Positions 1 through 64,000 of a stretch of DNA of 64,000 nucleotides are shown in pieces (positions within the stretch are counted from its first letter, which is position 1; every line of letters begins with the position of its first letter). A program made the position numbers and the translations under genes. The stretch covers positions 1,736,001-1,800,000 of the forward strand of contig CP160629.1 in the NCBI GenBank assembly GCA_038993745.2, in the 5' to 3' direction. Below the pieces are notes generated by a model. That model made no database searches and had not been told where the DNA came from. It saw nothing but the letters and a program-made list of their open reading frames with translations. The DNA comes from Aliivibrio fischeri (GTDB lineage Bacteria; Pseudomonadota; Gammaproteobacteria; Enterobacterales; Vibrionaceae).

Positions 1-540
1 CTTTTGATACCATTGCGCTAAAAACAATTGAGATTCTAAATGGTTCTGTAATGCCAATTTAGTAATGGTTTTCGTTCCTAACTCTATGTCTTTTTCACAA
101 CCAGTACCTGTGAGATACAATTTACCTAGAGTTAAAGAAGCACTGATATCACCTTGGCTATCACCAAGTCTAGCCGCCCAGTAATCCGACTTTTCTGTTG
201 CTTCAGGATCGTCGTAATTATCATCATATAAACGCACTAGAGCGTAAAAGGCTTGTTGGCTATTTTGTTCAGCCGCTTTTAAGTACCATTTAATCGCACC
301 ATTTTGGTCAACCAATTCAAGATCAGCCCCTAAAGCTAATTGGGCTGTTATATTTCCATTTTTTGCTCGTTGAATTTTGTCCTTTTTATCCGCTTCATCA
401 TCAAACGGAACCACTGGAGACTTATGACTACTTTGTTGATTTTGTCGAATCGTTAACTTTTTTTTCTTTTCTGTAGTTTGAAAGTGTAGAACCATCAAAA
501 TAAGGCACACAACACTACAAAAAAATAAGAACCAATACAT
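1..540 (-). CDS. Sel1-repeat protein, membrane-anchored (3' end outside window)
   Basis: Reading leftward from an ATG at 540 gives an open frame that runs off the left edge. The N-terminus is one hydrophobic segment (about residues 2-19), followed by a Lys-rich stretch and then Sel1/TPR-like repeats, with phrases such as AIKWYLKAAEQNSQQAFYAL and LGKLYLTGTGCEKDIELGTK. Sel1 repeats form alpha-helical protein-binding scaffolds; the partner is unknown. A second Sel1 protein lies at 4149-4844. No convincing Shine-Dalgarno is seen before the ATG. The family call is good; the function is not known. Confidence 0.75.
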   Translation of the reverse strand, partial: MYWFLFFCSVVCLILMVLHFQTTEKKKKLTIRQNQQSSHKSPVVPFDDEADKKDKIQRAKNGNITAQLALGADLELVDQNGAIKWYLKAAEQNSQQAFYALVRLYDDNYDDPEATEKSDYWAARLGDSQGDISASLTLGKLYLTGTGCEKDIELGTKTITKLALQNHLESQLFLAQWYQK

Positions 541-778
541 ATCTATATCATCGAAAAGGAATACGTTTTTTTGAGGCCTTATTCTAATGATTTTTATTCA
601 GAATGAGAACGAATACATGATAGCAAAACAGTAATTAGGGCTATTTTTTATAAAAAAATGCGACAAAAATAAATAAAAAAAACATATTCAGTTTTTATTC
701 AATATTCCTAGCTTTGTGACTGGTTTTTTTCAATAAGTTAGCTAAGGTATAATTAAAATTATTATTTATTTGGTTAGT
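541..778. other. Divergent intergenic region
   Basis: AT-rich spacer between the leftward Sel1 gene and the rightward ATPase gene. It should hold both promoters, but I see no clear operator, RNA or small ORF. Confidence 0.4.
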
Positions 779-3133
779 ATGAAAAAACTCTATCGTTACG
801 TTTTATTTACTTTTTTGTTGATATTCTCTCAGCTCAGTTTTGCCAATTGGGATCTCACTGACAATCAACCAATAGAGATTAGCGCTCAAGCGAAAAATAT
901 TGAGGCGGATATTCGTGCACTTCCTGAACAGCATTTCTTTTCAAATAACGATTATGCTCAAGTAAAACGATTACTTTCTACTACTATTTTACAGCAAAAA
1001 GAGCATGCAACCGCTCTTAAAGAGGCATTAGCCACTTACAGAGAAGACAGTAGCAACCAAAACTGGATTGCAGTAGAAACAGTTCATCAATCACTGACTT
1101 CACTAAACCTAAGTAAAGAGCAACTGCTTAAGCTAACGAATAGTACAACACGAGAACAATTAACTGGTTTTGGTCCTTATGGTGTTACCCAATTTTATTC
1201 TGAGTTATCCATTACCAAACTCAATATCGAATATTATCTACATTACCAAATTCGTAGTTTTAAAAACCTACTAAAAGACTTAACCATTTCACCAGTTCCA
1301 ATTATTAGTGTTATTTTTAAAGTGCTTTGTGTATTCTTTATTTTTAGTTGGTGGATGAAAAACAGCACTCGACTTATCAACGACTTTAAAACATCAAAAT
1401 TAGAAAACGGCTCTAAACCGAATTTCTTTATTAGAAGTATTTGGTATTTAACCCGTGCTCATAAAGCAATAGCGTGGTTATTATTAATCACGGTCACATT
1501 ACGAATCGTATCCACATTACCAAGCCTACAACACTTAATATTCTTAGAAATCTTCACTTGGTGGATTTTAGGTGGTTCTATTGCTGTTAGCTTTATTCTT
1601 GAATTTATTTATCGCAATAGTAAACATAACAAAAAAGAAATTATCGCTCTTCGTTTATCGACGGTTCGCCATTATGTTTGGGGGATAATTGTTGCAGGCG
1701 TAATTTTACAAATATCCTCTCGTACATTAGGACAAGGTACTATCTATGCGTGGATAAACTCTCTAATGTATTTATTTTTTGTGCTCCTTACTATTCATAC
1801 ATTAAGAAAGTGGAAACCAACGGTTTTTGAAAGAATCGAACGTGTTGACCCTCTACCTCTATCTATTCAATGGGCGAAAAGAAATCAAAAGACTTTCCTT
1901 ATTTCAATCGCTGCTACCGCTTGTGGCGCCGCTTGGTTATCTTGGCGAGCACTTCAACACTCGATTATTGCACTGTTATCGCAATACGCTGCATTTAGTC
2001 ACGCATTGGCTTACTTATTCAGAATTGAAGTAGCTAAACAAACTGAAGTTGCACGTGAGCAATCCAATCTCGTTCGTGTTAAAGGTACGGCAGCATTTGA
2101 TTACATTGCTCCTGGTTCTGAAGATTCAGAGCTTATTGAAGATTATGCTAAAGATGAAATGTCCGCCCTTTCACGTTACTTATTAACCGAAAGTCCTGCG
2201 GTATGTGTGCTATCTGGTGAACGTGGTGTAGGTACAACTACCCTTCTTAATCGTATTTTAAATAAAGTAAAAAACGCGACACCAATTTATATTAATTGCC
2301 CATACGATGGTTATTCTGCTTTGCTTCCTGAGCTGGCAAAACAATTAGGGTTAGATGAAGAATCAAGTGAGCGTGATATTCTTCAATACCTGCGTAACAG
2401 CGATACTTGTTATCTACTTGCGTTTGATAGTGCGCAACGGTTAGTAAAACCCAAAGTGAATGGCTTAGCCGATTTAATGAAACTGACTAATTTATTACGT
2501 CGAGCTCGTAAAAGTCATCGAGTGGTACTGGCTATTGAGAAATCGTGCTGGCGCTTTATTGACCGTGCTCGTGGTGAACGATTACTATTTGATTTAGTTA
2601 CGTTTATGCCTAAATGGGATGAAAAGCAAATTGGTCAATTATTAGAGTCGAGAATTACCCTATCTGAAGGTCAACCTACAATTTCATTTGATGGCTTAGT
2701 GCTACCAAGACAGTGGGATGAAGAAAACCTAACAGAGGAAGAACGAGCGAGAAATGGATTCTATCGCATTCTTTGGGATTACTCTGATGGTAACCCTACA
2801 GTTGCACTTCGTTTCTTTAGATTATCACTTCACCGTGATAAAGACACTGATGCAATTTTGGTTCGTTTATTTAGAGCGCCGCACTCTGATGACTTAGAAA
2901 CCATGCCAAAACCTATGTTGGCAGTACTTAGATCAATTGTACAGTTGGAGGTCGCCTCTCCTGCTGATGTATGTGACTGTAGCCGCTTAAGCATGGCTGA
3001 AGTTATCAGTACGCTTCGTTATTTCCAAAGTCGTGGCTACATTGAATGGAGTGATGATAAAGCAAGGATCTCTGATCACTGGTTCCGCCACATTACTAAT
3101 GTTCTTCATCGTCAACATTTATTGGTGAAATAA
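779..3133 (+). CDS. Inner-membrane protein with C-terminal AAA-like NTPase domain, paired with MscS
   Basis: About 784 residues. A signal peptide (MKKLYRYVLFTFLLIFSQLS) is followed by a periplasmic helical part, about six membrane segments between residues 170 and 390, and a cytoplasmic AAA-like domain from about residue 470. The P-loop position reads GERGVGTTTLL (about residues 480-490), so the usual Walker A lysine is Thr. A helical and winged-helix-like C-terminus follows. I chose the ATG at 779 over an in-frame TTG at 770 because it begins a typical signal peptide. The MscS channel gene starts two bases after the stop, so the two are surely co-transcribed and may act together. The specific function is unknown. 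Confidence 0.75.
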   Translation: MKKLYRYVLFTFLLIFSQLSFANWDLTDNQPIEISAQAKNIEADIRALPEQHFFSNNDYAQVKRLLSTTILQQKEHATALKEALATYREDSSNQNWIAVETVHQSLTSLNLSKEQLLKLTNSTTREQLTGFGPYGVTQFYSELSITKLNIEYYLHYQIRSFKNLLKDLTISPVPIISVIFKVLCVFFIFSWWMKNSTRLINDFKTSKLENGSKPNFFIRSIWYLTRAHKAIAWLLLITVTLRIVSTLPSLQHLIFLEIFTWWILGGSIAVSFILEFIYRNSKHNKKEIIALRLSTVRHYVWGIIVAGVILQISSRTLGQGTIYAWINSLMYLFFVLLTIHTLRKWKPTVFERIERVDPLPLSIQWAKRNQKTFLISIAATACGAAWLSWRALQHSIIALLSQYAAFSHALAYLFRIEVAKQTEVAREQSNLVRVKGTAAFDYIAPGSEDSELIEDYAKDEMSALSRYLLTESPAVCVLSGERGVGTTTLLNRILNKVKNATPIYINCPYDGYSALLPELAKQLGLDEESSERDILQYLRNSDTCYLLAFDSAQRLVKPKVNGLADLMKLTNLLRRARKSHRVVLAIEKSCWRFIDRARGERLLFDLVTFMPKWDEKQIGQLLESRITLSEGQPTISFDGLVLPRQWDEENLTEEERARNGFYRILWDYSDGNPTVALRFFRLSLHRDKDTDAILVRLFRAPHSDDLETMPKPMLAVLRSIVQLEVASPADVCDCSRLSMAEVISTLRYFQSRGYIEWSDDKARISDHWFRHITNVLHRQHLLVK

Positions 3134-3134
3134 T

Positions 3135-4010
3135 ATGCTTCGTATTTTTATATTTTTTATAACGCTCGGATTTGGTTCGCTCGCATTTGCTGAAGAAGCA
3201 CAATCCATCGACAACTTACAGCAGTTCGCTAGTCTAATTCGTTGGAGCGGTGTTGCTTTCTCATTTGTTATCGTATTTGTTGCTTGGTTACTGTTACGCT
3301 TTACCCAATCAATTGTAGATGGAATAAGTAGTCAATTTGCTCAGCGTCGAATGTTGATGCAAAAACTGCAATCTTTCTTTCAATTCTTCATTTATATGTC
3401 AACGGGTATGGCTGTTTTCATGCTTAGCTTCCGTGTTGATGAGCGTGTGTTAGCACTAATCGGTGGTACGATTGCTGTCTCTGTTGGCTTTGCACTGAAA
3501 GACTTAACTGCATCATTCATTGCTGGATTAACAGTAATGATCGATCGCCCTTTCCAAGTCGGTGATCGCGTAACGTTTGAAGGTAATTATGGGGACATTA
3601 TCGCTATTGGTTTACGTTCTGTTCGAATGCAAACTCTAAACGATGATATTATTACTATCCCTAATAACAAATTCTTAAATGAAGTTGCTGTAAGTGGAAA
3701 CTATGGTGCATTAGATATGCAAGTTGTTATTCCATTTTATATTGGTATGGACCAAGACATTAATACCGCAAGAGATATTATTCAAGAAGCGGCATCTTCT
3801 AGTCGTTATATCCACTTACCTAAGCCTGTAGTTGTACTAGTGAAGCAAACCATTACAGATAATTATTTAGCCATTCAATTAACTTGTAAAGCTTACGTAG
3901 TAGATATTAAGTTTGAAAAGCTGTTCGAGACAGATATCACCTTACGTGTTATGCAAGAATTCAGAAAATCAGACATATTCCCGCCAGCTATTGCTGTTCA
4001 AAACAAATAG
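3135..4010 (+). CDS. MscS-family mechanosensitive ion channel
   Basis: 291 residues: a signal-like N-terminus, membrane helices, the Gly/Ala-rich pore helix (VLALIGGTIAVSVGFALKDL, about residues 107-126), then the MscS beta domain with DRPFQVGDRV and a C-terminal alpha/beta domain. Channels of this family open when membrane tension rises and release solutes on osmotic downshock. It begins two bases after the upstream ATPase-like membrane gene, an unusual pairing that hints at ATP-linked or sensor-linked gating (inference). A strong hairpin follows at 4024-4047. Confidence 0.88.
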   Translation: MLRIFIFFITLGFGSLAFAEEAQSIDNLQQFASLIRWSGVAFSFVIVFVAWLLLRFTQSIVDGISSQFAQRRMLMQKLQSFFQFFIYMSTGMAVFMLSFRVDERVLALIGGTIAVSVGFALKDLTASFIAGLTVMIDRPFQVGDRVTFEGNYGDIIAIGLRSVRMQTLNDDIITIPNNKFLNEVAVSGNYGALDMQVVIPFYIGMDQDINTARDIIQEAASSSRYIHLPKPVVVLVKQTITDNYLAIQLTCKAYVVDIKFEKLFETDITLRVMQEFRKSDIFPPAIAVQNK

Positions 4011-4023
4011 TTCTTCTATCAAA

Positions 4024-4055
4024 GGTAGCATGATAAATCATGCTACCTCTCTCTT
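4024..4055 (+). terminator. Intrinsic terminator after mscS gene
   Basis: An 11-bp perfect stem (4024-4034 with 4037-4047, two-base loop) is followed by a pyrimidine-rich TCTCTCTTTTC tract. It ends the ATPase-mscS operon. Confidence 0.7.
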
Positions 4056-4148
4056 TTCTCTCTTGAGTAATTAACTTATCGCTCGCCGTACTGTGCTTTT
4101 ATTGCTAACATACAAACAATAATATTTTGTTAACTCGTTGGTTATGTA

Positions 4149-4844
4149 ATGAAAATACTTTTAAAATCGTTAGTTATATCTGCTTCATTATGCTCACCTT
4201 TTGTTCTAGCTAACAGTGAAGCTCATAGTGATTATCTAAAAGGCACGGCTTATTTAAATCAAGATAACTATAAAGAAGCAATTACTTGGTTAACCAGTGC
4301 TGCTAATAATGGTTCTATTGAAGCACAAAACAAAATTGGAACTATTTATGCGAAAGGGATCGGTACTGAAGCAAACACACAACTTGCTACCCAGTATTTT
4401 TTGAAAGCCGCAGCAAACCAAAGTTCTATGGCTTACTATAACCTTGGTAAAATCTACGAATCAGAAGAAAAGTATTCAACATCTATTGATTGGTATAACA
4501 AAGCAATTGAAGAAAATAACAGTAATGCAATGAATAACCTTGCAGACTTATATCTTCATGGAAAAGGGCTTGTTCAAAATACTCATCAAGCAGAATTACT
4601 TTATATTCAAGCTGCTGAATTAGGTAATGCAACAGCGATGCGTAATCTTGGTTTCTTATACACTAACAATAAGGAAGTTAAACAAGACATGAGCAAAGCG
4701 TATTTTTGGTTTAACCTTGCTGCTGAAAAAGACTTCCCAGATGCAGATAAATACCGTGATTATACAGGTAAAAAGCTAAGTAAAAATAAACGCATTAAAG
4801 TTCAAAATGAAGCACTTGAATGGTTAGAACAGCATAATAGTTAA
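4149..4844 (+). CDS. Secreted Sel1-repeat protein
   Basis: 231 residues with a cleavable signal peptide ending near VLANSEA and about five Sel1/TPR-like repeats (for example AEAIT-type helices, AQNKIGTIYAKGIGTE, AMNNLADLYLHGKGL, AMRNLGFLYTNNKEVKQD). It is probably periplasmic. Sel1 proteins act as scaffolds in envelope and signalling complexes; no partner can be named here. It is a single-gene unit between two terminators. Confidence 0.8.
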   Translation: MKILLKSLVISASLCSPFVLANSEAHSDYLKGTAYLNQDNYKEAITWLTSAANNGSIEAQNKIGTIYAKGIGTEANTQLATQYFLKAAANQSSMAYYNLGKIYESEEKYSTSIDWYNKAIEENNSNAMNNLADLYLHGKGLVQNTHQAELLYIQAAELGNATAMRNLGFLYTNNKEVKQDMSKAYFWFNLAAEKDFPDADKYRDYTGKKLSKNKRIKVQNEALEWLEQHNS

Positions 4845-4872
4845 TTTATAACCATAAGATAAGCAAACAAAC

Positions 4873-4907
4873 AAGGCCGCATCAGTAATTCACTGATGCG
4901 GCCTTTT
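4873..4907. terminator. Bidirectional terminator between convergent genes
   Basis: A GC-rich stem (GGCCGCATCAGT paired with ACTGATGCGGCC) has a T run on the plus side and, on the minus side, a weaker one. It serves the Sel1 gene and possibly the leftward Nudix-PAP2 gene, whose stop is at 4911. Confidence 0.8.
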
Positions 4908-4910
4908 TAA

Positions 4911-6383
4911 TTATCGTTTAGCGAACTTATTTTCTATTACTTTAGGTAGCCATGCGGCATAAACAAAAAGACCAAAAATAACAGTAAAATTACCGATCGT
5001 TCTGATTACCAACACATTCAGACTACTCGCTTCAACTTGTGTTAGTAAATAACTCACACCATATCTAGCAAGCATTACACTTAATACAATCGTTATAAGG
5101 GCGATTAGTTTTACTTTTGCATCCGTAATAACTTTAGGCTTAGAACACATAATCGCAGCGACAACACCCCAGCATATTGCTGCTGCGTATAGGTAATTTA
5201 TATATGCCATAACAAACGCAATACCACTAATAACCGTACTTAGCAGTAACCAAAAATGTAAGCCCCCTATCACTTTGTATAATAAATCACCATGTTTTTT
5301 CTGCATATTTGAGAAATGATAGAAGACCATTCCTCCCAAACACAAACCAACAATGGCATCAGATACAAAATGAACACCGAGCCAAACTCGCGCTATTGAC
5401 TGCCCTATAACAAGAATAATGAAAATGCATGCGTACCGTTTTAAGGTTTTTTCTGGTAAAGATAATCTTTTTAAAATTAAATAAAAGGTTCCGTAAATTA
5501 CAACAGATAACATACTGTGCATGCTTGGCATACCAAAACCAACGGCTTCCGTTAATTGCAGTTGTGGTATATAAACAAAAGGACGTGGTAATCCTAAACC
5601 TTGCTTAGCTAATCCGGTTAAAACTATCGATAAAATAATGCCAAACAATAAGGTTAAAGCCGAATTTCGACCAAAATAAACCAAAGCAATAATAACGAAA
5701 AAGTAAAAGAAGCCTTCTTTACCAGTTTCGTTAATTAGAGTGAATATCGTTTTAACACTCAATGTAACAACTTGCGGTAATTGATCTATTTTCGCACGAA
5801 GTGACGAAAGTAACTCTAATTCAAACTGATGAATTTTAGGAGCCTGATCAACAAGGTTAGTTACCCATAATATTTTATTCTCTGCGCTCGTAGTATCTAA
5901 AGACCATTGCTGTAATAACGTCAATTGCTCAGGGTAACGATATTTATTTTCAGGGATCTTATACACTTCACTTAAATAAACCGCCTCGGTTTCTATACCG
6001 TAATGAGGAGCAAACCACGAAGGTATACGAAATAAGCCATTAATGGTTTCTAGATCAAACGCAACAATATCGGATTCACTTACACAACGAAATATTGCTG
6101 CTGTTTCATCTTCGATAAGCAACTCTTTAGCTGTAACAACTAATCCAGTTTCTTCCCATACCTCTCTTTCTGCTGCCTCTTGAGGTGTCTCTCCTCTTTC
6201 TTTATCAATGGTTCCACCTGGCAGTGATAATTTTCCAGTAATTAATTCTTCAACTAAAACGACATGACTGCCATCACCAATAACGCATACTGCACCTTTT
6301 GGTTGAACAATATTGGCTGATGCACTGTGCATTGAAAATAGAGATAAAATAAATACAAATATGTTAAATAGTGGCATTTTCAT
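4911..6383 (-). CDS. Fusion of Nudix hydrolase and PAP2-type phosphatase
   Basis: 490 residues. After a signal-like helix there is a Nudix domain (residues about 25-165) with a full Nudix box: GGTIDKERGETPQEAAEREV followed by WEETGL. A linker and then a polytopic PAP2 domain follow, with the three phosphatase motifs KQGLGLPRP, PSMHS and RVWLGVHFVSDAI, and extra membrane helices at the C-terminus. Nudix enzymes cut nucleoside-diphosphate-linked compounds; PAP2 enzymes dephosphorylate lipid phosphates or pyrophosphates. The signal helix suggests both act outside the cytoplasm. Such bifunctional proteins are known in vibrios. The substrate is not known. The GNAT gene lies just upstream (7-base gap) and is probably co-transcribed. 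Confidence 0.88.
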   Translation of the reverse strand: MKMPLFNIFVFILSLFSMHSASANIVQPKGAVCVIGDGSHVVLVEELITGKLSLPGGTIDKERGETPQEAAEREVWEETGLVVTAKELLIEDETAAIFRCVSESDIVAFDLETINGLFRIPSWFAPHYGIETEAVYLSEVYKIPENKYRYPEQLTLLQQWSLDTTSAENKILWVTNLVDQAPKIHQFELELLSSLRAKIDQLPQVVTLSVKTIFTLINETGKEGFFYFFVIIALVYFGRNSALTLLFGIILSIVLTGLAKQGLGLPRPFVYIPQLQLTEAVGFGMPSMHSMLSVVIYGTFYLILKRLSLPEKTLKRYACIFIILVIGQSIARVWLGVHFVSDAIVGLCLGGMVFYHFSNMQKKHGDLLYKVIGGLHFWLLLSTVISGIAFVMAYINYLYAAAICWGVVAAIMCSKPKVITDAKVKLIALITIVLSVMLARYGVSYLLTQVEASSLNVLVIRTIGNFTVIFGLFVYAAWLPKVIENKFAKR

Positions 6384-6390
6384 TCTTAAA

Positions 6391-6867
6391 TTACCTATTC
6401 AATGGCTTGCGTAAATAATGAATATGCTCATTCAATCCTTGTTTATTATAAAATTCCAATGCCCCTTTATTAAAATTCCACACTTCGACAAAAATCTCTT
6501 TTACACCATAATCTTTTAATTCTTGCTCGATTCGCATCATTAATTGCTCAGCGATACCTTCGCGTCGATATTCTTTTTCAATATATAGTTCATCTATGGT
6601 TGCCATCATTACTGGTTTACTCACCGTTGAAATTAATTCGCAAAAATGACCAGTAATAAACCCAATAATAACGTCATCCATTTCCGCCACATACACCATA
6701 CATTCAGGATCATCTAAATATCGAGCGATACTTTTCTCTTCTTCAATTTCAGAAGCTGTTTTGAATAAATCTGGACATTGTTGGTGATGTTCATCGTGTA
6801 ATTTATACATCAGTGAATTTAAACAATAGAGATCAATCTCTTTTGCTCGACGGATAACTGGAGCCAT
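6391..6867 (-). CDS. GNAT-family N-acetyltransferase
   Basis: 158 residues from the ATG at 6867. The acetyl-CoA binding motif is seen as IDELYIEKEYRREGIAEQL, followed by FVEVWNFNKGALEFYNKQGL, the typical C-terminal GNAT half. The acyl acceptor is unknown. An in-frame ATG at 6918 is unlikely because it falls in the A/T tract of the fadL terminator; the ATG at 6867 begins the conserved fold (MAPVIRRAKEID). The gene lies between fadL and the Nudix-PAP2 gene on the same strand. Confidence 0.82.
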   Translation of the reverse strand: MAPVIRRAKEIDLYCLNSLMYKLHDEHHQQCPDLFKTASEIEEEKSIARYLDDPECMVYVAEMDDVIIGFITGHFCELISTVSKPVMMATIDELYIEKEYRREGIAEQLMMRIEQELKDYGVKEIFVEVWNFNKGALEFYNKQGLNEHIHYLRKPLNR

Positions 6868-6915
6868 GTAAATACCAAATAAGAAATGAGGCGTAATTAG
6901 AGCATGTTTGCTAAA

Positions 6916-6946
6916 CAAAAAAAAGGCTCGGAATAATCAGAGCCTT
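6916..6946 (-). terminator. Intrinsic terminator after fadL
   Basis: The stem AAGGCTC/GAGCCTT (6923-6929 with 6940-6946) is followed, reading leftward, by a long T run. It separates fadL from the GNAT gene. Confidence 0.75.
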
Positions 6947-6982
6947 GAATCATTGAGGTGCATAGCAATTTTATGAGTTATT

Positions 6983-8308
6983 TTAGAAACTATGGCTCAA
7001 TTGAATAGCTGCTAACACAGCATTAGCGTGTGTGGTTGCTGTAACCGCTGGTGCAGGAAGTGATTCTTCAATGAACTCATGGACTTCAACATCCTCACCA
7101 ATTAGATAAGTAAAGCCAAAATCAATGGCTGTATTTGAGCTCCAATTATATGTAAAACCAGCAGAAAACCACTGACGATCTGAATCAGGAATAGAAATCG
7201 ACGTTAACTCATCAACAGGAGTTTGGTCGTACATATAACCCGTACGTAAAATCCATTTGCTATTTAGGTAATGAGTAGCGCCGATAGAATAGTGGTAAGA
7301 GTCTTTCCAGTTATATTCTTTAACGGTTGCACTTTCTGTTTCAATAGTATCGAATGCCGACCATCCCACCCATTGAATGCTGTAGTGAATCGCCGTTTTA
7401 TCCGTAATCATATGAAAGCCTGAAAACTCAGCAATATCTGGTAATGGTAAATATACAGCATCATAACTTTGCTTCATAAAAGATACATCGCCTTCAGCCT
7501 CTATCTCTGGGCTATATTTATAGCTTAAACCAAAACGGTTACCTTCATTAACTTCGTATACCATACCAATATTAGCGCCAAGCCCAACACCTGTTGCTTG
7601 AATATCGACGGCTGTTGTTTTGACACCTTTATTTATCAAATCAACATCACCAAGTGGTGTATGCATTTTTACATTAACATTTCCATCAACGTCACGGTAC
7701 AGGTCTCCCATACCATAAATAACATCAATGCCACCACCAAAACTTAAATGTTCATTAACGCGATACGCTAAACTTAACCCTAAGTTCATACTTTGAACTT
7801 TAGTGGTGCCACCAAAAATAGGGGCTGCATAATCTGACTCAAATTCAGTTCCTGTACCAAAATTTGAATATGCAGCGACACCAACTGCAAACTTCTCATT
7901 AACAGGGTGTATATAATAAAAGTTTGGAACGACTGCTGTGGGTGCGATACCATCTACATCATCAAGAGATACAACTTCAGAAGTTAAAGAGGCAGAACCA
8001 GGGATATAGTTCATTCCCGTATCCACAGATAAACTTCCACTTGGTTTATAATAAGTACCGTTTTTTACCGACACATCAGGCTTTACAACTGTCATACCGA
8101 CAGAGATTGCATCTTTATCAAACATCATCATTGCTGCCGCATTTCGGCTTAACACTGATGCGTTATCAGCAATAACAGCCTCACCAGCAAATGCTCGGCC
8201 TAACCCAGTAGCTGAATGTTCATTAACTTGAAATCCTGCTGCCATAGATGTCGCACTAATAAATAAAGTACTTGTTGCAAGCAGCGTACGCGAAAATGTT
8301 GTATTCAT
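6983..8308 (-). CDS. fadL: FadL-type outer-membrane long-chain fatty acid transporter
   Basis: 441 residues: a signal peptide ending ATSMAAG, then the hallmark FadL N-terminus GFQVNEHSATGLGRAFAGEA and SRNAAAM (the hatch domain with the NPA-like region), and a beta-barrel ending in phenylalanine (IQLSHSF). FadL passes long-chain fatty acids across the outer membrane. Upstream, 8422-8438 resembles a FadR operator, which fits fatty-acid control. Vibrios often carry several fadL copies, so the exact orthologue is uncertain. Confidence 0.88.
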   Translation of the reverse strand: MNTTFSRTLLATSTLFISATSMAAGFQVNEHSATGLGRAFAGEAVIADNASVLSRNAAAMMMFDKDAISVGMTVVKPDVSVKNGTYYKPSGSLSVDTGMNYIPGSASLTSEVVSLDDVDGIAPTAVVPNFYYIHPVNEKFAVGVAAYSNFGTGTEFESDYAAPIFGGTTKVQSMNLGLSLAYRVNEHLSFGGGIDVIYGMGDLYRDVDGNVNVKMHTPLGDVDLINKGVKTTAVDIQATGVGLGANIGMVYEVNEGNRFGLSYKYSPEIEAEGDVSFMKQSYDAVYLPLPDIAEFSGFHMITDKTAIHYSIQWVGWSAFDTIETESATVKEYNWKDSYHYSIGATHYLNSKWILRTGYMYDQTPVDELTSISIPDSDRQWFSAGFTYNWSSNTAIDFGFTYLIGEDVEVHEFIEESLPAPAVTATTHANAVLAAIQLSHSF

Positions 8309-8585
8309 AATTGTGTTATATCCACTTTGGACAAATCAAACCGAACTTTATTTAAAAGAAAATGTCTGAGATTTGCTGTGTTATTTTTTAGGAAAAAAAG
8401 TGTAACAGCATGTGTATCGTCAGAAATCTGACCAGTGTTTTTTTGACGGTTATTTTAAAATACCCTGACAATAGTTAATGTTTTTTAAACCATTTGTAAC
8501 TAATACAAGGTGTTTAAATTATCGACTTTGTTATCAGATAGAGTGAATACTCTATTAAATTGCCTTTTTATTACTTTAGCTTGAC
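8309..8585. promoter_or_regulatory. Divergent promoter region of fadL and the PAP2 phosphatase
   Basis: 277 bases between divergent genes, AT-rich, with the FadR-like site near its middle. I see no RNA gene or small ORF. Confidence 0.5.
8422..8438 (-). promoter_or_regulatory. FadR-like operator upstream of fadL
   Basis: Read on the minus strand it is ACACTGGTCAGATTTCT, which keeps the TGGTCnGA core of the gamma-proteobacterial FadR operator. It lies about 115 bases upstream of the fadL start codon. It was found by eye only. Confidence 0.5.
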
Positions 8586-8591
8586 TTGCCT

Positions 8592-9382
8592 ATGCCACTG
8601 GCAGTTACACTACCCCTAATTCATTTACTATTTGATTTCATTATGACTTTTTCATTTTCACCTAAAAACAGAATTTACGAGCTCATTGCGCTAGGTTTCT
8701 TTTCACTAATGATGGTTTGCACTCTATTGTTAACCCCAAAACCTGACCTATTTACTCCATTATCAAATAATGTAAATGAACTACTCAATTTGTTAAGTAA
8801 CTCTGCAGGAAATCCATTTTTTCTTGTCACCACTTTTGTTCTTTGCCTTATTCCTGTAATTAAACGCCTACCAAGAAAAAAATTGGCGTCGCTATATATG
8901 CAATTTGCTTTGTTGCTGGTGTTAAGTTTCGCTCTTAAAACAGGATTAAAATCAGTAACAGAAGTGCCTCGCCCATACAGCTATGCTCTCGCTGAAGTTG
9001 GACTAGTTGATAATGCTGCTAGCTTCTATCAATTAGAACCTGCGCTTAAAGATGAATTAATAGAACGTATCGCTTCAAAAGTGAGCCCTGCCAGAATCGA
9101 ACAATGGCACGGCGAAACAAACTATGCGTTTCCATCTGGCCACACAATCTTCGTTGCTATCTGTATTTTATTTTGGGGGGATTCTTACTTAGACATAACC
9201 ACTATATAACTGCAGGTTTATTACTTACTTGGGGGGTTGGTGTAGGATTCAGTCGTATTTGGCTTGGAATGCATTGGCCGACAGATTTAATGGGCTCAAC
9301 AATTTTAGCTTCATTATTAATCTTTTGTGTACCAAAAATTAATTTTGAAAAGAATCATCAAGCAAATAATGCCGTAAGCTAA
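8592..9382 (+). pseudogene. PAP2-family phosphatase (PgpB-like), frameshifted in a G run
   Basis: Two overlapping frames together make one PAP2 phosphatase. The first (to the stop at 9209) carries the membrane helices, KTGLKSVTEVPRPYSYA and PSGHTIFVAICILFW; the second (to 9382) carries GFSRIWLGMHWPTDLMGS. They join at a run of six G (9175-9180); one extra G would give ...FWGGFLLRH... and restore the reading frame. PgpB-type enzymes dephosphorylate phosphatidylglycerophosphate or undecaprenyl pyrophosphate. The start is uncertain: ATG at 8592 or 8643, neither with a good ribosome site. It could be a real mutation, a phase-variable tract or a sequencing error. Confidence 0.8.
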
Positions 9383-10260
9383 GTATCTAAATTACATAGA
9401 ATACTCCATACCTTTTCACCGGCTGGATGTAACCTTGCTTGATAACGATACGCATAATATTCAATAGGAAGTCGCAGTGATTGGTCACCAATTATTGCGA
9501 CTTTTTTCTGTGCTAACTCTTCTTGAATACTGTAAGCAGGCAACCAAGCGATACCTTGTTTATTTAGTACCAACACCTTCAGCATATCAGTCATAGATGA
9601 AGAAAAAATAGGCATTAAGTTCACTTGGTCTCTTACGATCTCGACCTGTCTTCCCATGTAAGATGTTGAACTATATGTTAACCAAGGCACAGCGCCTTGA
9701 GATATAAAATCATAAATAGGTTTTCCCATTTCATCACATGCACTCACAGGTAACAGCTCTGTTTTAGCAATAAGCTGAGACTGATAAGGTGGCAAACGTA
9801 AAATATCATCATCAAACGCTAATAATATGTCACATGCCCCCTCTCTTAACTCTTTTGTTGCTTCGTCTACGTCAATGGCTTCAACACTTAAAATCGGTTT
9901 ATAGTCTCCCTCATTAAACGCTCGTTGTATCTTAGGTATTAAACTTGTAGCCAAAGAGTGTGCCGCTGCAATTTGAACTACATTCCCACCTAATTGAGAT
10001 AAATCTGATATTTGGCTTATTCCAGCTTCAATCTGATTGACCAAGGTTCTTGCGGTTATTCGGAATAATTTACCACTTGGGGTTAACTCTATCGGTTTAC
10101 TCTTTCTATCGACTAATTCAGCACCTACAGTATCTTCTAATAAACGAATTCTTCGACTGAATGCGGGCTGAGTGACATTTCTTAATTCCGCAGCTTGTGA
10201 GAAATTTTTCACTTTTGCTAACACTAAAAAATCTTCTAGCCATTTACTTTCTACATTCAT
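9379..10260 (-). CDS. LysR-type transcriptional regulator
   Basis: 293 residues from the ATG at 10260, which is preceded by GAGG at good spacing; an ATG 15 bases upstream is less likely. The N-terminal winged helix-turn-helix is clear (FSQAAELRNVTQPAFSRRI), followed by the LysR effector-binding fold. The N-terminus resembles E. coli HypT/YjiE (KWL-DFL--NFSQAA--RNV-QPAFSRRIR), but the effector cannot be told. It is divergent from the racemase gene at 10565 and probably controls it. Its stop overlaps the end of the PAP2 pseudogene by four bases. Confidence 0.85.
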   Translation of the reverse strand: MNVESKWLEDFLVLAKVKNFSQAAELRNVTQPAFSRRIRLLEDTVGAELVDRKSKPIELTPSGKLFRITARTLVNQIEAGISQISDLSQLGGNVVQIAAAHSLATSLIPKIQRAFNEGDYKPILSVEAIDVDEATKELREGACDILLAFDDDILRLPPYQSQLIAKTELLPVSACDEMGKPIYDFISQGAVPWLTYSSTSYMGRQVEIVRDQVNLMPIFSSSMTDMLKVLVLNKQGIAWLPAYSIQEELAQKKVAIIGDQSLRLPIEYYAYRYQARLHPAGEKVWSILCNLDT

Positions 10261-10564
10261 TTCAACCTCATACAACCATTCTATTTGAGATAGTTATCAC
10301 TATTCCGAAACTGCATTATCACCATTCTTTAAAAAATTTTATGTCGGCTAAGCCAAAATATTCGCTTAAATTATCAAGTTATTTCGCTTTTATGTTTAAA
10401 AAACATCAAGAAAGATATTTACCGAGAGAAACATCAAATTTCCAACCATTGCACTATGCCGATTTGGCATGATGAAACAATTCTTAGCATTTAACAAAAA
10501 CCATACCGACTGACATTATTTATTTAGCTTATCCATCGCAAGATGAATTAAAGGAGTAAATATT
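10261..10564. promoter_or_regulatory. Divergent LysR/racemase promoter region
   Basis: 304 bases without a gene. A good ribosome site (AAAGGAG) lies just before the racemase ATG. LysR sites are too loose to assign by eye, and no RNA structure stands out. Confidence 0.45.
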
Positions 10565-11275
10565 ATGAACAAGAAATTAGGTATTTTAGGCGGTATGGGA
10601 CCTTTAGCAACGGTTGAGTTTATGTTGAAGATCATTAGTCAAACCCCTGCACATAATGACCAAGAACATATTCCGATGGTAGTAAGTAGCGTTCCACAAA
10701 TCCCTGACAGAACCGCTTTTATTATGGGACATGGACAAGATCCTTACCCTGAATTAAAACACAGCTTTGAGCAACTTGAGCAATCTGGTGCTGAATGTAT
10801 TGTTATCCCTTGTAATACCGCTCATTACTGGTATCCACAACTGAGTGCGACTAGCCATGTGCATACCATCAGTATCATCGATAGTGTTGTTCAAGAAGCG
10901 CAAACTCGTCGATATAAAACCGTTGGCTTATTAGCTACCACGGCAACAATGAAAGCAAGAATGTACCAACAAAAACTTAACCAATATCATATTGAGATCA
11001 TTGAAACTGATGACACTCAACAACGTGATGTCATGCAGGGAATTTACGAAGTAAAAGCTGGAAATATAGAAAAAGGAAAAGCATTAATGCTACCAGTATT
11101 CGAGTCAATGCTCGCTCAAGGTGCAGAGGCTGTCATTTTAGGTTGCACTGAAATTCCAGTTGCTCTGGCAGAACAAAACCTCAAGCAACCACAACAATGT
11201 TTAGATTCACTGGAAATCTTAGCTAAGTGTTGCGTTGATTGGTCTTATGAAGAACAAACCGCTTTAGCAAGTTAA
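10565..11275 (+). CDS. Aspartate/glutamate racemase family protein
   Basis: 236 residues with the family signature: N-terminal LGILGGMGPLATVEF, the first catalytic cysteine in VIPCNTAHYW, and the second in LGCTEIPVAL. These cofactor-free enzymes use the two cysteines as acid and base to invert amino acids such as aspartate or glutamate. It is preceded by AAAGGAG. The divergent LysR gene next door is the likely regulator. Its stop overlaps the convergent nrfF stop by four bases. The substrate is not proven. Confidence 0.88.
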   Translation: MNKKLGILGGMGPLATVEFMLKIISQTPAHNDQEHIPMVVSSVPQIPDRTAFIMGHGQDPYPELKHSFEQLEQSGAECIVIPCNTAHYWYPQLSATSHVHTISIIDSVVQEAQTRRYKTVGLLATTATMKARMYQQKLNQYHIEIIETDDTQQRDVMQGIYEVKAGNIEKGKALMLPVFESMLAQGAEAVILGCTEIPVALAEQNLKQPQQCLDSLEILAKCCVDWSYEEQTALAS

Positions 11276-11721
11276 CGATTTCTTCTTACTGAATTCACCG
11301 CCATGATGCAAAAAACGACAAGTAACAATAATGGTAATAACCAAAGTACGTATGTTTTAGCATTTAATGGCGGTTCATATAATACAAAATCACCAAATCG
11401 ATGCGTCATAAAAGCAATCACTTCTTCTTCACTCTTTCCTGCTTTAATCTGTTGATACACAGTTAATCGTAAATCTTTAGCAATAGGTGAGTTGGACTCT
11501 ATTAAGTTTTGATTTTGACATTGTGGACATCGCAAGCGTTTAGCCAGTTCAATCGCTTGCTTTTGTTGCTCTTGGGAGGTGAACTCAAATAATTCAACGC
11601 TCTCAATAACGTCTTTATCTGCAGAAACAAATAAGCCATTACTGCTATCTAATGCAGCGTTGACTGAAAACACACTCAATAAACAGAATAAATACAGTAA
11701 TGATTTAAAAGAATGCTTCAT
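11272..11721 (-). CDS. nrfF: NrfF/CcmH-type cytochrome c heme lyase subunit
   Basis: 149 residues: a signal peptide, then a CcmH fold with LRCPQCQNQNLIESNSPIAK (the redox CxxC that handles the apocytochrome cysteines) and a C-terminal membrane anchor. With NrfE and NrfG it forms the heme lyase that attaches heme, including the Lys-ligated CWSCK heme of NrfA. It is the last gene of the nrfB-to-nrfF operon, and its ATG overlaps the preceding stop. Confidence 0.88.
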   Translation of the reverse strand: MKHSFKSLLYLFCLLSVFSVNAALDSSNGLFVSADKDVIESVELFEFTSQEQQKQAIELAKRLRCPQCQNQNLIESNSPIAKDLRLTVYQQIKAGKSEEEVIAFMTHRFGDFVLYEPPLNAKTYVLWLLPLLLLVVFCIMAVNSVRRNR

Positions 11722-12248
11722 TACTTTTCCTCAAAAAAATCAGCAAATTCACGTTGCCACTTTTCTTCATTCAACGCGCCAGTAAATCGATGTAATATCT
11801 TGCCATGTTGATCAATAACAAAGGTTGTCGGCGTTCCATAAACCCCTAAATCCATGGCTAAAATCCCTTGAGGATCATAAATAACAGCTTGATATGGATT
11901 ACCAGTTTGCTCTAATACCTGTTTTGCTGCACTTCTATTATCACGGTAATCTAGACCAATAATTGGTATCCCTTGCTCTTTAAGTTGATGTAAAAATTGA
12001 TGCTCTGTTTTGCATATTCCACACCATGCCGCCCACACATTAAGCAAGGTAAGTGAATCATTATGAAAAATAGATTCCGTTAAATACGTAGAGGCGTCGG
12101 TGACATCTGATAATTTAAAAGCAGGAACCATTTCCCCCACCATTGCTGTAGAACCTGAGGATTCCTTGGTTTCTAACCCACTTAATAACACAAAAAAAAC
12201 TGCAATACACAAAATGATAGCAGTGAGAACCTTAGCTATTTGCTTCAT
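11721..12248 (-). CDS. DsbE/CcmG-type periplasmic thioredoxin of the nrf operon
   Basis: 175 residues: an N-terminal membrane anchor (about residues 7-24) and a thioredoxin fold with WAAWCGICKTEHQFL as the redox CxxC and the cis-proline region YGTPTTFVID. DsbE/CcmG proteins keep the apocytochrome CxxCH cysteines reduced for heme attachment. It lies between nrfE (four-base ATGA overlap) and nrfF, so it is a dedicated helper for the Nrf cytochromes. Confidence 0.88.
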   Translation of the reverse strand: MKQIAKVLTAIILCIAVFFVLLSGLETKESSGSTAMVGEMVPAFKLSDVTDASTYLTESIFHNDSLTLLNVWAAWCGICKTEHQFLHQLKEQGIPIIGLDYRDNRSAAKQVLEQTGNPYQAVIYDPQGILAMDLGVYGTPTTFVIDQHGKILHRFTGALNEEKWQREFADFFEEK

Positions 12249-14131
12249 GCTGTTTTTCTCTTTCTTTTAACCATAGCGAATACCCCTCCAACACACATTA
12301 ACAATGAGCCAAACCAAATCCATCTCACGTACGCTTTATATTGCAATCGTAACGCAAAACTTCCATCTTTTAATTTTTCGCCCAGTGTAACGTATATATC
12401 GCCGTGCCAAAACCAGAGCATTGCCGGCTCACTCATGTTCATCACTCGTACTTGATAATGTCGACGTTGAGGGTGAACATTCGCTATTTCTTTCCCATTT
12501 TCATAAATACGTAAATTCGCTTGCTCTGCTGTATAATTAGCACCAACTAATAGCTCAGTCTCTTTATAATGGATATCATAATTCGCAAGTTTCGCACTCA
12601 TTCCAGGCTCCATTTTTGCACTGGTTTCAAATGAATGATAACTGTTCATCGCAGCGCCAATCATAACCACAGCCACCCCAATATGCGCGATTGCCATGCT
12701 TATATTTTTACCTTTAGATCGTTTTATTTCCCACACCGTTCCAATAATAACGGCAATAGATAAGATCCACACAATAAGAGGAATAACGTAAATACGATCA
12801 TATTGAAGTGTATAAATCAGTATTCCACTAATAACTGAACTGCCAATGAATATGGCTGTATTTTTTATTGTTGCTATCTCTGCTTTCTTATTCCATTGCA
12901 CAAAAATAGATAACGCCATCATACCGAGTGCAATAAGCGCCATTGGAACAAAAAGTAAATTAAAATAAGGTGCCCCTACCGAAATATTCCCTAACCCTAA
13001 TATCTGAAAAATCATAGGATAAAACGTACCAAGTAATACCGTCATCGTTGCAATTGCGAATAAGCCACACAACACTAAAAATAGAAAATCACGACTGATA
13101 AAACGTTGGATAGGTTCACTGTTAATTTGTCTGCTTTTTACTGTATAAAGGCTAAAAGAGAACAACATTACAATAAACAAAATCAGTAATAATATGATGC
13201 CCCTTGTTGGATCTACTGCAAACGCATGAACCGACGTTAATACCCCTGAGCGAACCACAAAAGTCCCTAAGATACTCAAACAAAAAGTCATTAATGCCAA
13301 AATAATCGATGCTTTTAGTAATAGCTTTCTCTTATGACTAGCAATTAATGTGTGTAGTAATGCGGTGGATGTTAACCAAGGCAACAAAGAAGCGTTTTCT
13401 ACAGGGTCCCAAAACCACCATCCACCCCAACCTAACTCATAATAGGCCCACCATGAGCCAAGACTGATCCCAGCAGTAAGCAGTGACCAAGCAAGCAATG
13501 TCCAGTTTCTCGCATAGCCGACCCATTTAGATGGCACTCTTTTCATCATTAATGCAGCAAGTGCAAATGAAAAGGTAGCAGCAAAACCAACATAACCGAG
13601 ATATAGCAATGGGGGATGAAATATCAATCCAATATCTTGTAACATTGGATTCAAATCTCGTCCTTCTAAAGGCGTATTGGCATAAATAATAAAAGGATTA
13701 GATGCAAATAAAGTAAAGGCTGAAAAGATAACAATTAATCCATTTAATATTAAAAGAACTCTTACTAAATAAGATTGCTCAATGCTTTTTCTTTTTAATG
13801 TAATTAAGCCAACCCATAAGGTGAGTGTTAATACCCAAAATAGTAATGAACCTTCATGCCCACCCCAAATCGCAGCAATTTTAAAAAATACAGGTAATGC
13901 AGAGTTAGAGTGTTCGGCTATATATCGAATAGAAAAATCATCAATATAAAACCCATAACCTAAAGCAGATATGGATAAAATACAGAAAAGAGCCGTTAAC
14001 AATGAAAGTGGGAAAATAGATACTGCCCAATTGTCTTCATTTCTAAAAATACCGTAACTTGCTGTCACACAAGCAACAGCAGACAACACCATAGTGGTTA
14101 TTAACCAAAACTGTCCAATTTCAGCAATCAT
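12245..14131 (-). CDS. nrfE: NrfE/CcmF-type heme lyase, large subunit
   Basis: About 628 residues, polytopic. The CcmF WWD signature is clear: WGGHEGSLLFWVL near residue 90 and GGWWFWDPVENASLLPWL near residue 230. I chose the ATG at 14131 because it gives the canonical CcmF N-terminus MIAEIGQFWLI and has GGAG in front; a GTG at 14152 is the longer alternative. Together with NrfF and NrfG it attaches heme to NrfA. A perfect inverted repeat separates it from nrfD. Confidence 0.9.
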   Translation of the reverse strand: MIAEIGQFWLITTMVLSAVACVTASYGIFRNEDNWAVSIFPLSLLTALFCILSISALGYGFYIDDFSIRYIAEHSNSALPVFFKIAAIWGGHEGSLLFWVLTLTLWVGLITLKRKSIEQSYLVRVLLILNGLIVIFSAFTLFASNPFIIYANTPLEGRDLNPMLQDIGLIFHPPLLYLGYVGFAATFSFALAALMMKRVPSKWVGYARNWTLLAWSLLTAGISLGSWWAYYELGWGGWWFWDPVENASLLPWLTSTALLHTLIASHKRKLLLKASIILALMTFCLSILGTFVVRSGVLTSVHAFAVDPTRGIILLLILFIVMLFSFSLYTVKSRQINSEPIQRFISRDFLFLVLCGLFAIATMTVLLGTFYPMIFQILGLGNISVGAPYFNLLFVPMALIALGMMALSIFVQWNKKAEIATIKNTAIFIGSSVISGILIYTLQYDRIYVIPLIVWILSIAVIIGTVWEIKRSKGKNISMAIAHIGVAVVMIGAAMNSYHSFETSAKMEPGMSAKLANYDIHYKETELLVGANYTAEQANLRIYENGKEIANVHPQRRHYQVRVMNMSEPAMLWFWHGDIYVTLGEKLKDGSFALRLQYKAYVRWIWFGSLLMCVGGVFAMVKRKRKTA

Positions 14132-14158
14132 ATTGCTCCATACATTTTTCACATAAAA

Positions 14159-14196
14159 GCCATGCTTATGCTCATAATTATTGGCATAAGCATGGC
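14159..14196 (-). repeat. Intercistronic hairpin between nrfD and nrfE
   Basis: A perfect 13-bp inverted repeat (GCCATGCTTATGC with GCATAAGCATGGC, 12-base loop). On the transcribed strand a short TTTTAT follows. It could be a partial terminator or an mRNA-stabilising hairpin that sets different levels for nrfBCD and nrfE onward. Confidence 0.65.
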
Positions 14197-14205
14197 ATTA
14201 CCACA

Positions 14206-15162
14206 TTATACGACCGTCATTTGTCCTGCATACAACACAAACGTACGAAGCATTAATACACCAATTAAACTTAATGATGTCACAACAAAAATAAACCCTT
14301 TACCGTGAGCCAATTCCTTTGGAGCAAACGCATTCAAGGTTAAAGGAGCGATCATACCTAAACCAATAACGCCAACCCAGAACCATGTGCCCCAAAAACC
14401 ACCACCAATAGCAGCCCAAGCAGCAGCTTCACCTTGCCCTCCACTAAAGATTAAACCAGTAAAGAAGGTAACAAGTACGAACAACTCAAACAGTACAACA
14501 GGTCGTTCAAAGCTATGGATCCACTTCACCGAATGGCTATGGCTTGGTTCTTTAAAACCTAAAATACCAAACAGTAAACACGCCGCTGCACCAGACGATA
14601 AACTTGAGAACAAGAATAAAATCGGCAATACTGGGTTATTTAACATTGGATACGTTTGTAATGCTGATAATAAGAAACCGGTATAAGCCGCAAGCATAAT
14701 AGCAAGCACAGCTAAAAATATTTCTAACGCATTTTCAAACTGTTCAATCTTAAGCAACATAGTATCGATAAAGCCAAACTTTCCTTTTAGAAAGCTCATG
14801 ATATCCTTTCTAAACATTACGCCAAGCCAAGCAAATAGCACAGCCATATACACTTGGAATAGAATAACCCCCATCGACATCACGGATGTTGGGTTAAAGA
14901 AAATCATAATTTTCCAAAAAGAGAGTGGTTTGGTTAAGTGGAAAATCAAAATGGTTAAACCTGCAATAATGCCAAATGGCGCTAAAATTGCGGTTGCTTT
15001 GATAATGCCGTTATCTGCAGGGTTACCTTCAATCACTTTACGTTTTAAGTAAATCGATATCATAACCGCACCAGCAGACATACCGGCTAAGAAAAGGTAG
15101 ATCGCAATGATCCAATCCCATACTAAAGAGTCGAAATTAAACGCTGCTTCCCATGCACTCAT
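14206..15162 (-). CDS. nrfD: NrfD-type quinol dehydrogenase membrane subunit
   Basis: 318 residues with eight or so membrane helices and the NrfD/PsrC pattern (WDWIIAIYLFLAGMSAGAVM at the N-terminus). NrfD takes electrons from menaquinol and passes them to NrfC, then NrfB and NrfA. The gene starts one base after the nrfC stop. The usual length for NrfD is about 318 residues, so it is complete. Confidence 0.93.
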   Translation of the reverse strand: MSAWEAAFNFDSLVWDWIIAIYLFLAGMSAGAVMISIYLKRKVIEGNPADNGIIKATAILAPFGIIAGLTILIFHLTKPLSFWKIMIFFNPTSVMSMGVILFQVYMAVLFAWLGVMFRKDIMSFLKGKFGFIDTMLLKIEQFENALEIFLAVLAIMLAAYTGFLLSALQTYPMLNNPVLPILFLFSSLSSGAAACLLFGILGFKEPSHSHSVKWIHSFERPVVLFELFVLVTFFTGLIFSGGQGEAAAWAAIGGGFWGTWFWVGVIGLGMIAPLTLNAFAPKELAHGKGFIFVVTSLSLIGVLMLRTFVLYAGQMTVV

Positions 15163-15163
15163 C

Positions 15164-15850
15164 TTAAATCTCCCCTTTTAAATATGGAATCTTATACAAT
15201 TTAGGCTTGGTACCTAGATCCACTTTGTCACGGTATACCGGATTCGTATTTAATACGGCATTTATCTCGCTATTTTTGTCATTGAGATCACCAAAAGTCA
15301 GTGCTTTTGTCGGACAAGATTCAACACAAGCCGGTTGCTTACCTTCTGCTAAGTTTGTTTCACGGCAAAAATCACACTTATCTGCCGATTTAGTCACAGG
15401 ATTAAAGAAACGGACTTGGTACGGACAAGCAGCCAAACAATAGCCACAGCCAACACATTTTTCGTTATGAACATCAACAATGCCTGTTGTTTCATCTTTA
15501 TATGCCGCACCGGTAGGACACACCATTACACAAGGAGCATTTTCACAATGTTGACATGACTTACGAGTAAAACGGTATTCAACATCAGGAAACTCACCTT
15601 TGGGCTCACTACGGATGATTTCTAAACGTGTTACCCCTTCAGGAACACGGTTTACTTCTCTACATGCTTCCGTACATGCTGTGCAGCCGATACACACATT
15701 TTCATCATGAACCATACCATAACGCTTTGAACCATCTTCCATGGAATACGCTAAGGTTTTTTTACTGTTTATTAATGATGTTGTCGCTACACCTGTTGTA
15801 AAAATAACCGCACCTGAACCAGCTAAAAAATTTCGTCTAGAACAACTCAT
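15164..15850 (-). CDS. nrfC: NrfC-type 4Fe-4S ferredoxin, Tat-exported
   Basis: 228 residues. A twin-arginine signal SRRNFLAGSGAVIF is followed by four 4Fe-4S cysteine clusters: CIGCTACTEAC, CQHCENAPCVMVC, CVGCGYCLAAC and CDFCRETNLAEGKQPACVESC (shown in parts). It carries electrons from NrfD to NrfB on the periplasmic side. It is tightly packed between nrfB and nrfD, one base from each. Confidence 0.94.
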   Translation of the reverse strand: MSCSRRNFLAGSGAVIFTTGVATTSLINSKKTLAYSMEDGSKRYGMVHDENVCIGCTACTEACREVNRVPEGVTRLEIIRSEPKGEFPDVEYRFTRKSCQHCENAPCVMVCPTGAAYKDETTGIVDVHNEKCVGCGYCLAACPYQVRFFNPVTKSADKCDFCRETNLAEGKQPACVESCPTKALTFGDLNDKNSEINAVLNTNPVYRDKVDLGTKPKLYKIPYLKGEI

Positions 15851-15851
15851 A

Positions 15852-16445
15852 CTATTCTCCTAGCTTATTTTCTTTCTGATTAAAATCAGCGTGGCAATCA
15901 ACACACATCTTAATCTTCGCTGAATGGTCAAAAGAAAGCACAGCTTCTTTCTCTCCATGAACGATATGACAAGATGAGCAGGTTAGGTTTTTAGCGTGAA
16001 CGTCGTGTGTCCAACTATCTTCACGTAATCGATCTGGCGTATGACAATCAGTACATTGGCTATTAGCTTGTAAAATTTCATCAAACGAGAGGGTCACTTT
16101 TTCCGTGCCGACTTTTGATTGTGCTGCCGAATATTTTATAACTTGCGGTGCGCCTTCTCGGTGATCAGGCCCAATTGATTTATGACACTCTACACAATTC
16201 ACATCACGTTTAAGAATCGCAAATGACTCTTCCCCGTGTGATCCTTTAAGTGTCTCTTTTTCGTCTTTATGACATTGTGTACACGCATAATCGCGATCAC
16301 GAATTAATGTCACTTCATGTCGATTGGATGAGTTGGCCTCTACTTGGGGCGATTCATCCGCAGCAACATTCAGAGACAAACCATATAGACAAAATGCGAA
16401 GGTAAGCTTCAACATTGTGGCTATGGCTAATTTGACTTTGCCCAT
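15852..16445 (-). CDS. nrfB: NrfB-type pentaheme cytochrome c
   Basis: 197 residues from the ATG at 16445. A signal peptide is followed by exactly five CxxCH heme sites: CTQCH, CVECH, CTDCH, CSSCH and CVDCH. NrfB is the soluble electron carrier to NrfA. The start was set by the strong ribosome site GGAAGGA before MGKVKLAIATML; an ATG 39 bases upstream lacks this. First gene of the leftward nrf operon, divergent from nrfA. Confidence 0.92.
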   Translation of the reverse strand: MGKVKLAIATMLKLTFAFCLYGLSLNVAADESPQVEANSSNRHEVTLIRDRDYACTQCHKDEKETLKGSHGEESFAILKRDVNCVECHKSIGPDHREGAPQVIKYSAAQSKVGTEKVTLSFDEILQANSQCTDCHTPDRLREDSWTHDVHAKNLTCSSCHIVHGEKEAVLSFDHSAKIKMCVDCHADFNQKENKLGE

Positions 16446-16731
16446 TTTATATCCTTCCCTTTCCATTCTATTTATCAAATTCATAAATAGTTGGATGAGT
16501 AATTGTTGTTAAAGAGCTAGTGCTCTTCTTTGGTATCAATTCTCATTGGATAGTTAGCCACAACGCTTAACAAAAACATTTTATAATTAAATGTGTCTAA
16601 ATAATACAACTTATGTCTTTATTGTTACACTTATCTACTCCTTTTGTGATATAGACCCAGATACTTATATCTCTCTGTTATTTAAAGAAAATAAGAATCA
16701 TTCTTAATAAAGACAATCACAAATAACACTT

Positions 16732-16747
16732 AAGAGGTATACCTCTT
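16732..16747. promoter_or_regulatory. 16-bp palindrome with back-to-back NarL/P-like heptamers
   Basis: AAGAGGTATACCTCTT is a perfect palindrome. Each half fits the TACYYMT heptamer, but the halves point outward with no spacer, unlike the standard 7-2-7 arrangement. It could also bind another dimeric regulator. Confidence 0.45.
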
Positions 16748-16751
16748 TAAT

Positions 16752-16767
16752 GGTGATATTGATCACT
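16752..16767. promoter_or_regulatory. CRP-like site
   Basis: GTGA-N6-TCAC (16753-16766) keeps the core of the CRP consensus TGTGA-N6-TCACA. It lies just upstream of the FNR box. Confidence 0.45.
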
Positions 16768-16775
16768 TATGTAAC

Positions 16776-16789
16776 TTGATGTAAATCAA
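16776..16789. promoter_or_regulatory. FNR box upstream of nrfA
   Basis: TTGATGTAAATCAA matches the FNR consensus TTGAT-N4-ATCAA at every position. Its centre is about 60 bases upstream of the start point predicted from the -10 at 16830-16835, the spacing of a class I activator site. Confidence 0.8.
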
Positions 16790-16813
16790 CTCCTATATTG
16801 ATGTAAAAATTAA

Positions 16814-16829
16814 TACCTCTTAATTAGTA
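16814..16829. promoter_or_regulatory. NarL/NarP-like 7-2-7 site
   Basis: TACCTCT-TA-ATTAGTA fits the inverted heptamer pair TACYYMT-NN-AKRRGTA with one mismatch. It overlaps the upstream edge of the nrfA -10, so it may repress or tune rather than activate. Confidence 0.5.
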
Positions 16830-16835
16830 TATAAT
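16830..16835 (+). promoter_or_regulatory. Predicted -10 element of nrfA
   Basis: A perfect TATAAT, 80 bases upstream of the nrfA ATG. No good -35 is seen, as expected for an activator-dependent promoter. Confidence 0.5.
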
Positions 16836-16914
16836 TTACCTGTTTCCAATTCTGATTGATGGTCGCTTTCACAACGCTTGGCTAATTAATTAAAAGAATA
16901 TTGGAGATACAATA

Positions 16915-18351
16915 GTGAAAAAGCAATGGACCCGTCGTTCAGCCGCTGCAATAGCAATGGTGACTACTTTATTATTAAGTAGCCACAGCTTCGCTGCCTC
17001 TGAAAACAATGAACGAGTTGACCCTCGTAATGAAGCCTACGCAAAAGATCATGCCGATCAATATGATTCATGGCGATCTACCTCTGATAGTGTACAAATC
17101 GAAGATGCATTAGCTGAAGATCCTAATATGGTGATCTTATGGGCTGGCTACGGTTTTGCAAAAGACTACAACAAAGCTCGTGGACACTTTTATGCTGTCG
17201 ATGATGTAAGACAAACCCTTCGTACTGGTGGCCCAACCGATGAAAATTCAGGTCCGATGCCAATGGCATGTTGGAGCTGTAAAAGCCCAGATGTTGGTCG
17301 AGTTATCGAAGAACAAGGCGAAGATGGTTATTTCTCAGGAAAATGGGCTCGCTTAGGCAGTGAAATCCAAAACCCTATCGGCTGTGCAGATTGCCATGAT
17401 ACTCGTAGTGAAGAGTTTAAAAATGGTGGCCCTGCTCTTGCCTTAACTAAACCTCACGTTGAGCGTGCAATGGATGCCATTGGTAAACCTTTTGGTGATC
17501 AATCTCGTCTTGATCAACAAGCTGCGGTGTGTGGTCAGTGTCACGTAGAATACTACTTCACAGGTAAAACTAAAGCCGTAAAATTCCCTTGGGACAAAGG
17601 CACTACCGTTGACGAAATGGAAGAATACTATGATGAGATCGACTTTAAAGACTGGACTCACAAAGTATCTAAAGCGCCTATGTTAAAAGCGCAGCATCCT
17701 GGTTATGAAACATGGCGTGATGGCATTCATGGCAAAAACAAAGTGACTTGTGTTGACTGTCATATGCCTAAAGTAACCAAAGAAGATGGCACGGTGTACA
17801 CAGACCATAAAGTAGGCAACCCATTTGATCGTTTCGAAGATACCTGTGCAAATTGTCACACTCAATCTAAAGAAATGCTTCAAAGTGTTGTTGCAACCCG
17901 TAAAGCACAAGTACTTAAAATGAAACTGACTGCGGAGCGTCAAATTGTTGCAGCTCACTTTGAAGCTGGTGCGGCATGGAATGCAGGTGCTACTGAAAAA
18001 GAAATGACACCAATCCTACAAGACATTCGCCACGCACAATGGCGTTGGGATTATGCGATTGCTTCGCATGGTGTTCATATGCACGCACCAGAAGTTGCTC
18101 TAGAAGTGTTAGGTACCGCTGTCGATAAAGCAGCAGACGCTCGAACTAAACTTGTGCGCTTACTTGCGAAAAAAGGCATTACAGAGCCAGTAGCTATTCC
18201 TGATATTTCAACGAAAGCTGCAGCACAAAAAGCATTAGGAATGGACATGGAAGCGATGAAAGCTGAGAAGAAACACTTCTTAGAAACCGTTGTTCCAGAG
18301 TGGGAAGAACAAGCAAAAGAACGTGAAGCCCGAGATTACGAACCAATGTAA
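16915..18351 (+). CDS. nrfA: NrfA, ammonia-forming cytochrome c nitrite reductase
   Basis: 478 residues, the same length as E. coli NrfA. A signal peptide is followed by the diagnostic CWSCK active-site heme site (residues 119-123) and four CxxCH sites: CADCH, CGQCH, CVDCH and CANCH. It reduces nitrite to ammonia with six electrons in the periplasm. Unlike E. coli, where nrfA leads nrfABCDEFG, here it is alone on the plus strand, divergent from nrfB. An FNR box and other sites lie upstream, and a strong terminator follows. Confidence 0.97.
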
Positions 18352-18383
18352 TTACGACTAGCTTAAACAGGTAGTAATAAATA

Positions 18384-18413
18384 AAAAGCCGACAGTTAAG
18401 TCGGCTTTTTTTA
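18384..18413 (+). terminator. Intrinsic terminator after nrfA
   Basis: A ten-pair stem AAAAGCCGAC/GTCGGCTTTT with a six-base loop and a T run. It may also act on the convergent nrfG transcript. Confidence 0.85.
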
Positions 18414-18445
18414 TGTTTCTTATTTATTAGTACAACTTATAAAGT

Positions 18446-19093
18446 TTAATTACGGCGTGCGTGCATTAACTGCTTGGCTTCATTAATTGAGTTAATAATT
18501 GTCACTCGATCAACATCAACTCGCTCAGAATCTAAAATTTTCTGCCACGCATTAATGGCCTTCTGGTAACGGAAAGTAACAAAATGATCAGAAGCAATTA
18601 ATGTTAAAGCGGCTTGATTATATTCATCAAGAACTAACGCTTTCTTAAGTAACTCTTCTACTTCATCGCTCATAATCTGAGAATGTAAATAATACTGAGT
18701 CGTCGCTTTTGCTGCATATTGATTGGCTGTTGGCTCTTCTGTTAAACGAATTGCGTATCCAAAGCAGATATTCGCATTGTTTAATTCACCATTCAGTAGA
18801 TAACCCTGCCCTATTTCAAACCACAATTCAGCGTCATTTGGGCTCTGTTTCAGTTGGTCCTCTAAATAGCGCATCTTATCTTCATAAGAGAGAGGACCTA
18901 GTGGCTCTGTAATTAACTCATTCTGTACTGCGTATTTTTCTGGTCTTAACCCTGAAGAAAAGACAACAATCACACTGACTACAACAACAAATATCATCCA
19001 TACAGGATTCAAAGAAGCAGCATTTCCACGGCTATAAAACCACCATAATACTGCACCAATAAGAACAAAGCTTAGCAACATCGTTATAATCAT
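18446..19093 (-). CDS. nrfG: NrfG/CcmI-like TPR protein for heme attachment
   Basis: 215 residues: two N-terminal membrane segments (about 4-17 and 30-46), then TPR repeats (DAELWFEIGQGYLLNGELNN and following). NrfG and the CcmH C-terminal domain present the apocytochrome C-terminus to the heme lyase. It faces nrfA tail to tail and is separate from nrfE and nrfF, so the nrf set occupies three transcription units. A general TPR role cannot be fully excluded. Confidence 0.75.
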   Translation of the reverse strand: MIITMLLSFVLIGAVLWWFYSRGNAASLNPVWMIFVVVVSVIVVFSSGLRPEKYAVQNELITEPLGPLSYEDKMRYLEDQLKQSPNDAELWFEIGQGYLLNGELNNANICFGYAIRLTEEPTANQYAAKATTQYYLHSQIMSDEVEELLKKALVLDEYNQAALTLIASDHFVTFRYQKAINAWQKILDSERVDVDRVTIINSINEAKQLMHARRN

Positions 19094-19183
19094 ACTGAGT
19101 ACCCAAATAAAAAATCGGCCAGATCGTAATTGAAATCATCATTTTTCGCAATGATCGCCATCATAGATGGCCTTTCTCCAAAC

Positions 19184-19214
19184 ATAAAAAAAGCTTCTTG
19201 ATCACAGAAGCTTT
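19184..19214 (-). terminator. Intrinsic terminator after pldA
   Basis: The stem AAAGCTTCT/AGAAGCTTT is followed leftward by a T run. Confidence 0.75.
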
Positions 19215-19242
19215 AATTATTACGTAATAAATAGCACTGGCA

Positions 19243-20016
19243 TTAATTTGGCGGCATTAGTTTAATACCAAGACCAATTCGGGTTTGATCATGATTATAA
19301 TCAATCAAAGTTTCTCCATACCCTTTCCATGCTTGAACGTATAAACCAACAAATTTATTGACGTTTAATGTGTAACCAAGCTCAGCACCACCTTTATCGG
19401 TTTCGAAATTATAATGGAAACGAGTACTGAGTGTTCCAATATCATTACCGACAGAAGCCCAAACATCATAATTACCTAAATAATCCGTAATATCTTCGTT
19501 ATTTTCTTCATCAGCAATGACATACCAAGCTCTAACGCCATATTGTACAGGGCCATCAATTCGTTCTAATGCGCCATAAATGCGATCCCAACTACGAGAT
19601 AAACTCGCTGTTTGACCATTAGATTCATGCATATAACCAAATTCAGCATTATTAAAAATCAACATATTTGACTGATGCATCAAGAAAAATTGTGGCTTAT
19701 AGTTAGTTTCTCTAAAAGGGGATGAAATATCGCTGTTACCCAACTGCCATAATGACTTTTGTGTATAAGCAAACATGATTGAGGAACTTTGACTAACTGG
19801 GAACAAAGGTACTGCAAATGAAAATTTGAATTTCACTTCAACATCATGAAGGCCGTCAGCATCTTCAAAACCACCATCAATATAGGTTTGTTTGTTCAAA
19901 TCACTAATATAAGAACCTAAAATATAGCTATCTTCATAGGCATGTATACGATTTAACTCTTTTGCGAACGATAAAGAGGGTATTGCCAATGCAATTAATA
20001 GCATCCATTTTTTCAT
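19243..20016 (-). CDS. pldA: Outer-membrane phospholipase A
   Basis: 257 residues from the ATG at 20016, which has AAAGG in front; a longer frame to 20067 lacks this. A signal peptide is followed by a beta-barrel and the OMPLA active-site motif YMHESNGQTASLSRSWDR, with the catalytic His and Ser. OMPLA hydrolyses phospholipids that reach the outer leaflet and is activated by dimerisation and calcium. It is a single-gene unit with its own terminator. The C-terminus IGLGIKLMPPN is a little unlike the usual aromatic barrel end. Confidence 0.88.
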   Translation of the reverse strand: MKKWMLLIALAIPSLSFAKELNRIHAYEDSYILGSYISDLNKQTYIDGGFEDADGLHDVEVKFKFSFAVPLFPVSQSSSIMFAYTQKSLWQLGNSDISSPFRETNYKPQFFLMHQSNMLIFNNAEFGYMHESNGQTASLSRSWDRIYGALERIDGPVQYGVRAWYVIADEENNEDITDYLGNYDVWASVGNDIGTLSTRFHYNFETDKGGAELGYTLNVNKFVGLYVQAWKGYGETLIDYNHDQTRIGLGIKLMPPN

Positions 20017-20111
20017 AGTCGACCTTTTGTCATTAGTTTGCTTTTTTATTGTTAATGCAAAAAGCATACCTAATAACTAAGATTTTTATTCATACATTCA
20101 TAATGTTAATA

Positions 20112-22454
20112 CTATTTGATATCAACTGTTCGACTTGCTTTCTTATACTGCAATTTCCAACCTGACCAACTTGGTAACTCCCAACGTTTAACATCACCTT
20201 TACGTTGTCCTTTGTGGTAATGCAGCAAAATTCGCTTACTTAATGGAAAGTACTCAACTAATAATACAAGTTCAGGTAATACCAACTGTTGAGGATAAGA
20301 ATCTAGAAAGTCTTGAAGCTCCCACTCAGGGATACCATGAAAAACAAAATCTGTTTCATCAAATAATTCCATCTCATCAATTGAGCTCACACCAAGAGCT
20401 TCTAATTGCTCTTTAAACCAACGCTCAAATGTGACAGAAGAGACTTCTTTATTATTTAGCTGGCAATACAGTTTCCAAGCGGCAATCTCCTTCTCTCTTG
20501 CTTCTTTTAATTGAGGCATAAGTAAACCGCTATCAACTTGATTGAGGATCACTGCGATATTATCGGTATTATCAGGGGCGACAAATTCCGTTTTCAACTT
20601 CCGATTTGCATAAAAGAATTCATGTATTATTTTAAATTCACCATCCTGATTTATTACCTCTCCACTTCGACACTCAGCTAATCCAGAATTTAAAACTAAC
20701 GATAAATCAATCGGTGCCAGTGCCGTCGCAATGGTTAATGTCTGCTTAGAGCCTCTTCCTGGTAAAGAAAACTGATCAAAAACCAGTGCAGCTTCATACG
20801 ATGATGGAAAACAACTGTTGCGGTCGAGTAAAACTTCTTGCTTCCCATTACCAAATGCTTCTTTTCGCTTTTCTCTTCTAACAAAAACTAATTCTGGTAA
20901 TTTTTCTACGAGTTGCAGTAATACTTCTTCACGCTTTATGCGACTACTGACTTCTAAATCAGGTAAACCAAGTTCATATCGGATCTGTATTGATAATTTA
21001 CGAGCTTCAGATTGCAGCTCTTTATCAACAATAACGCCTTCACATGAATGACCGCGAACGATAGAAATTAACGTAATAAGATCACAACCTTTAGGATTCC
21101 AACGAGTAAATTCCTCTAATGCATCTTGTTTTTTAGATATTGAATAGAGTTTGTTTGATACCGATAAAGCAGAAACTAAATCAACAATGGTTTCTTTCTC
21201 AGCCTTTCCAATAATCACCGAAAGCATATGTGAAAATAGCGTATCAATCGGTAAAGGAAAAAGTCGGCGCCCGTAATCAGTTATCTCACCCTGTTCATTC
21301 AATGCTTTCATCGCTTGAAGCTTTAATTCAGCATTACTCAGAGATGCCATTGGTAGCACTTCTAGAAATGGCATATTACGTAAAACAAAGTCACAACTTG
21401 CTGCTGCTAGCATAGGCTCCACTAGCTCTTCCCGTTGCAACTCTGGTGGTGTTGTTTTTTCTAATGACGCAAATTCACCATACATATGAATAGCCGTACC
21501 CGCCTGTGTTCTCCCTGCTCGACCAGACCGTTGAAAGGCACTTGCTTTAGAAATCGCTTGTAATGATAACGTTGTTCGCCCATTTCGTTGATGAGTTCTT
21601 CGCTCTAAGCCTGAATCAATAACAACCGTAATATTCGGGATAGTTAAAGAGGTCTCTGCAACGTTCGTTGAAAATACAAATCGTTGCTGATCAGATTGGG
21701 TCAATACTTGTTGACGAATATCATCACTCACCCCAGCATATAAAGGAAGAATAAGAACGTCTTGGAATTTACTTCGTACAACTTGGATACATTGTTGAAT
21801 TTCTTTTTTACCCGGTAAGAAAATTAATACATCGCCATGTTCATTTTGAGCACTTAAATTCATTAATATACTCAATATACGTATATCTAAATCCTTATTT
21901 GAAGGCATATATTGGGAATGAGCTGCAATATAACAATGCGTTACTGGATACTGCCTACCTTCTGATTGTAATACATCAGCATCAATATACTGAGCCAATG
22001 AAGTACTATCCATTGTAGCGGATGTTAAGATAAGACGATGCTGCTGGTGTAGCTTTAATAAGGAGAGTAATACATCACTATCCCAACGACGTTCATGAAA
22101 TTCATCAATAATAACGATATTGAAATCGACTAATCGATCTTCCATAAACCATTTTAATGCGATCCCAGGAGTTACAAATACCACTTTACTTTTAACTGTG
22201 TATTGAGCATCTAGCTTAATCGCGTACCCAATATCATCACCTACTGTTTGCTCGTGTTGAGTTGATAGGTAATCCGCTAAAGCAGTACAAGCTATACGAC
22301 GAGGCTCAACAACTAATACCCTTCCATGTTCAGCTGCCCACACAGGTAAATGAGTGGATTTTCCTGAACCTGTTTCAGATTCAACCACTAAATTTTTATG
22401 GTTAACTAAAGATGAAAACTCATCGTATAAGGCATTAATTGGTAATAAAGACAT
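20112..22454 (-). CDS. hrpB: HrpB, DEAH-type ATP-dependent RNA helicase
   Basis: 780 residues, close to the usual length of about 800. Helicase motifs in order: Walker A ESETGSGKSTHLPVW, DEFHERRWDSDVL as motif II, LTSATMD as motif III, the RecA2 domain with QRSGRAGRTQAGTA as motif VI, then the ratchet-like HA2 part and the HrpB-specific C-terminus (FFYANRKLKTE). The cellular substrate of HrpB is poorly known. The gene stands alone between pldA and maeA. Confidence 0.93.
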   Translation of the reverse strand: MSLLPINALYDEFSSLVNHKNLVVESETGSGKSTHLPVWAAEHGRVLVVEPRRIACTALADYLSTQHEQTVGDDIGYAIKLDAQYTVKSKVVFVTPGIALKWFMEDRLVDFNIVIIDEFHERRWDSDVLLSLLKLHQQHRLILTSATMDSTSLAQYIDADVLQSEGRQYPVTHCYIAAHSQYMPSNKDLDIRILSILMNLSAQNEHGDVLIFLPGKKEIQQCIQVVRSKFQDVLILPLYAGVSDDIRQQVLTQSDQQRFVFSTNVAETSLTIPNITVVIDSGLERRTHQRNGRTTLSLQAISKASAFQRSGRAGRTQAGTAIHMYGEFASLEKTTPPELQREELVEPMLAAASCDFVLRNMPFLEVLPMASLSNAELKLQAMKALNEQGEITDYGRRLFPLPIDTLFSHMLSVIIGKAEKETIVDLVSALSVSNKLYSISKKQDALEEFTRWNPKGCDLITLISIVRGHSCEGVIVDKELQSEARKLSIQIRYELGLPDLEVSSRIKREEVLLQLVEKLPELVFVRREKRKEAFGNGKQEVLLDRNSCFPSSYEAALVFDQFSLPGRGSKQTLTIATALAPIDLSLVLNSGLAECRSGEVINQDGEFKIIHEFFYANRKLKTEFVAPDNTDNIAVILNQVDSGLLMPQLKEAREKEIAAWKLYCQLNNKEVSSVTFERWFKEQLEALGVSSIDEMELFDETDFVFHGIPEWELQDFLDSYPQQLVLPELVLLVEYFPLSKRILLHYHKGQRKGDVKRWELPSWSGWKLQYKKASRTVDIK

Positions 22455-22608
22455 ATAAACCGAAAGATAATAGAATATTTCACTACTTTAACGGATTTGA
22501 TTGATAAAAACATGACTCTATTCGCACTTTATTTTCAATCACGCTTTGATATTTGCTTAAAGTAGGCATAGGATCTGTGGTTCATTCTCGATTTGAAGAA
22601 GCCTAACG

Positions 22609-24297
22609 ATGAATAACAACAAACGTCCCCTATATATCCCTTATGCAGGTCCTGCACTTCTAAGTACTCCTCTACTCAATAAAGGTAGCGCATTCAGTAC
22701 TACAGAGCGTAAATATTTTAACTTAGAAGGTTTGCTTCCTGAGGCGATTGAGAGTATCGAAGAACAAACAGGTCGTGCTTACAAGCAATATCAGAATTTT
22801 GAAAATGATATGGATAAGCATATTTACCTACGTAATATTCAAGATACAAACGAAACTCTTTTCTACCGTTTAGTACAAAACCACATAAGTGAAATGATGC
22901 CAATCATTTATACACCTACGGTAGGTGCAGCTTGTGAGAACTTCTCAAATATATACCGACGTGGCCGTGGTTTGTTTATCTCTTATGAAAACAAAAACCG
23001 CATTGATGATTTATTGAATAATGCCGCTAACCAAAACGTTAAAGTAATTGTAGTTACTGATGGTGAACGAATTCTTGGTCTTGGTGATCAGGGGATCGGC
23101 GGTATGGGTATTCCTATCGGGAAACTGGCATTATATACCGCATGTGGTGGTATCAGCCCTGCTCATACATTACCTATCGTACTTGATGTAGGTACAAATA
23201 ACCCTCAACGTCTTGCTGATCCTATGTATATGGGCTGGCGTCACCCTCGTGTTACTGGCGACGAATACGCTGATTTTGTTGAAGATTTCATTCAAGCTGT
23301 ACAACGTCGTTGGCCTGAAGCCCTAGTTCAATTTGAAGATTTTGCACAAAAAAATGCAATGCCTTTACTTGAGCGTTACAAAAACCGAATTTGTTGTTTT
23401 AATGACGATATTCAAGGTACTGCAGCAGTTACTGTTGGTTCATTACTTGCCGCTTGTAAAGCTGCTGGCAGTTCTTTATCAGAACAACGAGTTACTTTCC
23501 TAGGCGCAGGCTCTGCTGGTTGTGGTATTGCTGAAGCAATCATTGCACAAATGGTATCAGAAGGAATTTCTGATGCACAAGCACGCTCACAAGTATATAT
23601 GGTTGACCGTTGGGGTCTATTACAAGAAGGTATGCCGAATCTATTAGATTTCCAACAACGTCTTGTACAAAAAGCTGAAAACACAAAAGATTGGGTTTCT
23701 GAGGAACCTAACTTCTCACTTGTTGATGTTATGCGTAATGCAAAACCAACCGTATTAATTGGTGTATCTGGTGCTCCTGGCTTATTTAGTAAAGAAGTAA
23801 TCCAAGAGATGCACAAACATTGTGAACGACCAATTGTTTTCCCTCTCTCAAACCCAACAAGCCGTGTAGAGGCTACACCAAACGATATCATTCGTTGGAC
23901 TGATGGTCAGGCACTAGTAGCAACAGGAAGCCCGTTTGATCCTGTCGCACACAATGGTCAAACTTATCCAATTGCTCAGTGTAATAATAGTTTTATCTTC
24001 CCAGGTATTGGCTTAGGTGTATTAGCTATTAAAGCAACTCGTGTAACGGATGAAATGCTGATGGAATCAAGTCGAGCACTATCTGAATGCTCTCCACTGG
24101 CTATTCACGGTACTGGTGCACTTCTTCCACCATTAGAAGAGATTCATAGTGTATCGAAGCGAATTGCGTTTGCCGTAGCTAAAAAAGCGATTGAACAGGG
24201 CCATGCTCTTGAAATCACAGATGAAGCGCTTCAGCAAAAAATTGAAAGCTACTTTTGGAAACCGGTATACCGTCGTTACAAACGAACAGCATTCTAA
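22609..24297 (+). CDS. maeA: NAD-dependent malic enzyme (malate to pyruvate)
   Basis: 562 residues, the normal length for MaeA/SfcA. The signature region [20 protein letters not shown], the catalytic-site stretch [20 protein letters not shown] and the dinucleotide fold [17 protein letters not shown] are all present. It oxidises and decarboxylates malate to pyruvate with NAD. It is a single-gene unit with a strong terminator at 24319-24349. Confidence 0.95.
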
Positions 24298-24318
24298 TAA
24301 GTACATGATTTAACTATA

Positions 24319-24349
24319 AACCAGAGTAACTATTGCTCTGGTTTTTTTT
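24319..24349 (+). terminator. Intrinsic terminator after maeA
   Basis: The stem AACCAGAG/CTCTGGTT is followed by a run of eight T or more. Confidence 0.85.
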
Positions 24350-24407
24350 CAACTTTTGCTAAGCCTGGCCGATATATTTAATATGAATAAATAATCGTAT
24401 ACACCTT

Positions 24408-24740
24408 ATGAACCAAATACTTTCTTTTTTTAATACCTTGGGCAGTTATTTAACTCCCTATTTATCTGATATCTCAGTAGCGATGATTGCTTGTGCACTT
24501 GTCATGCTAGGTGGTGATATTAACCGTGCATTAAGAGCTTTCTTAGCTGGAAAACACTTTTTAATTCGTACCTGTGCTTTTATTGGTATTAACGCTTTTG
24601 GGTATGGATTGTTGATTGTAAAAGCATCACCATTTCTCACATCTGCTTTGCGTTCTATACAACCTGCTTTTATGCTTGCTATTGTTTTTTCGACCTTTAT
24701 TATTATCGGTATATGGGCACAAAAAAATCGTCAAGTATGA
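24408..24740 (+). CDS. Small membrane protein, DUF3392-like
   Basis: 110 residues with three hydrophobic segments (about 21-38, 47-66 and 82-104) and the polar signature GGDINRALRAFLAGKHFLIR between the first two. I recognise it as like the Vibrio DUF3392 family, whose function is unknown. It lies 26 bases before sanA and may be co-transcribed with it. Confidence 0.7.
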   Translation: MNQILSFFNTLGSYLTPYLSDISVAMIACALVMLGGDINRALRAFLAGKHFLIRTCAFIGINAFGYGLLIVKASPFLTSALRSIQPAFMLAIVFSTFIIIGIWAQKNRQV

Positions 24741-24766
24741 TCATGATGCATTAAAGTTGAGGGATA

Positions 24767-25444
24767 ATGGCAGTTTCAAAAATAGAGACATTTAAAAAGT
24801 GGATAAAAATAGTTTTGATCGTAGCTATCGCTGCTACATCGGCTATTTTGGCTCCCGATGTCTATATGTCGCTATCAACACAGTCACAACTTTATAAACA
24901 GGTTGAAGCTCTTCCAGAGCAAGAAACGGCTCTGGTTCTTGGCACGAGCAAGTATATTCGTCGTACATTAAACCCTTACTACCAATATCGCATTGATGCT
25001 GCAATTGAATTATTCAAGCAAAATAAAGTTTCGCATTTTTTACTCAGTGGAGATAATGCTCATCGTTCATATAACGAACCATGGACAATGAAGCGAGACT
25101 TATTAAAAGCAGGAATACCAGAAGATAGAATAACATTAGACTATGCAGGGTTTCGTACTCTAGATTCCGTTCAGCGAGCAAAAGAAATTTTTGATGCAAA
25201 TAGCTTAACGATCGTTTCACAACAGTTTCATTGCCAACGAGCTGTTTTCATTGCGAATCATTTCGATATGGATACGGTTTGTTTAGTTGTTCCATCCCCT
25301 TCTGGCTGGGCGAATACAAAAATTAGATTTAGAGAAGTATTAGCAAGAACCAAAGCAGTATTAGATTTATATATTTTTAATGTACAGCCTAAATTCCTCG
25401 GGCCTAAAGAACCCATTGATCACAGAACACTTCCTAAAGAATAA
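24767..25444 (+). CDS. sanA: SanA-like DUF218 envelope protein
   Basis: 225 residues: one N-terminal membrane anchor and a DUF218 fold (LVLGTSKYIRRTLNPYYQYR, HFLLSGDNAHRSYNEPWTMK, IVSQQFHCQRAVFIA). SanA in E. coli supports the envelope barrier against vancomycin; DUF218 relatives such as ElyC act in envelope precursor use. A GAGG ribosome site precedes the ATG. The enzymatic activity is not established. Confidence 0.82.
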   Translation: MAVSKIETFKKWIKIVLIVAIAATSAILAPDVYMSLSTQSQLYKQVEALPEQETALVLGTSKYIRRTLNPYYQYRIDAAIELFKQNKVSHFLLSGDNAHRSYNEPWTMKRDLLKAGIPEDRITLDYAGFRTLDSVQRAKEIFDANSLTIVSQQFHCQRAVFIANHFDMDTVCLVVPSPSGWANTKIRFREVLARTKAVLDLYIFNVQPKFLGPKEPIDHRTLPKE

Positions 25445-25463
25445 CTCACAAAAAGCCATTAGA

Positions 25464-25500
25464 TATAAAAAACCCTAGCCTCAGTAGCTAGGGTTTGAAC
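25464..25500. terminator. Bidirectional terminator between sanA and the diguanylate cyclase gene
   Basis: A perfect ten-pair stem AAACCCTAGC/GCTAGGGTTT with a seven-base loop, and an A run on the left that gives a T tract leftward. Confidence 0.8.
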
Positions 25501-26831
25501 TTAATTCATATAATGTATATTTGAACTTGAGTTAACAATATTAGAACTGGCTTTTACATTATTTCGCCCAGCATTCTTAGCTTTAAATAAAGCATCATCA
25601 GCACGAGCAATCACTTCAGTAATCCGTTCATCCTTCATCTCAGCAACACCAAGGCTGCATGTTAAGCGTTCATTATGACACCATAAGTGATGCTCTACAG
25701 TACGACGTATATACTCTGCTTTTTCTTCTGCCTGTTGAAGATCGTTATTTGGAGAAAATACGATAAATTCTTCCCCTCCCAACGAACCAAAAAATCAGTA
25801 CTTTTAATTGCTCCAGTAATCACTAAAACAAACTCTCGTAAAATATCATCACCTGTTTGATGTCCTAAGTCATCATTCACTTTTTTAAAGAAATCAATAT
25901 CTATATAAATCACGGAAAAGGTTTGCTTGCCCCAGCGAACTTGCTGCGACATACGTTCTAGCCAATCACGAACAGCATTACGGTTACGAGCACCCGTTAA
26001 GGAATCTCGATGAGCTAATTCTGCAAACTCTACATTTTTCTCTTTTAATGTATCATTTAATTTACGTAAACGACTTTCACGATAAGTACTGGCTTTTAAT
26101 CGCTTATTCAATGCACGCTGTTCATATAAAACATAGGCAATAATAACAACAAGCCATGCACCTAGAATCGTTTTTAATAAGGTTGTTTCTTTAATCCAAA
26201 CGCCTCGTAATTCAACACTGTTTATGGTCATTTCGAAGTGGCCTTCACGCACTCCTGAAGCGGTAGCTATTTCAATGATAGAAACATTCGAAAACTCAGG
26301 TGACGCATGTTCTACCGCAACTTTGTAATCCGCTATCCACCAAGTAAGTACCTGGAAATCAGATAAGCTAATCTCTTTAGGACCAGTATTAAAACCAGGT
26401 TCATATTCAATCCCATTAAATTTCAACGATGCAGCGTCATTACGCTTAGTATATGCAGGATTACTATTACGTAAATAAACACGTAAACGTCCATTAGGAT
26501 CCGAGTTTTTATAATCAATATCTAATACAAGCTTTGAATAATCTGAAAGATCAACTCCCTCAAAAATACTATCTGATAAATGAATTGCAGCTTCACAGTA
26601 TGGCCAAGCATATTTACCTTGCTTTAGGTCACACTTAATTGTTGGCTTATCATTAGTTTGAACTAAAACCGAATCACTAATACCACCAACTTTGCGATCA
26701 TCCGTTGCATAATATTGATATTTTTCGGGGCTGATAGTTAATGTTTTTGAGTCACCATCAAAGTGATACCAAACAAGAATACCAGTCGACAGTATTAACA
26801 TCACCACTGCAATTTTTTGAAAAATGCTCAT
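25501..26831 (-). pseudogene. Membrane diguanylate cyclase, frameshifted inside the GGDEF motif
   Basis: Two overlapping frames form one protein of about 440 residues: a membrane anchor, a periplasmic sensor region (about 25-225), a second membrane helix, then a GGDEF domain. The first frame reads RDSLTGARNRNAV and DIDFFKKVNDDLGHQTGDD, reaches LVRW and then shifts; the second gives GGEEFIVFSPNNDLQQAEEK to the end. The break is at 25773-25780 (CCCC T CCC on the plus strand); one more base of the C run restores LVRWGGEEFIVF. Diguanylate cyclases make c-di-GMP. As read, the catalytic loop is lost. Sequencing error is a serious alternative. Confidence 0.85.
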
Positions 26832-27130
26832 AGTAATCCTTTACACAAACCCTTAATTATTTTGATCTTCATTCCAAAAAATAATACCCCACTTATTTTT
26901 CATCGCAAAGAAATAAAAATACGATATATCGCAAAAAGAAGAACTTACATTCTATTTTATGATATAGCTCAAAAAACAATACATACATTCATATAGCAAA
27001 GTTAACTCATTGATTTAGATGTCATTAAACTGTCTATCCGCCATATTTTCGTCACAAACTATAAAAAGTGTAATTAATAAAAAAGCGCCTATTTAGGCGC
27101 TTATATTAAAGATGAGGATGAAAATTAAAT
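26832..27130. other. Intergenic region with a terminator
   Basis: About 300 AT-rich bases between two leftward genes. Apart from the hairpin at 27079-27102 and the expected promoter of the cyclase gene I see nothing. Confidence 0.4.
27079..27102 (-). terminator. Intrinsic terminator after the MipA/OmpV-like gene
   Basis: The stem AAGCGCCT/AGGCGCTT with a four-base loop is followed leftward by a T run. Confidence 0.78.
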
Positions 27131-28471
27131 TTATAAATCAAATTGTAAATAAACTGAATTATAATTACTTCCGCCTTTAATTCTTCCATATTGCGATGAA
27201 TTTTCAAAAATAGCGGAGCGATGATGAATGCTATATCCTAACCAGACACTGTCCCATTCTCTTTTATTGAAAAGATCGCCCAAATTAATATCAAAAGAAA
27301 AATCTAAATAATTTAATAGTTTACTTTCTCTATACCCTTTTCTATCCATCTCTGTTTGTTCTATATATGATACGTGATTGATATATGATAGCCCTTCAGC
27401 CACACCAAAACGCCATTTCGTTGGCCAAGGGATTGTCGCATAAGCTTTTATGGCCACAACAAATTCTGAACTAAGATTCTGAACATCTGATTTCCAGTGT
27501 TGGACATAACCAGGCGTTAAATATAGATCAAGAGGAAGTGAAAACAACTCATCAGTCAGAGGTAAACCATAAAATACCGAAGTCATTTGGTTATTATGCG
27601 GATCTTTTTCTGAATCTAAACGAATAATATCACCAATATTAGATGGCGTTGCCCATCCATGAGCAACTCTCAAATAAGGTTTATTACCAATATTTTTTCT
27701 TGTTGGTTTACCTTCTTCAGCAAAGAAACCGACACCAAGAAAATATTCATACTCCCAACGATTATCAATATATTGACTATCGTATGCATTATCATCTAAT
27801 CGAGACACATAAGTTCCGCCAAGAAGGTAAAGATTTGAAATTACGTGGTAGCGAGACATAAAGCCCGCTTTAAAATCAATTCCCGAACCAATACTTTGGT
27901 TAGAATCCTCACTCAGGCCGTAATAATAATTGTTAAACTCAGCTTCTTTAAATCGAGTTTCGATTGTTGGATTAAACCACCAATCACCAGAACTAATTTC
28001 AGCCCCTAACTTAAAATTTAAATAGGAACGAAACTCAGGGTCTACCATCACTTCTGAGTCAAAAAACCATTCATCATTTATTTGATAACGCACTTGAAGG
28101 CCAGTATCAACAACATCTCCACCCGCTTTATTCTGCACTTCTTTTGGCAAATCAAAATAACGTAGCCTCATTAAAGCACTAAATTGCCAATCGCTCGCTT
28201 CATAAAGATAAACGCCACCTTCCATGCCGTTTATAAACACGTATTCATTTTCAAAAAACATCATTGGAATGAAAGTTGAAACTGTTTCTGATTCAGTCTC
28301 ATAAGGAATGCTTGCTGTTCTAATTACCCCGGCAATACCCCAGTTTTTTTCAGTTTCTAATGATTCTTCATTTGTATTTTTGGTCTCTTCCGCAATCGAG
28401 AAAAAACTTATAAATAAAAATGAAAATATCCAGTTCAATGATTTTTTTTGAAAATAAAAAAGATTAGACAA
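27131..28471 (-). CDS. MipA/OmpV-like outer-membrane protein
   Basis: 446 residues: a signal peptide ending FFSIAEET, then alternating aromatic beta-strands typical of a barrel, ending YNSVYLQFDL with a C-terminal hydrophobic residue. The early part (WGIAGVIRTASIPYE, FIPMMFFENEYVFINGMEGG) resembles MipA/OmpV proteins, though it is longer than most. Some family members are porins or bind lytic transglycosylases. The family call is moderate; the substrate is unknown. Confidence 0.6.
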   Translation of the reverse strand: MSNLFYFQKKSLNWIFSFLFISFFSIAEETKNTNEESLETEKNWGIAGVIRTASIPYETESETVSTFIPMMFFENEYVFINGMEGGVYLYEASDWQFSALMRLRYFDLPKEVQNKAGGDVVDTGLQVRYQINDEWFFDSEVMVDPEFRSYLNFKLGAEISSGDWWFNPTIETRFKEAEFNNYYYGLSEDSNQSIGSGIDFKAGFMSRYHVISNLYLLGGTYVSRLDDNAYDSQYIDNRWEYEYFLGVGFFAEEGKPTRKNIGNKPYLRVAHGWATPSNIGDIIRLDSEKDPHNNQMTSVFYGLPLTDELFSLPLDLYLTPGYVQHWKSDVQNLSSEFVVAIKAYATIPWPTKWRFGVAEGLSYINHVSYIEQTEMDRKGYRESKLLNYLDFSFDINLGDLFNKREWDSVWLGYSIHHRSAIFENSSQYGRIKGGSNYNSVYLQFDL

Positions 28472-28610
28472 AATAGCTCTCTAAATGAATAAATTTTGAT
28501 ATATGTGATGAACAGATAAGCAATTGAAGTAAAAAACAATTCAATCAACTTTATAATTTGAGTATAGTGTCGTTATTAAAAAATATAAATCATCGCCTTG
28601 AGAAATTAAC

Positions 28611-28978
28611 GTGAAAATTTCAGAATTGATTCAAAATTTACAAAGCATTCAAAAAGAACATGGCAATGATATTGAAGTCGTTACAGGTGAAGAGTGGTTC
28701 CCTGAACAACTGTTAACTTCTTCAGTTAATCATAATATGGCTTTTTAAAGTTTGATCGCTTACCTTGTGATATTCCAGCAGAGATAGATGCCCGAGGTTT
28801 TCTAGAGCACGAAGAAATTTTAATAAAACAATTAGTAAACAATGTAATTTTTAGCGAACTAGAACCAGAAATGATGGTAGATAAACTAACTGACATGCTC
28901 GTATTTAGTCATGAGAATATCAGTTGTGATGTTATCGAACATTTTAGTCAATTAGAAAATAAAAAAATAGGCGTATAA
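28611..28978 (+). pseudogene. Small unknown protein gene, frameshifted in a T run
   Basis: From GTG at 28611 a frame of 45 residues (MKISELIQNLQSIQKEHGND...) ends at a TAA at 28746-28748. The next frame continues at once with KFDRLPCDIPAEIDARGFLE to a TAA at 28976-28978. One extra T in the run of five at 28742-28746 would fuse them as ...MAFLKFDRLP..., a protein of about 122 residues. The family is not recognised. The coding look of the downstream frame supports one original gene. The terminator overlaps its stop codon. Confidence 0.65.
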
Positions 28979-28991
28979 CACGCCTATTTTT
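28964..28991. terminator. Bidirectional terminator
   Basis: The stem ATAGGCGT/ACGCCTAT (28967-28974 with 28980-28987) has a T run to the right and an A run to the left. It serves the small gene at 28611 and the leftward ecfT gene. Confidence 0.75.
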
Positions 28992-29008
28992 TATCTTAAT
29001 TAATAATA

Positions 29009-29851
29009 TTAAGATAAAGGATACCAAAACATTGATGTATCCATTATTTTTTTAGTAATAGCTAAAGAAACAACCAAAAATAGGCTCAGCATTATTAATT
29101 TATCTGTTTTAGTTATGCTTTTTTCGCTAAACCAAGTTCTGCTTTTCCCACGACCAAAACCTCGTAATACCATTGCATTCGATATTTCATCAGCACGGTC
29201 TAAGCTTGAGAAAATCAATGGACCTAAGATTTTCGCCAAATTACTAATTCGTGTAAATACAGGAACATTTTTTGATAAATCGACACCTCGAGCTTGCTGA
29301 GCATGCATGATATTAACAAAATCGCTTTTCACTTCAGGTAAATAACGAAGTGTTAAACTCACTGCATATGCAATCTTATAAGGTAACCCAATTCGATTTA
29401 GACTTGCTGCAAACTCTGTTGGGTGCGTTGTAAAAACAAACACTAATGCGATTGGAAACATACTAAAATATTTTAGTGTTACCGTTATCAAATAAAAAAG
29501 CGTTTCTTGTGTAACTACATAATGACCAAAAATAGGAAACAATTCTGTCGTTGTACCTATCAATTCATTTCCTTGATTTGGTGCAAGTAAGAACATAAAA
29601 ACAGCATTCATACTTAAAACCGATAATGTACCAATAAGTAACGGTTTATAAGCTATGTATGGTACTTTTGTTTCTTTTAATAAAAATAAACCAAATAAAA
29701 TTAATGGAATAATAATTCGTAAATCAAACGTTGTTAGTACTACTGTTATCCAAGAGATAAAAAGAAGAAACTTAGTTACGCCATTTAAACGATGTAACCA
29801 TGTATCAATATCTACATAGTTAATTCCAAAGTTTTGCTTCTTAGTGGACAT
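29009..29851 (-). CDS. ECF transporter transmembrane subunit (EcfT)
   Basis: 280 residues with about five membrane helices and the EcfT coupling motifs AQQARGVD and AMVLRGFGRG (two A-R-G helices that touch the ATPase). The start ATG at 29851 overlaps the ABC gene's stop region; a GTG 15 bases upstream is possible. It couples the S component to the double ATPase in a vitamin-uptake complex. Confidence 0.88.
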   Translation of the reverse strand: MSTKKQNFGINYVDIDTWLHRLNGVTKFLLFISWITVVLTTFDLRIIIPLILFGLFLLKETKVPYIAYKPLLIGTLSVLSMNAVFMFLLAPNQGNELIGTTTELFPIFGHYVVTQETLFYLITVTLKYFSMFPIALVFVFTTHPTEFAASLNRIGLPYKIAYAVSLTLRYLPEVKSDFVNIMHAQQARGVDLSKNVPVFTRISNLAKILGPLIFSSLDRADEISNAMVLRGFGRGKSRTWFSEKSITKTDKLIMLSLFLVVSLAITKKIMDTSMFWYPLS

Positions 29852-31550
29852 TTTTCGTACTCTCACACTCTTCAGTAATAAACTGCGTTATAAAACCATT
29901 AATATTTTCAACATCCGCTTTCTGAGCTAACTCAAATAAGCTTGTTACTGTTAAATTTGCTTTATTTAGCAACTCTGGTTGACTAAATACCTGCGAAACA
30001 GGCTCATCAGCTATACAATGGCTATCTGCAATAACAATTGCTCTTGTCGTATGCTCAAGAACCAAATGCATATCATGTGAAATAATAATAACGGTTAATC
30101 CAAGATCTCTATTCAACTGATTAATAAAACCAAGCATGGACGTATAATTACGATAATCTTGTCCTGCTGTTGGCTCATCAAGGATTAATAACTCAGGCTC
30201 TAATACCAAAATTGAAGCGATTGTGACTCGTTTTTTCTGACCATAACTTAAAGCATCAATTGGCCAATGACGAAAACGGCTTAAACCACACAGTTCTAAA
30301 GCATTCAGGACTTTTTTCTCAATATCACTTTCAGATAATCCACTATTAACTAAGCCGAAAGCAACTTCATCATAAATCATATGATGTGAGATCATGTGAT
30401 TTGGGTTTTGTAGTACAACACCCACTTTCTGAGAACGCTCATAAATAGACAACTCAGATAAATCAGAGCCACTTAATAGGATACTTCCTTGATCAGGTTG
30501 CAAAACTCCCATGATCAGTTTAGTGATTGTTGATTTCCCCGAACCATTTTTACCAAGAATAGAAACGAACTCGCCTTTATTCACGGTAAAACTGACATTT
30601 TCAAGTGCATTAACTTCACCATCATAAGAATACGTTAGATCCTTAATGGTTAATAACGCTTGATCTGTATCCACTAACGCTTCATTGAAAGATTCTTCTT
30701 TAAACCAGTGAGTCACTTCTTTATGAAATTGAACTGGGTTTACTTCACTTAATGGCGTAATCGGCTTTAAAGCGTCCAAAGCAACATTTGCTCGCTTTAA
30801 TAACGAGATGTATAACGGCTCACGGATACCATGCTTCTCTAATAAAGGAGATTTCAATAACGCATCAGGCGTCATATCTGCAATAATTTCTCCCTGATCC
30901 ATTAAAATAATACGGTCAACCGATCTATGCAGAACATCTTCTAATCGATGCTCAATAATAACAACGGTCTTACCGCTATTTTTATGCAGGTCATCGATAA
31001 TCTCTATTGTCGCTTTACCTGTTTTTGGATCTAAACTCGCTAAAGGTTCATCAAACAATAAAAGATCAACATCATCGACAAGAATACCACCTAGTGATAC
31101 TCGTTGTTTTTGGCCACCACTAAGATCATAAGGAGATTTTTTCAATAATGTCTCTAAATCCACCATCTTTGCGGTATCACGAACTATCGGATACATTTTT
31201 GCTCTTGAAACCATCTGATTTTCAAGTGCAAAAGCGATATCTTCGCCCACAGTTAACCCTACAAACTGGCTGTCTGTATCTTGTAAAACCGTACCTACGT
31301 TTTCGGTATACTGCTCAATCTTCCATTCAGATACATTCGTATCATTAATCGTCAATTGACCTTGTGATTCACCTTTAATGGTGTGCGGAATTAGGCCATT
31401 TAGACACTGACCTAATGTTGATTTGCCGCTTCCACTTGGTCCTATAATTAGGATCTTTTCACCTTGCTCTATCCTTAGATTAATATTTTTCAGCGTCGGT
31501 TTATCCTGTGACGCATATCGAAAAGAGAAATTAGAAAAGGTTACGCTCAT
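29841..31550 (-). CDS. ECF transporter double ATPase subunit
   Basis: 569 residues, two fused ABC domains. The first has GPSGSGKSTLG, LSGGQKQRVSLGG and DLLLFDEPLASLDP; the second has GKNGSGKSTI, LSYGQKKRVTIAS and LLILDEPTAGQDY. It powers vitamin uptake by the ECF complex. It lies three bases downstream of the S component and overlaps ecfT, so the three form one operon. Both Walker pairs look intact. Confidence 0.93.
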   Translation of the reverse strand: MSVTFSNFSFRYASQDKPTLKNINLRIEQGEKILIIGPSGSGKSTLGQCLNGLIPHTIKGESQGQLTINDTNVSEWKIEQYTENVGTVLQDTDSQFVGLTVGEDIAFALENQMVSRAKMYPIVRDTAKMVDLETLLKKSPYDLSGGQKQRVSLGGILVDDVDLLLFDEPLASLDPKTGKATIEIIDDLHKNSGKTVVIIEHRLEDVLHRSVDRIILMDQGEIIADMTPDALLKSPLLEKHGIREPLYISLLKRANVALDALKPITPLSEVNPVQFHKEVTHWFKEESFNEALVDTDQALLTIKDLTYSYDGEVNALENVSFTVNKGEFVSILGKNGSGKSTITKLIMGVLQPDQGSILLSGSDLSELSIYERSQKVGVVLQNPNHMISHHMIYDEVAFGLVNSGLSESDIEKKVLNALELCGLSRFRHWPIDALSYGQKKRVTIASILVLEPELLILDEPTAGQDYRNYTSMLGFINQLNRDLGLTVIIISHDMHLVLEHTTRAIVIADSHCIADEPVSQVFSQPELLNKANLTVTSLFELAQKADVENINGFITQFITEECESTKNVH

Positions 31551-31553
31551 TAA

Positions 31554-32105
31554 TTATGGCGCCTCTGTTAAATTAGTACTTTGTTTTTTACGCTTCGCTA
31601 AATTGTTTAAAATAAAATAGCCAACAATTGCGATTAAGAACGTATTACCAGCTGCGATAATACACAGTTGCATAAATACTTTTGTAAATGGTTCTGCATA
31701 TAAAATAGTATCTAAAAATGCAGAAGTACCATAACCGAACACATTGCCGAAAAAAGCTAATACAACAAAAATTAAAAAGTCTTTTTTATCAAATAAACCA
31801 GATTCAATTCGGTTCTTAGTAATGATTGGAAATAAACCAATAATCATACCAACAATACCCGAGCCTAATACCCATGTAAACCAGACGCCCCAACCTGCAA
31901 ATAGATCAGTCACCCAGTGACCGATAAAACCAACCAGAAAGCCTACGATTGGACCATATAGCACAGAGAATAGTGCCAGCACAGCCATAGCGGGTTTTAA
32001 TGTTGTGTTTGCGAAGACTGGAATACCAAACATTGGTAAACCACCAATACCATATAGCGCAGCGCCTATAGCAATGACAACAACAGTTTTAGCAGAAAGG
32101 TTCAT
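31554..32105 (-). CDS. ECF transporter substrate-binding S component (UPF0397-like)
   Basis: 183 residues with five to six membrane helices; [20 protein letters not shown] begins the conserved UPF0397 family, often annotated as a riboflavin-type S component. The ATG at 32105 has AAGGCGA in front; the longer frame to 32228 would cross a terminator hairpin and is rejected. No FMN or TPP riboswitch is visible upstream, so the vitamin cannot be named from regulation. First gene of the S-ATPase-EcfT operon. Confidence 0.85.
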
Positions 32106-32213
32106 AGTGTTCGCCTTGAAGCAAAAATGATATAATAGGAAATAAAGACGCGCATTATACAGTAACTCACTCGGTTTGGAAATGTTTACATCTAGACGGC
32201 TATATGTTTTTTT

Positions 32214-32244
32214 TATAAAAAAGCTCACTACACTAGTGAGCTTT
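32214..32244 (-). terminator. Intrinsic terminator or attenuator ahead of the ECF operon
   Basis: An 11-pair stem AAAGCTCACTA/TAGTGAGCTTT (32220-32244) followed leftward by TTTTTTATA. No annotated gene feeds it except the mini-ORF four bases upstream of the stem. Confidence 0.7.
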
Positions 32245-32247
32245 AAA

Positions 32248-32298
32248 TTATAATTTTTTCTTATCGTTCATACACATACATTTCATAAACTTCACCAT
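32248..32298 (-). CDS. Candidate Cys/Met-rich leader peptide
   Basis: A 16-codon frame reading [16 protein letters not shown]. An internal ATG (fifth codon) has GGTGAAG in front and would give [12 protein letters not shown]. The stop lies four bases before a terminator stem, as in leader-peptide attenuators. It is short enough to be chance; there is no homology evidence. Confidence 0.3.
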
Positions 32299-32390
32299 TT
32301 AAGTTAAAAAACAAATAACACTTAAACGAATAATAAATAGGTATGAAGATAGCTGTATGGATTATTGTGGAATAACGTTTTTGCAGGAAT

Positions 32391-32420
32391 AAAAAAGGCT
32401 CATCATTTCTGATGAGCCTT
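32391..32420 (-). terminator. Intrinsic terminator of the tRNA-Leu/Gly/Cys operon
   Basis: The stem AAGGCTCATC/GATGAGCCTT with a six-base loop is followed leftward by a T run, ten bases after the last tRNA. Confidence 0.85.
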
Positions 32421-32429
32421 CTTAAAAGA

Positions 32430-32516
32430 TGGTGCCCCGGGCCGGACTTGAACCGGCACAGCGCGAACGCCGAGGGATTTTAAATCCCTTGTGTCTACCA
32501 ATTCCACCACCAGGGC
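32430..32516 (-). tRNA. tRNA-Leu (anticodon TAA), copy 2
   Basis: 87 bases with encoded CCA, a long variable arm and the anticodon stem-loop GGGATTTAAAATCCC. The acceptor arms GCCCTGG and CCGGGGC pair. It is the last gene of the second Cys-Gly-Leu unit. Confidence 0.96.
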
Positions 32517-32593
32517 ACGCAATTTCTTGCGATGCCGATTACTGAAAAGTAAAACACCATCTGTAATTACCGCTATTGCAGTAATTTTTAATT

Positions 32594-32669
32594 TGGAGCG
32601 ACACACGAGGTTCGAACTCGTGACCTCAACCTTGGCAAGGTTGCGCTCTACCAGCTGAGCTAGTGTCGC
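32594..32669 (-). tRNA. tRNA-Gly (anticodon GCC), copy 2
   Basis: 76 bases with encoded CCA; the anticodon arm is AACCTTGCCAAGGTT, and the acceptor GCGACAC pairs with GTGTCGC. Confidence 0.96.
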
Positions 32670-32683
32670 ATAGCATAAAGAAA

Positions 32684-32757
32684 TGGAGGCGCCTCCCGGA
32701 ATCGAACCGAGGTCCACGGATTTGCAATCCGCTGCATAGCCACTCTGCCAAGGCGCC
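32684..32757 (-). tRNA. tRNA-Cys (anticodon GCA), copy 2
   Basis: 74 bases with encoded CCA; the anticodon arm is CGGATTGCAAATCCG, and the acceptor GGCGCC pairs with GGCGCC. Confidence 0.96.
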
Positions 32758-32797
32758 ATTCTTTATATTAAGTTGCTTATCCAAGTAAGCTAATAGA

Positions 32798-32884
32798 TGG
32801 TGCCCCGGGCCGGACTTGAACCGGCACAGCGCGAACGCCGAGGGATTTTAAATCCCTTGTGTCTACCAATTCCACCACCAGGGC
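32798..32884 (-). tRNA. tRNA-Leu (anticodon TAA), copy 1
   Basis: Same sequence as the copy at 32430, exactly 368 bases away. Confidence 0.96.
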
Positions 32885-32961
32885 ACGCAATTTCTTGCGA
32901 TGCCGATTACCGAAAAGTAAAACACCATCTGTAATTATCGCTATTGCAATAATTTTTAATT

Positions 32962-33037
32962 TGGAGCGACACACGAGGTTCGAACTCGTGACCTCAACCT
33001 TGGCAAGGTTGCGCTCTACCAGCTGAGCTAGTGTCGC
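32962..33037 (-). tRNA. tRNA-Gly (anticodon GCC), copy 1
   Basis: Same sequence as the copy at 32594, 368 bases away. Confidence 0.96.
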
Positions 33038-33051
33038 ATTGCATAAAGAAA

Positions 33052-33125
33052 TGGAGGCGCCTCCCGGAATCGAACCGAGGTCCACGGATTTGCAATCCGC
33101 TGCATAGCCACTCTGCCAAGGCGCC
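33052..33125 (-). tRNA. tRNA-Cys (anticodon GCA), copy 1
   Basis: Same sequence as the copy at 32684, 368 bases away. It is the first gene of the six-tRNA operon. Confidence 0.96.
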
Positions 33126-33142
33126 ATCTCTTTACGGGGCTT

Positions 33143-33170
33143 AATGTAACTGATTTAAAAAAAGAGTCAA
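33143..33170 (-). promoter_or_regulatory. Promoter of the tRNA Cys-Gly-Leu operon
   Basis: Leftward TTGACT, a 16-base spacer, then TACATT, followed by a GC-rich discriminator (AAGCCCCG) typical of stringently controlled stable-RNA promoters. Confidence 0.65.
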
Positions 33171-33252
33171 ATAAAAATTAGTATTTAACTCTCCGTTTGT
33201 AGACTTTATCGCCAAAATGCTGACAAATCAGCTAACATGTTGAAAAAACGGT

Positions 33253-34197
33253 CTATTTTGGTCGCCACACTTTTATTTCAGATTGTGGCTTGCCTTGCTC
33301 TTTGCGATCATTTTTACGCTTAGGTGCCGATTTGCTAAAACGCCCTTCTTTGGCTTTTTCACGACGATTTTCTTTAAACGTATTATTTGAATGATGATTT
33401 CTTCCTGAACTCGCTTTTTTCAATACGCGAACTTTACCATCAATCTCTTTTACTTTGCGAGACGCTTCTTCAGTCTTACTTGATGTTCCAATCATTCCGT
33501 TTAGCTGGTCCATCTCAGCTTGACTTAAATAACGCCATTCTCCAGAAGCAAGCTTACCTAGATCAATATTCATAATACGAACACGTTTTAATTTGAATAC
33601 TTCATAATCTAAGTACTCACACATTCTACGAATTTGGCGATTCAATCCTTGAGTCAAAGTGATACGAAATACAAATCGAGATTCTTGCTTAATCTTACAT
33701 GGCAAAGTTACCGTATCTAGGATCGGTACACCCGCGGCCATTTTTTGTAAAAACTCATCAGTAATGGGCTTATCAACACGAACCACATATTCTTTTTCAT
33801 GAGCATTACCCGCTCGCAGGATCTTATTTACAATATCGCCATCATTGGTTAAGAATATTAAACCATCCGACGGTTTATCCAATCGACCAATAGGAAAAAT
33901 ACGTTGCTCATGATTAATGTAATCAACAATATTTCCTTCAACATGTCGTTCTGTCGTACAAGTAATTCCAACAGGCTTATTAAAAGCAATATAAATACGA
34001 TCTTGTTTCTCTTTTAACGGCTTCCCATCAACCAAAACTTCATCGCCATCAGCTACTTTCGTTCCCATCTCAGGGATCTTGCCATTAATCGTAATACGTT
34101 GTTGATCGATAAGTTTATCGGCTTCTCTTCGTGAGCAATATCCCGTATCACTAATAAATTTATTCAGACGGGTTAATTTAGGTTCTGGTGATGTCAT
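33253..34197 (-). CDS. rluF: RluF-type 23S rRNA pseudouridine synthase
   Basis: 314 residues. An N-terminal S4 RNA-binding domain ([20 protein letters not shown]) is followed by the RsuA/RluF catalytic motif [13 protein letters not shown] with the catalytic Asp, and by [18 protein letters not shown], the RluF-type loop. The C-terminus is basic and low-complexity ([11 protein letters not shown]). The ATG at 34197 has GAGGT in front; a TTG 12 bases upstream is less likely. E. coli RluF modifies U2604. Confidence 0.9.
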
Positions 34198-34254
34198 GAT
34201 GTACCTCAAAAAAGTGAACAGCCGCAGTGTATCAGAAACGAATAAATATCCAAT

Positions 34255-34289
34255 AAAAAAGCACCCTAAACCAATGCTTAGGGTGCTTT
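34255..34289 (-). terminator. Intrinsic terminator after the coiled-coil lipoprotein gene
   Basis: The stem GCACCCTAA/TTAGGGTGC is followed leftward by a T run. Confidence 0.8.
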
Positions 34290-34309
34290 ACTACAACGTA
34301 AATAAATAA

Positions 34310-35755
34310 TTATTTCGTTTCAATATCAGTGTCAGTTGTCTTTACCTGCTCACTAGTCTCATTTACTGTTGTCTCTATTGCAGCAGGCTCAACTTTAGTC
34401 TCAGTGCTTTCTACTGGCACCACTTCAGTATTATCAGTGGTAGTTGTTGTCCCTTCTTCTTTCACCGCTTCTTGAGCCTGAACTGTTTCAAGCGCTGGAG
34501 ACGTCTGCTTTTCAACATCAGATGGGGCTTCATTAGCTTCTTTATTCACTGTTGCCTTTTCTGCGTCTTCTTTTGCTTTATATGTTGCAATTACGCTGTT
34601 CAAGTTATTTATTAAATTATCATTTCGTTCTAATTGTTGCGTTAATACTAGAACTTGTTTTTGAACATTTGCTCTTGCATCTGTTTGCTTCTCAATCGTA
34701 CCGTTTAATGTTTCGATTTCTGAATTTAACTCTTTAATCTTCTTCTCTAAATCAGCGGTATTATTTATAGCATGCATTTGTTGTACAGCAGATAAGATCT
34801 CTGTTGTTTGCATACGTAATGGCTGATCACGGTAATCATCACCATTTATTGCTTGTGAAATCGATAACAGTTTATTTTCAAATTCTAAAACCGATTGCTC
34901 AAATTGACCATTCTTTACTGCTTTTAATAGCTTAACTTCAGCAGCCATATTTTTTAAGTGATCTAATTGAAAACGAGTTTTAGCAACTACATCAGCAATT
35001 AAATCTTGATCTCTATTATTTGCTTGAACCGCTTTTTTCGTTTTATCCAGTTCTGCTTTTGTTTGTCCATAACTAATAGGTGCAATGGCTTTAAAACCTT
35101 TTTGCGTCAATTGAGAAAATTCTTTTTCTAATGGCTTAACATGAATTGTTAATGATGTATCAATCTCAATCACTTTTGCTTTTGTTAGATACTCAGCTTG
35201 TTCAGTTTGAGCTTCAGCAATGTCTTCTTCAATTACAGTTACAAACAAAGCTTTATATTGATTGTATAGGCTAGAGAAGTCTTGCGGATAATATTTTGCA
35301 ACATCTATAGATTGCATATAGTTCATTTGCGCAATGGCATCAGACAAAACTGTATCAGCTTTATTCTTATACGTTTTTAATTTATCTAACTGTAAATTAG
35401 CACTCTTAATTAATGCGATATATTTTGCGGAGTAAGAACCAGAAGAGAACATCGAATACTCTTCATTTATTAATGCAGGCTCTTGCTCTACTTCAAGATA
35501 AATTTCTTTTGCTTCATTCCATTCATCCATCATTAGGCTATATGAATCTTCTGAGTAAATTTCAAACTCAGCGGCTGAATCAAATACCGTTTTATCAAGA
35601 TTATATTGTTCCTGTAGCGCCTCAAATGTTGAAACTACAGGCGTATTTATTTCTGATGTTTGTTCTACTGCTGTTGTCTCTTCGTTTGTACTTTGACAAC
35701 CAACCACACTCATCAATGCTGAAGCAACCACTGCTATTTTGAAATATTGTTTCAT
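34310..35755 (-). CDS. Coiled-coil lipoprotein with acidic tail, function unknown
   Basis: 481 residues. A lipoprotein signal (MKQYFKIAVVASALMSVVGC, lipobox VVGC) is followed by a mainly helical body, with a strong heptad coiled coil at about residues 325-390 (LEKKIKELNSEIETLNGTIE) and a Thr/Glu/Val-rich acidic low-complexity tail to the end. The envelope location is clear. I do not recognise the family; it could be a scaffold or spacer between membrane and peptidoglycan. A single-gene unit. Confidence 0.75.
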   Translation of the reverse strand: MKQYFKIAVVASALMSVVGCQSTNEETTAVEQTSEINTPVVSTFEALQEQYNLDKTVFDSAAEFEIYSEDSYSLMMDEWNEAKEIYLEVEQEPALINEEYSMFSSGSYSAKYIALIKSANLQLDKLKTYKNKADTVLSDAIAQMNYMQSIDVAKYYPQDFSSLYNQYKALFVTVIEEDIAEAQTEQAEYLTKAKVIEIDTSLTIHVKPLEKEFSQLTQKGFKAIAPISYGQTKAELDKTKKAVQANNRDQDLIADVVAKTRFQLDHLKNMAAEVKLLKAVKNGQFEQSVLEFENKLLSISQAINGDDYRDQPLRMQTTEILSAVQQMHAINNTADLEKKIKELNSEIETLNGTIEKQTDARANVQKQVLVLTQQLERNDNLINNLNSVIATYKAKEDAEKATVNKEANEAPSDVEKQTSPALETVQAQEAVKEEGTTTTTDNTEVVPVESTETKVEPAAIETTVNETSEQVKTTDTDIETK

Positions 35756-35875
35756 CCTAAATCCACATCTTTATTATTAGACACTTGTCTTATTTGTTGG
35801 AAGAGCGATATTACTATAACATTTCAATTTAATCAGCATTACGTATGTAAAAAAACAAAACATAAAATTCAAGCA

Positions 35876-35905
35876 TAAAAAAGCCGCTCATAGCATGAGC
35901 GGCCA
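35876..35905 (-). terminator. Intrinsic terminator after torR
   Basis: The stem GCCGCTCAT/ATGAGCGGC with a three-base loop and a T run leftward. Confidence 0.85.
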
Positions 35906-35935
35906 AATCAAAAAAATTAACTATATTAAGTAAAA

Positions 35936-36634
35936 TTAGTCACCTGCGAACATGTAACCTTCACCATGAACAGTAACAAAGATTTGTGGGTTTTTAGGAT
36001 CCACTTCCATCTTTGCTCTCATGCGTCTAATTAATACGTCAATTGTTCTATCGTTTGGTGCATCAACACGGTGGCTGATCATATTTAAAATACGTTCACG
36101 AGATAAAACCGTATTAGGGTAAGAAGACAACGCAACTAACAATTCATATTCGGCTTTAGTTAATTTAACTGGTTCACCGTTATTTGATAATGCTCTACGT
36201 TGAATATCAAATGTCCATTCACCAAAACGAACAACGTTAGACTCATCTAACTCAACTGGCTCGTTTGCAAGTGACATACGCCAAAATAGATTTTTAACGC
36301 GTACAAGTAATTCACGTAACTCAACTGGTTTCGTTACGTAATCGTCAGCACCCATCTCTAGGCCAACGATTCGATCAATACTATCTGTACGTCCTGTTAC
36401 TAAAATAATACCAATATTGGATTGGCTACGTAATTCACGCGCCAACAATAAACCGTCCTCTCCTGGTAGGTTTATATCAAGCATAATTAAATCAACTTTT
36501 TGTTCAGCTAAAATAGAACGCATTTCTGCACCTGTTTCAGCCTCGCTCACTTGATATCCCTCGGCTTCAAAGTAGCCTACAAGTTTAGAGCGAGTTACCA
36601 CTTCGTCTTCAACAACTAAAATGTGATAGCTCAT
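35936..36634 (-). CDS. torR: TorR, two-component response regulator for TMAO respiration
   Basis: 232 residues, an OmpR/PhoB-type regulator. The receiver has acidic DE at residues 10-11, the phospho-acceptor Asp in LIMLDINLPGEDGLLL and the conserved Lys in DDYVTKPVELREL; the C-terminal winged helix includes SRERILNMISHRVDAPNDRT. The stretch GIILVTGRTDSIDRIVGLEM follows E. coli TorR more closely than ArcA. The divergent torD neighbour supports the call. No torS, torT or torCA is in this window. Confidence 0.85.
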   Translation of the reverse strand: MSYHILVVEDEVVTRSKLVGYFEAEGYQVSEAETGAEMRSILAEQKVDLIMLDINLPGEDGLLLARELRSQSNIGIILVTGRTDSIDRIVGLEMGADDYVTKPVELRELLVRVKNLFWRMSLANEPVELDESNVVRFGEWTFDIQRRALSNNGEPVKLTKAEYELLVALSSYPNTVLSRERILNMISHRVDAPNDRTIDVLIRRMRAKMEVDPKNPQIFVTVHGEGYMFAGD

Positions 36635-36871
36635 AATCTTCTCTTTATTTTTGGTTATTTGGATAGTTCTTATCTTATTCTATTCATAATCTGTAATAAT
36701 GCCAATTCTCAATTGATATTTCTGTATTTTATTTGATTCAAAACAATTATTAATAAAAATTGAGCTTTAACCTTTACAAACATCTTTATACACCCTGTTA
36801 ATGATAGGTGCTATTCCTTTTCATACTTATCCAGTACAATTTAGGAATAATTTTTTTGGAGCATAAGATAA
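36635..36871. promoter_or_regulatory. Divergent torR/torD promoter region
   Basis: 237 AT-rich bases. A good ribosome-site-like GGAG precedes torD. I did not find a convincing tor box (CTGTTCATAT) by eye. Confidence 0.45.
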
Positions 36872-37519
36872 ATGAACGAACTTACTGCGTTTAATGAGCA
36901 ACGCGCTGAAATATACTGGTGGCTATCTAGCCTACTATCAGCAGAATTAACGACAGAACAACTTGAGCAATATGGCAGTTTTGAAGTACGTACTTTTCTA
37001 TCTAATTTAGCTGAAACACCAGAACTGAGTGATTCAGTTAATGCATTAATTGAAAAATTAAATGCCGTGCAAGGTCGTGAAGATGCACAACTTGAACTTT
37101 CTGCTGACTTTTGTGATGCCTTTTTAGGCTCAGATAAAAGTAGTGCACTACCGTACGCTTCTATGTATATTGATAAATCAGGTCTACTAAACGCAAAACC
37201 TGCGCAAGATATGCGTGAATGGCTTACAAAATATAATATTGCACAAAAAGCTGAATTTAATGAGCCAGCTGACCACATTGCCATTGAATTAGATTTTTTA
37301 GGTAATTTAATTGTGATGACAAATCAGCAAGCTTCTGAAGATGAATTTGAAGCTTATATGAGTGCTCAACTAACCTTTATTAATGAGCAACTGTTAAGTT
37401 GGACACCTCGATTTAATGAAATTTGCATCGAAAGAGATAAATTTGGTTTCTATGCTGCAGTAACAGGCTTACTTGTTACATTCCTAAAGCTAGATGTGAA
37501 ATTTCTTGCTGGCGAATAA
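36872..37519 (+). CDS. torD: TorD, chaperone for TMAO reductase
   Basis: 215 residues, all-helical, with the TorD/DmsD signature [16 protein letters not shown] and the upstream [21 protein letters not shown] region. TorD binds the Tat signal and core of TorA so that the molybdenum cofactor is inserted before export. It is divergent from torR. No reductase gene is adjacent, so it serves one encoded elsewhere. Confidence 0.88.
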
Positions 37520-37602
37520 TATAAGATAATTGCTTTTATTATTTATGTTAAAAAATATGTGATATAAATCAAAAGCAATATCAAAATTTATTAAATCAGT
37601 AA

Positions 37603-37631
37603 TTGTTTGCACTATGCTTTAAAGATAAAAT
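37603..37631 (+). promoter_or_regulatory. Sigma-70-like promoter
   Basis: TTGTTT, a 17-base spacer, then TAAAAT. The predicted start is near 37638. Confidence 0.5.
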
Positions 37632-37635
37632 GTGA

Positions 37636-37651
37636 TCGCAAACGATAAAAT
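37636..37651 (+). promoter_or_regulatory. PUR-box-like operator
   Basis: TCGCAAACGATAAAAT keeps the CGCAAACG half of the PurR operator ACGCAAACGTTTTCGT; the second half is poor. It covers the predicted start point, as expected for PurR autoregulation. Confidence 0.45.
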
Positions 37652-37664
37652 TTGTATTGAAATG

Positions 37665-37690
37665 AAAACCGCATTTTACGCGGTTTTTTT
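37665..37690 (+). terminator. Intrinsic terminator upstream of purR
   Basis: The stem AAAACCGC/GCGGTTTT with a seven-base loop and a T run. It is either the torD terminator or an attenuator for the promoter at 37603. Confidence 0.8.
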
Positions 37691-37800
37691 CATTTTTAAC
37701 CAGGGCCTATTTATCTTCCATCAGTTCTTCTAGTTTAGAGCGACACCTTTTTTTGTTGGAAAATAAATAGCCCCTTATTACCTATTATAAGGTTTATATA

Positions 37801-38813
37801 TGGCTACTATTAAAGATGTGGCGAAGCTGGCAGCAGTTTCAACAACCACCGTTTCTCACGTGATAAATAAAACACGATTTGTTGCTGAAGCAACACAAAA
37901 ACGTGTTTGGGAAGCAGTTGAAGAATTAAACTATGCTCCAAGTGCGGTAGCACGTAGCTTAAAGTGTAATACGACACGTACTATTGGTATGTTAGTAACA
38001 CAATCATTTAACCCATTTTTTGCAGAAGTAATGCATGGTGTTGAAAACTATTGTTACAAGCAAGGCTACACGCTATTCATGTGTAATACTGAAGGCGACC
38101 TAGAAAAACAAAAACACTATTTGAGAATGTTGGCGGAAAAACGAGTAGATGGCCTACTTGTAATGTGTTCAGATCTAAATGAACAATTACTGACCTTGCT
38201 TGAAAAGAACACCGAGCTACCAATGGTTATTATGGACTGGGGTCCTGATAGCCCGCGTACAGACAAGATCATTGATAATTCAGAAGAAGGCGGTTATTTA
38301 GCGACGAAGCATCTTATTGAAAATGGTCACACTCATATTGCGTGCATTACAGGTCAAGCTGATAAAGTGACTTGTAAAGAACGTGTTCGTGGTTTTGAAA
38401 GAGCTCATAACGATGCAAATTTAACCTTTAATCCTGAATGGATTTTAGAGGGCGATTTTGAATGTGCTTCTGCATCTAGAGCCGTTGATAAGATTCTCGC
38501 TATTGAAGAAGATAAACGCCCTACAGCTTTATTCTGTTTTAACGATATTATGGCATTAGCTGCCATTAGCAAGATTCAACAATCTGGTTTACGTGTACCT
38601 GAAGATATTTCAGTTATCGGTTATGACAACATTGAATTGTCTGCGTATTTCTCACCACCATTAACAACAATCCATCAACCTAAACGCCGTGTAGGTAAAA
38701 CAGCAGTTGAGATTTTGTTAGAGCGAATTAAAGATAAAGATCATGAAAGACGCGTATTTGAAATGCAACCAGAGGTTGTTACACGTAGTAGTGTTTCAAA
38801 CCGCCTTAAATAA
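37801..38813 (+). CDS. purR: PurR, LacI-family purine repressor
   Basis: About 337 residues. The LacI helix-turn-helix [20 protein letters not shown] and the hinge helix SAVARSLK are typical of PurR, followed by the periplasmic-binding-like core ([20 protein letters not shown]). With hypoxanthine or guanine bound it represses purine synthesis genes. The length matches E. coli PurR (341). The nearby PUR-box-like site suggests autoregulation. Confidence 0.92.
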
Positions 38814-38841
38814 TCAATCTAACGCATAATTTGAGATTCAA

Positions 38842-38874
38842 AAAAAAGCCATACTATTAAAGTGTGGCTTCTTT
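38842..38874 (+). terminator. Intrinsic terminator after purR
   Basis: The stem GCCATAC/GTGTGGC with a seven-base loop, flanked by A and T runs. Confidence 0.72.
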
Positions 38875-39090
38875 TATTATTAAATATTGTTTACCTAATT
38901 CTCAATAATAAAAAATACATAAACACAGATTATTGATCTCTGAATTTTTATAAATATCAACATTTAAATTATTAATTTTGAGAAAAGTTGAACCGACTTA
39001 ACAAATTTATGTAAGTATTTTCTGGATCAATATCACACTTTTGTGTTTTTCCGTTCAAACTTTTGTTATTGATTGCTATATCATCAATCT

Positions 39091-39180
39091 TGTCACGAAC
39101 ATGGCAAACTACATGAAAATGTAGGACGCAAAGCTTCCGGCCTAAGTATTTATATAAGGTAGCGGGGTTGCCGACGGCAA
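39091..39180 (+). ncRNA. c-di-GMP-I (GEMM) riboswitch upstream of tfoY
   Basis: The GEMM core is plain: TCACGAACATGGCAAACT, a hairpin with a GAAA-type loop, then GGACGCAAAGCTTCCGGCCTAAG and GGTAGCGGGGTTGCCGA (the last two written here in part). These match the V. cholerae Vc2 aptamer stretch by stretch, including the GCAAAG and GGCCTAA segments. It lies about 120 bases before the tfoY ATG. c-di-GMP binding should control transcript or translation of tfoY. Confidence 0.93.
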
Positions 39181-39302
39181 GTGGTCGATTCTATCCCTTG
39201 TTAATTTTTACGTTAAAATAACAATACTTAGTTTTCAACTTGCTACTATTTCTCGGGCTCAGTTGTTTAGTGACATAGACTTACTAACCGAGAATTATTG
39301 CA

Positions 39303-39890
39303 ATGGATAAACCAGTATTAAAAGACTCACTTCGTCTACTATCTTCACTAGGAAAGATCACTTCTCGCTCTATGTTTGGGGGATTTGGAATCTTCATTGA
39401 CGACACCATGTTTGCTCTTGTAGTTCAAGATAAGCTTCATTTAAGAGCAAGTGACGAAACAATTAACTTATTTAAAGAACAAGGCTTTGAACCATACGTT
39501 TATAAAAAACGTGGATTCCCAGTTGTGACAAAATATTTTGCTATATCTCCTGAATGTTGGGATGAACCAGATTCAATTTTGATTCAAGCAGTTGTTGCTT
39601 TAGATGTAGCGAAAAAAGATAAAGAAAAACAAAAATCAGCAGGTCCTTCTCGTATTAAAGATTTACCTAATTTACGACTTGCAACAGAAAGAATGCTGAA
39701 AAAAGCCGGAATTACAACAGTTGAAGAACTGAAAAATACTGGCTCTGTAAATGCTTATAAAGCTATACAGCAAACGCATTCAAGTTCAGTAAGTGATGAA
39801 TTATTATGGTCTTTAGAAGGGGCTATAAAAGGAATGCACTGGTCTGTAATTTCTGCCGAAACACGTAATGAATTAAGAAAACAACTATAA
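39303..39890 (+). CDS. tfoY: TfoY, TfoX/Sxy-family regulator
   Basis: 195 residues: a TfoX N-terminal domain ([20 protein letters not shown]) and a TfoX C-terminal helix-hairpin domain ([20 protein letters not shown]). In V. cholerae TfoY is the paralogue behind a GEMM riboswitch and controls type VI secretion and motility rather than competence. The GEMM aptamer here supports TfoY over TfoX. The in vivo role in this organism is inferred. Confidence 0.88.
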
Positions 39891-39918
39891 TTAATATTGT
39901 TTTAGATTCATTTTTATT

Positions 39919-39951
39919 ATGTTGTATTCTATAGTGCATAGAATACAACAT
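39919..39951. repeat. Perfect 14-bp inverted repeat between convergent genes
   Basis: ATGTTGTATTCTAT and ATAGAATACAACAT with a five-base loop, just after tfoY. No T run follows, so it is a weak terminator or an mRNA-end hairpin. Confidence 0.6.
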
Positions 39952-39968
39952 AATCACTACTATCAGCC

Positions 39969-40706
39969 TTAATCTACAGGCTCTTCATCTACCTGCATCA
40001 TAAAATCAGTAATCCAACCAATTAATAATATCATTAGCCAAGAAACCATAATTGAATTTGGTACTTCAAACTTTGGCGAAATAATTAATGTAGAAAAACC
40101 AATAACAGGTAAAAGCCAAGATAGCATAGGTAACCAATTTCTATACTTTGAACGTCCTACACTTTGTAAACAAACGATTAAGCCTGTAATTGATAAAGCC
40201 ACCAAAGCGGCATGTTGTAATCCCCCTATCCATAAAGGAATAACAAGGATCAACGGCCACCAAGCATTTCTATTCACTGGTTTCCAACTTCTTGCTGCTA
40301 TCCATACTAAAGTTACACAAACAATTTGAGCTAATGTCGCCCAAGCACTCCCTCCGAGTTTTTCTTCATATTGTAAAGCCATGATCCCAGCTTGCATCGC
40401 AATAACAACAGCAGCAATAAATACGATTAAGTGTATGCTTTTACGGTGTGAAAAGATCACCATTAATAATGGAAACAAAGTCCAAACAGAAATAGATAAT
40501 GGCATTGGTTGGTATTGGAGCGTAAAACCAAATAATGATAAGCCAATTAACAATACCCAAGTAGCAACCCCTCCTTGAGGGATTAACCATAAAATTGGTA
40601 TCGCTAAAGCTAATAATGGAAGGTCTCCACCACTTACTCCAAATGCTAAAACACCAACAATAACTAAAACAAAACTCAAAATAATTGATAACACCGCTAG
40701 AAACAT
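39969..40706 (-). CDS. Polytopic membrane protein, unknown function
   Basis: 245 residues with about eight hydrophobic segments and few charges, ending in an acidic tail (MQVDEEPVD). No catalytic motif is seen, and I do not recognise the family. It stands alone, convergent with tfoY and divergent from the alkyltransferase-like gene. Confidence 0.65.
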   Translation of the reverse strand: MFLAVLSIILSFVLVIVGVLAFGVSGGDLPLLALAIPILWLIPQGGVATWVLLIGLSLFGFTLQYQPMPLSISVWTLFPLLMVIFSHRKSIHLIVFIAAVVIAMQAGIMALQYEEKLGGSAWATLAQIVCVTLVWIAARSWKPVNRNAWWPLILVIPLWIGGLQHAALVALSITGLIVCLQSVGRSKYRNWLPMLSWLLPVIGFSTLIISPKFEVPNSIMVSWLMILLIGWITDFMMQVDEEPVD

Positions 40707-40813
40707 CGCTTTCCCTCCATGGTTCAGAGTTGTTCACTTTGTTACTATTTCAGTGTAGCGTTATTCATCATCTTTATCACTGACCCACTTCACTTTTTAT
40801 TAAGGCCACCTTT

Positions 40814-41114
40814 ATGAATGAATTTACACAAAGCATTTATATGAACTTAGCGCAAATACCTAAAGGCCGAATCATCAGTTATGGACAATTAGCAAAACTT
40901 GCTGGTTACCCTAACCATTCAAGACACGTTGGAAAAATTAGCAAAGCTACCAAAAGACACAACTCTGCCATGGCATCGGGTTGTCAATTCTCAGGGGAAG
41001 ATTTCGTTATCTGGTGACAGTTTCTATAAACAAAAAGAAAGATTAGAAAAGGAAGGAATTGCTATTTGTGAGAATGGAAAAATAATGAATTTTAAGCAAG
41101 TAATAATGCAATAA
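40814..41114 (+). pseudogene. Alkyltransferase-like protein (ATL/YbaZ type), frameshifted
   Basis: The first frame has IPKGRIISYGQLAKLAGYPN and SRHVGK; the next has LAKLPKDTTLPWHRVVNSQG and the C-terminal part. Together they make one ATL protein of about 100 residues. The active-site motif is PWHRV, with Trp in place of the alkyl-acceptor Cys of true MGMT, the mark of ATL proteins that flag O6-alkylguanine for nucleotide excision repair. The break is at 40931-40941. Family alignment favours loss of two bases in the T run; gain of one A is the other option. It sits next to ybaY and tesB, as in E. coli. Confidence 0.8.
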
Positions 41115-41183
41115 GTCACATTACTACTTGCTCTACCTATTCAAATAAGTAATCACTTACTCGAATTAGGAATAACCATTAAA

Positions 41184-41687
41184 TTACTGACGAACGCCCT
41201 TCAGTAATAGATCTTGATTCAGCGTTGTTGCTTCATCAGTAATTACTGCATAGTTCGTGTCTGTAGTAAAACGTAATTTACCATCAACTTTAATTGTTGC
41301 ACGTACCGCATAACGGTGATTAGCTTGAATATCTGCAGTATTGAACTCTAAAGAGTAAGCGAATGGAGATGAATTTTCACCTACTTCAAACGTTTGCTCT
41401 GTGATAGTTTTCGATGGTGCATCAGCTAAAGAAATATCCTCTAAAGTAACAGTTACAACCGCATTTGCAGGTAATGCAATACGCTCACGGTAACCTACTG
41501 TACCCGTTACTGATTGCGTTGCAGCTGCTTCTACTGGTGCTACTTCTGACTCAACAAGTTCCACTTGCTCAACCACTTCTTGTTGTGGTGCAGCTGTTGT
41601 TTCTTTTTCTGATTTATCAGATGAATTGCAACCGACCATTGTTAATCCTGTAACGACTGATAAAGCTACTAGTAATGACTTTTTCAT
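41184..41687 (-). CDS. ybaY: YbaY-family lipoprotein
   Basis: 167 residues. A lipoprotein signal (LSVVTGLTMVGC, lipobox MVGC) is followed by an acidic linker and the YbaY domain (VTGTVGYRERIALPANAVVT, ENSSPFAYSLEFNTADIQ), a compact beta fold. Function is unknown; it is an envelope protein. It lies between the ATL gene and tesB, matching the E. coli order ybaZ-ybaY-tesB. Confidence 0.82.
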   Translation of the reverse strand: MKKSLLVALSVVTGLTMVGCNSSDKSEKETTAAPQQEVVEQVELVESEVAPVEAAATQSVTGTVGYRERIALPANAVVTVTLEDISLADAPSKTITEQTFEVGENSSPFAYSLEFNTADIQANHRYAVRATIKVDGKLRFTTDTNYAVITDEATTLNQDLLLKGVRQ

Positions 41688-41919
41688 TTTATTCTCTCTA
41701 ATTTAATTGCCATTCAAAACCACGCTGAATATAGACTGATTATTTATATCTGTCTCTCTATTCTCGATATCTTTGACACAAAACTGACTCAATAAGCTTA
41801 TTATTACAGTGATTTGATATAAACTTATCTTTAATTAACATTATATTTAACTTATTGAACTCAATCTGAATATCTTTAAAATAGAGTTATTATTTGAGAG
41901 TGATCATACAGGCCAAAAA

Positions 41920-42783
41920 ATGAACCAACCACTTAACGAATTACTTAACTTGCTACAGCTAGAGCAATTAGAGCAGGGTCTTTTCCGAGGACAAAGCGAA
42001 CATTTAGGTCTACCACAAGTTTATGGTGGTCAAGTTATTGGACAAGCACTTTCAGCAGCTCGCTATACGGTTGATAATGATAGAACTGTTCATTCATTTC
42101 ATAGCTACTTTCTTTACCCTGGTGACCCTGAAAAAGCCATTATCTATGATGTTGAAAACTTACGAGATGGCCGAAGTTTCAGTACTCGTCGTGTAAAAGC
42201 CATTCAAAATGGTCGCCCTATTTTCTATCTAACGGCTTCTTATCATGGAGATGAGCCTGGGTTTGAGCATCAATCTCACATGCCTGAAATCGCAGGTCCT
42301 GAAAACTTTGCATCAGAAACTCAATTAGCTGAGGCGATCAAACACGTTTTACCACCAGCGGTACAAAAAATATTCTGTGGTGAAAAACCAATCGAAGTTC
42401 GTCCAGTCAACATTGTGAATCCACTTGCTCCGAAAAAAGCGGCACCAACTCAGCATCTCTGGATTAAAGCAAACGGTGAATTACCTGATAACCAATTAAT
42501 TCATCAATACTTATTAGCTTATGCATCTGATTGGGGCTTTTTACCAACGGCTCTTCACCCACATGAAGTGAGTTTATTAACTCCTAACTTCCAAGTGGCT
42601 ACGATTGATCACTCAATGTGGTTCCACCGTCCATTCAAAATGGATGAATGGCTGCTTTATTCAATTGAAAGCACTAATGCAAGTGGCTCTCGTGGACTGG
42701 TAAGAGGGGAAATATTCAATCAGAAAGGTCAACTTGTTGCTTCTGCTATGCAAGAAGGCGTAATGAGAATGAAGAAAAAATAG
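41920..42783 (+). CDS. tesB: Acyl-CoA thioesterase II
   Basis: 287 residues, a double hot-dog protein of the expected length (E. coli 286). [15 protein letters not shown] opens the first domain, and the C-terminal half has [18 protein letters not shown], the typical TesB active-site strand. It hydrolyses medium- and long-chain acyl-CoA in the cytoplasm. It is divergent from ybaY. Confidence 0.93.
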
Positions 42784-42845
42784 GCATTCCCATCTTTTCT
42801 ATTGGTCAGGCTATCGTTGCCTGACCTGCTTATTTGAATATCAGA

Positions 42846-43313
42846 TTATAACGGTAATTCAGTCGTGTATTTCAACGGCTCCATAGCAAATGTGCTGGTT
42901 ACATTTGATATGCCATCAATACTATTAACCAACTTCTTATAAAACCCATCAAAAGCTTTCATGTCTTCCGCAAGAACTTTCATCATATAATCGTACTCTC
43001 CTGCCATTCGATAAAATTCCATAACTTCAGGGAAATCTGACACAGTATCAACAAATCGGTTATACCATTCTTGTGAATGATTCGACGTTTTAATCAAAAC
43101 AAACGCATTAAAGCTCAAGCCTAACTTTTCAGGGTTAAGTAACGCTACTTTCTTTTCAATAATGCCTTCTTCTTCAAGTCTCTTTAATCGTTTCCAACAC
43201 GGTGTTGTGGTCAAATTAACGGCATCAGCTAACTCTTGTAATGAGACCGTGCAATCCTTTTGCAATAATGAAAGTAAAGTTGTATCTACCTTATCTAGCT
43301 CATGCTTCCCCAT
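42846..43313 (-). CDS. decR: DecR (YbaO), Lrp/AsnC-type regulator of cysteine detoxification
   Basis: 155 residues: an N-terminal helix-turn-helix ([20 protein letters not shown]) and a C-terminal RAM domain ([10 protein letters not shown]). The protein follows E. coli DecR nearly residue for residue in these parts. DecR senses excess cysteine and activates a cysteine desulfidase operon. Here the divergent neighbour is a cysteine-type PLP enzyme, which fits direct local control. Confidence 0.87.
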
Positions 43314-43432
43314 AAAAACCTCACTATAGAAAATTTTTCTATTTTATTGCCAATATGAAGTAAATATAGCAAAGTTTTTCTCATCGAACAGCGGTAAATT
43401 ATTCACATAGTCACTTTTAAAGGAAAATCATT

Positions 43433-44497
43433 ATGTGTACCGATCATAATTGGATAAATAACGCTATTCGTAAAATTGAAGCAGATTACCAACGCTCTGC
43501 TGATACGCATCTTATTAAACTTGATTTGCCTATGCTTGAAGGTATCGATGTATACCTAAAAGATGAAAGTACACATCCAACAGGTTCTCTTAAACACCGT
43601 TTAGCACGCTCTCTATTTCTTTATGCTATTTCTAACGGTTGGATTGGTCCAAACACACCAATTATCGAATCATCATCTGGCAGCACAGCCGTATCAGAAG
43701 CGTATTTTGCGCGTTTATTAGGTTTGCCATTCATTGCCGTTGTACCTCGTAAAACGGCAACGAAAAAAATTGAAATGATTAAATTTTATGGCGGCCAAGC
43801 GCACTTTGTAGAACGTTCTGATGAAATCTACGCTGAATCTCGCCGTCTAGCAGAAGAATTGAATGGCCACTACATGGACCAATTTACTTATGCTGAACGT
43901 GCCACTGACTGGCGTGGTAACAACAACATTGCGGATAGTATTTTCCGTCAAATGAAATTAGAAGACCATCCAGAACCAACATGGGTTGTAATGAACCCTG
44001 GCACAGGTGGTACTTCAGCAACAATCGGTCGCTTTATCCGTTATCAAAAATACAATACAAAACTGTGCGTTGTTGACCCTGAAAATTCCGTTTTCCATGA
44101 TTTCTATAAAACAGGCAATAAAGAGCTAACATTAGATGCTGGAAGTAAGATTGAAGGAATTGGTCGCCCTCGCGTAGAACCAAGTTTTATTCCTGGTGTT
44201 ATTGATGAAATGCGCACTATCTCGGATGTTGCTAGTGTCGCTACTGCCCGTTGGTTAGAAGGCATTCTTGGTCGTAAGGCCGGTGCTTCTACAGGTACTA
44301 ACCTATTTGGTGCATTACAACTCGCTTGTGAAATGCAACAACGTGGAGAGAAAGGTTCTATTGTCACTCTATTATGTGATAGTGGTGAGCGATACCTTGA
44401 TACCTATTATAACGATAAGTGGGTTACGAATAATATTGGCGATTTAACACCAACTTTAGCCCTATTGGCTAATTTTGAGAAAACAGGTCAACTGTAA
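43433..44497 (+). CDS. PLP-dependent cysteine synthase/desulfhydrase-family enzyme
   Basis: 354 residues, fold type II PLP enzyme. [15 protein letters not shown] holds the Schiff-base Lys (about residue 54), [11 protein letters not shown] is the substrate-binding loop, and [13 protein letters not shown] is the phosphate-binding glycine loop. Members are cysteine synthases, cystathionine beta-synthases or L-cysteine desulfhydrases. The divergent decR gene suggests cysteine breakdown with sulfide release (inference). A GGAAAA ribosome site precedes the ATG. Confidence 0.82.
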
Positions 44498-44555
44498 AGC
44501 AAAGTTATAATAATATCGTCAGTTTGGCTTAACACCATTTATTGGTATTAACCGC

Positions 44556-44584
44556 AAAGCCATCGATTATCGATGGCTTTTTTA
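44556..44584 (+). terminator. Intrinsic terminator after the PLP enzyme gene
   Basis: The stem AAAGCCATCG/CGATGGCTTT with a five-base loop and a T run. Confidence 0.85.
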
Positions 44585-44626
44585 TTACAATATCAATAAA
44601 TAACTCTACTGAGATTTCCTATTATT

Positions 44627-45310
44627 ATGTCGACTGCAATCGTTGTATTTAGTGGCGGACAAGATTCCACCACCTGTTTAATTCAAGCATTAACTCAATA
44701 TGATCATGTTCATTGTATTACTTTTGATTATGGCCAACGTCATAATCAAGAGATTGAAGTAGCTAAAAAAGTCGCTATTGAACTTGGTGCAGCTTCTCAT
44801 AAAGTCATGGATGTCGGCTTATTAAATGAATTAGCCGTTAGTTCACTTACTCGTGACAACATTCCTGTTTCTCATGAACTTCAAGAAAATGGCCTACCAA
44901 ACTCTTTCGTTCCCGGTCGTAATATTCTCTTCTTAACGCTTGCGGGCATCTATGCGTATCAATTAGGCGCTGAAGCCGTCATTACAGGTGTCTGTGAGAC
45001 GGATTTCTCAGGTTACCCAGATTGTCGTGATGAGTTCGTAAAATCCATTAACCAATCACTTGTTCTTGGTATGGATCGCCAGCTAGAAATTAAAACACCA
45101 CTAATGTGGTTAAATAAAGCCGAAACATGGGCCCTTGCTGATAAATATGGCAAATTAGACTATGTTCGAAATAATACTCTAACCTGTTATAACGGTGTGA
45201 TTGGTGACGGTTGTGGCGATTGCCCATCGTGTGATTTGCGAAAAAATGGCTTAGATTCTTACCTAGAAAATAAAGAATCTGTAATGGCTGATTTAGAATC
45301 TAAACTCTAA
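44627..45310 (+). CDS. queC: 7-cyano-7-deazaguanine synthase
   Basis: 227 residues. The ATP pyrophosphatase loop [13 protein letters not shown] opens the protein, and the zinc site is [13 protein letters not shown] near the C-terminus. QueC makes preQ0 on the path to queuosine in tRNA. Of the expected length. No preQ1 riboswitch is visible upstream. The decR-queC proximity recalls the E. coli order. Confidence 0.95.
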
Positions 45311-45338
45311 AAAAAACATTATCTCTATTTAGAAAAAA

Positions 45339-45371
45339 TAAGGCCACCACGATTAAGTGATGGCCTTTTTA
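45339..45371. terminator. Bidirectional terminator between queC and the RND pump
   Basis: The stem AAGGCCACCAC/GTGATGGCCTT with one mismatch, T run to the right and A run to the left. Confidence 0.78.
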
Positions 45372-45389
45372 TTTACTTAAAAACCAATA

Positions 45390-48300
45390 TTAATGGGAAA
45401 TTCGCCCTTTAATATCATGATCTAATTCTTTATTTAATAGATCCTCAACATAACCTGGAGAATGGGTTCCCCCCGAAATTAAGCGATACATTGCAGGAAT
45501 AACAAACAAGGTTACCAAGGTCGCAAATGCCATACCAAAGAAAATGACCGTACCAACCGCTACTCGGCTTTCATAGCCAGCACCCGTTGATACAATCAAT
45601 GGAATTGCACCAGCAAGTGTTGTAAATGCGGTCATTAGAATAGGTCGTAAACGTCGAGCAGAGGCATCTACAATCGCCTGTTCAAGTTCAACGCCTTTAT
45701 CTCGTAGTTGGTTGGCAAATTCCACGATTAAAATACCGTTTTTAGTCACCATACCAATTAGCATGATCATGCCGATCTGACTATAAATATTCAGGCCTTG
45801 ATTCATTAACAGCAAACCTAAGAAACCACCAAATACCCCCATTGGCACCGTAAACATAACAACCAACGGGTTAATAAAGCTTTCAAACTGTGCTGCCAGT
45901 ACCAAATAAGCCACTAATAGAGCTAAGCCAAACACAACAAGAATACTAGATTGGTTCTCTTTAAAATCTTTAGATTCGCCTGTATAACCAACAGATATAT
46001 CACTTGGTAATATCTCAATCGCCTTCGCATCCAAATAATTCAATGCGTCACCTAAGGTTGCACCATCCTTTAAATTAGCACTTAAGGTAATCGATTTTTG
46101 CTTATTAATATGTGATAAACGAATAGCCGATGCGACTTCATTAATCTTAGTGACCGTATCAAGTGTCACCAAATCCCCTGAAGACGTTCGCATATAAATC
46201 TGACTTAGATCAGCAGCATTATTAAAACTGTTTTCATCGCCGCGAAGATAAACATCATATTCTTCTCCACGCTCAACAAATGTGGTTTCACTTTTACCAC
46301 CGAGCATAATTTCAAGGGTATCCGAAATATCAGAGATCTTAATACCTAACTCCGCAGCACGGTGGCGATCAACCGATACCACTAATTCAGGTGTTTTTTC
46401 TGAATAGTTAATATCAGCACCTTCCATTAATGGACTGTTATTCGCTTCTGCTTTTAATATCTCGCCCCATTTTTGTAGCTCACTGTAATCTGAACCTCCC
46501 AAGACAAATTGAACCGGTTCGCTTGAGCCACCACGGAAGCCAGGCATCATTGGAAATACACGCACATCAGGAATATCAGCAAGTGCTTTTCGGATCACAC
46601 CCAATCCTTGTTGAGCAGTTAAGTCACGATCTTCCCAGTCCTCTAGGATCATAATAACAAAACCCGTTTGATCCCCTGCATTACCACCAAACGCTGGTGA
46701 TTGAATACTGAATGATTTCAAAAAGCCTTTACCCAATAATGGCATTAAACGCTCTTCAACAATATCCATATTCGAACTCATGCGATTGTAACTTGTTGCA
46801 TCCGCACCTCGAACAAAAGCAAATAATACGCCACGGTCTTCCTGTGGTGTTAATTGAGATGGTACGTACTGCATCAAGCCATAACTACCACCAATACACG
46901 CAAGAATAATCACAGGAGCCAACAAACGCCACGCTACGGCTTTCGATACTGCTTTACGATAACTACGTTCTAATGCTGAGAAAACTTTATCGATAAATAA
47001 GTTAAAACGATTCGGCTTCACATTTGCTTTTAAAATCTTACTACCTAAAACAGGTGTCAGTGTTAACGCGATCAATGAAGAGAACAGAACTGACATAGCA
47101 AGTAATACTGAAAATTCAGTAAACAGCAAACCAACCATTCCATCCATAAATGAAATCGGTAAGAACACCATGACAAGCACTAAGGTCGTCGCAATAACGG
47201 CAAAACCTACTTCTCTCGCTCCTTTATAAGCAGCAAGTAATGGTGACTCTCCTTTTTCTAAATGATGGAAAATATTTTCAACTACTACAATGGCGTCATC
47301 CACCACCAAACCAATGGATAAAATCAACGCCATCAAGGTGATTAAGTTAATAGAGAAACCAAAGTAATAAGCGGCAATAAATGACGATATTAATGAAACA
47401 GGAACGGTTACCGCTGGGATCAAGGTTGCACGAGCTTGGCCAATAAATATATACAGAACCAGAATAACCAGCCCACCAGTAATAAATAGTGTGCTATATA
47501 CCTCTGCAATTGAACGCTCGATAAATACCGTTGAGTCATAATCAATGGCTAAGCGAGTTCCTTTTGGCAAAAATTGCTGGATCTTAGCGACTTCTTCGTG
47601 AACTAAATTCGCCACATCTAATGGGTTGGCATCTGATTGAGGAACGATCCCCATACTAACGTTTACTACGCCATCACTTTTAAATGTTGAGTTTTCATTT
47701 TCTGCACCAATAAATACATCAGCAACATCTTTTAAATAAATCGGCGTTCCATCACTGGCTGTTTTCACCACCAAGTAATTAAAGTCTTCTGCCTTATTAT
47801 ATAAACGTTCAGTTCTAACCGACATGACTATGGCATCATTTCGAACTTCACCGCCAGGACTTTCAATATTTTCAGAACGAAGTGCTGCTGTAATGTCTGA
47901 TGCCGTTACGCCACGTCCAGCCATTAAATCTGGTTGTAGCTTCACATACATCACTTTATAAAGGCCACCAGAGACATCAACAGAACTCACGCCAGTAATT
48001 AAGCTAAAACGGTCAACCAATACACGCTCGATGTAATCTGTTAACTCGGTTCTGTCCATTACACTTGAGCTTAGATTAATATAAAGAGAGGCTTCACCAC
48101 TGCCGTTATTTTTAAATACAATAGGATCATCGGCTTCATCAGGTAAGCTACGTTGTGCACGGGCAACCGCATCACGAATATCACTCACTCCAGTATTTAA
48201 ATCATACCCTAGATCAAAAGTAATCATGATACGAGACATGCTATTTCGCGTAGTAGACTCGATTTCATCAATCCCACTGATACCAGAGAGCTGGTCTTCT

Positions 48301-48500
48301 AATACCGTTGTAATTTGGCTTTCAATAATAGTTGCAGAGGCTCCCTCATAACGAGTACTGATCGAAACAACTGGGCTTTCAATATCAGGCATTTCACGAA
48401 CAGCCAATTTACTGAACGACACCGCACCAAATACACACAACAGCAAACTTAAAACAATGGCTACCACTGGTCTTTTTACTGAAACATCAGATAACCACAT
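45390..48500 (-). CDS. RND efflux pump, inner-membrane transporter (AcrB/HAE1 type)
   Basis: 1036 residues, the normal length for this class. It opens with the RND N-terminus SVKRPVVAIVLSLLL; the first membrane bundle carries the proton-relay aspartates in LSIGLVVDDAIVVVENI, and the C-terminal half repeats the pattern (GMVTKNGILIVEF, RLRPILMTAFTTLAG). It exports drugs, bile salts or other lipophilic compounds by proton motive force. The adaptor gene lies two bases upstream. It resembles V. cholerae VexH. No TolC-type gene is in this window. Confidence 0.93.
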   Translation of the reverse strand: MWLSDVSVKRPVVAIVLSLLLCVFGAVSFSKLAVREMPDIESPVVSISTRYEGASATIIESQITTVLEDQLSGISGIDEIESTTRNSMSRIMITFDLGYDLNTGVSDIRDAVARAQRSLPDEADDPIVFKNNGSGEASLYINLSSSVMDRTELTDYIERVLVDRFSLITGVSSVDVSGGLYKVMYVKLQPDLMAGRGVTASDITAALRSENIESPGGEVRNDAIVMSVRTERLYNKAEDFNYLVVKTASDGTPIYLKDVADVFIGAENENSTFKSDGVVNVSMGIVPQSDANPLDVANLVHEEVAKIQQFLPKGTRLAIDYDSTVFIERSIAEVYSTLFITGGLVILVLYIFIGQARATLIPAVTVPVSLISSFIAAYYFGFSINLITLMALILSIGLVVDDAIVVVENIFHHLEKGESPLLAAYKGAREVGFAVIATTLVLVMVFLPISFMDGMVGLLFTEFSVLLAMSVLFSSLIALTLTPVLGSKILKANVKPNRFNLFIDKVFSALERSYRKAVSKAVAWRLLAPVIILACIGGSYGLMQYVPSQLTPQEDRGVLFAFVRGADATSYNRMSSNMDIVEERLMPLLGKGFLKSFSIQSPAFGGNAGDQTGFVIMILEDWEDRDLTAQQGLGVIRKALADIPDVRVFPMMPGFRGGSSEPVQFVLGGSDYSELQKWGEILKAEANNSPLMEGADINYSEKTPELVVSVDRHRAAELGIKISDISDTLEIMLGGKSETTFVERGEEYDVYLRGDENSFNNAADLSQIYMRTSSGDLVTLDTVTKINEVASAIRLSHINKQKSITLSANLKDGATLGDALNYLDAKAIEILPSDISVGYTGESKDFKENQSSILVVFGLALLVAYLVLAAQFESFINPLVVMFTVPMGVFGGFLGLLLMNQGLNIYSQIGMIMLIGMVTKNGILIVEFANQLRDKGVELEQAIVDASARRLRPILMTAFTTLAGAIPLIVSTGAGYESRVAVGTVIFFGMAFATLVTLFVIPAMYRLISGGTHSPGYVEDLLNKELDHDIKGRISH

Positions 48501-48502
48501 GA

Positions 48503-49549
48503 TTACTGTACCTCAGTTTTATTTTGTTCAAGTTGTTTAACCGTCACACCATCACGCATGTTAACTAAACCTTGAACTACAATTTCATCACCTACATTTA
48601 AACCACTAGCGATGACAACACGGTTTTCAACACGAGCGCCTAAAGTAACTTCGGTGCGAATTGCTTTGTTATCTTCACCTACAACATACACATAACGCTT
48701 AGTACCAGAGTACTCTAAAGCTTGAACAGGAATAATAGGTGCATTAATAGCAGGGAAATCTAACGTCGCAGCCATCAGCATTCCCGGTTTCATTTTCAGA
48801 TCTTTATTAGGGAATTCAATACGAACACGTAAATTCAACGTTTCTGCATTTATTCGCGAATCAACACCTATCAGTTTTCCTGAAAACACTGAGTTTTCCC
48901 ACGCTTGACTCGTTGCTTCTACATTCATACCAACAGAAAGCATTGATAGGTAACGTTCCGGTACTTGTAAATCAAGCTGCATAACAGATAAATTATCTAA
49001 GGTTAGCAGCTCCGTACCGGCACTCACCATTTTGCCTCGGCTAAAATCAATAAAACCAACAGTACCAGCAAAAGGAGCAGAGATATGAAGATCAGATAAA
49101 TCAGCATTAGCTGCATCTAAACGAGCTTGAGCAATATCAACGCTAGCTTTTTGCCCATCAATTTCGGTTTGAGTAATGGCATTCTTTTTCGCTAAGCGCT
49201 GAAATTCAGTTAATTTACGTTTTTCATCATTTAAATAAGCACGAGCCTCTTTAATAGCTGCAATTGCCTTATCGTCATTAAGTTGAACAACTAACTGCCC
49301 TTTTCTTACGTTTTGGTTCGCTTTAACTGCAATACGCTCAATCTTTCCAGCAACCTCAGGAGAGATCACAACAGACTCAGAAGCCTTTAGTTTTCCGATT
49401 AATGATAATGATTGAGATATTTCATGAGTTGCCACTTCTTCAGAAAGAACAGCAACCGACTGATTTCCTCTTGTTTTCTTAGCATAAGAAGGAGTTGATA
49501 AAGTGCATGCTAATAAAACAACAAGAGCGATAGACTTAGTTTTATTCAT
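48503..49549 (-). CDS. RND efflux pump periplasmic adaptor
   Basis: 348 residues: a signal peptide, a biotinyl-lipoyl half (VVISPEVAGKIERIAVKANQ), a helical hairpin (about residues 85-150), the second lipoyl half (LHISAPFAGTVGFIDFSRGK) and a beta-barrel domain. It links the RND transporter to the outer-membrane channel. It resembles V. cholerae VexG. First gene of a two-gene operon with the transporter. Confidence 0.92.
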   Translation of the reverse strand: MNKTKSIALVVLLACTLSTPSYAKKTRGNQSVAVLSEEVATHEISQSLSLIGKLKASESVVISPEVAGKIERIAVKANQNVRKGQLVVQLNDDKAIAAIKEARAYLNDEKRKLTEFQRLAKKNAITQTEIDGQKASVDIAQARLDAANADLSDLHISAPFAGTVGFIDFSRGKMVSAGTELLTLDNLSVMQLDLQVPERYLSMLSVGMNVEATSQAWENSVFSGKLIGVDSRINAETLNLRVRIEFPNKDLKMKPGMLMAATLDFPAINAPIIPVQALEYSGTKRYVYVVGEDNKAIRTEVTLGARVENRVVIASGLNVGDEIVVQGLVNMRDGVTVKQLEQNKTEVQ

Positions 49550-49853
49550 ATTGATACTTATAATCTAAATGATGGAATTAATTTCTGGTCATAGTTTACC
49601 AAGGTAAAGACCTTTTGTTCGTCAATGAATGTAAAGATGACGAAATAAACTGTAAAAACAACTGCTTCTATATGACTGATATTGAGTTATTTTGTTCCGA
49701 TATGGCGAATTTTACTCCTTTTTGACGAAAAACCCATCATTCAAACCAAAAATCAAAGAAAAGTGCTTTACAGAAAAACGAAGTTTGCTATTATTCGCTC
49801 CGCACTTGGCAAGGTCGTTGGGAAAACTCTCGCTAAGTATAAAAATTCTCGTT
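49550..49853. promoter_or_regulatory. Region between the RND operon and the tRNA-Tyr array
   Basis: 304 bases with the leftward RND promoter (not resolved) and the tRNA-Tyr promoter at 49767-49794. Short frames across the tRNA genes are not coding. Confidence 0.5.
49767..49794 (+). promoter_or_regulatory. Promoter of the tRNA-Tyr operon
   Basis: TTTACA, a 16-base spacer, TATTAT, then a GC-rich discriminator (TCGCTCCGC) typical of stringent stable-RNA promoters. Confidence 0.65.
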
Positions 49854-49937
<84 letters not shown>

Positions 49938-50019
49938 TTATTCAGTTAATTGATACGTCAGTTAACACACTTGATTACTCCTTTGGGAAAAGAGTTAGTT
50001 AAGTATAAAAATACCCGCT

Positions 50020-50103
<84 letters not shown>

Positions 50104-50185
50104 TTATTCAGTTAATTGATACGTCAGTTAACACACTTGATTGCTCCTTTGGGAAAAGAGTTAATTAAGTATAAAAATACCCGCT

Positions 50186-50269
<84 letters not shown>

Positions 50270-50351
50270 TTATTCAGTTAATTGATACGTCAGTTAACAC
50301 ACTTGATTGCTCCTTTGGGAAAAGAGTTAATTAAGTATAAAAATACCCGCT

Positions 50352-50435
<84 letters not shown>

Positions 50436-50517
50436 TTATTCAGTTAATTGATACGTCAGTTAACACACTTGATTATTCCTTTGGGAAAAGAGTTAATTAA
50501 GTATAAAAATACCCGCT

Positions 50518-50601
<84 letters not shown>

Positions 50602-50683
50602 TTATTCAGTTAATTGATTCATCAGTTAACACACTTGATTACTCCTTTGGGAAAAGAGTTAATTAAGTATAAAAATACCCGCT

Positions 50684-50766
<83 letters not shown>

Positions 50767-50790
50767 TTATTTATCTCGTAAGAGATCGGA

Positions 50791-50821
50791 AGGCCAATTC
50801 AGAAATGAGTTGGCTTTTTTT
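50791..50821 (+). terminator. Intrinsic terminator of the tRNA-Tyr operon
   Basis: The stem GGCCAATTC/GAGTTGGCT with a six-base loop and a run of seven T. Confidence 0.82.
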
Positions 50822-50912
50822 GTGCCTGTAATACCTACCTATCAATTATCCTCCGCAATTATCTGAATAGCTATTGGTATAAATTTTATCCCTAAATACC
50901 CCTTGCCAAAAT

Positions 50913-50932
50913 AACTGTATAAATATACAGTT
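50913..50932 (+). promoter_or_regulatory. LexA (SOS) box
   Basis: AACTGTATAAATATACAGTT contains the full CTGT-N8-ACAG LexA core (50915-50930) with an AT-rich centre, as in E. coli SOS boxes. It lies 40 bases before the start codon at 50970, in promoter position. Confidence 0.82.
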
Positions 50933-50969
50933 ACTCTGTTTTATTAAATATAGAAATAGAGGCATTACA

Positions 50970-51158
50970 ATGCACATTGCACAAGTTCAAAAGCAGCAAG
51001 AACCGTCACAATGGAAAACATGTAGCTTATGTAATAAAGAGGCTTTTTGTCATCCTTCTACTAGCGTCACAATGGCTTGGATAAAAGCAGGTTTAGGTCA
51101 ACAAAAATGCACGTGGCGCTGTGAGACATGCCAGCCAAGCGCTAGATTATTAAACTAA
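50970..51158 (+). CDS. Small Cys-rich, zinc-ribbon-like protein under SOS control
   Basis: 62 residues with six cysteines: KTCSLCNKEAFC (18, 21, 27) and KCTWRCETC (47, 51, 54), a spacing that suggests one zinc site of the ribbon kind. GAGG stands seven bases before the ATG. The LexA box just upstream means it is probably induced by DNA damage. I do not recognise the family. The basic, Trp-containing sequence and small size would suit a protein that binds nucleic acid or another protein, but this is a guess. Confidence 0.7.
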   Translation: MHIAQVQKQQEPSQWKTCSLCNKEAFCHPSTSVTMAWIKAGLGQQKCTWRCETCQPSARLLN

Positions 51159-51372
51159 ACTTACATGATTTAATGCCAAATAATGTTAGTATCATTATAT
51201 TAGAGATCCTTGCTCAACTAGGATTGATTATATTTATAAGGACTTGATAACCTAATGAAAGTAATAAGCTTTAATATAAACTACATATCAAAAACCAATA
51301 CTTTCAATTAGTTAAAAAGGAAAACAAACAATATTGCCACAAGAATGACTACACCTTAAACTTCTTATACAA

Positions 51373-51400
51373 AAAAGCCCCTCAAATTAGGGGCTTTTTT
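51373..51400. terminator. Strong bidirectional terminator
   Basis: The stem AAAAGCCCCT/AGGGGCTTTT with a six-base loop, T run to the right and A run to the left. It insulates the SOS gene from the STAND gene. Confidence 0.83.
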
Positions 51401-51492
51401 ATTTTATAACGTTATGTTTTTAATGAAGCAATAAAATTATAGTAAGACTGCATAAAAACACACTCAAAATACCAATAGCTATCAGCTGTAAT

Positions 51493-51523
51493 TAGGGCTT
51501 ATTATGTAGGTTCATAAGCCCTA
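51493..51523 (-). terminator. Inverted repeat after the STAND gene
   Basis: TAGGGCTTA/TAAGCCCTA, nine perfect pairs, 14 bases after the stop codon at 51537. It is a probable terminator or mRNA-end hairpin. Confidence 0.6.
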
Positions 51524-51536
51524 TTTTATTTCTCTA

Positions 51537-54254
51537 CTAGTTTAAAATCTCAATATCTTCAGCAGTGAAGCCCTTATCATTTTTACCTGTTGTAAAACAG
51601 ACTTCTATATTTTCTTCAACATTACGGTTGTCTAATATTGTTTTTGGCATCAAAGAGCTTCGGCTGAAAAAGTATCTAATGCTTTGAGAGTCTTCAGCAA
51701 AACCATATGATATTCCGCAATGACCTGGTACTAAGTTAACAATCTTACCATTGACTCTAGAACCAACTTCTTTAGTAAGAAGAGAATTAGATTTTATTAG
51801 AAATTGTTGTAACTTATATGAATTTTCTGTTTTATCTATATCTAATAAAATATTCAAGTGCTGCTTCAGCTCTCTTAAACAATCGATATTAAATTTTTCT
51901 ATATGCGTATCAATAATGAATAAAATATTATTACTTACTGTATTGTCATCACTAAATTTGTAATACGATATGCTATCTTTGTAGGTTTTACATAATTTAT
52001 CAATAATCGACTTATCGTAGTCATCTTCATCTAATGAACGTCCTATTATATCTACAGCTTTAGATAAGTTATTTTTTGCTTCAGTCCGATCTTTATGGCT
52101 TATATATTGTTCAGATGCTCTTCTTCGGCAATCAGATGATTGGTCGTATAAACTGATTCTGAATTTCTTATGTTTTGATATTTTTTTGTCAGATAGTATC
52201 TCATCATAAATTTTATTCGCTCCCTCATAGTTTCCCATGACTTTTAAAATAAATGCCAACTGGCTTTTACAAGGAATTGAATCTGGCTCAATTTTCAAAG
52301 CATACTGCAAATGTTCAATAGCATCTTCATACTGCTCTTCACTATTCAGAAATTTAGCATATGAATATCGAGCAATCATCGATTGTTCATTGTATTCAAT
52401 GGCTGTATCGTACTCAGCTTGAGCTAACCATGGTTGGTCTTTTTGCAAAATATAACCATGTACACGGTAGCATTCGGAAAAATCAGGCATTAGAGCTTTG
52501 GCTTGTCTTACCTTTTCAATAGCATCTTCTATTTTTCTATTTGCATATAAAGTAAGTGCAGCACTTAAATAAGTAGCACAGATTTTTTGATCATTTGTAT
52601 CCCATACAATATTTTTTGGATCAAACTCATAACTATGTTTTGATACGCCTTGCTCAGCTATGATGGTTCTTAAATTAGCTCGTCTTTCCTTAACAAGGTT
52701 ATATATATCTTTCGTTATCGCGTTAATACTCTTTAAATAGCTTTCAGCTACGTTAGTTAGAATAAACTTTTGCTCATCAAATTTATCATCATCTGACGAC
52801 ATCAACATACTCGAATTTCGTAGTCTGTGAATAACTTCTTCTAGGGCAATATTGTGCATATCATCTAAAAAGAATCTCAACTCAACTAATGTTAAAGGCT
52901 TTCCGATACAAGCAACTACTAGTATTATTTTCTTTTCATCAACAGTTAACTTTTCATATAAGTTTTCAAAACAAAAACTTAAAGCATCTTTAAAGTTATC
53001 ACTATTTTTATTTATGAGTTTTTTAGGATCAGCACCATAAGCATATGAACGAACATACCATCTAATTAACAATGGGTTATTAAATAGCCTCAAGCAAAGA
53101 TCTTCTAGTTGTGCGTTATTCTTCTTAACTAAATCATTTACGTTCAATATTTTAGACATATTTCTAATTAGATTAATAGAAGATCGCTTGTCTAACTTAT
53201 CTAATTTATAACGAAACTCTAATTCACCTAAAGCCATACGAGTGGTTATTAATACTTTAGAACCATCGGGAATATTAGCTAAAAAATGTCGAATTTTACT
53301 TGTAGAAATAGTTTCTAAGTTATCAATACAAAGTAAAACCTTAAACTCCCTCATATAAGATAAAATTTCATCTAGCATATCATCCATACTTTCAGTTTCA
53401 GTTTCATTCGCTAAAAAGTTACTGACGTGCTGAAATAACCCCATGCTGTCCGTAATGGCGTTATTTATTTGCCTTGCTCCATTTACTGTAAGTTCATTTG
53501 CTTTCAGTGTAACCCAAGTTATGATTTCAAACCTTGGCGAGTCATTTGAGTACTCTTCACATAAATCAAGCATGTCATACAAACATCGTTGAGATAATGC
53601 TGTTTTACCAATTCCTCCTTCTCCAACAATTGTGATAACTCTAGTATCAGAATGTAATAATTTATTGATAGAGTCTCTATCACTCACTCGCCCTAAAAAT
53701 CCAGTATCATCGAATTCAACCATAGGTAAATTATGAAAAATTTGTTTCTTTTTTTCATCCCATGAATTTGGTGTACCAACAGTTGAAAGGTATGCTCGGT
53801 TATCTAGGTTATTTAAAACATTTTTAATTTGTCTAAATGTATTTGGAGGTGATTTTTTAAGTAATTCTGATGAAAACTGTCGTAATTCGAAAAAGTCTGT
53901 AGATTCTAGTGGCCTACTATGGCAAACCCGATTACGACAGGGAGATAGTAAATCAAGGTGTTCGCATATGAATACGATTATACTTTCACTTAATATTGCC
54001 TGATGTTTTTTTAGTTTATGCAGTATTTTTTGAGTATCTGAAAAATCAATATATTGGAGTAAATCTATTAACTCTGGTGAACTATTTTTTTCTTGTTCAT
54101 GATCTCTGATATAGCGTTCAGATACTTTAACTTGTATATCTTGTGGGAGGCTTTCTACTTGCTCCGTTATCCTAAGTATAAAGTCACGTAAGTCTTGCTC
54201 AATAGAAGATATTAAACCAAAACATGATAGCCTGACGGTTGTTGTGTCACTCAC
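51537..54254 (-). CDS. HEPN - STAND (NB-ARC-like) NTPase - TPR - cold-shock-like domain protein; putative anti-phage defence
   Basis: 905 residues. Residues 1-150: helical, with SSIEQDLRDFILRI like Swt1-type HEPN domains and RNRVCH (107-112), the RN-x3-H catalytic motif of HEPN ribonucleases. Residues 180-400: a STAND NTPase with Walker A GEGGIGKTAL (211-220), Walker B VLLCIDNLE (306-314), the sensor-like SKVLITTR (332-339) and NNPLLIRW (392-399). A helical and winged-helix-like part follows. Residues 560-690: TPR repeats. Residues 834-905: an OB-like cold-shock-type domain (KIVNLVPG..., YGFAED, YFFSRSSL, GFTAEDIEIL). STAND proteins with nuclease ends are known anti-phage sensors that kill or stall the cell. 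The start is GTG with AAGGA in front; an ATG one base upstream is out of frame. Own promoter; beside a prophage. The target is unknown. Confidence 0.82.
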   Translation of the reverse strand: MSDTTTVRLSCFGLISSIEQDLRDFILRITEQVESLPQDIQVKVSERYIRDHEQEKNSSPELIDLLQYIDFSDTQKILHKLKKHQAILSESIIVFICEHLDLLSPCRNRVCHSRPLESTDFFELRQFSSELLKKSPPNTFRQIKNVLNNLDNRAYLSTVGTPNSWDEKKKQIFHNLPMVEFDDTGFLGRVSDRDSINKLLHSDTRVITIVGEGGIGKTALSQRCLYDMLDLCEEYSNDSPRFEIITWVTLKANELTVNGARQINNAITDSMGLFQHVSNFLANETETESMDDMLDEILSYMREFKVLLCIDNLETISTSKIRHFLANIPDGSKVLITTRMALGELEFRYKLDKLDKRSSINLIRNMSKILNVNDLVKKNNAQLEDLCLRLFNNPLLIRWYVRSYAYGADPKKLINKNSDNFKDALSFCFENLYEKLTVDEKKIILVVACIGKPLTLVELRFFLDDMHNIALEEVIHRLRNSSMLMSSDDDKFDEQKFILTNVAESYLKSINAITKDIYNLVKERRANLRTIIAEQGVSKHSYEFDPKNIVWDTNDQKICATYLSAALTLYANRKIEDAIEKVRQAKALMPDFSECYRVHGYILQKDQPWLAQAEYDTAIEYNEQSMIARYSYAKFLNSEEQYEDAIEHLQYALKIEPDSIPCKSQLAFILKVMGNYEGANKIYDEILSDKKISKHKKFRISLYDQSSDCRRRASEQYISHKDRTEAKNNLSKAVDIIGRSLDEDDYDKSIIDKLCKTYKDSISYYKFSDDNTVSNNILFIIDTHIEKFNIDCLRELKQHLNILLDIDKTENSYKLQQFLIKSNSLLTKEVGSRVNGKIVNLVPGHCGISYGFAEDSQSIRYFFSRSSLMPKTILDNRNVEENIEVCFTTGKNDKGFTAEDIEILN

Positions 54255-54286
54255 ATTTATTCCTTAATTTATCATAGTTAAGAATT

Positions 54287-54292
54287 ATTATA
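54287..54292 (-). promoter_or_regulatory. Predicted -10 of the STAND gene
   Basis: TATAAT on the minus strand, 33 bases before the GTG start codon. The -35 position (TTAATG, 17-base spacer) is weak. Confidence 0.4.
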
Positions 54293-54436
54293 ACCACAAG
54301 ATATCATACCATTAAGAATCATTCGCATTCCATATAAATATTATTATTTTAGGCGCGAGAATTTTTTATCATCGGCTGAATCTCCCTTCCCTCTTGTATA
54401 CAGACAAATTCATTTATCACACTTCAAAACTCAACA

Positions 54437-54459
54437 CCGAGGAGGGTCACACTCCTCGG
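54437..54459 (-). terminator. Hairpin at the end of the prophage late operon
   Basis: A perfect stem CCGAGGAG/CTCCTCGG, 20 bases after the tape-measure stop. The following T tract is weak. It separates the STAND gene from phage transcription. Confidence 0.65.
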
Positions 54460-54478
54460 CACTTTCAGCTTTGTTCTG

Positions 54479-56365
54479 TTAATAACTCATACTCATATTA
54501 CCCACGTTCAAGCTTAAATCTGTGCCCTTCTCGCCTTTTGCTTTATCGATAGTGACTGGCTTATCTGATTTGATAGTAAGTGCCACTTCGGCTTGGCTTT
54601 TCACTGTTTGGTTGGTTAATGGAGTTGCTTTAGACATTGGGATTATGTTGCCTGATAAGCTTTGTTTTGGCTGATTATGATATGACGTTGCAATGGTTTG
54701 GTGTTGGCTTTCTGTGGTTGTGATACCTAGCTTCGTATTCTTATCCTTCATCTTACTCAGTTTGGTACTGAGCTTATCCACCTCTTTTCCGGCATCTTCC
54801 ACTGAGGTTTTCCAACCATCAGGAATGAGTGCATCAGGCAGCATGTTTATCATGGATTTAATGCCATCCCATACCCAACCAATGGCTTGATTTACCGCTT
54901 TTAATATCACATCAAAACCAATGAACTTATCAATCAAGTAAGTAATAGCGACAGCTGCGGCACCAATGGCCGCCACCATTAACCCTATAGGGTTGGCCAT
55001 GATGACCGCGTTTAATGCAATCAATGCCACTTTAAAAATGGCGACCGTCGCAATGATCCCTTTGAAGTGTTGAGAGGTGAACAAAATAATATTGCCTAAG
55101 AACTTAAAGCTCTCATAAAGGCCATTAACCGTTTTAATGATTTTCTCAATTAAGTCCGTGCGCCATTTGGCGTTCTTAAACTTAGTCGAGAACACGGTAA
55201 ATGCTTCGGTAATTCTCTGCATCACAGGCGCCAGAGCGGCGAACTTGATAGAGCGAAGACTCTCTTGCACTTTTTGCAAAGCATCGTTATACGCTTCGGC
55301 CTTGGCAGCATCATCAGCTTTCGCTCCACCGCCAAGTGCATTGAACTCTTTTCGAGCTGCACCTAATCCTTCGGTCCCTTCACGAAGCATGATTAACATT
55401 TTACGACCATCTTGACCAAAGGCCGCATCCGCAAACGCCATTTGCTCTTGAGTGGTTTTTAGTTTTGAAAATGACACCAGTAATTTGTCGTATGCATCTT
55501 GAGTATCTTCGGCACTTTGCAACTCTCGATACAACGGGCTTTTCCCATTTTTCAAAAATGAGCCCATTGCACCTCGCCCTGTTTCTTGCAGCACACCAAG
55601 GCGTTTTGTAAATCGCACCATGGAAGCGCTCAAGGTATCAGAGCTCACCCCTGCGTGCTCTGCTTGTGATTGCATGGCTTGCAACTCTGAAATCGGTAGA
55701 TTCAAGGTGTTTGAAGTTTTGGCCAACTTATCCATTTCAGAGGCAGTGCTGTTTATCTCATTAAATAGTCCGCCCATGCTCAAGCCACCAAGTAGCGCCG
55801 CCCCTTTGCCAACCGCTGCGGTGCGAAGGTTTGGCAACTTGATGGCTTTACTGAGTTTTTGGATCGGTGCCATAGCGGTTTTCAATCGCTTGTATTTTTT
55901 GCTCACCTCATCCACACGCTTTGCATGACGCATTTGGCTTTTCGATAAACGCTCAAACTCGTTATCCAGTTTATTAACGTTCACCCCTGCTTTTTGCATC
56001 TGCTTGCTTGTGCTTTTAAGTGTCTCTTCGTATTTATTTTGTTTCGCAGAGAGCGTGGCCACTTTCTCGGTTTGTTTTGCCAACCGATTCGTCAATGCGG
56101 CACTTGGCTCTTTTGTGCTCGCCATTTGTGCTTGGAGTTTATTTAATTTCTCAGTGGCTTCTTCACTTTCAAGCGCGTTCTTATCCAACTCTTTTTGAAT
56201 TTTTTGATAAGAGGCGATCATCGCCATGGCGCTTGAGTCGTCTTTTTGTGCCTCTTGAATGCTTTTTATTTTCTTAGCGTAATGATCTGAATCGCTGCTC
56301 ATCTCTTTTAATGGCTTGGTGGTTTTGTTCACCATGTCCATGACGACTGACAAATTCATTTTCAT
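54479..56365 (-). CDS. Phage tail tape-measure protein (P2 gpT-like, TP901 type)
   Basis: About 628 residues. A long N-terminal coiled coil (QAQMASTKEPSAALTNRLAK, KLDNEFERLSKSQ) is followed by the TP901-type region (TASEMDKLAKTSNTLNLPIS, QAMQSQAEHAGVSSDTLS), then hydrophobic helices (about 440-490). It sets tail length and helps DNA delivery. It is short for a P2-like phage, so the tail should be short. The ATG at 56365 has AAGGGA in front; a TTG at 56371 is the longer option. Last gene of the operon. Confidence 0.85.
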   Translation of the reverse strand: MKMNLSVVMDMVNKTTKPLKEMSSDSDHYAKKIKSIQEAQKDDSSAMAMIASYQKIQKELDKNALESEEATEKLNKLQAQMASTKEPSAALTNRLAKQTEKVATLSAKQNKYEETLKSTSKQMQKAGVNVNKLDNEFERLSKSQMRHAKRVDEVSKKYKRLKTAMAPIQKLSKAIKLPNLRTAAVGKGAALLGGLSMGGLFNEINSTASEMDKLAKTSNTLNLPISELQAMQSQAEHAGVSSDTLSASMVRFTKRLGVLQETGRGAMGSFLKNGKSPLYRELQSAEDTQDAYDKLLVSFSKLKTTQEQMAFADAAFGQDGRKMLIMLREGTEGLGAARKEFNALGGGAKADDAAKAEAYNDALQKVQESLRSIKFAALAPVMQRITEAFTVFSTKFKNAKWRTDLIEKIIKTVNGLYESFKFLGNIILFTSQHFKGIIATVAIFKVALIALNAVIMANPIGLMVAAIGAAAVAITYLIDKFIGFDVILKAVNQAIGWVWDGIKSMINMLPDALIPDGWKTSVEDAGKEVDKLSTKLSKMKDKNTKLGITTTESQHQTIATSYHNQPKQSLSGNIIPMSKATPLTNQTVKSQAEVALTIKSDKPVTIDKAKGEKGTDLSLNVGNMSMSY

Positions 56366-56400
56366 AAACAATCCCTTTCTTTGGGTATAAAAAAAGAGAG

Positions 56401-56565
56401 CTAAGGGCTCTCTTTCTCGGTTCGAACTCGCGCCTCTTCTCGAAATAAAAGTAAATCATCAAGGCTGAGTTCGTCGATTTCACTGGGTTGCCAATGAAAC
56501 ACTATAGCGAGATCGGCATAATAGGTTTCTACTCGCTCAATTAGTGTTTCGTATCCACGAAAAAA
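56401..56565 (-). CDS. GpE' extension, reached by -1 frameshift from the E gene
   Basis: A frame without its own start codon reads FFRGYETLIERVETYYADLA then IVFHWQPSEIDELSLDDLLL and FREEARVRTEKESP. The part ADLAIVFHWQPSE is typical of the P2 GpE family. The frame is reached from the upstream E gene at T TTT TTC (56559-56565). The E+E' product is a tail assembly chaperone that wraps the tape measure. Confidence 0.8.
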   Translation of the reverse strand, partial: FFRGYETLIERVETYYADLAIVFHWQPSEIDELSLDDLLLFREEARVRTEKESP

Positions 56566-56810
56566 GAGGCGATTTCCGTCATGATGGGTGCAAAGTTTTC
56601 ACTTTCCATATTCAAGATGTCACGCTCATTAAGTTTAGAAATACGAGGAAGTAACACAGTGGCCGCATCAAAGTGCATTTCACACACTTGAACCAAATTC
56701 AAACCACGTAAATCCCCAGCCGTTGGTTTGCGAAGCTCTAACTCTGCCACTTCTTTTCCATCCACTTCCATGGGTATGGCTAATTTCACTTTGAATAGTT
56801 GTTTATTCAT
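56541..56810 (-). CDS. Tail assembly chaperone E (P2 gpE / Mu gp41 type)
   Basis: 89 residues: MNKQLFKVKLAIPMEVDGKE, then LELRKPTAGDLRGLNL, as in Phage_TAC_7 proteins (P2 E, Mu gp41). The frame ends SFFVDTKH soon after the slippery site. It overlaps the upstream GpM-like gene by eight bases. E and E+E' together are thought to act as tape-measure chaperones in a fixed ratio. Confidence 0.83.
   Translation of the reverse strand: MNKQLFKVKLAIPMEVDGKEVAELELRKPTAGDLRGLNLVQVCEMHFDAATVLLPRISKLNERDILNMESENFAPIMTEIASFFVDTKH
56559..56565 (-). promoter_or_regulatory. Predicted -1 ribosomal frameshift site (T TTT TTC)
   Basis: The heptamer on the minus strand follows X XXY YYZ with codons TCT TTT TTC in the zero frame. 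A shift by -1 enters the GpE' frame at once. In P2 the E/E' site is of the same kind. Confidence 0.78.
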
Positions 56811-57507
56811 AACCGAACTCTTCTCTTAATTCTTTCAATTTGATTTTACGACCGCCTTTTTTAGGGTCGATTTTCATGACCATTTCAAACAAAGCCAACG
56901 CCTCTTTGTTATTGCCTGCTTCCAACAATAAATCACCGGCAAGACGAAACATTTTCACTTTCAATGGGGCATTGGTGGCTAATCGCCCTTCAATCAAATC
57001 GGTGACAGCATCACGTAAAAACTGAGCATTAAATGATTGCTTGGTTTTATGTGCATCATGCGAGTATTTAAACACCACATCTAAAAACGCTGTTTGGCCA
57101 TTTGAGTTCCAACTTAACGGCGTGGTGAGTCCTTTAAATATCGCCTGTTTAAATGCATCATGAACCGATAGCAATAAACCGCAATCCACTTGCCATTGAT
57201 AAAACCACCAAACCACATCCAATCCATCAAGACTCTCATGTGACTTAAGCAGCTTTCTCACCAATGGGGTGTATTTTTTAACAAGCTCTTTTTTGTATGG
57301 TATTTTCTCTTGTGAGCCAGCTAAGGTTCGTGAGTATTTCAAATCGGTTTTTAAGATGTGTTGCACTTCATCCCATGATTTATGCTCAAGTACATCACGA
57401 GCACCAGTTGCAGCCATCACGGGAATATTAAGCGCACTCTCTTGTTCAATTTTCATCGCTTGCGCTTTTCTTACTTTGGCTTGTCGCTTTAATAATAACG
57501 TTAACAT
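56803..57507 (-). CDS. P2 GpM-like terminase small subunit, in the tail operon
   Basis: 234 residues, mainly helical. The pattern KKELVKKYTPLVRKLLKSHE, then DVVWWFYQWQVDCGLLLSVH and, at the end, LAGDLLLEAGNNKEALALFE with DPKKGGRKIKLKEL follows P2 gpM (LLPFWLPWVNGVLELGKG, LKITGLFL-type, then ALAHLQRATQLD and GVKKEI). In P2, M lies between N and L; here N and L are adjacent, and this gene lies between the tail tube and E. The similarity was judged from memory; a tail-specific role cannot be excluded. Confidence 0.65.
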   Translation of the reverse strand: MLTLLLKRQAKVRKAQAMKIEQESALNIPVMAATGARDVLEHKSWDEVQHILKTDLKYSRTLAGSQEKIPYKKELVKKYTPLVRKLLKSHESLDGLDVVWWFYQWQVDCGLLLSVHDAFKQAIFKGLTTPLSWNSNGQTAFLDVVFKYSHDAHKTKQSFNAQFLRDAVTDLIEGRLATNAPLKVKMFRLAGDLLLEAGNNKEALALFEMVMKIDPKKGGRKIKLKELREEFGYE

Positions 57508-57523
57508 TCCAACCCCTTTTCAC

Positions 57524-57889
57524 TTATTGTGGGATTAATTCGGTACCCAAAAACAGCACTTCAAGTTGGCCATCTTTGATATTAAGCTCTAACGATTCAC
57601 TCACCCACGCATCCATCAAGGTGTAGCTTTTTCCACTATTGGTATTGAGTGTGATGTTTTCACCTGTAAAATTTTTGATGTTGGTTTCATCAGTGGTCTT
57701 AGCATGCGCGATGGTTGCCTTGATAAAAGGCGCACCTTCAAACTCTTCACTAAATCCAAGAACGCCTGAATCGCCCATGACCGCTTCACGTTTTACGCCA
57801 CCAAAGTTAATGGTTGCTCCTTCTTTAGTCGGTAAGCGTCCCAATGAGCCGGCATCTAAAAAACCACGACTGGTTATTGTTGTACTCAT
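57524..57889 (-). CDS. Phage tail tube protein (Mu gpM-type)
   Basis: 121 residues, beta-rich. FLDAGSLGRLPTKEGATINF and SKSYTLMDAWVSESLELNIK-like strands match Mu-type tube proteins rather than P2 FII (which is about 170). It polymerises inside the sheath. It lies directly after the sheath gene (21-base gap). Confidence 0.83.
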   Translation of the reverse strand: MSTTITSRGFLDAGSLGRLPTKEGATINFGGVKREAVMGDSGVLGFSEEFEGAPFIKATIAHAKTTDETNIKNFTGENITLNTNSGKSYTLMDAWVSESLELNIKDGQLEVLFLGTELIPQ

Positions 57890-57910
57890 AAATGACTCCC
57901 AATCATTCTG

Positions 57911-59044
57911 TTACTTTCTAAATTGAATTTTACCTGCCGTAATGATCAAGCCATTGACGAACTGCGGACTGTCTAGGTAGTTAATGCGTGTTTTGTTGTT
58001 TTCATCTAACTCAACAATCAAGGTTTTTTTATACCCTTCAAAATCTTGAACTATCCCTTGATACTCCAAACTTTTATACAAAGTGAGTAATTCCCCTTTG
58101 ATAATGCTTGGGGTCACAATCGCTTGTCCTGGAGCAAAGCTCGTTCCCTCTTTGGCTAATTTATGGCGACCAAATTTGCTTTGAATGAGTGAGCGTTGCT
58201 TCTCACGAAAATACATGGCGGTAGCCGGTGTCATCACATCCAGATAACTGTCATCCGCCGCCCCTGCTGCATTTTCCGTATAAGCGGTAACTGGTCGCTC
58301 AACTTGCACTTCTTTGGTTGAGGTAACGGTGTAGGTTCCCATCCCTTCATGCAGCAATAAATTGCGCTCATTCCAATCAAACTCACTGGAGGCAATGGAA
58401 TACACCCCATTCATTTTTAGGGTTTGAAGTGGTCGGCATGGATCATTTGCCAATGAAGGCGCGACTTGACCTGCCCATGCTGCCACCGCTTCTGCATCAG
58501 ATAATGGCTTGTTTGATGAGTCCGCTAACTCATTAATCGACATGAAGCTTATCAATGGGCAATTGGACATTGCACCATAAGTAATAAGCTCGGCGTGCGT
58601 GCCTTTTTTTGGAAGATAAGCAATGCCCGGGATCATTTCTAATGCCTTATAGCGCTCATCTAAAAACGTTCCTAAATCACGCACGGTGGTTTCATCATTG
58701 AGTGAGCAAAGAATATGATGATATTGCGTATCCCCAAGAGCTGCCAACGCGCTTGCTGTATCGGCAGCTTCAACACTCACCGCATACACTGGCATGCTTT
58801 CATCTTGCTTTCGAAAATACTTCAGCATGCTTGTGATATCAGATTCACCAAACTGCTCACGTGCAGAGTCCTCATCCATACACAACACTACGGTGTTGGG
58901 CGACACCGCCGCACCAGTAATAGCATTACCAATCACAAGCAGTTTTTGCAGCTCTTCTGCACTATTAGCAAGACTGTTATCAATTTCAATGTACACACCC
59001 GGAACGCGAGCATTGTTCGGCACTTCTGAAAAACTGATACTCAT
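57911..59044 (-). CDS. Phage tail sheath protein (Mu gpL-type)
   Basis: 377 residues. The N-terminus (NNARVPGVYIEIDNSLANSA) and the C-terminal domain (FEGYKKTLIVELDENNKTRI, NGLIITAGKIQFRK) fit the contractile sheath of Mu. Its ATG overlaps the TGA of the DUF2635 gene (ATGA), so translation is coupled. Confidence 0.88.
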   Translation of the reverse strand: MSISFSEVPNNARVPGVYIEIDNSLANSAEELQKLLVIGNAITGAAVSPNTVVLCMDEDSAREQFGESDITSMLKYFRKQDESMPVYAVSVEAADTASALAALGDTQYHHILCSLNDETTVRDLGTFLDERYKALEMIPGIAYLPKKGTHAELITYGAMSNCPLISFMSINELADSSNKPLSDAEAVAAWAGQVAPSLANDPCRPLQTLKMNGVYSIASSEFDWNERNLLLHEGMGTYTVTSTKEVQVERPVTAYTENAAGAADDSYLDVMTPATAMYFREKQRSLIQSKFGRHKLAKEGTSFAPGQAIVTPSIIKGELLTLYKSLEYQGIVQDFEGYKKTLIVELDENNKTRINYLDSPQFVNGLIITAGKIQFRK

Positions 59045-59211
59045 GATGTTTGCTCCTTCTTCGGCTCAATAATAATGGCTGAGCCCTCTTTAATTCGGCG
59101 TAGCCAATAGGTGTTTCGAGGTTTCGTTTCACCGACCATTTTTAACGGTACTCGGGTTAATGGATCACGTACTAGCAATCCCTTTTTCGGTTTAATTTTG
59201 ATAGTGCGCAT
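59041..59211 (-). CDS. DUF2635 phage protein (Mu gp38-like)
   Basis: 56 residues (MRTIKIKPKKGLLVRDPLTR and onward, ending EPKKEQTS). It is small, basic and lies right before the sheath gene, as gp38 does in Mu-like phages. Its stop overlaps the sheath ATG, and its ATG touches the stop of the S-like gene. Function unknown. Confidence 0.8.
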   Translation of the reverse strand: MRTIKIKPKKGLLVRDPLTRVPLKMVGETKPRNTYWLRRIKEGSAIIIEPKKEQTS

Positions 59212-59733
59212 TTAACTCTCCACGCCTGCTGTAAATTGCTCTGCCACCATGGCAAGCAACTCTCGCTCAAGGGCAGGTGTCCAACCAATAAACGTTCGTT
59301 TTGGCATTTGGTAAAACTGTTTAACTTTGGTTCCGCCTTCCCATCGACTGGTTCGAGAGTTGTAATACCCTTTCGCTCTTGTCGTAAATGAGAGCGTTCT
59401 CCCCTCATTGTGATCACGTGCCATGTTGCCAACCACACCAGCAAGCCCCACTTCAAAGCCCTTATCATTCACTTGGGTTTTCAATGCTCGGCTAAATCCC
59501 ATCAACATGTTTTTGTTGTCTTTGGCTTTATGGGTTTTGCTATCTAATGTGATTTTTCTTCGAGCTCGTTTTTGATAACTTCGCCCTTCAATGTCTCGTT
59601 GCAGCCGTATTTGAGAGCGAAAGTATTGTCGTGAGCGATTGGCTAAACGTCGATTTAAATCAAACTGCTCAGCGTCGCTTAATAGCAAGCCATCAATGAT
59701 GCTCGTGAGCTGCTCGGGACTACTTAACTGCAT
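59212..59733 (-). CDS. Tail completion protein S (phage virion morphogenesis family)
   Basis: 173 residues. SDAEQFDLNRRLANRSRQYF and the later WTPALERELLAMVAEQF match the P2 gpS / Mu gpG-like virion morphogenesis family. It helps join tail and head. It follows the R-like gene with a short overlap (59724-59733), as in P2. Confidence 0.82.
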   Translation of the reverse strand: MQLSSPEQLTSIIDGLLLSDAEQFDLNRRLANRSRQYFRSQIRLQRDIEGRSYQKRARRKITLDSKTHKAKDNKNMLMGFSRALKTQVNDKGFEVGLAGVVGNMARDHNEGRTLSFTTRAKGYYNSRTSRWEGGTKVKQFYQMPKRTFIGWTPALERELLAMVAEQFTAGVES

Positions 59734-60200
59734 GATGGAAAGTCATGTTCATGGCCACCAATAAATTCTAATGGCGGTAATTCATCTTCACTTAATGTGC
59801 GAGTGAAATTGCTGACACACTCATACCGAGTTTCATTTTGTAGCCAATTGCCTTGTGCGTTTTCATTCAGCGAGTAGCTTTCCTGAATATCCACTTTGAG
59901 TTTGATGTCGCATTTGCCGTTATCCAGTAACTCAGCGGCAAAGGATGGCGGTGCCAAGCCTTTTTCTTCTCGTTGGATATCAAATTTGTTTAACCATGAC
60001 ACCAGATGCATCATCAATATCTGTGGCTCGATATCGACGCCCACCATATTGACGTTCACGGTGTAAGTAATATCAAAGCCATCCACGAGTTGGCCTTGCG
60101 TACAAACTAACTCCCCATCTTCTGCCCATACATCAAAACTATGAGCATTAAGCACATGATGAGAAAATAACTCCGTAATACTTTGCAACGCTTTCATCAC
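59724..60200 (-). CDS. Tail completion protein R (P2 gpR-like)
   Basis: 158 residues. MKALQSITELFSHHVLNAHS opens it, and LVSWLNKFDIQREEKGLAPP, then DIKLKVDIQESYSL fit P2 GpR (WL, then LxLxLxExV). Overlaps the L-like gene by four bases (ATGA). In P2, lysis genes lie between L and R; here they are missing. Confidence 0.8.
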   Translation of the reverse strand: MMKALQSITELFSHHVLNAHSFDVWAEDGELVCTQGQLVDGFDITYTVNVNMVGVDIEPQILMMHLVSWLNKFDIQREEKGLAPPSFAAELLDNGKCDIKLKVDIQESYSLNENAQGNWLQNETRYECVSNFTRTLSEDELPPLEFIGGHEHDFPSCS

Positions 60201-60646
60201 ACCACCTCAAAACGATAGGTTTCTTCACCATTAAGTAATAAATCCATGGCACGGCGATATTGCACTAAACAATTATCCGCTTTGGCTTGAATGGCTTCTT
60301 GTCGCTCTGCCGCTTCTTTGGTGGCGTTCATACTCAATTGATTTTCAACTAAGAAGTTCGCCGTCATCGCAAACACCGCTTGTTTATACAAGATGGCTCC
60401 CGTATCAGTTTCACCAAAGCGCTCCACTGACAACGCATCCAAGTTATCAAACTCTTCCATGGTATCGAGTAGCTCTCGATGAATAGTGACTCTGGCCACC
60501 GTGGCATGATGTAAAATTCCCGCCTCTGTTTCATTACTCAAAAAATGAAACACAAGCTGAAACTCTGAAATTTTAAGCTCGGGGTATTGCTCGGTTGCAG
60601 GCAATACCGCGTCATACACTTCATTTTTATTGCCAACAAATTCCAT
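60197..60646 (-). CDS. Head completion protein L (P2 gpL-like)
   Basis: 149 residues. ILYKQAVFAMTANFLVENQL and NCLVQYRRAMDLLLNGEETY are the conserved GpL parts. It stabilises the filled head. It directly follows the capsid gene, without the M gene that P2 has here. Confidence 0.82.
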   Translation of the reverse strand: MEFVGNKNEVYDAVLPATEQYPELKISEFQLVFHFLSNETEAGILHHATVARVTIHRELLDTMEEFDNLDALSVERFGETDTGAILYKQAVFAMTANFLVENQLSMNATKEAAERQEAIQAKADNCLVQYRRAMDLLLNGEETYRFEVV

Positions 60647-60748
60647 ATTCGCCTCTTAGGTGCAGGCTTCACACTGACTAATAACAACCCATCAATAGGT
60701 TGATAAAGCAGTGATCGCCTGCATGGGTTGGTGTTCAGTTGTACGCGG

Positions 60749-61801
60749 TTATACCCACGCGCCATCAATCCACAGTTTCACGTTGTCAAACTCAAGCGCG
60801 GCCGCTTTTGGTAATTGTTCAACCACATAAGCCATGTTCATTGATTCAAAGTTTTCAATTTGATCAAGACGGTCGTTCTTCTTCGCCAATGAGCGACGAA
60901 TGGAATCTTTTTGAATGTACAAAGATAGGTTTTTAAAGCTAGTAACCAAGATCCCCGTTGGTGGGAACGATGGTGGACAAAACGCCGCTAAACCGCCATA
61001 CGTGCCAATCACTTGCATGTCTTCAATGTGTGCTTTCTCTGTTGGAGTATTACCATGCGCGGCATAGAATTTGGCTTTATCATAAGAAAGTAAATCAGAG
61101 CCAACCAACGCCACTAAATCCGAGGCATTGGCACACGCATCATGCAATAAACCTTTCACGTTCATTACGGCTAAATCAAGGTTAATAAAGTCCCCTTTGC
61201 CTGCTGTTTCATCGCCCTCACCCAAACGAATTTCACCCGTTGTTTTGCCTTCAACAAGCATGGCATCGGCGTTATTATCACGAATGGCTTGGAACCATCC
61301 TTTACACACATCTTCGCCATTTGGGTTCGTCTCAGGATCCGTATTCGCTTCACAAGATGTGCCATAGAAACCGATGGTCACTTTGTTCATATCAATCTGC
61401 TCACGAGTTTGAGAATTGATAAGTTTGTTGAAATTCTTCAAATGAGCAAAGGCATCCAATTGATCGTAACGAATGTGTGAATCAAAGTTCACTTGCTCAC
61501 ACAGGTACGGCATCGGTTCCATGTTATAAACGGCTTTGGTTTTACGCTCATTGCCTGTTTTGGTGTTGGTACGGCTGGCAATCATGCCGGTTACCCCAAG
61601 TCCAATTGCTTCACCTTTTTGGTTTGCCACAGGCACAATATTAATCTTGCCAAGAAACCAGTTACTCTCACGAATTTGAGCAACAATCTTTTGTGTGGCA
61701 TTAGGGGTCACACTGAATTTTTCAGTGACATCCTCAACCCCATTTTGTTTTGCGGCGGCTTTTTTATAGCCCTCTATCGCCAGTTTTGTTTTTTCTTGCA
61801 T
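60749..61801 (-). CDS. Major capsid protein N (P2 gpN-like)
   Basis: 350 residues, as in P2 (357). The N-terminus (FSVTPNATQKIVAQIRESNW), LGVTGMIASRTNT and the C-terminal EQLPKAAALEFDNVKLW fit the P2 GpN capsid. It is cut by the O protease during assembly in P2. Confidence 0.9.
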   Translation of the reverse strand: MQEKTKLAIEGYKKAAAKQNGVEDVTEKFSVTPNATQKIVAQIRESNWFLGKINIVPVANQKGEAIGLGVTGMIASRTNTKTGNERKTKAVYNMEPMPYLCEQVNFDSHIRYDQLDAFAHLKNFNKLINSQTREQIDMNKVTIGFYGTSCEANTDPETNPNGEDVCKGWFQAIRDNNADAMLVEGKTTGEIRLGEGDETAGKGDFINLDLAVMNVKGLLHDACANASDLVALVGSDLLSYDKAKFYAAHGNTPTEKAHIEDMQVIGTYGGLAAFCPPSFPPTGILVTSFKNLSLYIQKDSIRRSLAKKNDRLDQIENFESMNMAYVVEQLPKAAALEFDNVKLWIDGAWV

Positions 61802-61859
61802 AATAAAATCCAGTTAAATAAATAGATTAAGAAGAAGGAAAAGCGTGATAAGCCAATGC

Positions 61860-62678
61860 TTATAAATACATTTCTTCGCTGTCTTCCCCTGCCAATTGTC
61901 GAGGGGTTTCGTCCGTGATGGAGCTCAGTTTTGTCACCACATCATCAAGTTTGCTTGATAGGGCTTCGACCTGAGTGGCTAACTCGGTTTGCTCTTCTTG
62001 CTCGGGCTCAGTCTCTTGAGGAAGGGTTTCTTTAATCGTTGCAGTTAAGCTTGTCACTTGACCTGTTAACGCTGTTATCTGCGCGGTTTGTGCTTGTAAT
62101 AGCGCTTTTAGTTCTTCATTCATGTCATCGTTCTCTTCTTCTGGTGGGTCGGATGGCTCATCATGCGAGCGAAATAATTGAATAAGTCGAGATAACAATT
62201 TTTTGTCATCTTGAGTGGTTGGCTCTTCGGCCTCGATGAGCTCTTTTCCTACGGTAGCCCCTGAGCTCAAATAGACCTTGTCCTTATTTTTCTCTTTCGA
62301 GTTGGCTGATAAATGCATTTCAGTGGTGCCAAGCGATGCGGGCTCATCCGTTAATGCCAAGCCGGTTAAATAACTTTTTCCCGTATTGGCAAAATTAGGC
62401 GTAATTTCACAAGAGGTATGCAGAAGTTGACCTTTCTCAACCGTGCTCAATAACAATGAATTGGGTTTTAAAACACCCCACAATTCATCCCCTCTTTTTT
62501 CCACCGATAGCACCGAGCCAAACTTTTCACCCCATGCCCAATGCTCTTCATTGATGCGTGCGTTATAGCGTTTTGGGTCATACAGCTCGACAATATCGTC
62601 AATCACCTTTTGCTCGATAAACCGACCATCGACGGTTTCACCTGCGGTTAAAATACAAATGGGCTCTGACTGAAACAT
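61860..62678 (-). CDS. Capsid scaffold/protease O (P2 gpO-like)
   Basis: 272 residues. The serine-protease part holds YNARINEEHWAWGEKFGSVL, the later TSCEITPNFANTGKSYLTGL and ALTDEPASLGTTEM; a coiled-coil scaffold (about residues 200-250) ends the protein. It cleaves N, L and itself in P2. AGGAGA before the ATG. Divergent from P, as in P2. Confidence 0.88.
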   Translation of the reverse strand: MFQSEPICILTAGETVDGRFIEQKVIDDIVELYDPKRYNARINEEHWAWGEKFGSVLSVEKRGDELWGVLKPNSLLLSTVEKGQLLHTSCEITPNFANTGKSYLTGLALTDEPASLGTTEMHLSANSKEKNKDKVYLSSGATVGKELIEAEEPTTQDDKKLLSRLIQLFRSHDEPSDPPEEENDDMNEELKALLQAQTAQITALTGQVTSLTATIKETLPQETEPEQEEQTELATQVEALSSKLDDVVTKLSSITDETPRQLAGEDSEEMYL

Positions 62679-62811
62679 GCTGCTCTCTCCTGTGATTTCT
62701 GATTTTAATTTATCGAAATCCTGCCTCTTTTTGTATTCATCCCAATCCTAGAATGTGCATCTAGAACATGGACTTACTGAGGGATTAATTTGGTTATTGC
62801 ACACTGTAATA
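62679..62811. promoter_or_regulatory. Divergent late promoter region between O and P
   Basis: 133 bases. In P2 the O and P promoters here are activated by Ogr at TGT-N12-ACA. I see a related TGT-N9-ACA near 62755, which does not fit the spacing, so no operator is assigned. Confidence 0.4.
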
Positions 62812-64000
62812 ATGAAAATGAGTCCGACTGCACCACTTGAAAAACCACTCTATACCCAAGCGCAAACTCATGCGCTTGGGTATTACTTACGCCAGTACAA
62901 AACCGCAGAAATTGCCGAGGCACTGGAACTGGCTCCGCGCACTATCCAACAATGGATCTCAAAATTTAAATGGAAACAGATGCGCGATGACGCCCCTGTT
63001 GAATTGATACTCAGACAGCGCATTGCGTATTTGATGTGGGTAGACAAAAAGCACGAATCACAACTCAAAGAGCTTGAAATGCTGCTTGAGCAAAAATACA
63101 AACGTGACGCAGCTGAACGACGCAAAAACAAAAGTCCAAAATCAGAAAATGGCTCAGAGAAAAAACGCGGCAGACCAAGCAACAAAAGCAAAAATGATAT
63201 TTCAGGCATCACCGCTGAAATGCTTTCTGAGTATTACGAGAAAAAATACTTCCAATATCAAAAAGACATTCATGCTCATAAGTGTGATGACAGCATTAAC
63301 GAACAACGCTTTTATTTAAAATCGCGTCAAATTGGGTTGAGTGATTATTTCTCGTTTGAAGCGTTTGAAGATGCGGTGTTAACTGGTGACAATCAGGTCT
63401 TTATTTCCGCCTCGCGTAAACAGGCAGAGATTTTCAAAAACTACATTCGCAAATTTGCGCTTGAGATTGGGGATATAGAACTCAAAGGCAAAGACAGCAT
63501 CATTCTCAGCAATGGCGCTGAGCTGCATTTCATGTCCACAAACATTTTTACAAGCCAAGGCTTTAACGGTCATATGTATTATGACGAAGTATTTTGGATC
63601 CCAAGCTTTCAAAAACTCGATGATTACGCAGGCGGCATGTCCATCCAAGCGCAATATCGAACCACGTATTTATCAACCCCATCCACCACCGCGCACGAAG
63701 CGTATCCAAAATGGTCTGGAGTCAAAGAGCTTAATATCGATATTAGTCATAAAGCATTAAAAAATGGCTCACTTGGTGGCGATGGTATTTTCCGTCAAAT
63801 AATCACTGTGGATGATGCGATTGAGCGCGGTGCCACGTTCTTCAACATGGATAAATTACACCGTAAATATCCTGATAAATCCGTGTTTGATAATTTGCTT
63901 CGTTGTGTGTTCTTAGATGACTCTTCATCGTTCTTTAGCATCAAAGCCCTACTGGCTTGTAAAACGGATACCAGTCAATGGAGTGATGTGAATTTTGAAG
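62812..64000 (+). CDS. Terminase large subunit P (P2 gpP-like), 3' end outside window
   Basis: About 396 residues are visible. An N-terminal helix-turn-helix (AEIAEALELAPRTIQQWISK) is followed by a basic linker and the ATPase: LKSRQIGLSDYFSFEAF as Walker A region, NQVFISASRKQAEIF, and YYDEVFWIPSF as Walker B. The nuclease part lies beyond the edge. A 13-bp perfect inverted repeat lies within its first codons. The ATG at 62818 is an alternative start. Confidence 0.88.
   Translation, partial: MKMSPTAPLEKPLYTQAQTHALGYYLRQYKTAEIAEALELAPRTIQQWISKFKWKQMRDDAPVELILRQRIAYLMWVDKKHESQLKELEMLLEQKYKRDAAERRKNKSPKSENGSEKKRGRPSNKSKNDISGITAEMLSEYYEKKYFQYQKDIHAHKCDDSINEQRFYLKSRQIGLSDYFSFEAFEDAVLTGDNQVFISASRKQAEIFKNYIRKFALEIGDIELKGKDSIILSNGAELHFMSTNIFTSQGFNGHMYYDEVFWIPSFQKLDDYAGGMSIQAQYRTTYLSTPSTTAHEAYPKWSGVKELNIDISHKALKNGSLGGDGIFRQIITVDDAIERGATFFNMDKLHRKYPDKSVFDNLLRCVFLDDSSSFFSIKALLACKTDTSQWSDVNFE
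62852..62883 (+). repeat. 13-bp perfect inverted repeat inside the terminase gene start
   Basis: ATACCCAAGCGCA and TGCGCTTGGGTAT with a six-base loop (62865-62870), at about codons 14-24. It is a very stable hairpin for coding sequence. Confidence 0.75.

What the first reader, a model, noticed from the sequence alone, without database searches (positions are those of the whole stretch)
51537..54254. A 905-residue HEPN-STAND-TPR-cold-shock protein: candidate new anti-phage defence system
Seen: RNRVCH at residues 107-112 in a helical N-terminus, GEGGIGKTAL, VLLCIDNLE and SKVLITTR of a STAND NTPase, TPR repeats, and a C-terminal segment with the cold-shock order G-x-V, GFAED, FF-S-S-L, GFTAEDI. 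Known: STAND proteins with HEPN or nuclease ends (Avs and NLR-like systems) sense phage proteins and kill or stall the host. Inference: the HEPN end cuts RNA once a phage molecule is sensed; the C-terminal OB-like domain could bind RNA or DNA, which is not usual for STAND sensors. It has its own promoter and terminator and sits beside a prophage and tRNA genes, a typical place for defence cargo.
Basis: partly seen in the sequence, partly recalled or inferred. Interest (0 to 1): 0.85.

Follow-up and report, generated by a model that had tools for sequence, protein, structure and literature searches.

The report
Prophage-carried HEPN-STAND-TPR-cold-shock defence gene
A virus lying dormant in a bacterial chromosome carries one large gene that looks like an alarm-triggered, RNA-cutting immune protein, a design predicted in 2013 for which I found no laboratory test, in a slot where related viruses carry other genes, some of them restriction systems.

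Summary
The protein is real: 905 residues, minus strand, 51537-54254, with all quoted motifs. It belongs to a sparse but widespread family (30 near full-length members, this one included). NB-ARC STAND and TPR are confirmed. The C-terminus is a cold-shock domain: Pfam CSD in 19 of 23 members, PDB profile E 2.5e-15, five predicted strands. The N-terminus keeps RNxxxH in 34 of 34 proteins and has weak HEPN matches, but its model found no significant fold match: HEPN is likely, not proven. The gene is not beside a prophage but inside a P2-like one: a 29-bp att repeat at 51252-51280 and 35.5 kb away, empty sites in three relatives. It is a swapped cassette (51403-54436) between tape measure and attL; that slot in relatives holds, among others, a PvuII restriction system. 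Defence is the best reading. The architecture is not new: Anantharaman 2013 listed HEPN + STAND + TPR + S1/cold-shock proteins; I found no experimental test.

The parts
51537..54254 (-). single gene, 905 aa HEPN-like/STAND(NB-ARC)/TPR/cold-shock protein, GTG start, stop at 51537-51539
   Evidence: 30-row tree
53775..54254 (-). residues 1-160: all-helical N-terminal domain, HEPN-like (Swt1/Abi2 type), presumed RNase effector
   Evidence: HEPN_Swt1 in 15 of 24 and Abi_2 in 6 of 24 members at E 1, best 6.8e-4 and 6.2e-4; AF2 pLDDT 86.8, pTM 0.81; no significant PDB fold match
53919..53936 (-). RNRVCH, residues 107-112, RNxxxH catalytic-type motif at the end of the long helix 90-111
   Evidence: RN...H in 34 of 34 proteins; R107 N108 H112 invariant in 24 rows
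53235..53669 (-). NB-ARC STAND NTPase core, residues 196-340 (Walker A 211-218, IDNLET 310-315, TTR 337-339)
   Evidence: Pfam NB-ARC 4e-10; invariants
51768..52595 (-). helical repeats, residues about 554-829; TPR recognisable at about 611-689
   Evidence: TPR_19 2.1e-7; helix pairs in AF2 model, pLDDT about 90-97 over most of it
51540..51758 (-). C-terminal cold-shock (OB-fold) domain, residues 833-905
   Evidence: Pfam CSD in 19 of 23 family members, best 1.9e-14, not in the window copy alone; PDB cold-shock domains 2.5e-15 with family profile; leave-one-out profile finds the window copy at 2.5e-9; strands 833-844, 847-855, 860-864, 883-892, 895-903
51403..54436 (.). exchangeable cargo cassette: replaced by other genes in the related prophage of G395 (tape measure 97% identical)
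51371..51400 (.). palindromic terminator-like hairpin in phage-end sequence downstream of the gene
   Evidence: shared flank
51252..51280 (+). left copy of the 29-bp prophage attachment repeat; right copy 35,457 bp further on (G000:C1:1822709-1822737), at the 5' end of an exonuclease-III-like gene (named from its start sequence)
54479..56371 (-). prophage tail tape measure gene, neighbour of the cassette
   Evidence: phrog_8125 8e-138
56541..62678 (-). prophage tail and head genes (tail protein, small terminase, tube, sheath, terminator, neck, capsid, scaffold)
   Evidence: PHROGs

Best explanation
A single-gene, prophage-borne immune protein that protects the lysogen and its resident prophage from other phages. 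Inferred mechanism: at rest the NB-ARC STAND switch is closed. The TPR superhelix together with the C-terminal cold-shock domain senses a product of infection (most simply single-stranded phage RNA or DNA, or a nucleoprotein). ATP-dependent oligomerisation then pairs the N-terminal HEPN domains, whose RNxxxH motif cuts host or phage RNA, giving growth arrest or abortive infection. Shown here: the domain layout (HEPN only as likely), motif conservation, the exchangeable cassette inside a P2-like prophage, and defence genes beside some family members. Inferred: ligand, oligomerisation, RNase activity, and the defence outcome.
For: STAND/TPR. CSD. RN...H in 34 of 34, and E19, D21, R107, N108, H112 invariant across 24 divergent proteins. 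Weak HEPN_Swt1/Abi_2 matches in 15 and 6 of 24; independent 2013 classification of the described architecture as 'mostly active' HEPN. Gene inside a prophage: 29-bp att repeat, empty sites in 3 of 5 relatives fetched. Cassette swapped for other genes in a prophage with a 97% identical tape measure. Downstream of the tape measure one relative has a PvuII-type restriction enzyme (8.7e-56) plus methylase, another a C5 methylase plus HATPase (proteins picked by eye as promising). Family members beside GajA+GajB, PglZ, REase_I: at least 6 of 98 flanking ORFs match PADLOC models at 1e-100 or better, against 0 of 72 host ORFs, whose best is 2e-54. No shared partner gene (3 homologous pairs between loci among 98 ORFs, two of them from one pair of RM loci). 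Patchy: own genome only, of 394 in the order (1e-20) and 369 in the class (1e-60).
Against: The N-terminal model had no PDB match at E 0.001 or better among 99 reported, and none named HEPN in the 50 rows shown. hhalign to Abi_2 relatives put the RNxxxH motifs in register but at E 0.069, probability 0.8%; the family profile found nothing significant in a locus holding a known HEPN_Swt1 protein (best E 0.13). No HEPN match passes its cut-off, and the whole-protein scan lists none at E 1. No PADLOC model matches the protein. Of 20 neighbours scanned singly, 14 gave no PADLOC hit (at 1e-10, 59 at 1e-5), and two of the six hits (SAVED_CHAT 7.5e-34, dGTPase 7.1e-64) are near the control's best (2e-54). 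No functional data of any kind.
Confidence: 0.55

Rival explanations
1. Same defence role, but the TPR repeats sense a phage protein, as in Avs sensors (recalled), and the cold-shock domain belongs to the effector side: it holds or presents RNA for the HEPN nuclease.
For: In TIR-STAND-TPR proteins the TPRs are proposed to sense infection (PMC9122126 passages). The CSD is small and divergent, seems doubled in L009, L013 and L014 and is S1-like in L008, as might be expected of an RNA-holding accessory. Cold-shock domains were listed among RNA-binding domains of effectors in other NTP-dependent conflict systems (PMC7159879 passages).
Against: The CSD sits at the far end of the repeat superhelix, away from the HEPN end, where sensor domains usually lie (general knowledge), and is kept in 29 of 30 members by loose motif.
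Confidence: 0.25
2. The N-terminal helical domain is not a nuclease (non-HEPN, or an inactive HEPN used as adaptor), and the protein acts by binding: it recruits or blocks RNA through the cold-shock domain, for example as a translational switch or a superinfection-exclusion factor.
For: No significant fold match for the N-terminal model and no HEPN match over Pfam cut-off.
Against: R, N and H of RNxxxH are invariant in 34 of 34 proteins, with identities to the window protein down to 21%, which fits catalysis; the 2013 survey judged the class mostly active.
Confidence: 0.15
3. Housekeeping or regulatory STAND protein with no defence role, caught in a prophage by chance.
For: STAND ATPases include transcription regulators (general knowledge); some relatives sit among metabolic genes (L004, ABC transporters).
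Against: Own genome only in 394 and 369 related genomes; lies in an exchangeable prophage slot with restriction systems in some relatives; no DNA-binding helix-turn-helix domain among the Pfam matches.
Confidence: 0.05

Closest known systems
HEPN (Swt1-like) + STAND-ATPase + TPR + S1/cold-shock OB proteins of Anantharaman et al. 2013 (PMC3710099; abstract part and passages seen; examples given there Npun_F6454, MED222_16016, Desac_1927, gi 229028907)
   Same: Same domain order as described: N-terminal HEPN, STAND NTPase, TPR, C-terminal OB (S1 or cold-shock like)
   Different: Their sequences were not fetched here, so membership is by described architecture; the passages I saw give no prophage context and no test. 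That MED222 is a Vibrio is recalled
phrog_24039 (PHROGs v4, function unknown)
   Same: Covers residues 5-756 at 7.2e-124: a (pro)phage protein family is already in the library
   Different: Unnamed; profile of 780 positions and no match beyond residue 756, so the CSD is not covered
Avs/AVAST and other STAND defence proteins (TIR-, SIR2- and Mrr-STAND in P4 satellites, PMC9122126 passages)
   Same: N-terminal effector, central STAND NTPase, C-terminal repeats, carried by phage-related elements
   Different: Effector is HEPN-like, and a cold-shock domain ends the repeats; no PADLOC model matches
HEPN fused to DUF499 STAND/ORC-type ATPases of BREX-related systems (PMC12839542 passages)
   Same: N-terminal HEPN on a STAND-type ATPase, proposed as last-resort suicide effector
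   Different: BrxC-like ATPase in an operon with methylase and helicase; here NB-ARC, TPR, CSD and no partner
CoCoNuT type IV restriction systems (PMC11090510 passages)
   Same: Combine cold-shock-like OB folds, HEPN nucleases and an NTPase, predicted to target RNA
   Different: McrB-type GTPase operons with coiled coils; here one protein with NB-ARC STAND and TPR
Tha, prophage HEPN system of Staphylococcus (PMC11087260, abstract start in a search listing only)
   Same: Prophage-encoded HEPN defence activated by incoming phage
   Different: Activated by tail proteins; no STAND or CSD is mentioned in what I saw

Membership tests
STAND NTPase, NB-ARC clade | P-loop G.GG.GK[TS], Walker B, sensor TTR/TSR, NB-ARC profile over cut-off | tested here: met
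   Pfam NB-ARC 39.8 bits, cut-off 23.5; Walker A in 33 of 34 proteins, the 34th ending before it; exact [ILV]DNLET in 30 of 34
TPR proteins | tandem helix pairs with TPR profile | tested here: met
   TPR_19 31.6 bits, cut-off 25; helix pairs in model
Cold-shock domain (PF00313) | about 70-residue five-stranded OB barrel with GFGFI and F-F-H type motifs (recalled) | tested here: met
   Family: 19 of 23 members, PDB CSD 2.5e-15. Window copy alone: no Pfam hit, but 2.5e-9 with the family profile built without it and five strands in the model
HEPN superfamily, Swt1/Abi2 class | helical bundle with RxxxxH (often RNxxxH) at the end of a core helix | tested here: met
   RNRVCH at end of helix 90-111 in models; RN...H in 34 of 34
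HEPN superfamily, Swt1/Abi2 class | significant profile or fold similarity to known HEPN | tested here: inconclusive
   HEPN_Swt1 in 15 of 24 members, best 6.8e-4, window 0.029; Abi_2 in 6 of 24, window 6.2e-4; below cut-off for the window. Whole protein: none at E 1. hhalign to Abi_2 E 0.069; locus with an HEPN_Swt1 protein best 0.13; Foldseek PDB none at 0.001
HEPN superfamily, Swt1/Abi2 class | RNase activity, usually as a dimer | not testable with these tools
   needs protein
HEPN-STAND-TPR-OB class of Anantharaman 2013 | domain order HEPN, STAND, TPR, S1/cold-shock | tested here: met
   (HEPN with the reservation above); their listed sequences were not compared directly
Avs/AVAST and other catalogued defence families | match to a known defence-family model | tested here: not met
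   0 of 5027 PADLOC models at E 1
Phage defence system | protects cells from phage | not testable with these tools
   needs plaque assays
Prophage variable-cargo slot with defence genes | different gene(s) at one fixed place of otherwise similar prophages, including known defence systems | tested here: met
   exact swap against G395; varied genes downstream of 19 of 20 related tape measures; PvuII system in one; att borders of the other prophages were not mapped
CoCoNuT | McrB-like GTPase and CnuC/McrC partner | tested here: not met
   NB-ARC instead; no shared partner among up to two ORFs on each side of 26 relatives

The most novel reading that the evidence does not exclude
A prokaryotic NLR-like receptor that reads foreign nucleic acid directly with a cold-shock domain and answers with collateral RNA cleavage: in effect a guide-free, one-protein counterpart of Cas13 carried by a prophage against rival phages.
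Probability: 0.25. Interest if true: 0.75.

Novelty: new member of a known kind. Interest (0 to 1): 0.45.

Why it matters
STAND phage sensors characterised so far, as I recall, mostly read phage proteins. A family that keeps a cold-shock domain at the far end of its repeats in Pseudomonadota, Bacillota, Bacteroidota and Myxococcota (S1-like in a planctomycete) makes nucleic-acid sensing by a bacterial NLR-like protein directly testable with one gene. The slot between tape measure and attL of this prophage group is also a practical place to mine for further phage defence genes.

Tried and rejected
Rejected: reading the gene as host cargo next to tRNA genes (att repeat and empty sites put it inside the prophage). 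Rejected: the last tRNA-Tyr as attachment site (its one-base-shorter copy suggested it, but no tRNA 3' end recurs beyond the array in the 76 kb searched; the 29-bp repeat does). Rejected: a partner gene. Rejected as evidence: PADLOC hits to mad3, mad8, AriA and ATPase-Toprim near relatives, because host control ORFs give the same. Led nowhere: phage-record tblastn (no match), PADLOC on the protein, PDB sequence search of the whole protein (TPR matches and two other weak ones) and of the N-terminus (nothing relevant), first viral-contig scan, HEPN_Swt1 family search (1 of 119 genomes), Abi_2 profile comparison (16 rows, of which L116 is probably a wrong ORF; L099 gave none, L114 and L115 were left out), HEPN_Swt1 locus test, Foldseek of the N-terminus. 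Never run: Foldseek of the full-length model (queue), pdb_via (not installed). (A3) was a badly built alignment and was not used; one search failed on a file name. Rows dropped: truncated or broken relatives L015, L022, L029, L031, L032 were left out of A2, A4, A5 and A6 (all but L029 are in the motif tally); plasmid relatives L002-L004 out of A2, A4, A5; L008 (S1-like C-terminus) out of A4; L052 (partial match) out of all of them; tape-measure hit G401:C36 not fetched. In some searches the genome search scored only a few candidates per genome (two in the rows shown), so absences there are not exhaustive.
Full report
The observation. The 905-residue ORF is on the minus strand at 51537-54254 with a GTG start. 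Pfam finds NB-ARC (4e-10, over cut-off) and TPR_19 (2.1e-7, over cut-off). PADLOC has no model for it at E 1. PHROGs has an unnamed phage family, phrog_24039, that covers residues 5-756 at 7.2e-124.

The family. A tblastn of plasmids gave 22 records, four of them covering 75% or more of the protein at 26-30% identity (Planococcus, Rhizobium). The phage records (50,697) gave no match at 1e-5. A profile scan of genome contigs gave 28 loci from Pseudomonadota, Bacillota, Bacteroidota, Myxococcota and Planctomycetota, plus one metagenomic contig labelled Heimdallarchaeota. Four viral contigs were added, one of them (L052) a partial match. Twenty-four near full-length proteins, this one included, were aligned: E19, D21, R107, N108, H112 and P115 are invariant, as are the Walker A glycines and lysine and DNLET, at 21-45% identity to the window protein. 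In a 34-protein tally RN...H is in 34, Walker A in 33 (the other ends before it) and exact [ILV]DNLET in 30; two of the four without it end before it, L022 and L049 lack the exact string. The 30-row tree joins the window protein with Aliivibrio sifiae (L005), Pseudomonas cyclaminis (L010) and a viral contig (L049), 100/100 support. The family is sparse: only the own genome among 394 of the order (E 1e-20, single protein) and 369 of the class (E 1e-60, profile), with few candidates scored per genome.

The C-terminus is a cold-shock domain. Pfam CSD matches 19 of 23 family members, best 1.9e-14, although not the window copy on its own. The family profile finds solved cold-shock domains at 2.5e-15. 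Built without the window row it finds the window copy at 2.5e-9, and without its relatives L005 and L010 too at 1.6e-6. The AlphaFold2 model (24 rows, mean pLDDT 85.4, pTM 0.64) puts five strands at 833-903. L009, L013 and L014 appear to carry two copies, L008 ends in an S1-like domain (by eye), and in L050 (774 aa) none was detected in any frame.

The N-terminus is probably HEPN, not certainly. For: the invariant RNxxxH at the end of helix 90-111 of an all-helical domain, HEPN_Swt1 matches in 15 of 24 and Abi_2 in 6 of 24 members (best 6.8e-4 and, for the window itself, 6.2e-4; weak, and below cut-off for the window), and the 2013 classification. Against: the whole-protein scan lists no HEPN family at E 1; the well-predicted N-terminal model (pLDDT 86.8, pTM 0.81) gave 99 Foldseek matches in the PDB, none at E 0.001 or better, and none named HEPN among the 50 shown; hhalign to 16 Abi_2-type rows aligned the motifs in register but at E 0.069, probability 0.8%; in a locus with an HEPN_Swt1 protein the family profile's best score was E 0.13.

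The place. A 29-bp exact direct repeat lies at 51252-51280 and 35,457 bp further on, at the 5' end of an exonuclease-III-like gene. In G394, G403 and G399 the two outer flanks meet with a 26-28 bp overlap, the empty site; G395 holds a related prophage and G398 was unclear (3 of 5 fetched). An integrase-like ORF lies near the right end at window numbering 83031-84128 (named from its start sequence, not from a profile). The genes beside the cassette are tape measure, tail, small terminase, tube, sheath, neck, tail terminator, capsid and scaffold, in the order of the complete Vibrio phage 1F53_PE003 (its sheath is 72.8% identical), whose record notes name P2, HP1 and Mu proteins. So the gene is inside a P2-like prophage, at its attL end.

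A cargo slot. Against the prophage of G395, whose tape measure is 97% identical, homology stops at 51402 and resumes at 54437: a 3,034-bp unit is exchanged. Nineteen of 20 non-own tape-measure matches were read downstream (18 stretches of up to 6.8 kb and L054, ORFs of 75 aa or more). The genes there vary; by eye a similar methylase-like ORF of about 350 aa recurs in five (L078, L079, L080, L082, L095), and none of the ORFs resembles this protein in length or start. Where these stretches pass into host DNA was not mapped. Of eight proteins that I picked from five of these phages, one matches the PvuII restriction enzyme (8.7e-56) beside a DNA methylase, one a C5 methylase (5.6e-65) beside a HATPase, one a KAP NTPase, one an IrrE-like peptidase, and two nothing. 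Phage 1F53_PE003 has an unknown 458-aa gene right after its tape measure. This resembles the P2/P4 and Vibrionales hotspots of Rousset 2022 (PMC9122126, passages), but at a different place from the cI-integrase slot they describe for Vibrionaceae.

Neighbours of relatives. Of 98 ORFs, up to two on each side of 26 relatives, at least six match PADLOC models at 1e-100 or better (GajA, GajB, PglZ, BrxL, two type I REase, which shows 25 of 180 families). Single scans place GajA/GajB at L010, PglZ at L017 and one REase at L025; L003 is annotated as type I RM. BrxL was not resolved to a locus. The host control, 72 chromosomal ORFs of this one genome, has no match better than 2e-54. Fourteen of 20 neighbours scanned singly had no hit. 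The weak mad3, mad8, AriA and Toprim matches occur in both sets and were discarded. PHROGs integrase profiles match 3 of the 98 ORFs. Among the 98 ORFs only three homologous pairs link different loci, so the system looks like one gene. The cassette is AT-rich, 31% GC against 37% for the host stretch and 43% for the structural genes.

Mechanism. Best reading: a STAND switch whose TPR and cold-shock end senses infection and whose N-terminal HEPN pair, brought together by oligomerisation, cuts RNA. Domains, conservation and location are shown; trigger, oligomerisation, cleavage and protection are inferred. HEPN nucleases as dimers, and loss of defence on HEPN mutation, are reported for a CBS-HEPN system (PMC13092281, passages).

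Prior art. Anantharaman 2013 (PMC3710099, passages) lists, under Swt1-like HEPN, fusions to 'STAND-ATPase, TPR, S1 ... mostly active', and describes HEPN-STAND proteins 'in some cases' with C-terminal cold-shock-like OB folds. The architecture is therefore in print. HEPN with inactive STAND modules (PMC8195603, passages) and with DUF499 ATPases (PMC12839542, passages) are other published combinations. I found no experimental test in searches, which cover open-licence PMC papers only, and mostly judged from listings; supplementary tables and figure labels were not seen, so a test there (for example among the HEPN or NTPase systems of PMC13092281) cannot be excluded.

Verdict. A real, well-conserved, probably defensive single-gene system; a new member of a class predicted in 2013 for which I found no test. 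Interest 0.45.

Noticed in passing
outside the window, L035:856-1437 and L035:1452-2324 (window numbering 84856-86324), between the integrase-like ORF and attR: Two adjacent ORFs match the front and back parts of Pfam Thiol_cytolysin (9.6e-43; 8.1e-54, plus its C-terminal domain 1.1e-31): a cholesterol-dependent-cytolysin-like gene carried in two pieces at the other end of the same prophage. Described only, searched apart.
   Followed up: partly
49854-50765: Six tandem tRNA-Tyr genes in about 166-bp repeat units; the last copy is one base shorter.
   Followed up: partly
32430-33125: tRNA Leu-Gly-Cys block duplicated in tandem.
   Followed up: no
50970-51158: Small 62-aa ORF with CxxC pairs between the tRNA array and attL, on the host side of the repeat.
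   Followed up: no
residues 175-189 (53688-53732): The linker NLPxxxFDDTGFxGR before the STAND core is among the most conserved stretches, yet residues 164-175 and 178-181 have pLDDT under 50. Perhaps a nucleotide lid or latch; unexplained.
   Followed up: no
L054 (G395): Related prophage of the same genus shows two copies of the left att flank (matched at 1-657 and 857-1012 of the turned locus, with a right-end piece between): perhaps two integration events at one site.
   Followed up: no
L029:10001-10342: Photobacterium pectinilyticum contig holds a 73% identical fragment (residues 102-215) with an early stop in frame, near a contig end: a relic or cut copy. Described only.
   Followed up: no
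L003:10579-14332 and L025:12470-16278: In two alphaproteobacterial relatives the gene is followed by homologous pairs: an SprT-like metalloprotease (so annotated in L003) and type I HsdR.
   Followed up: partly
L078 (G407) 422-3076: PvuII-type restriction enzyme and a DNA methylase downstream of an 81% identical tape measure, i.e. in the same prophage slot.
   Followed up: yes
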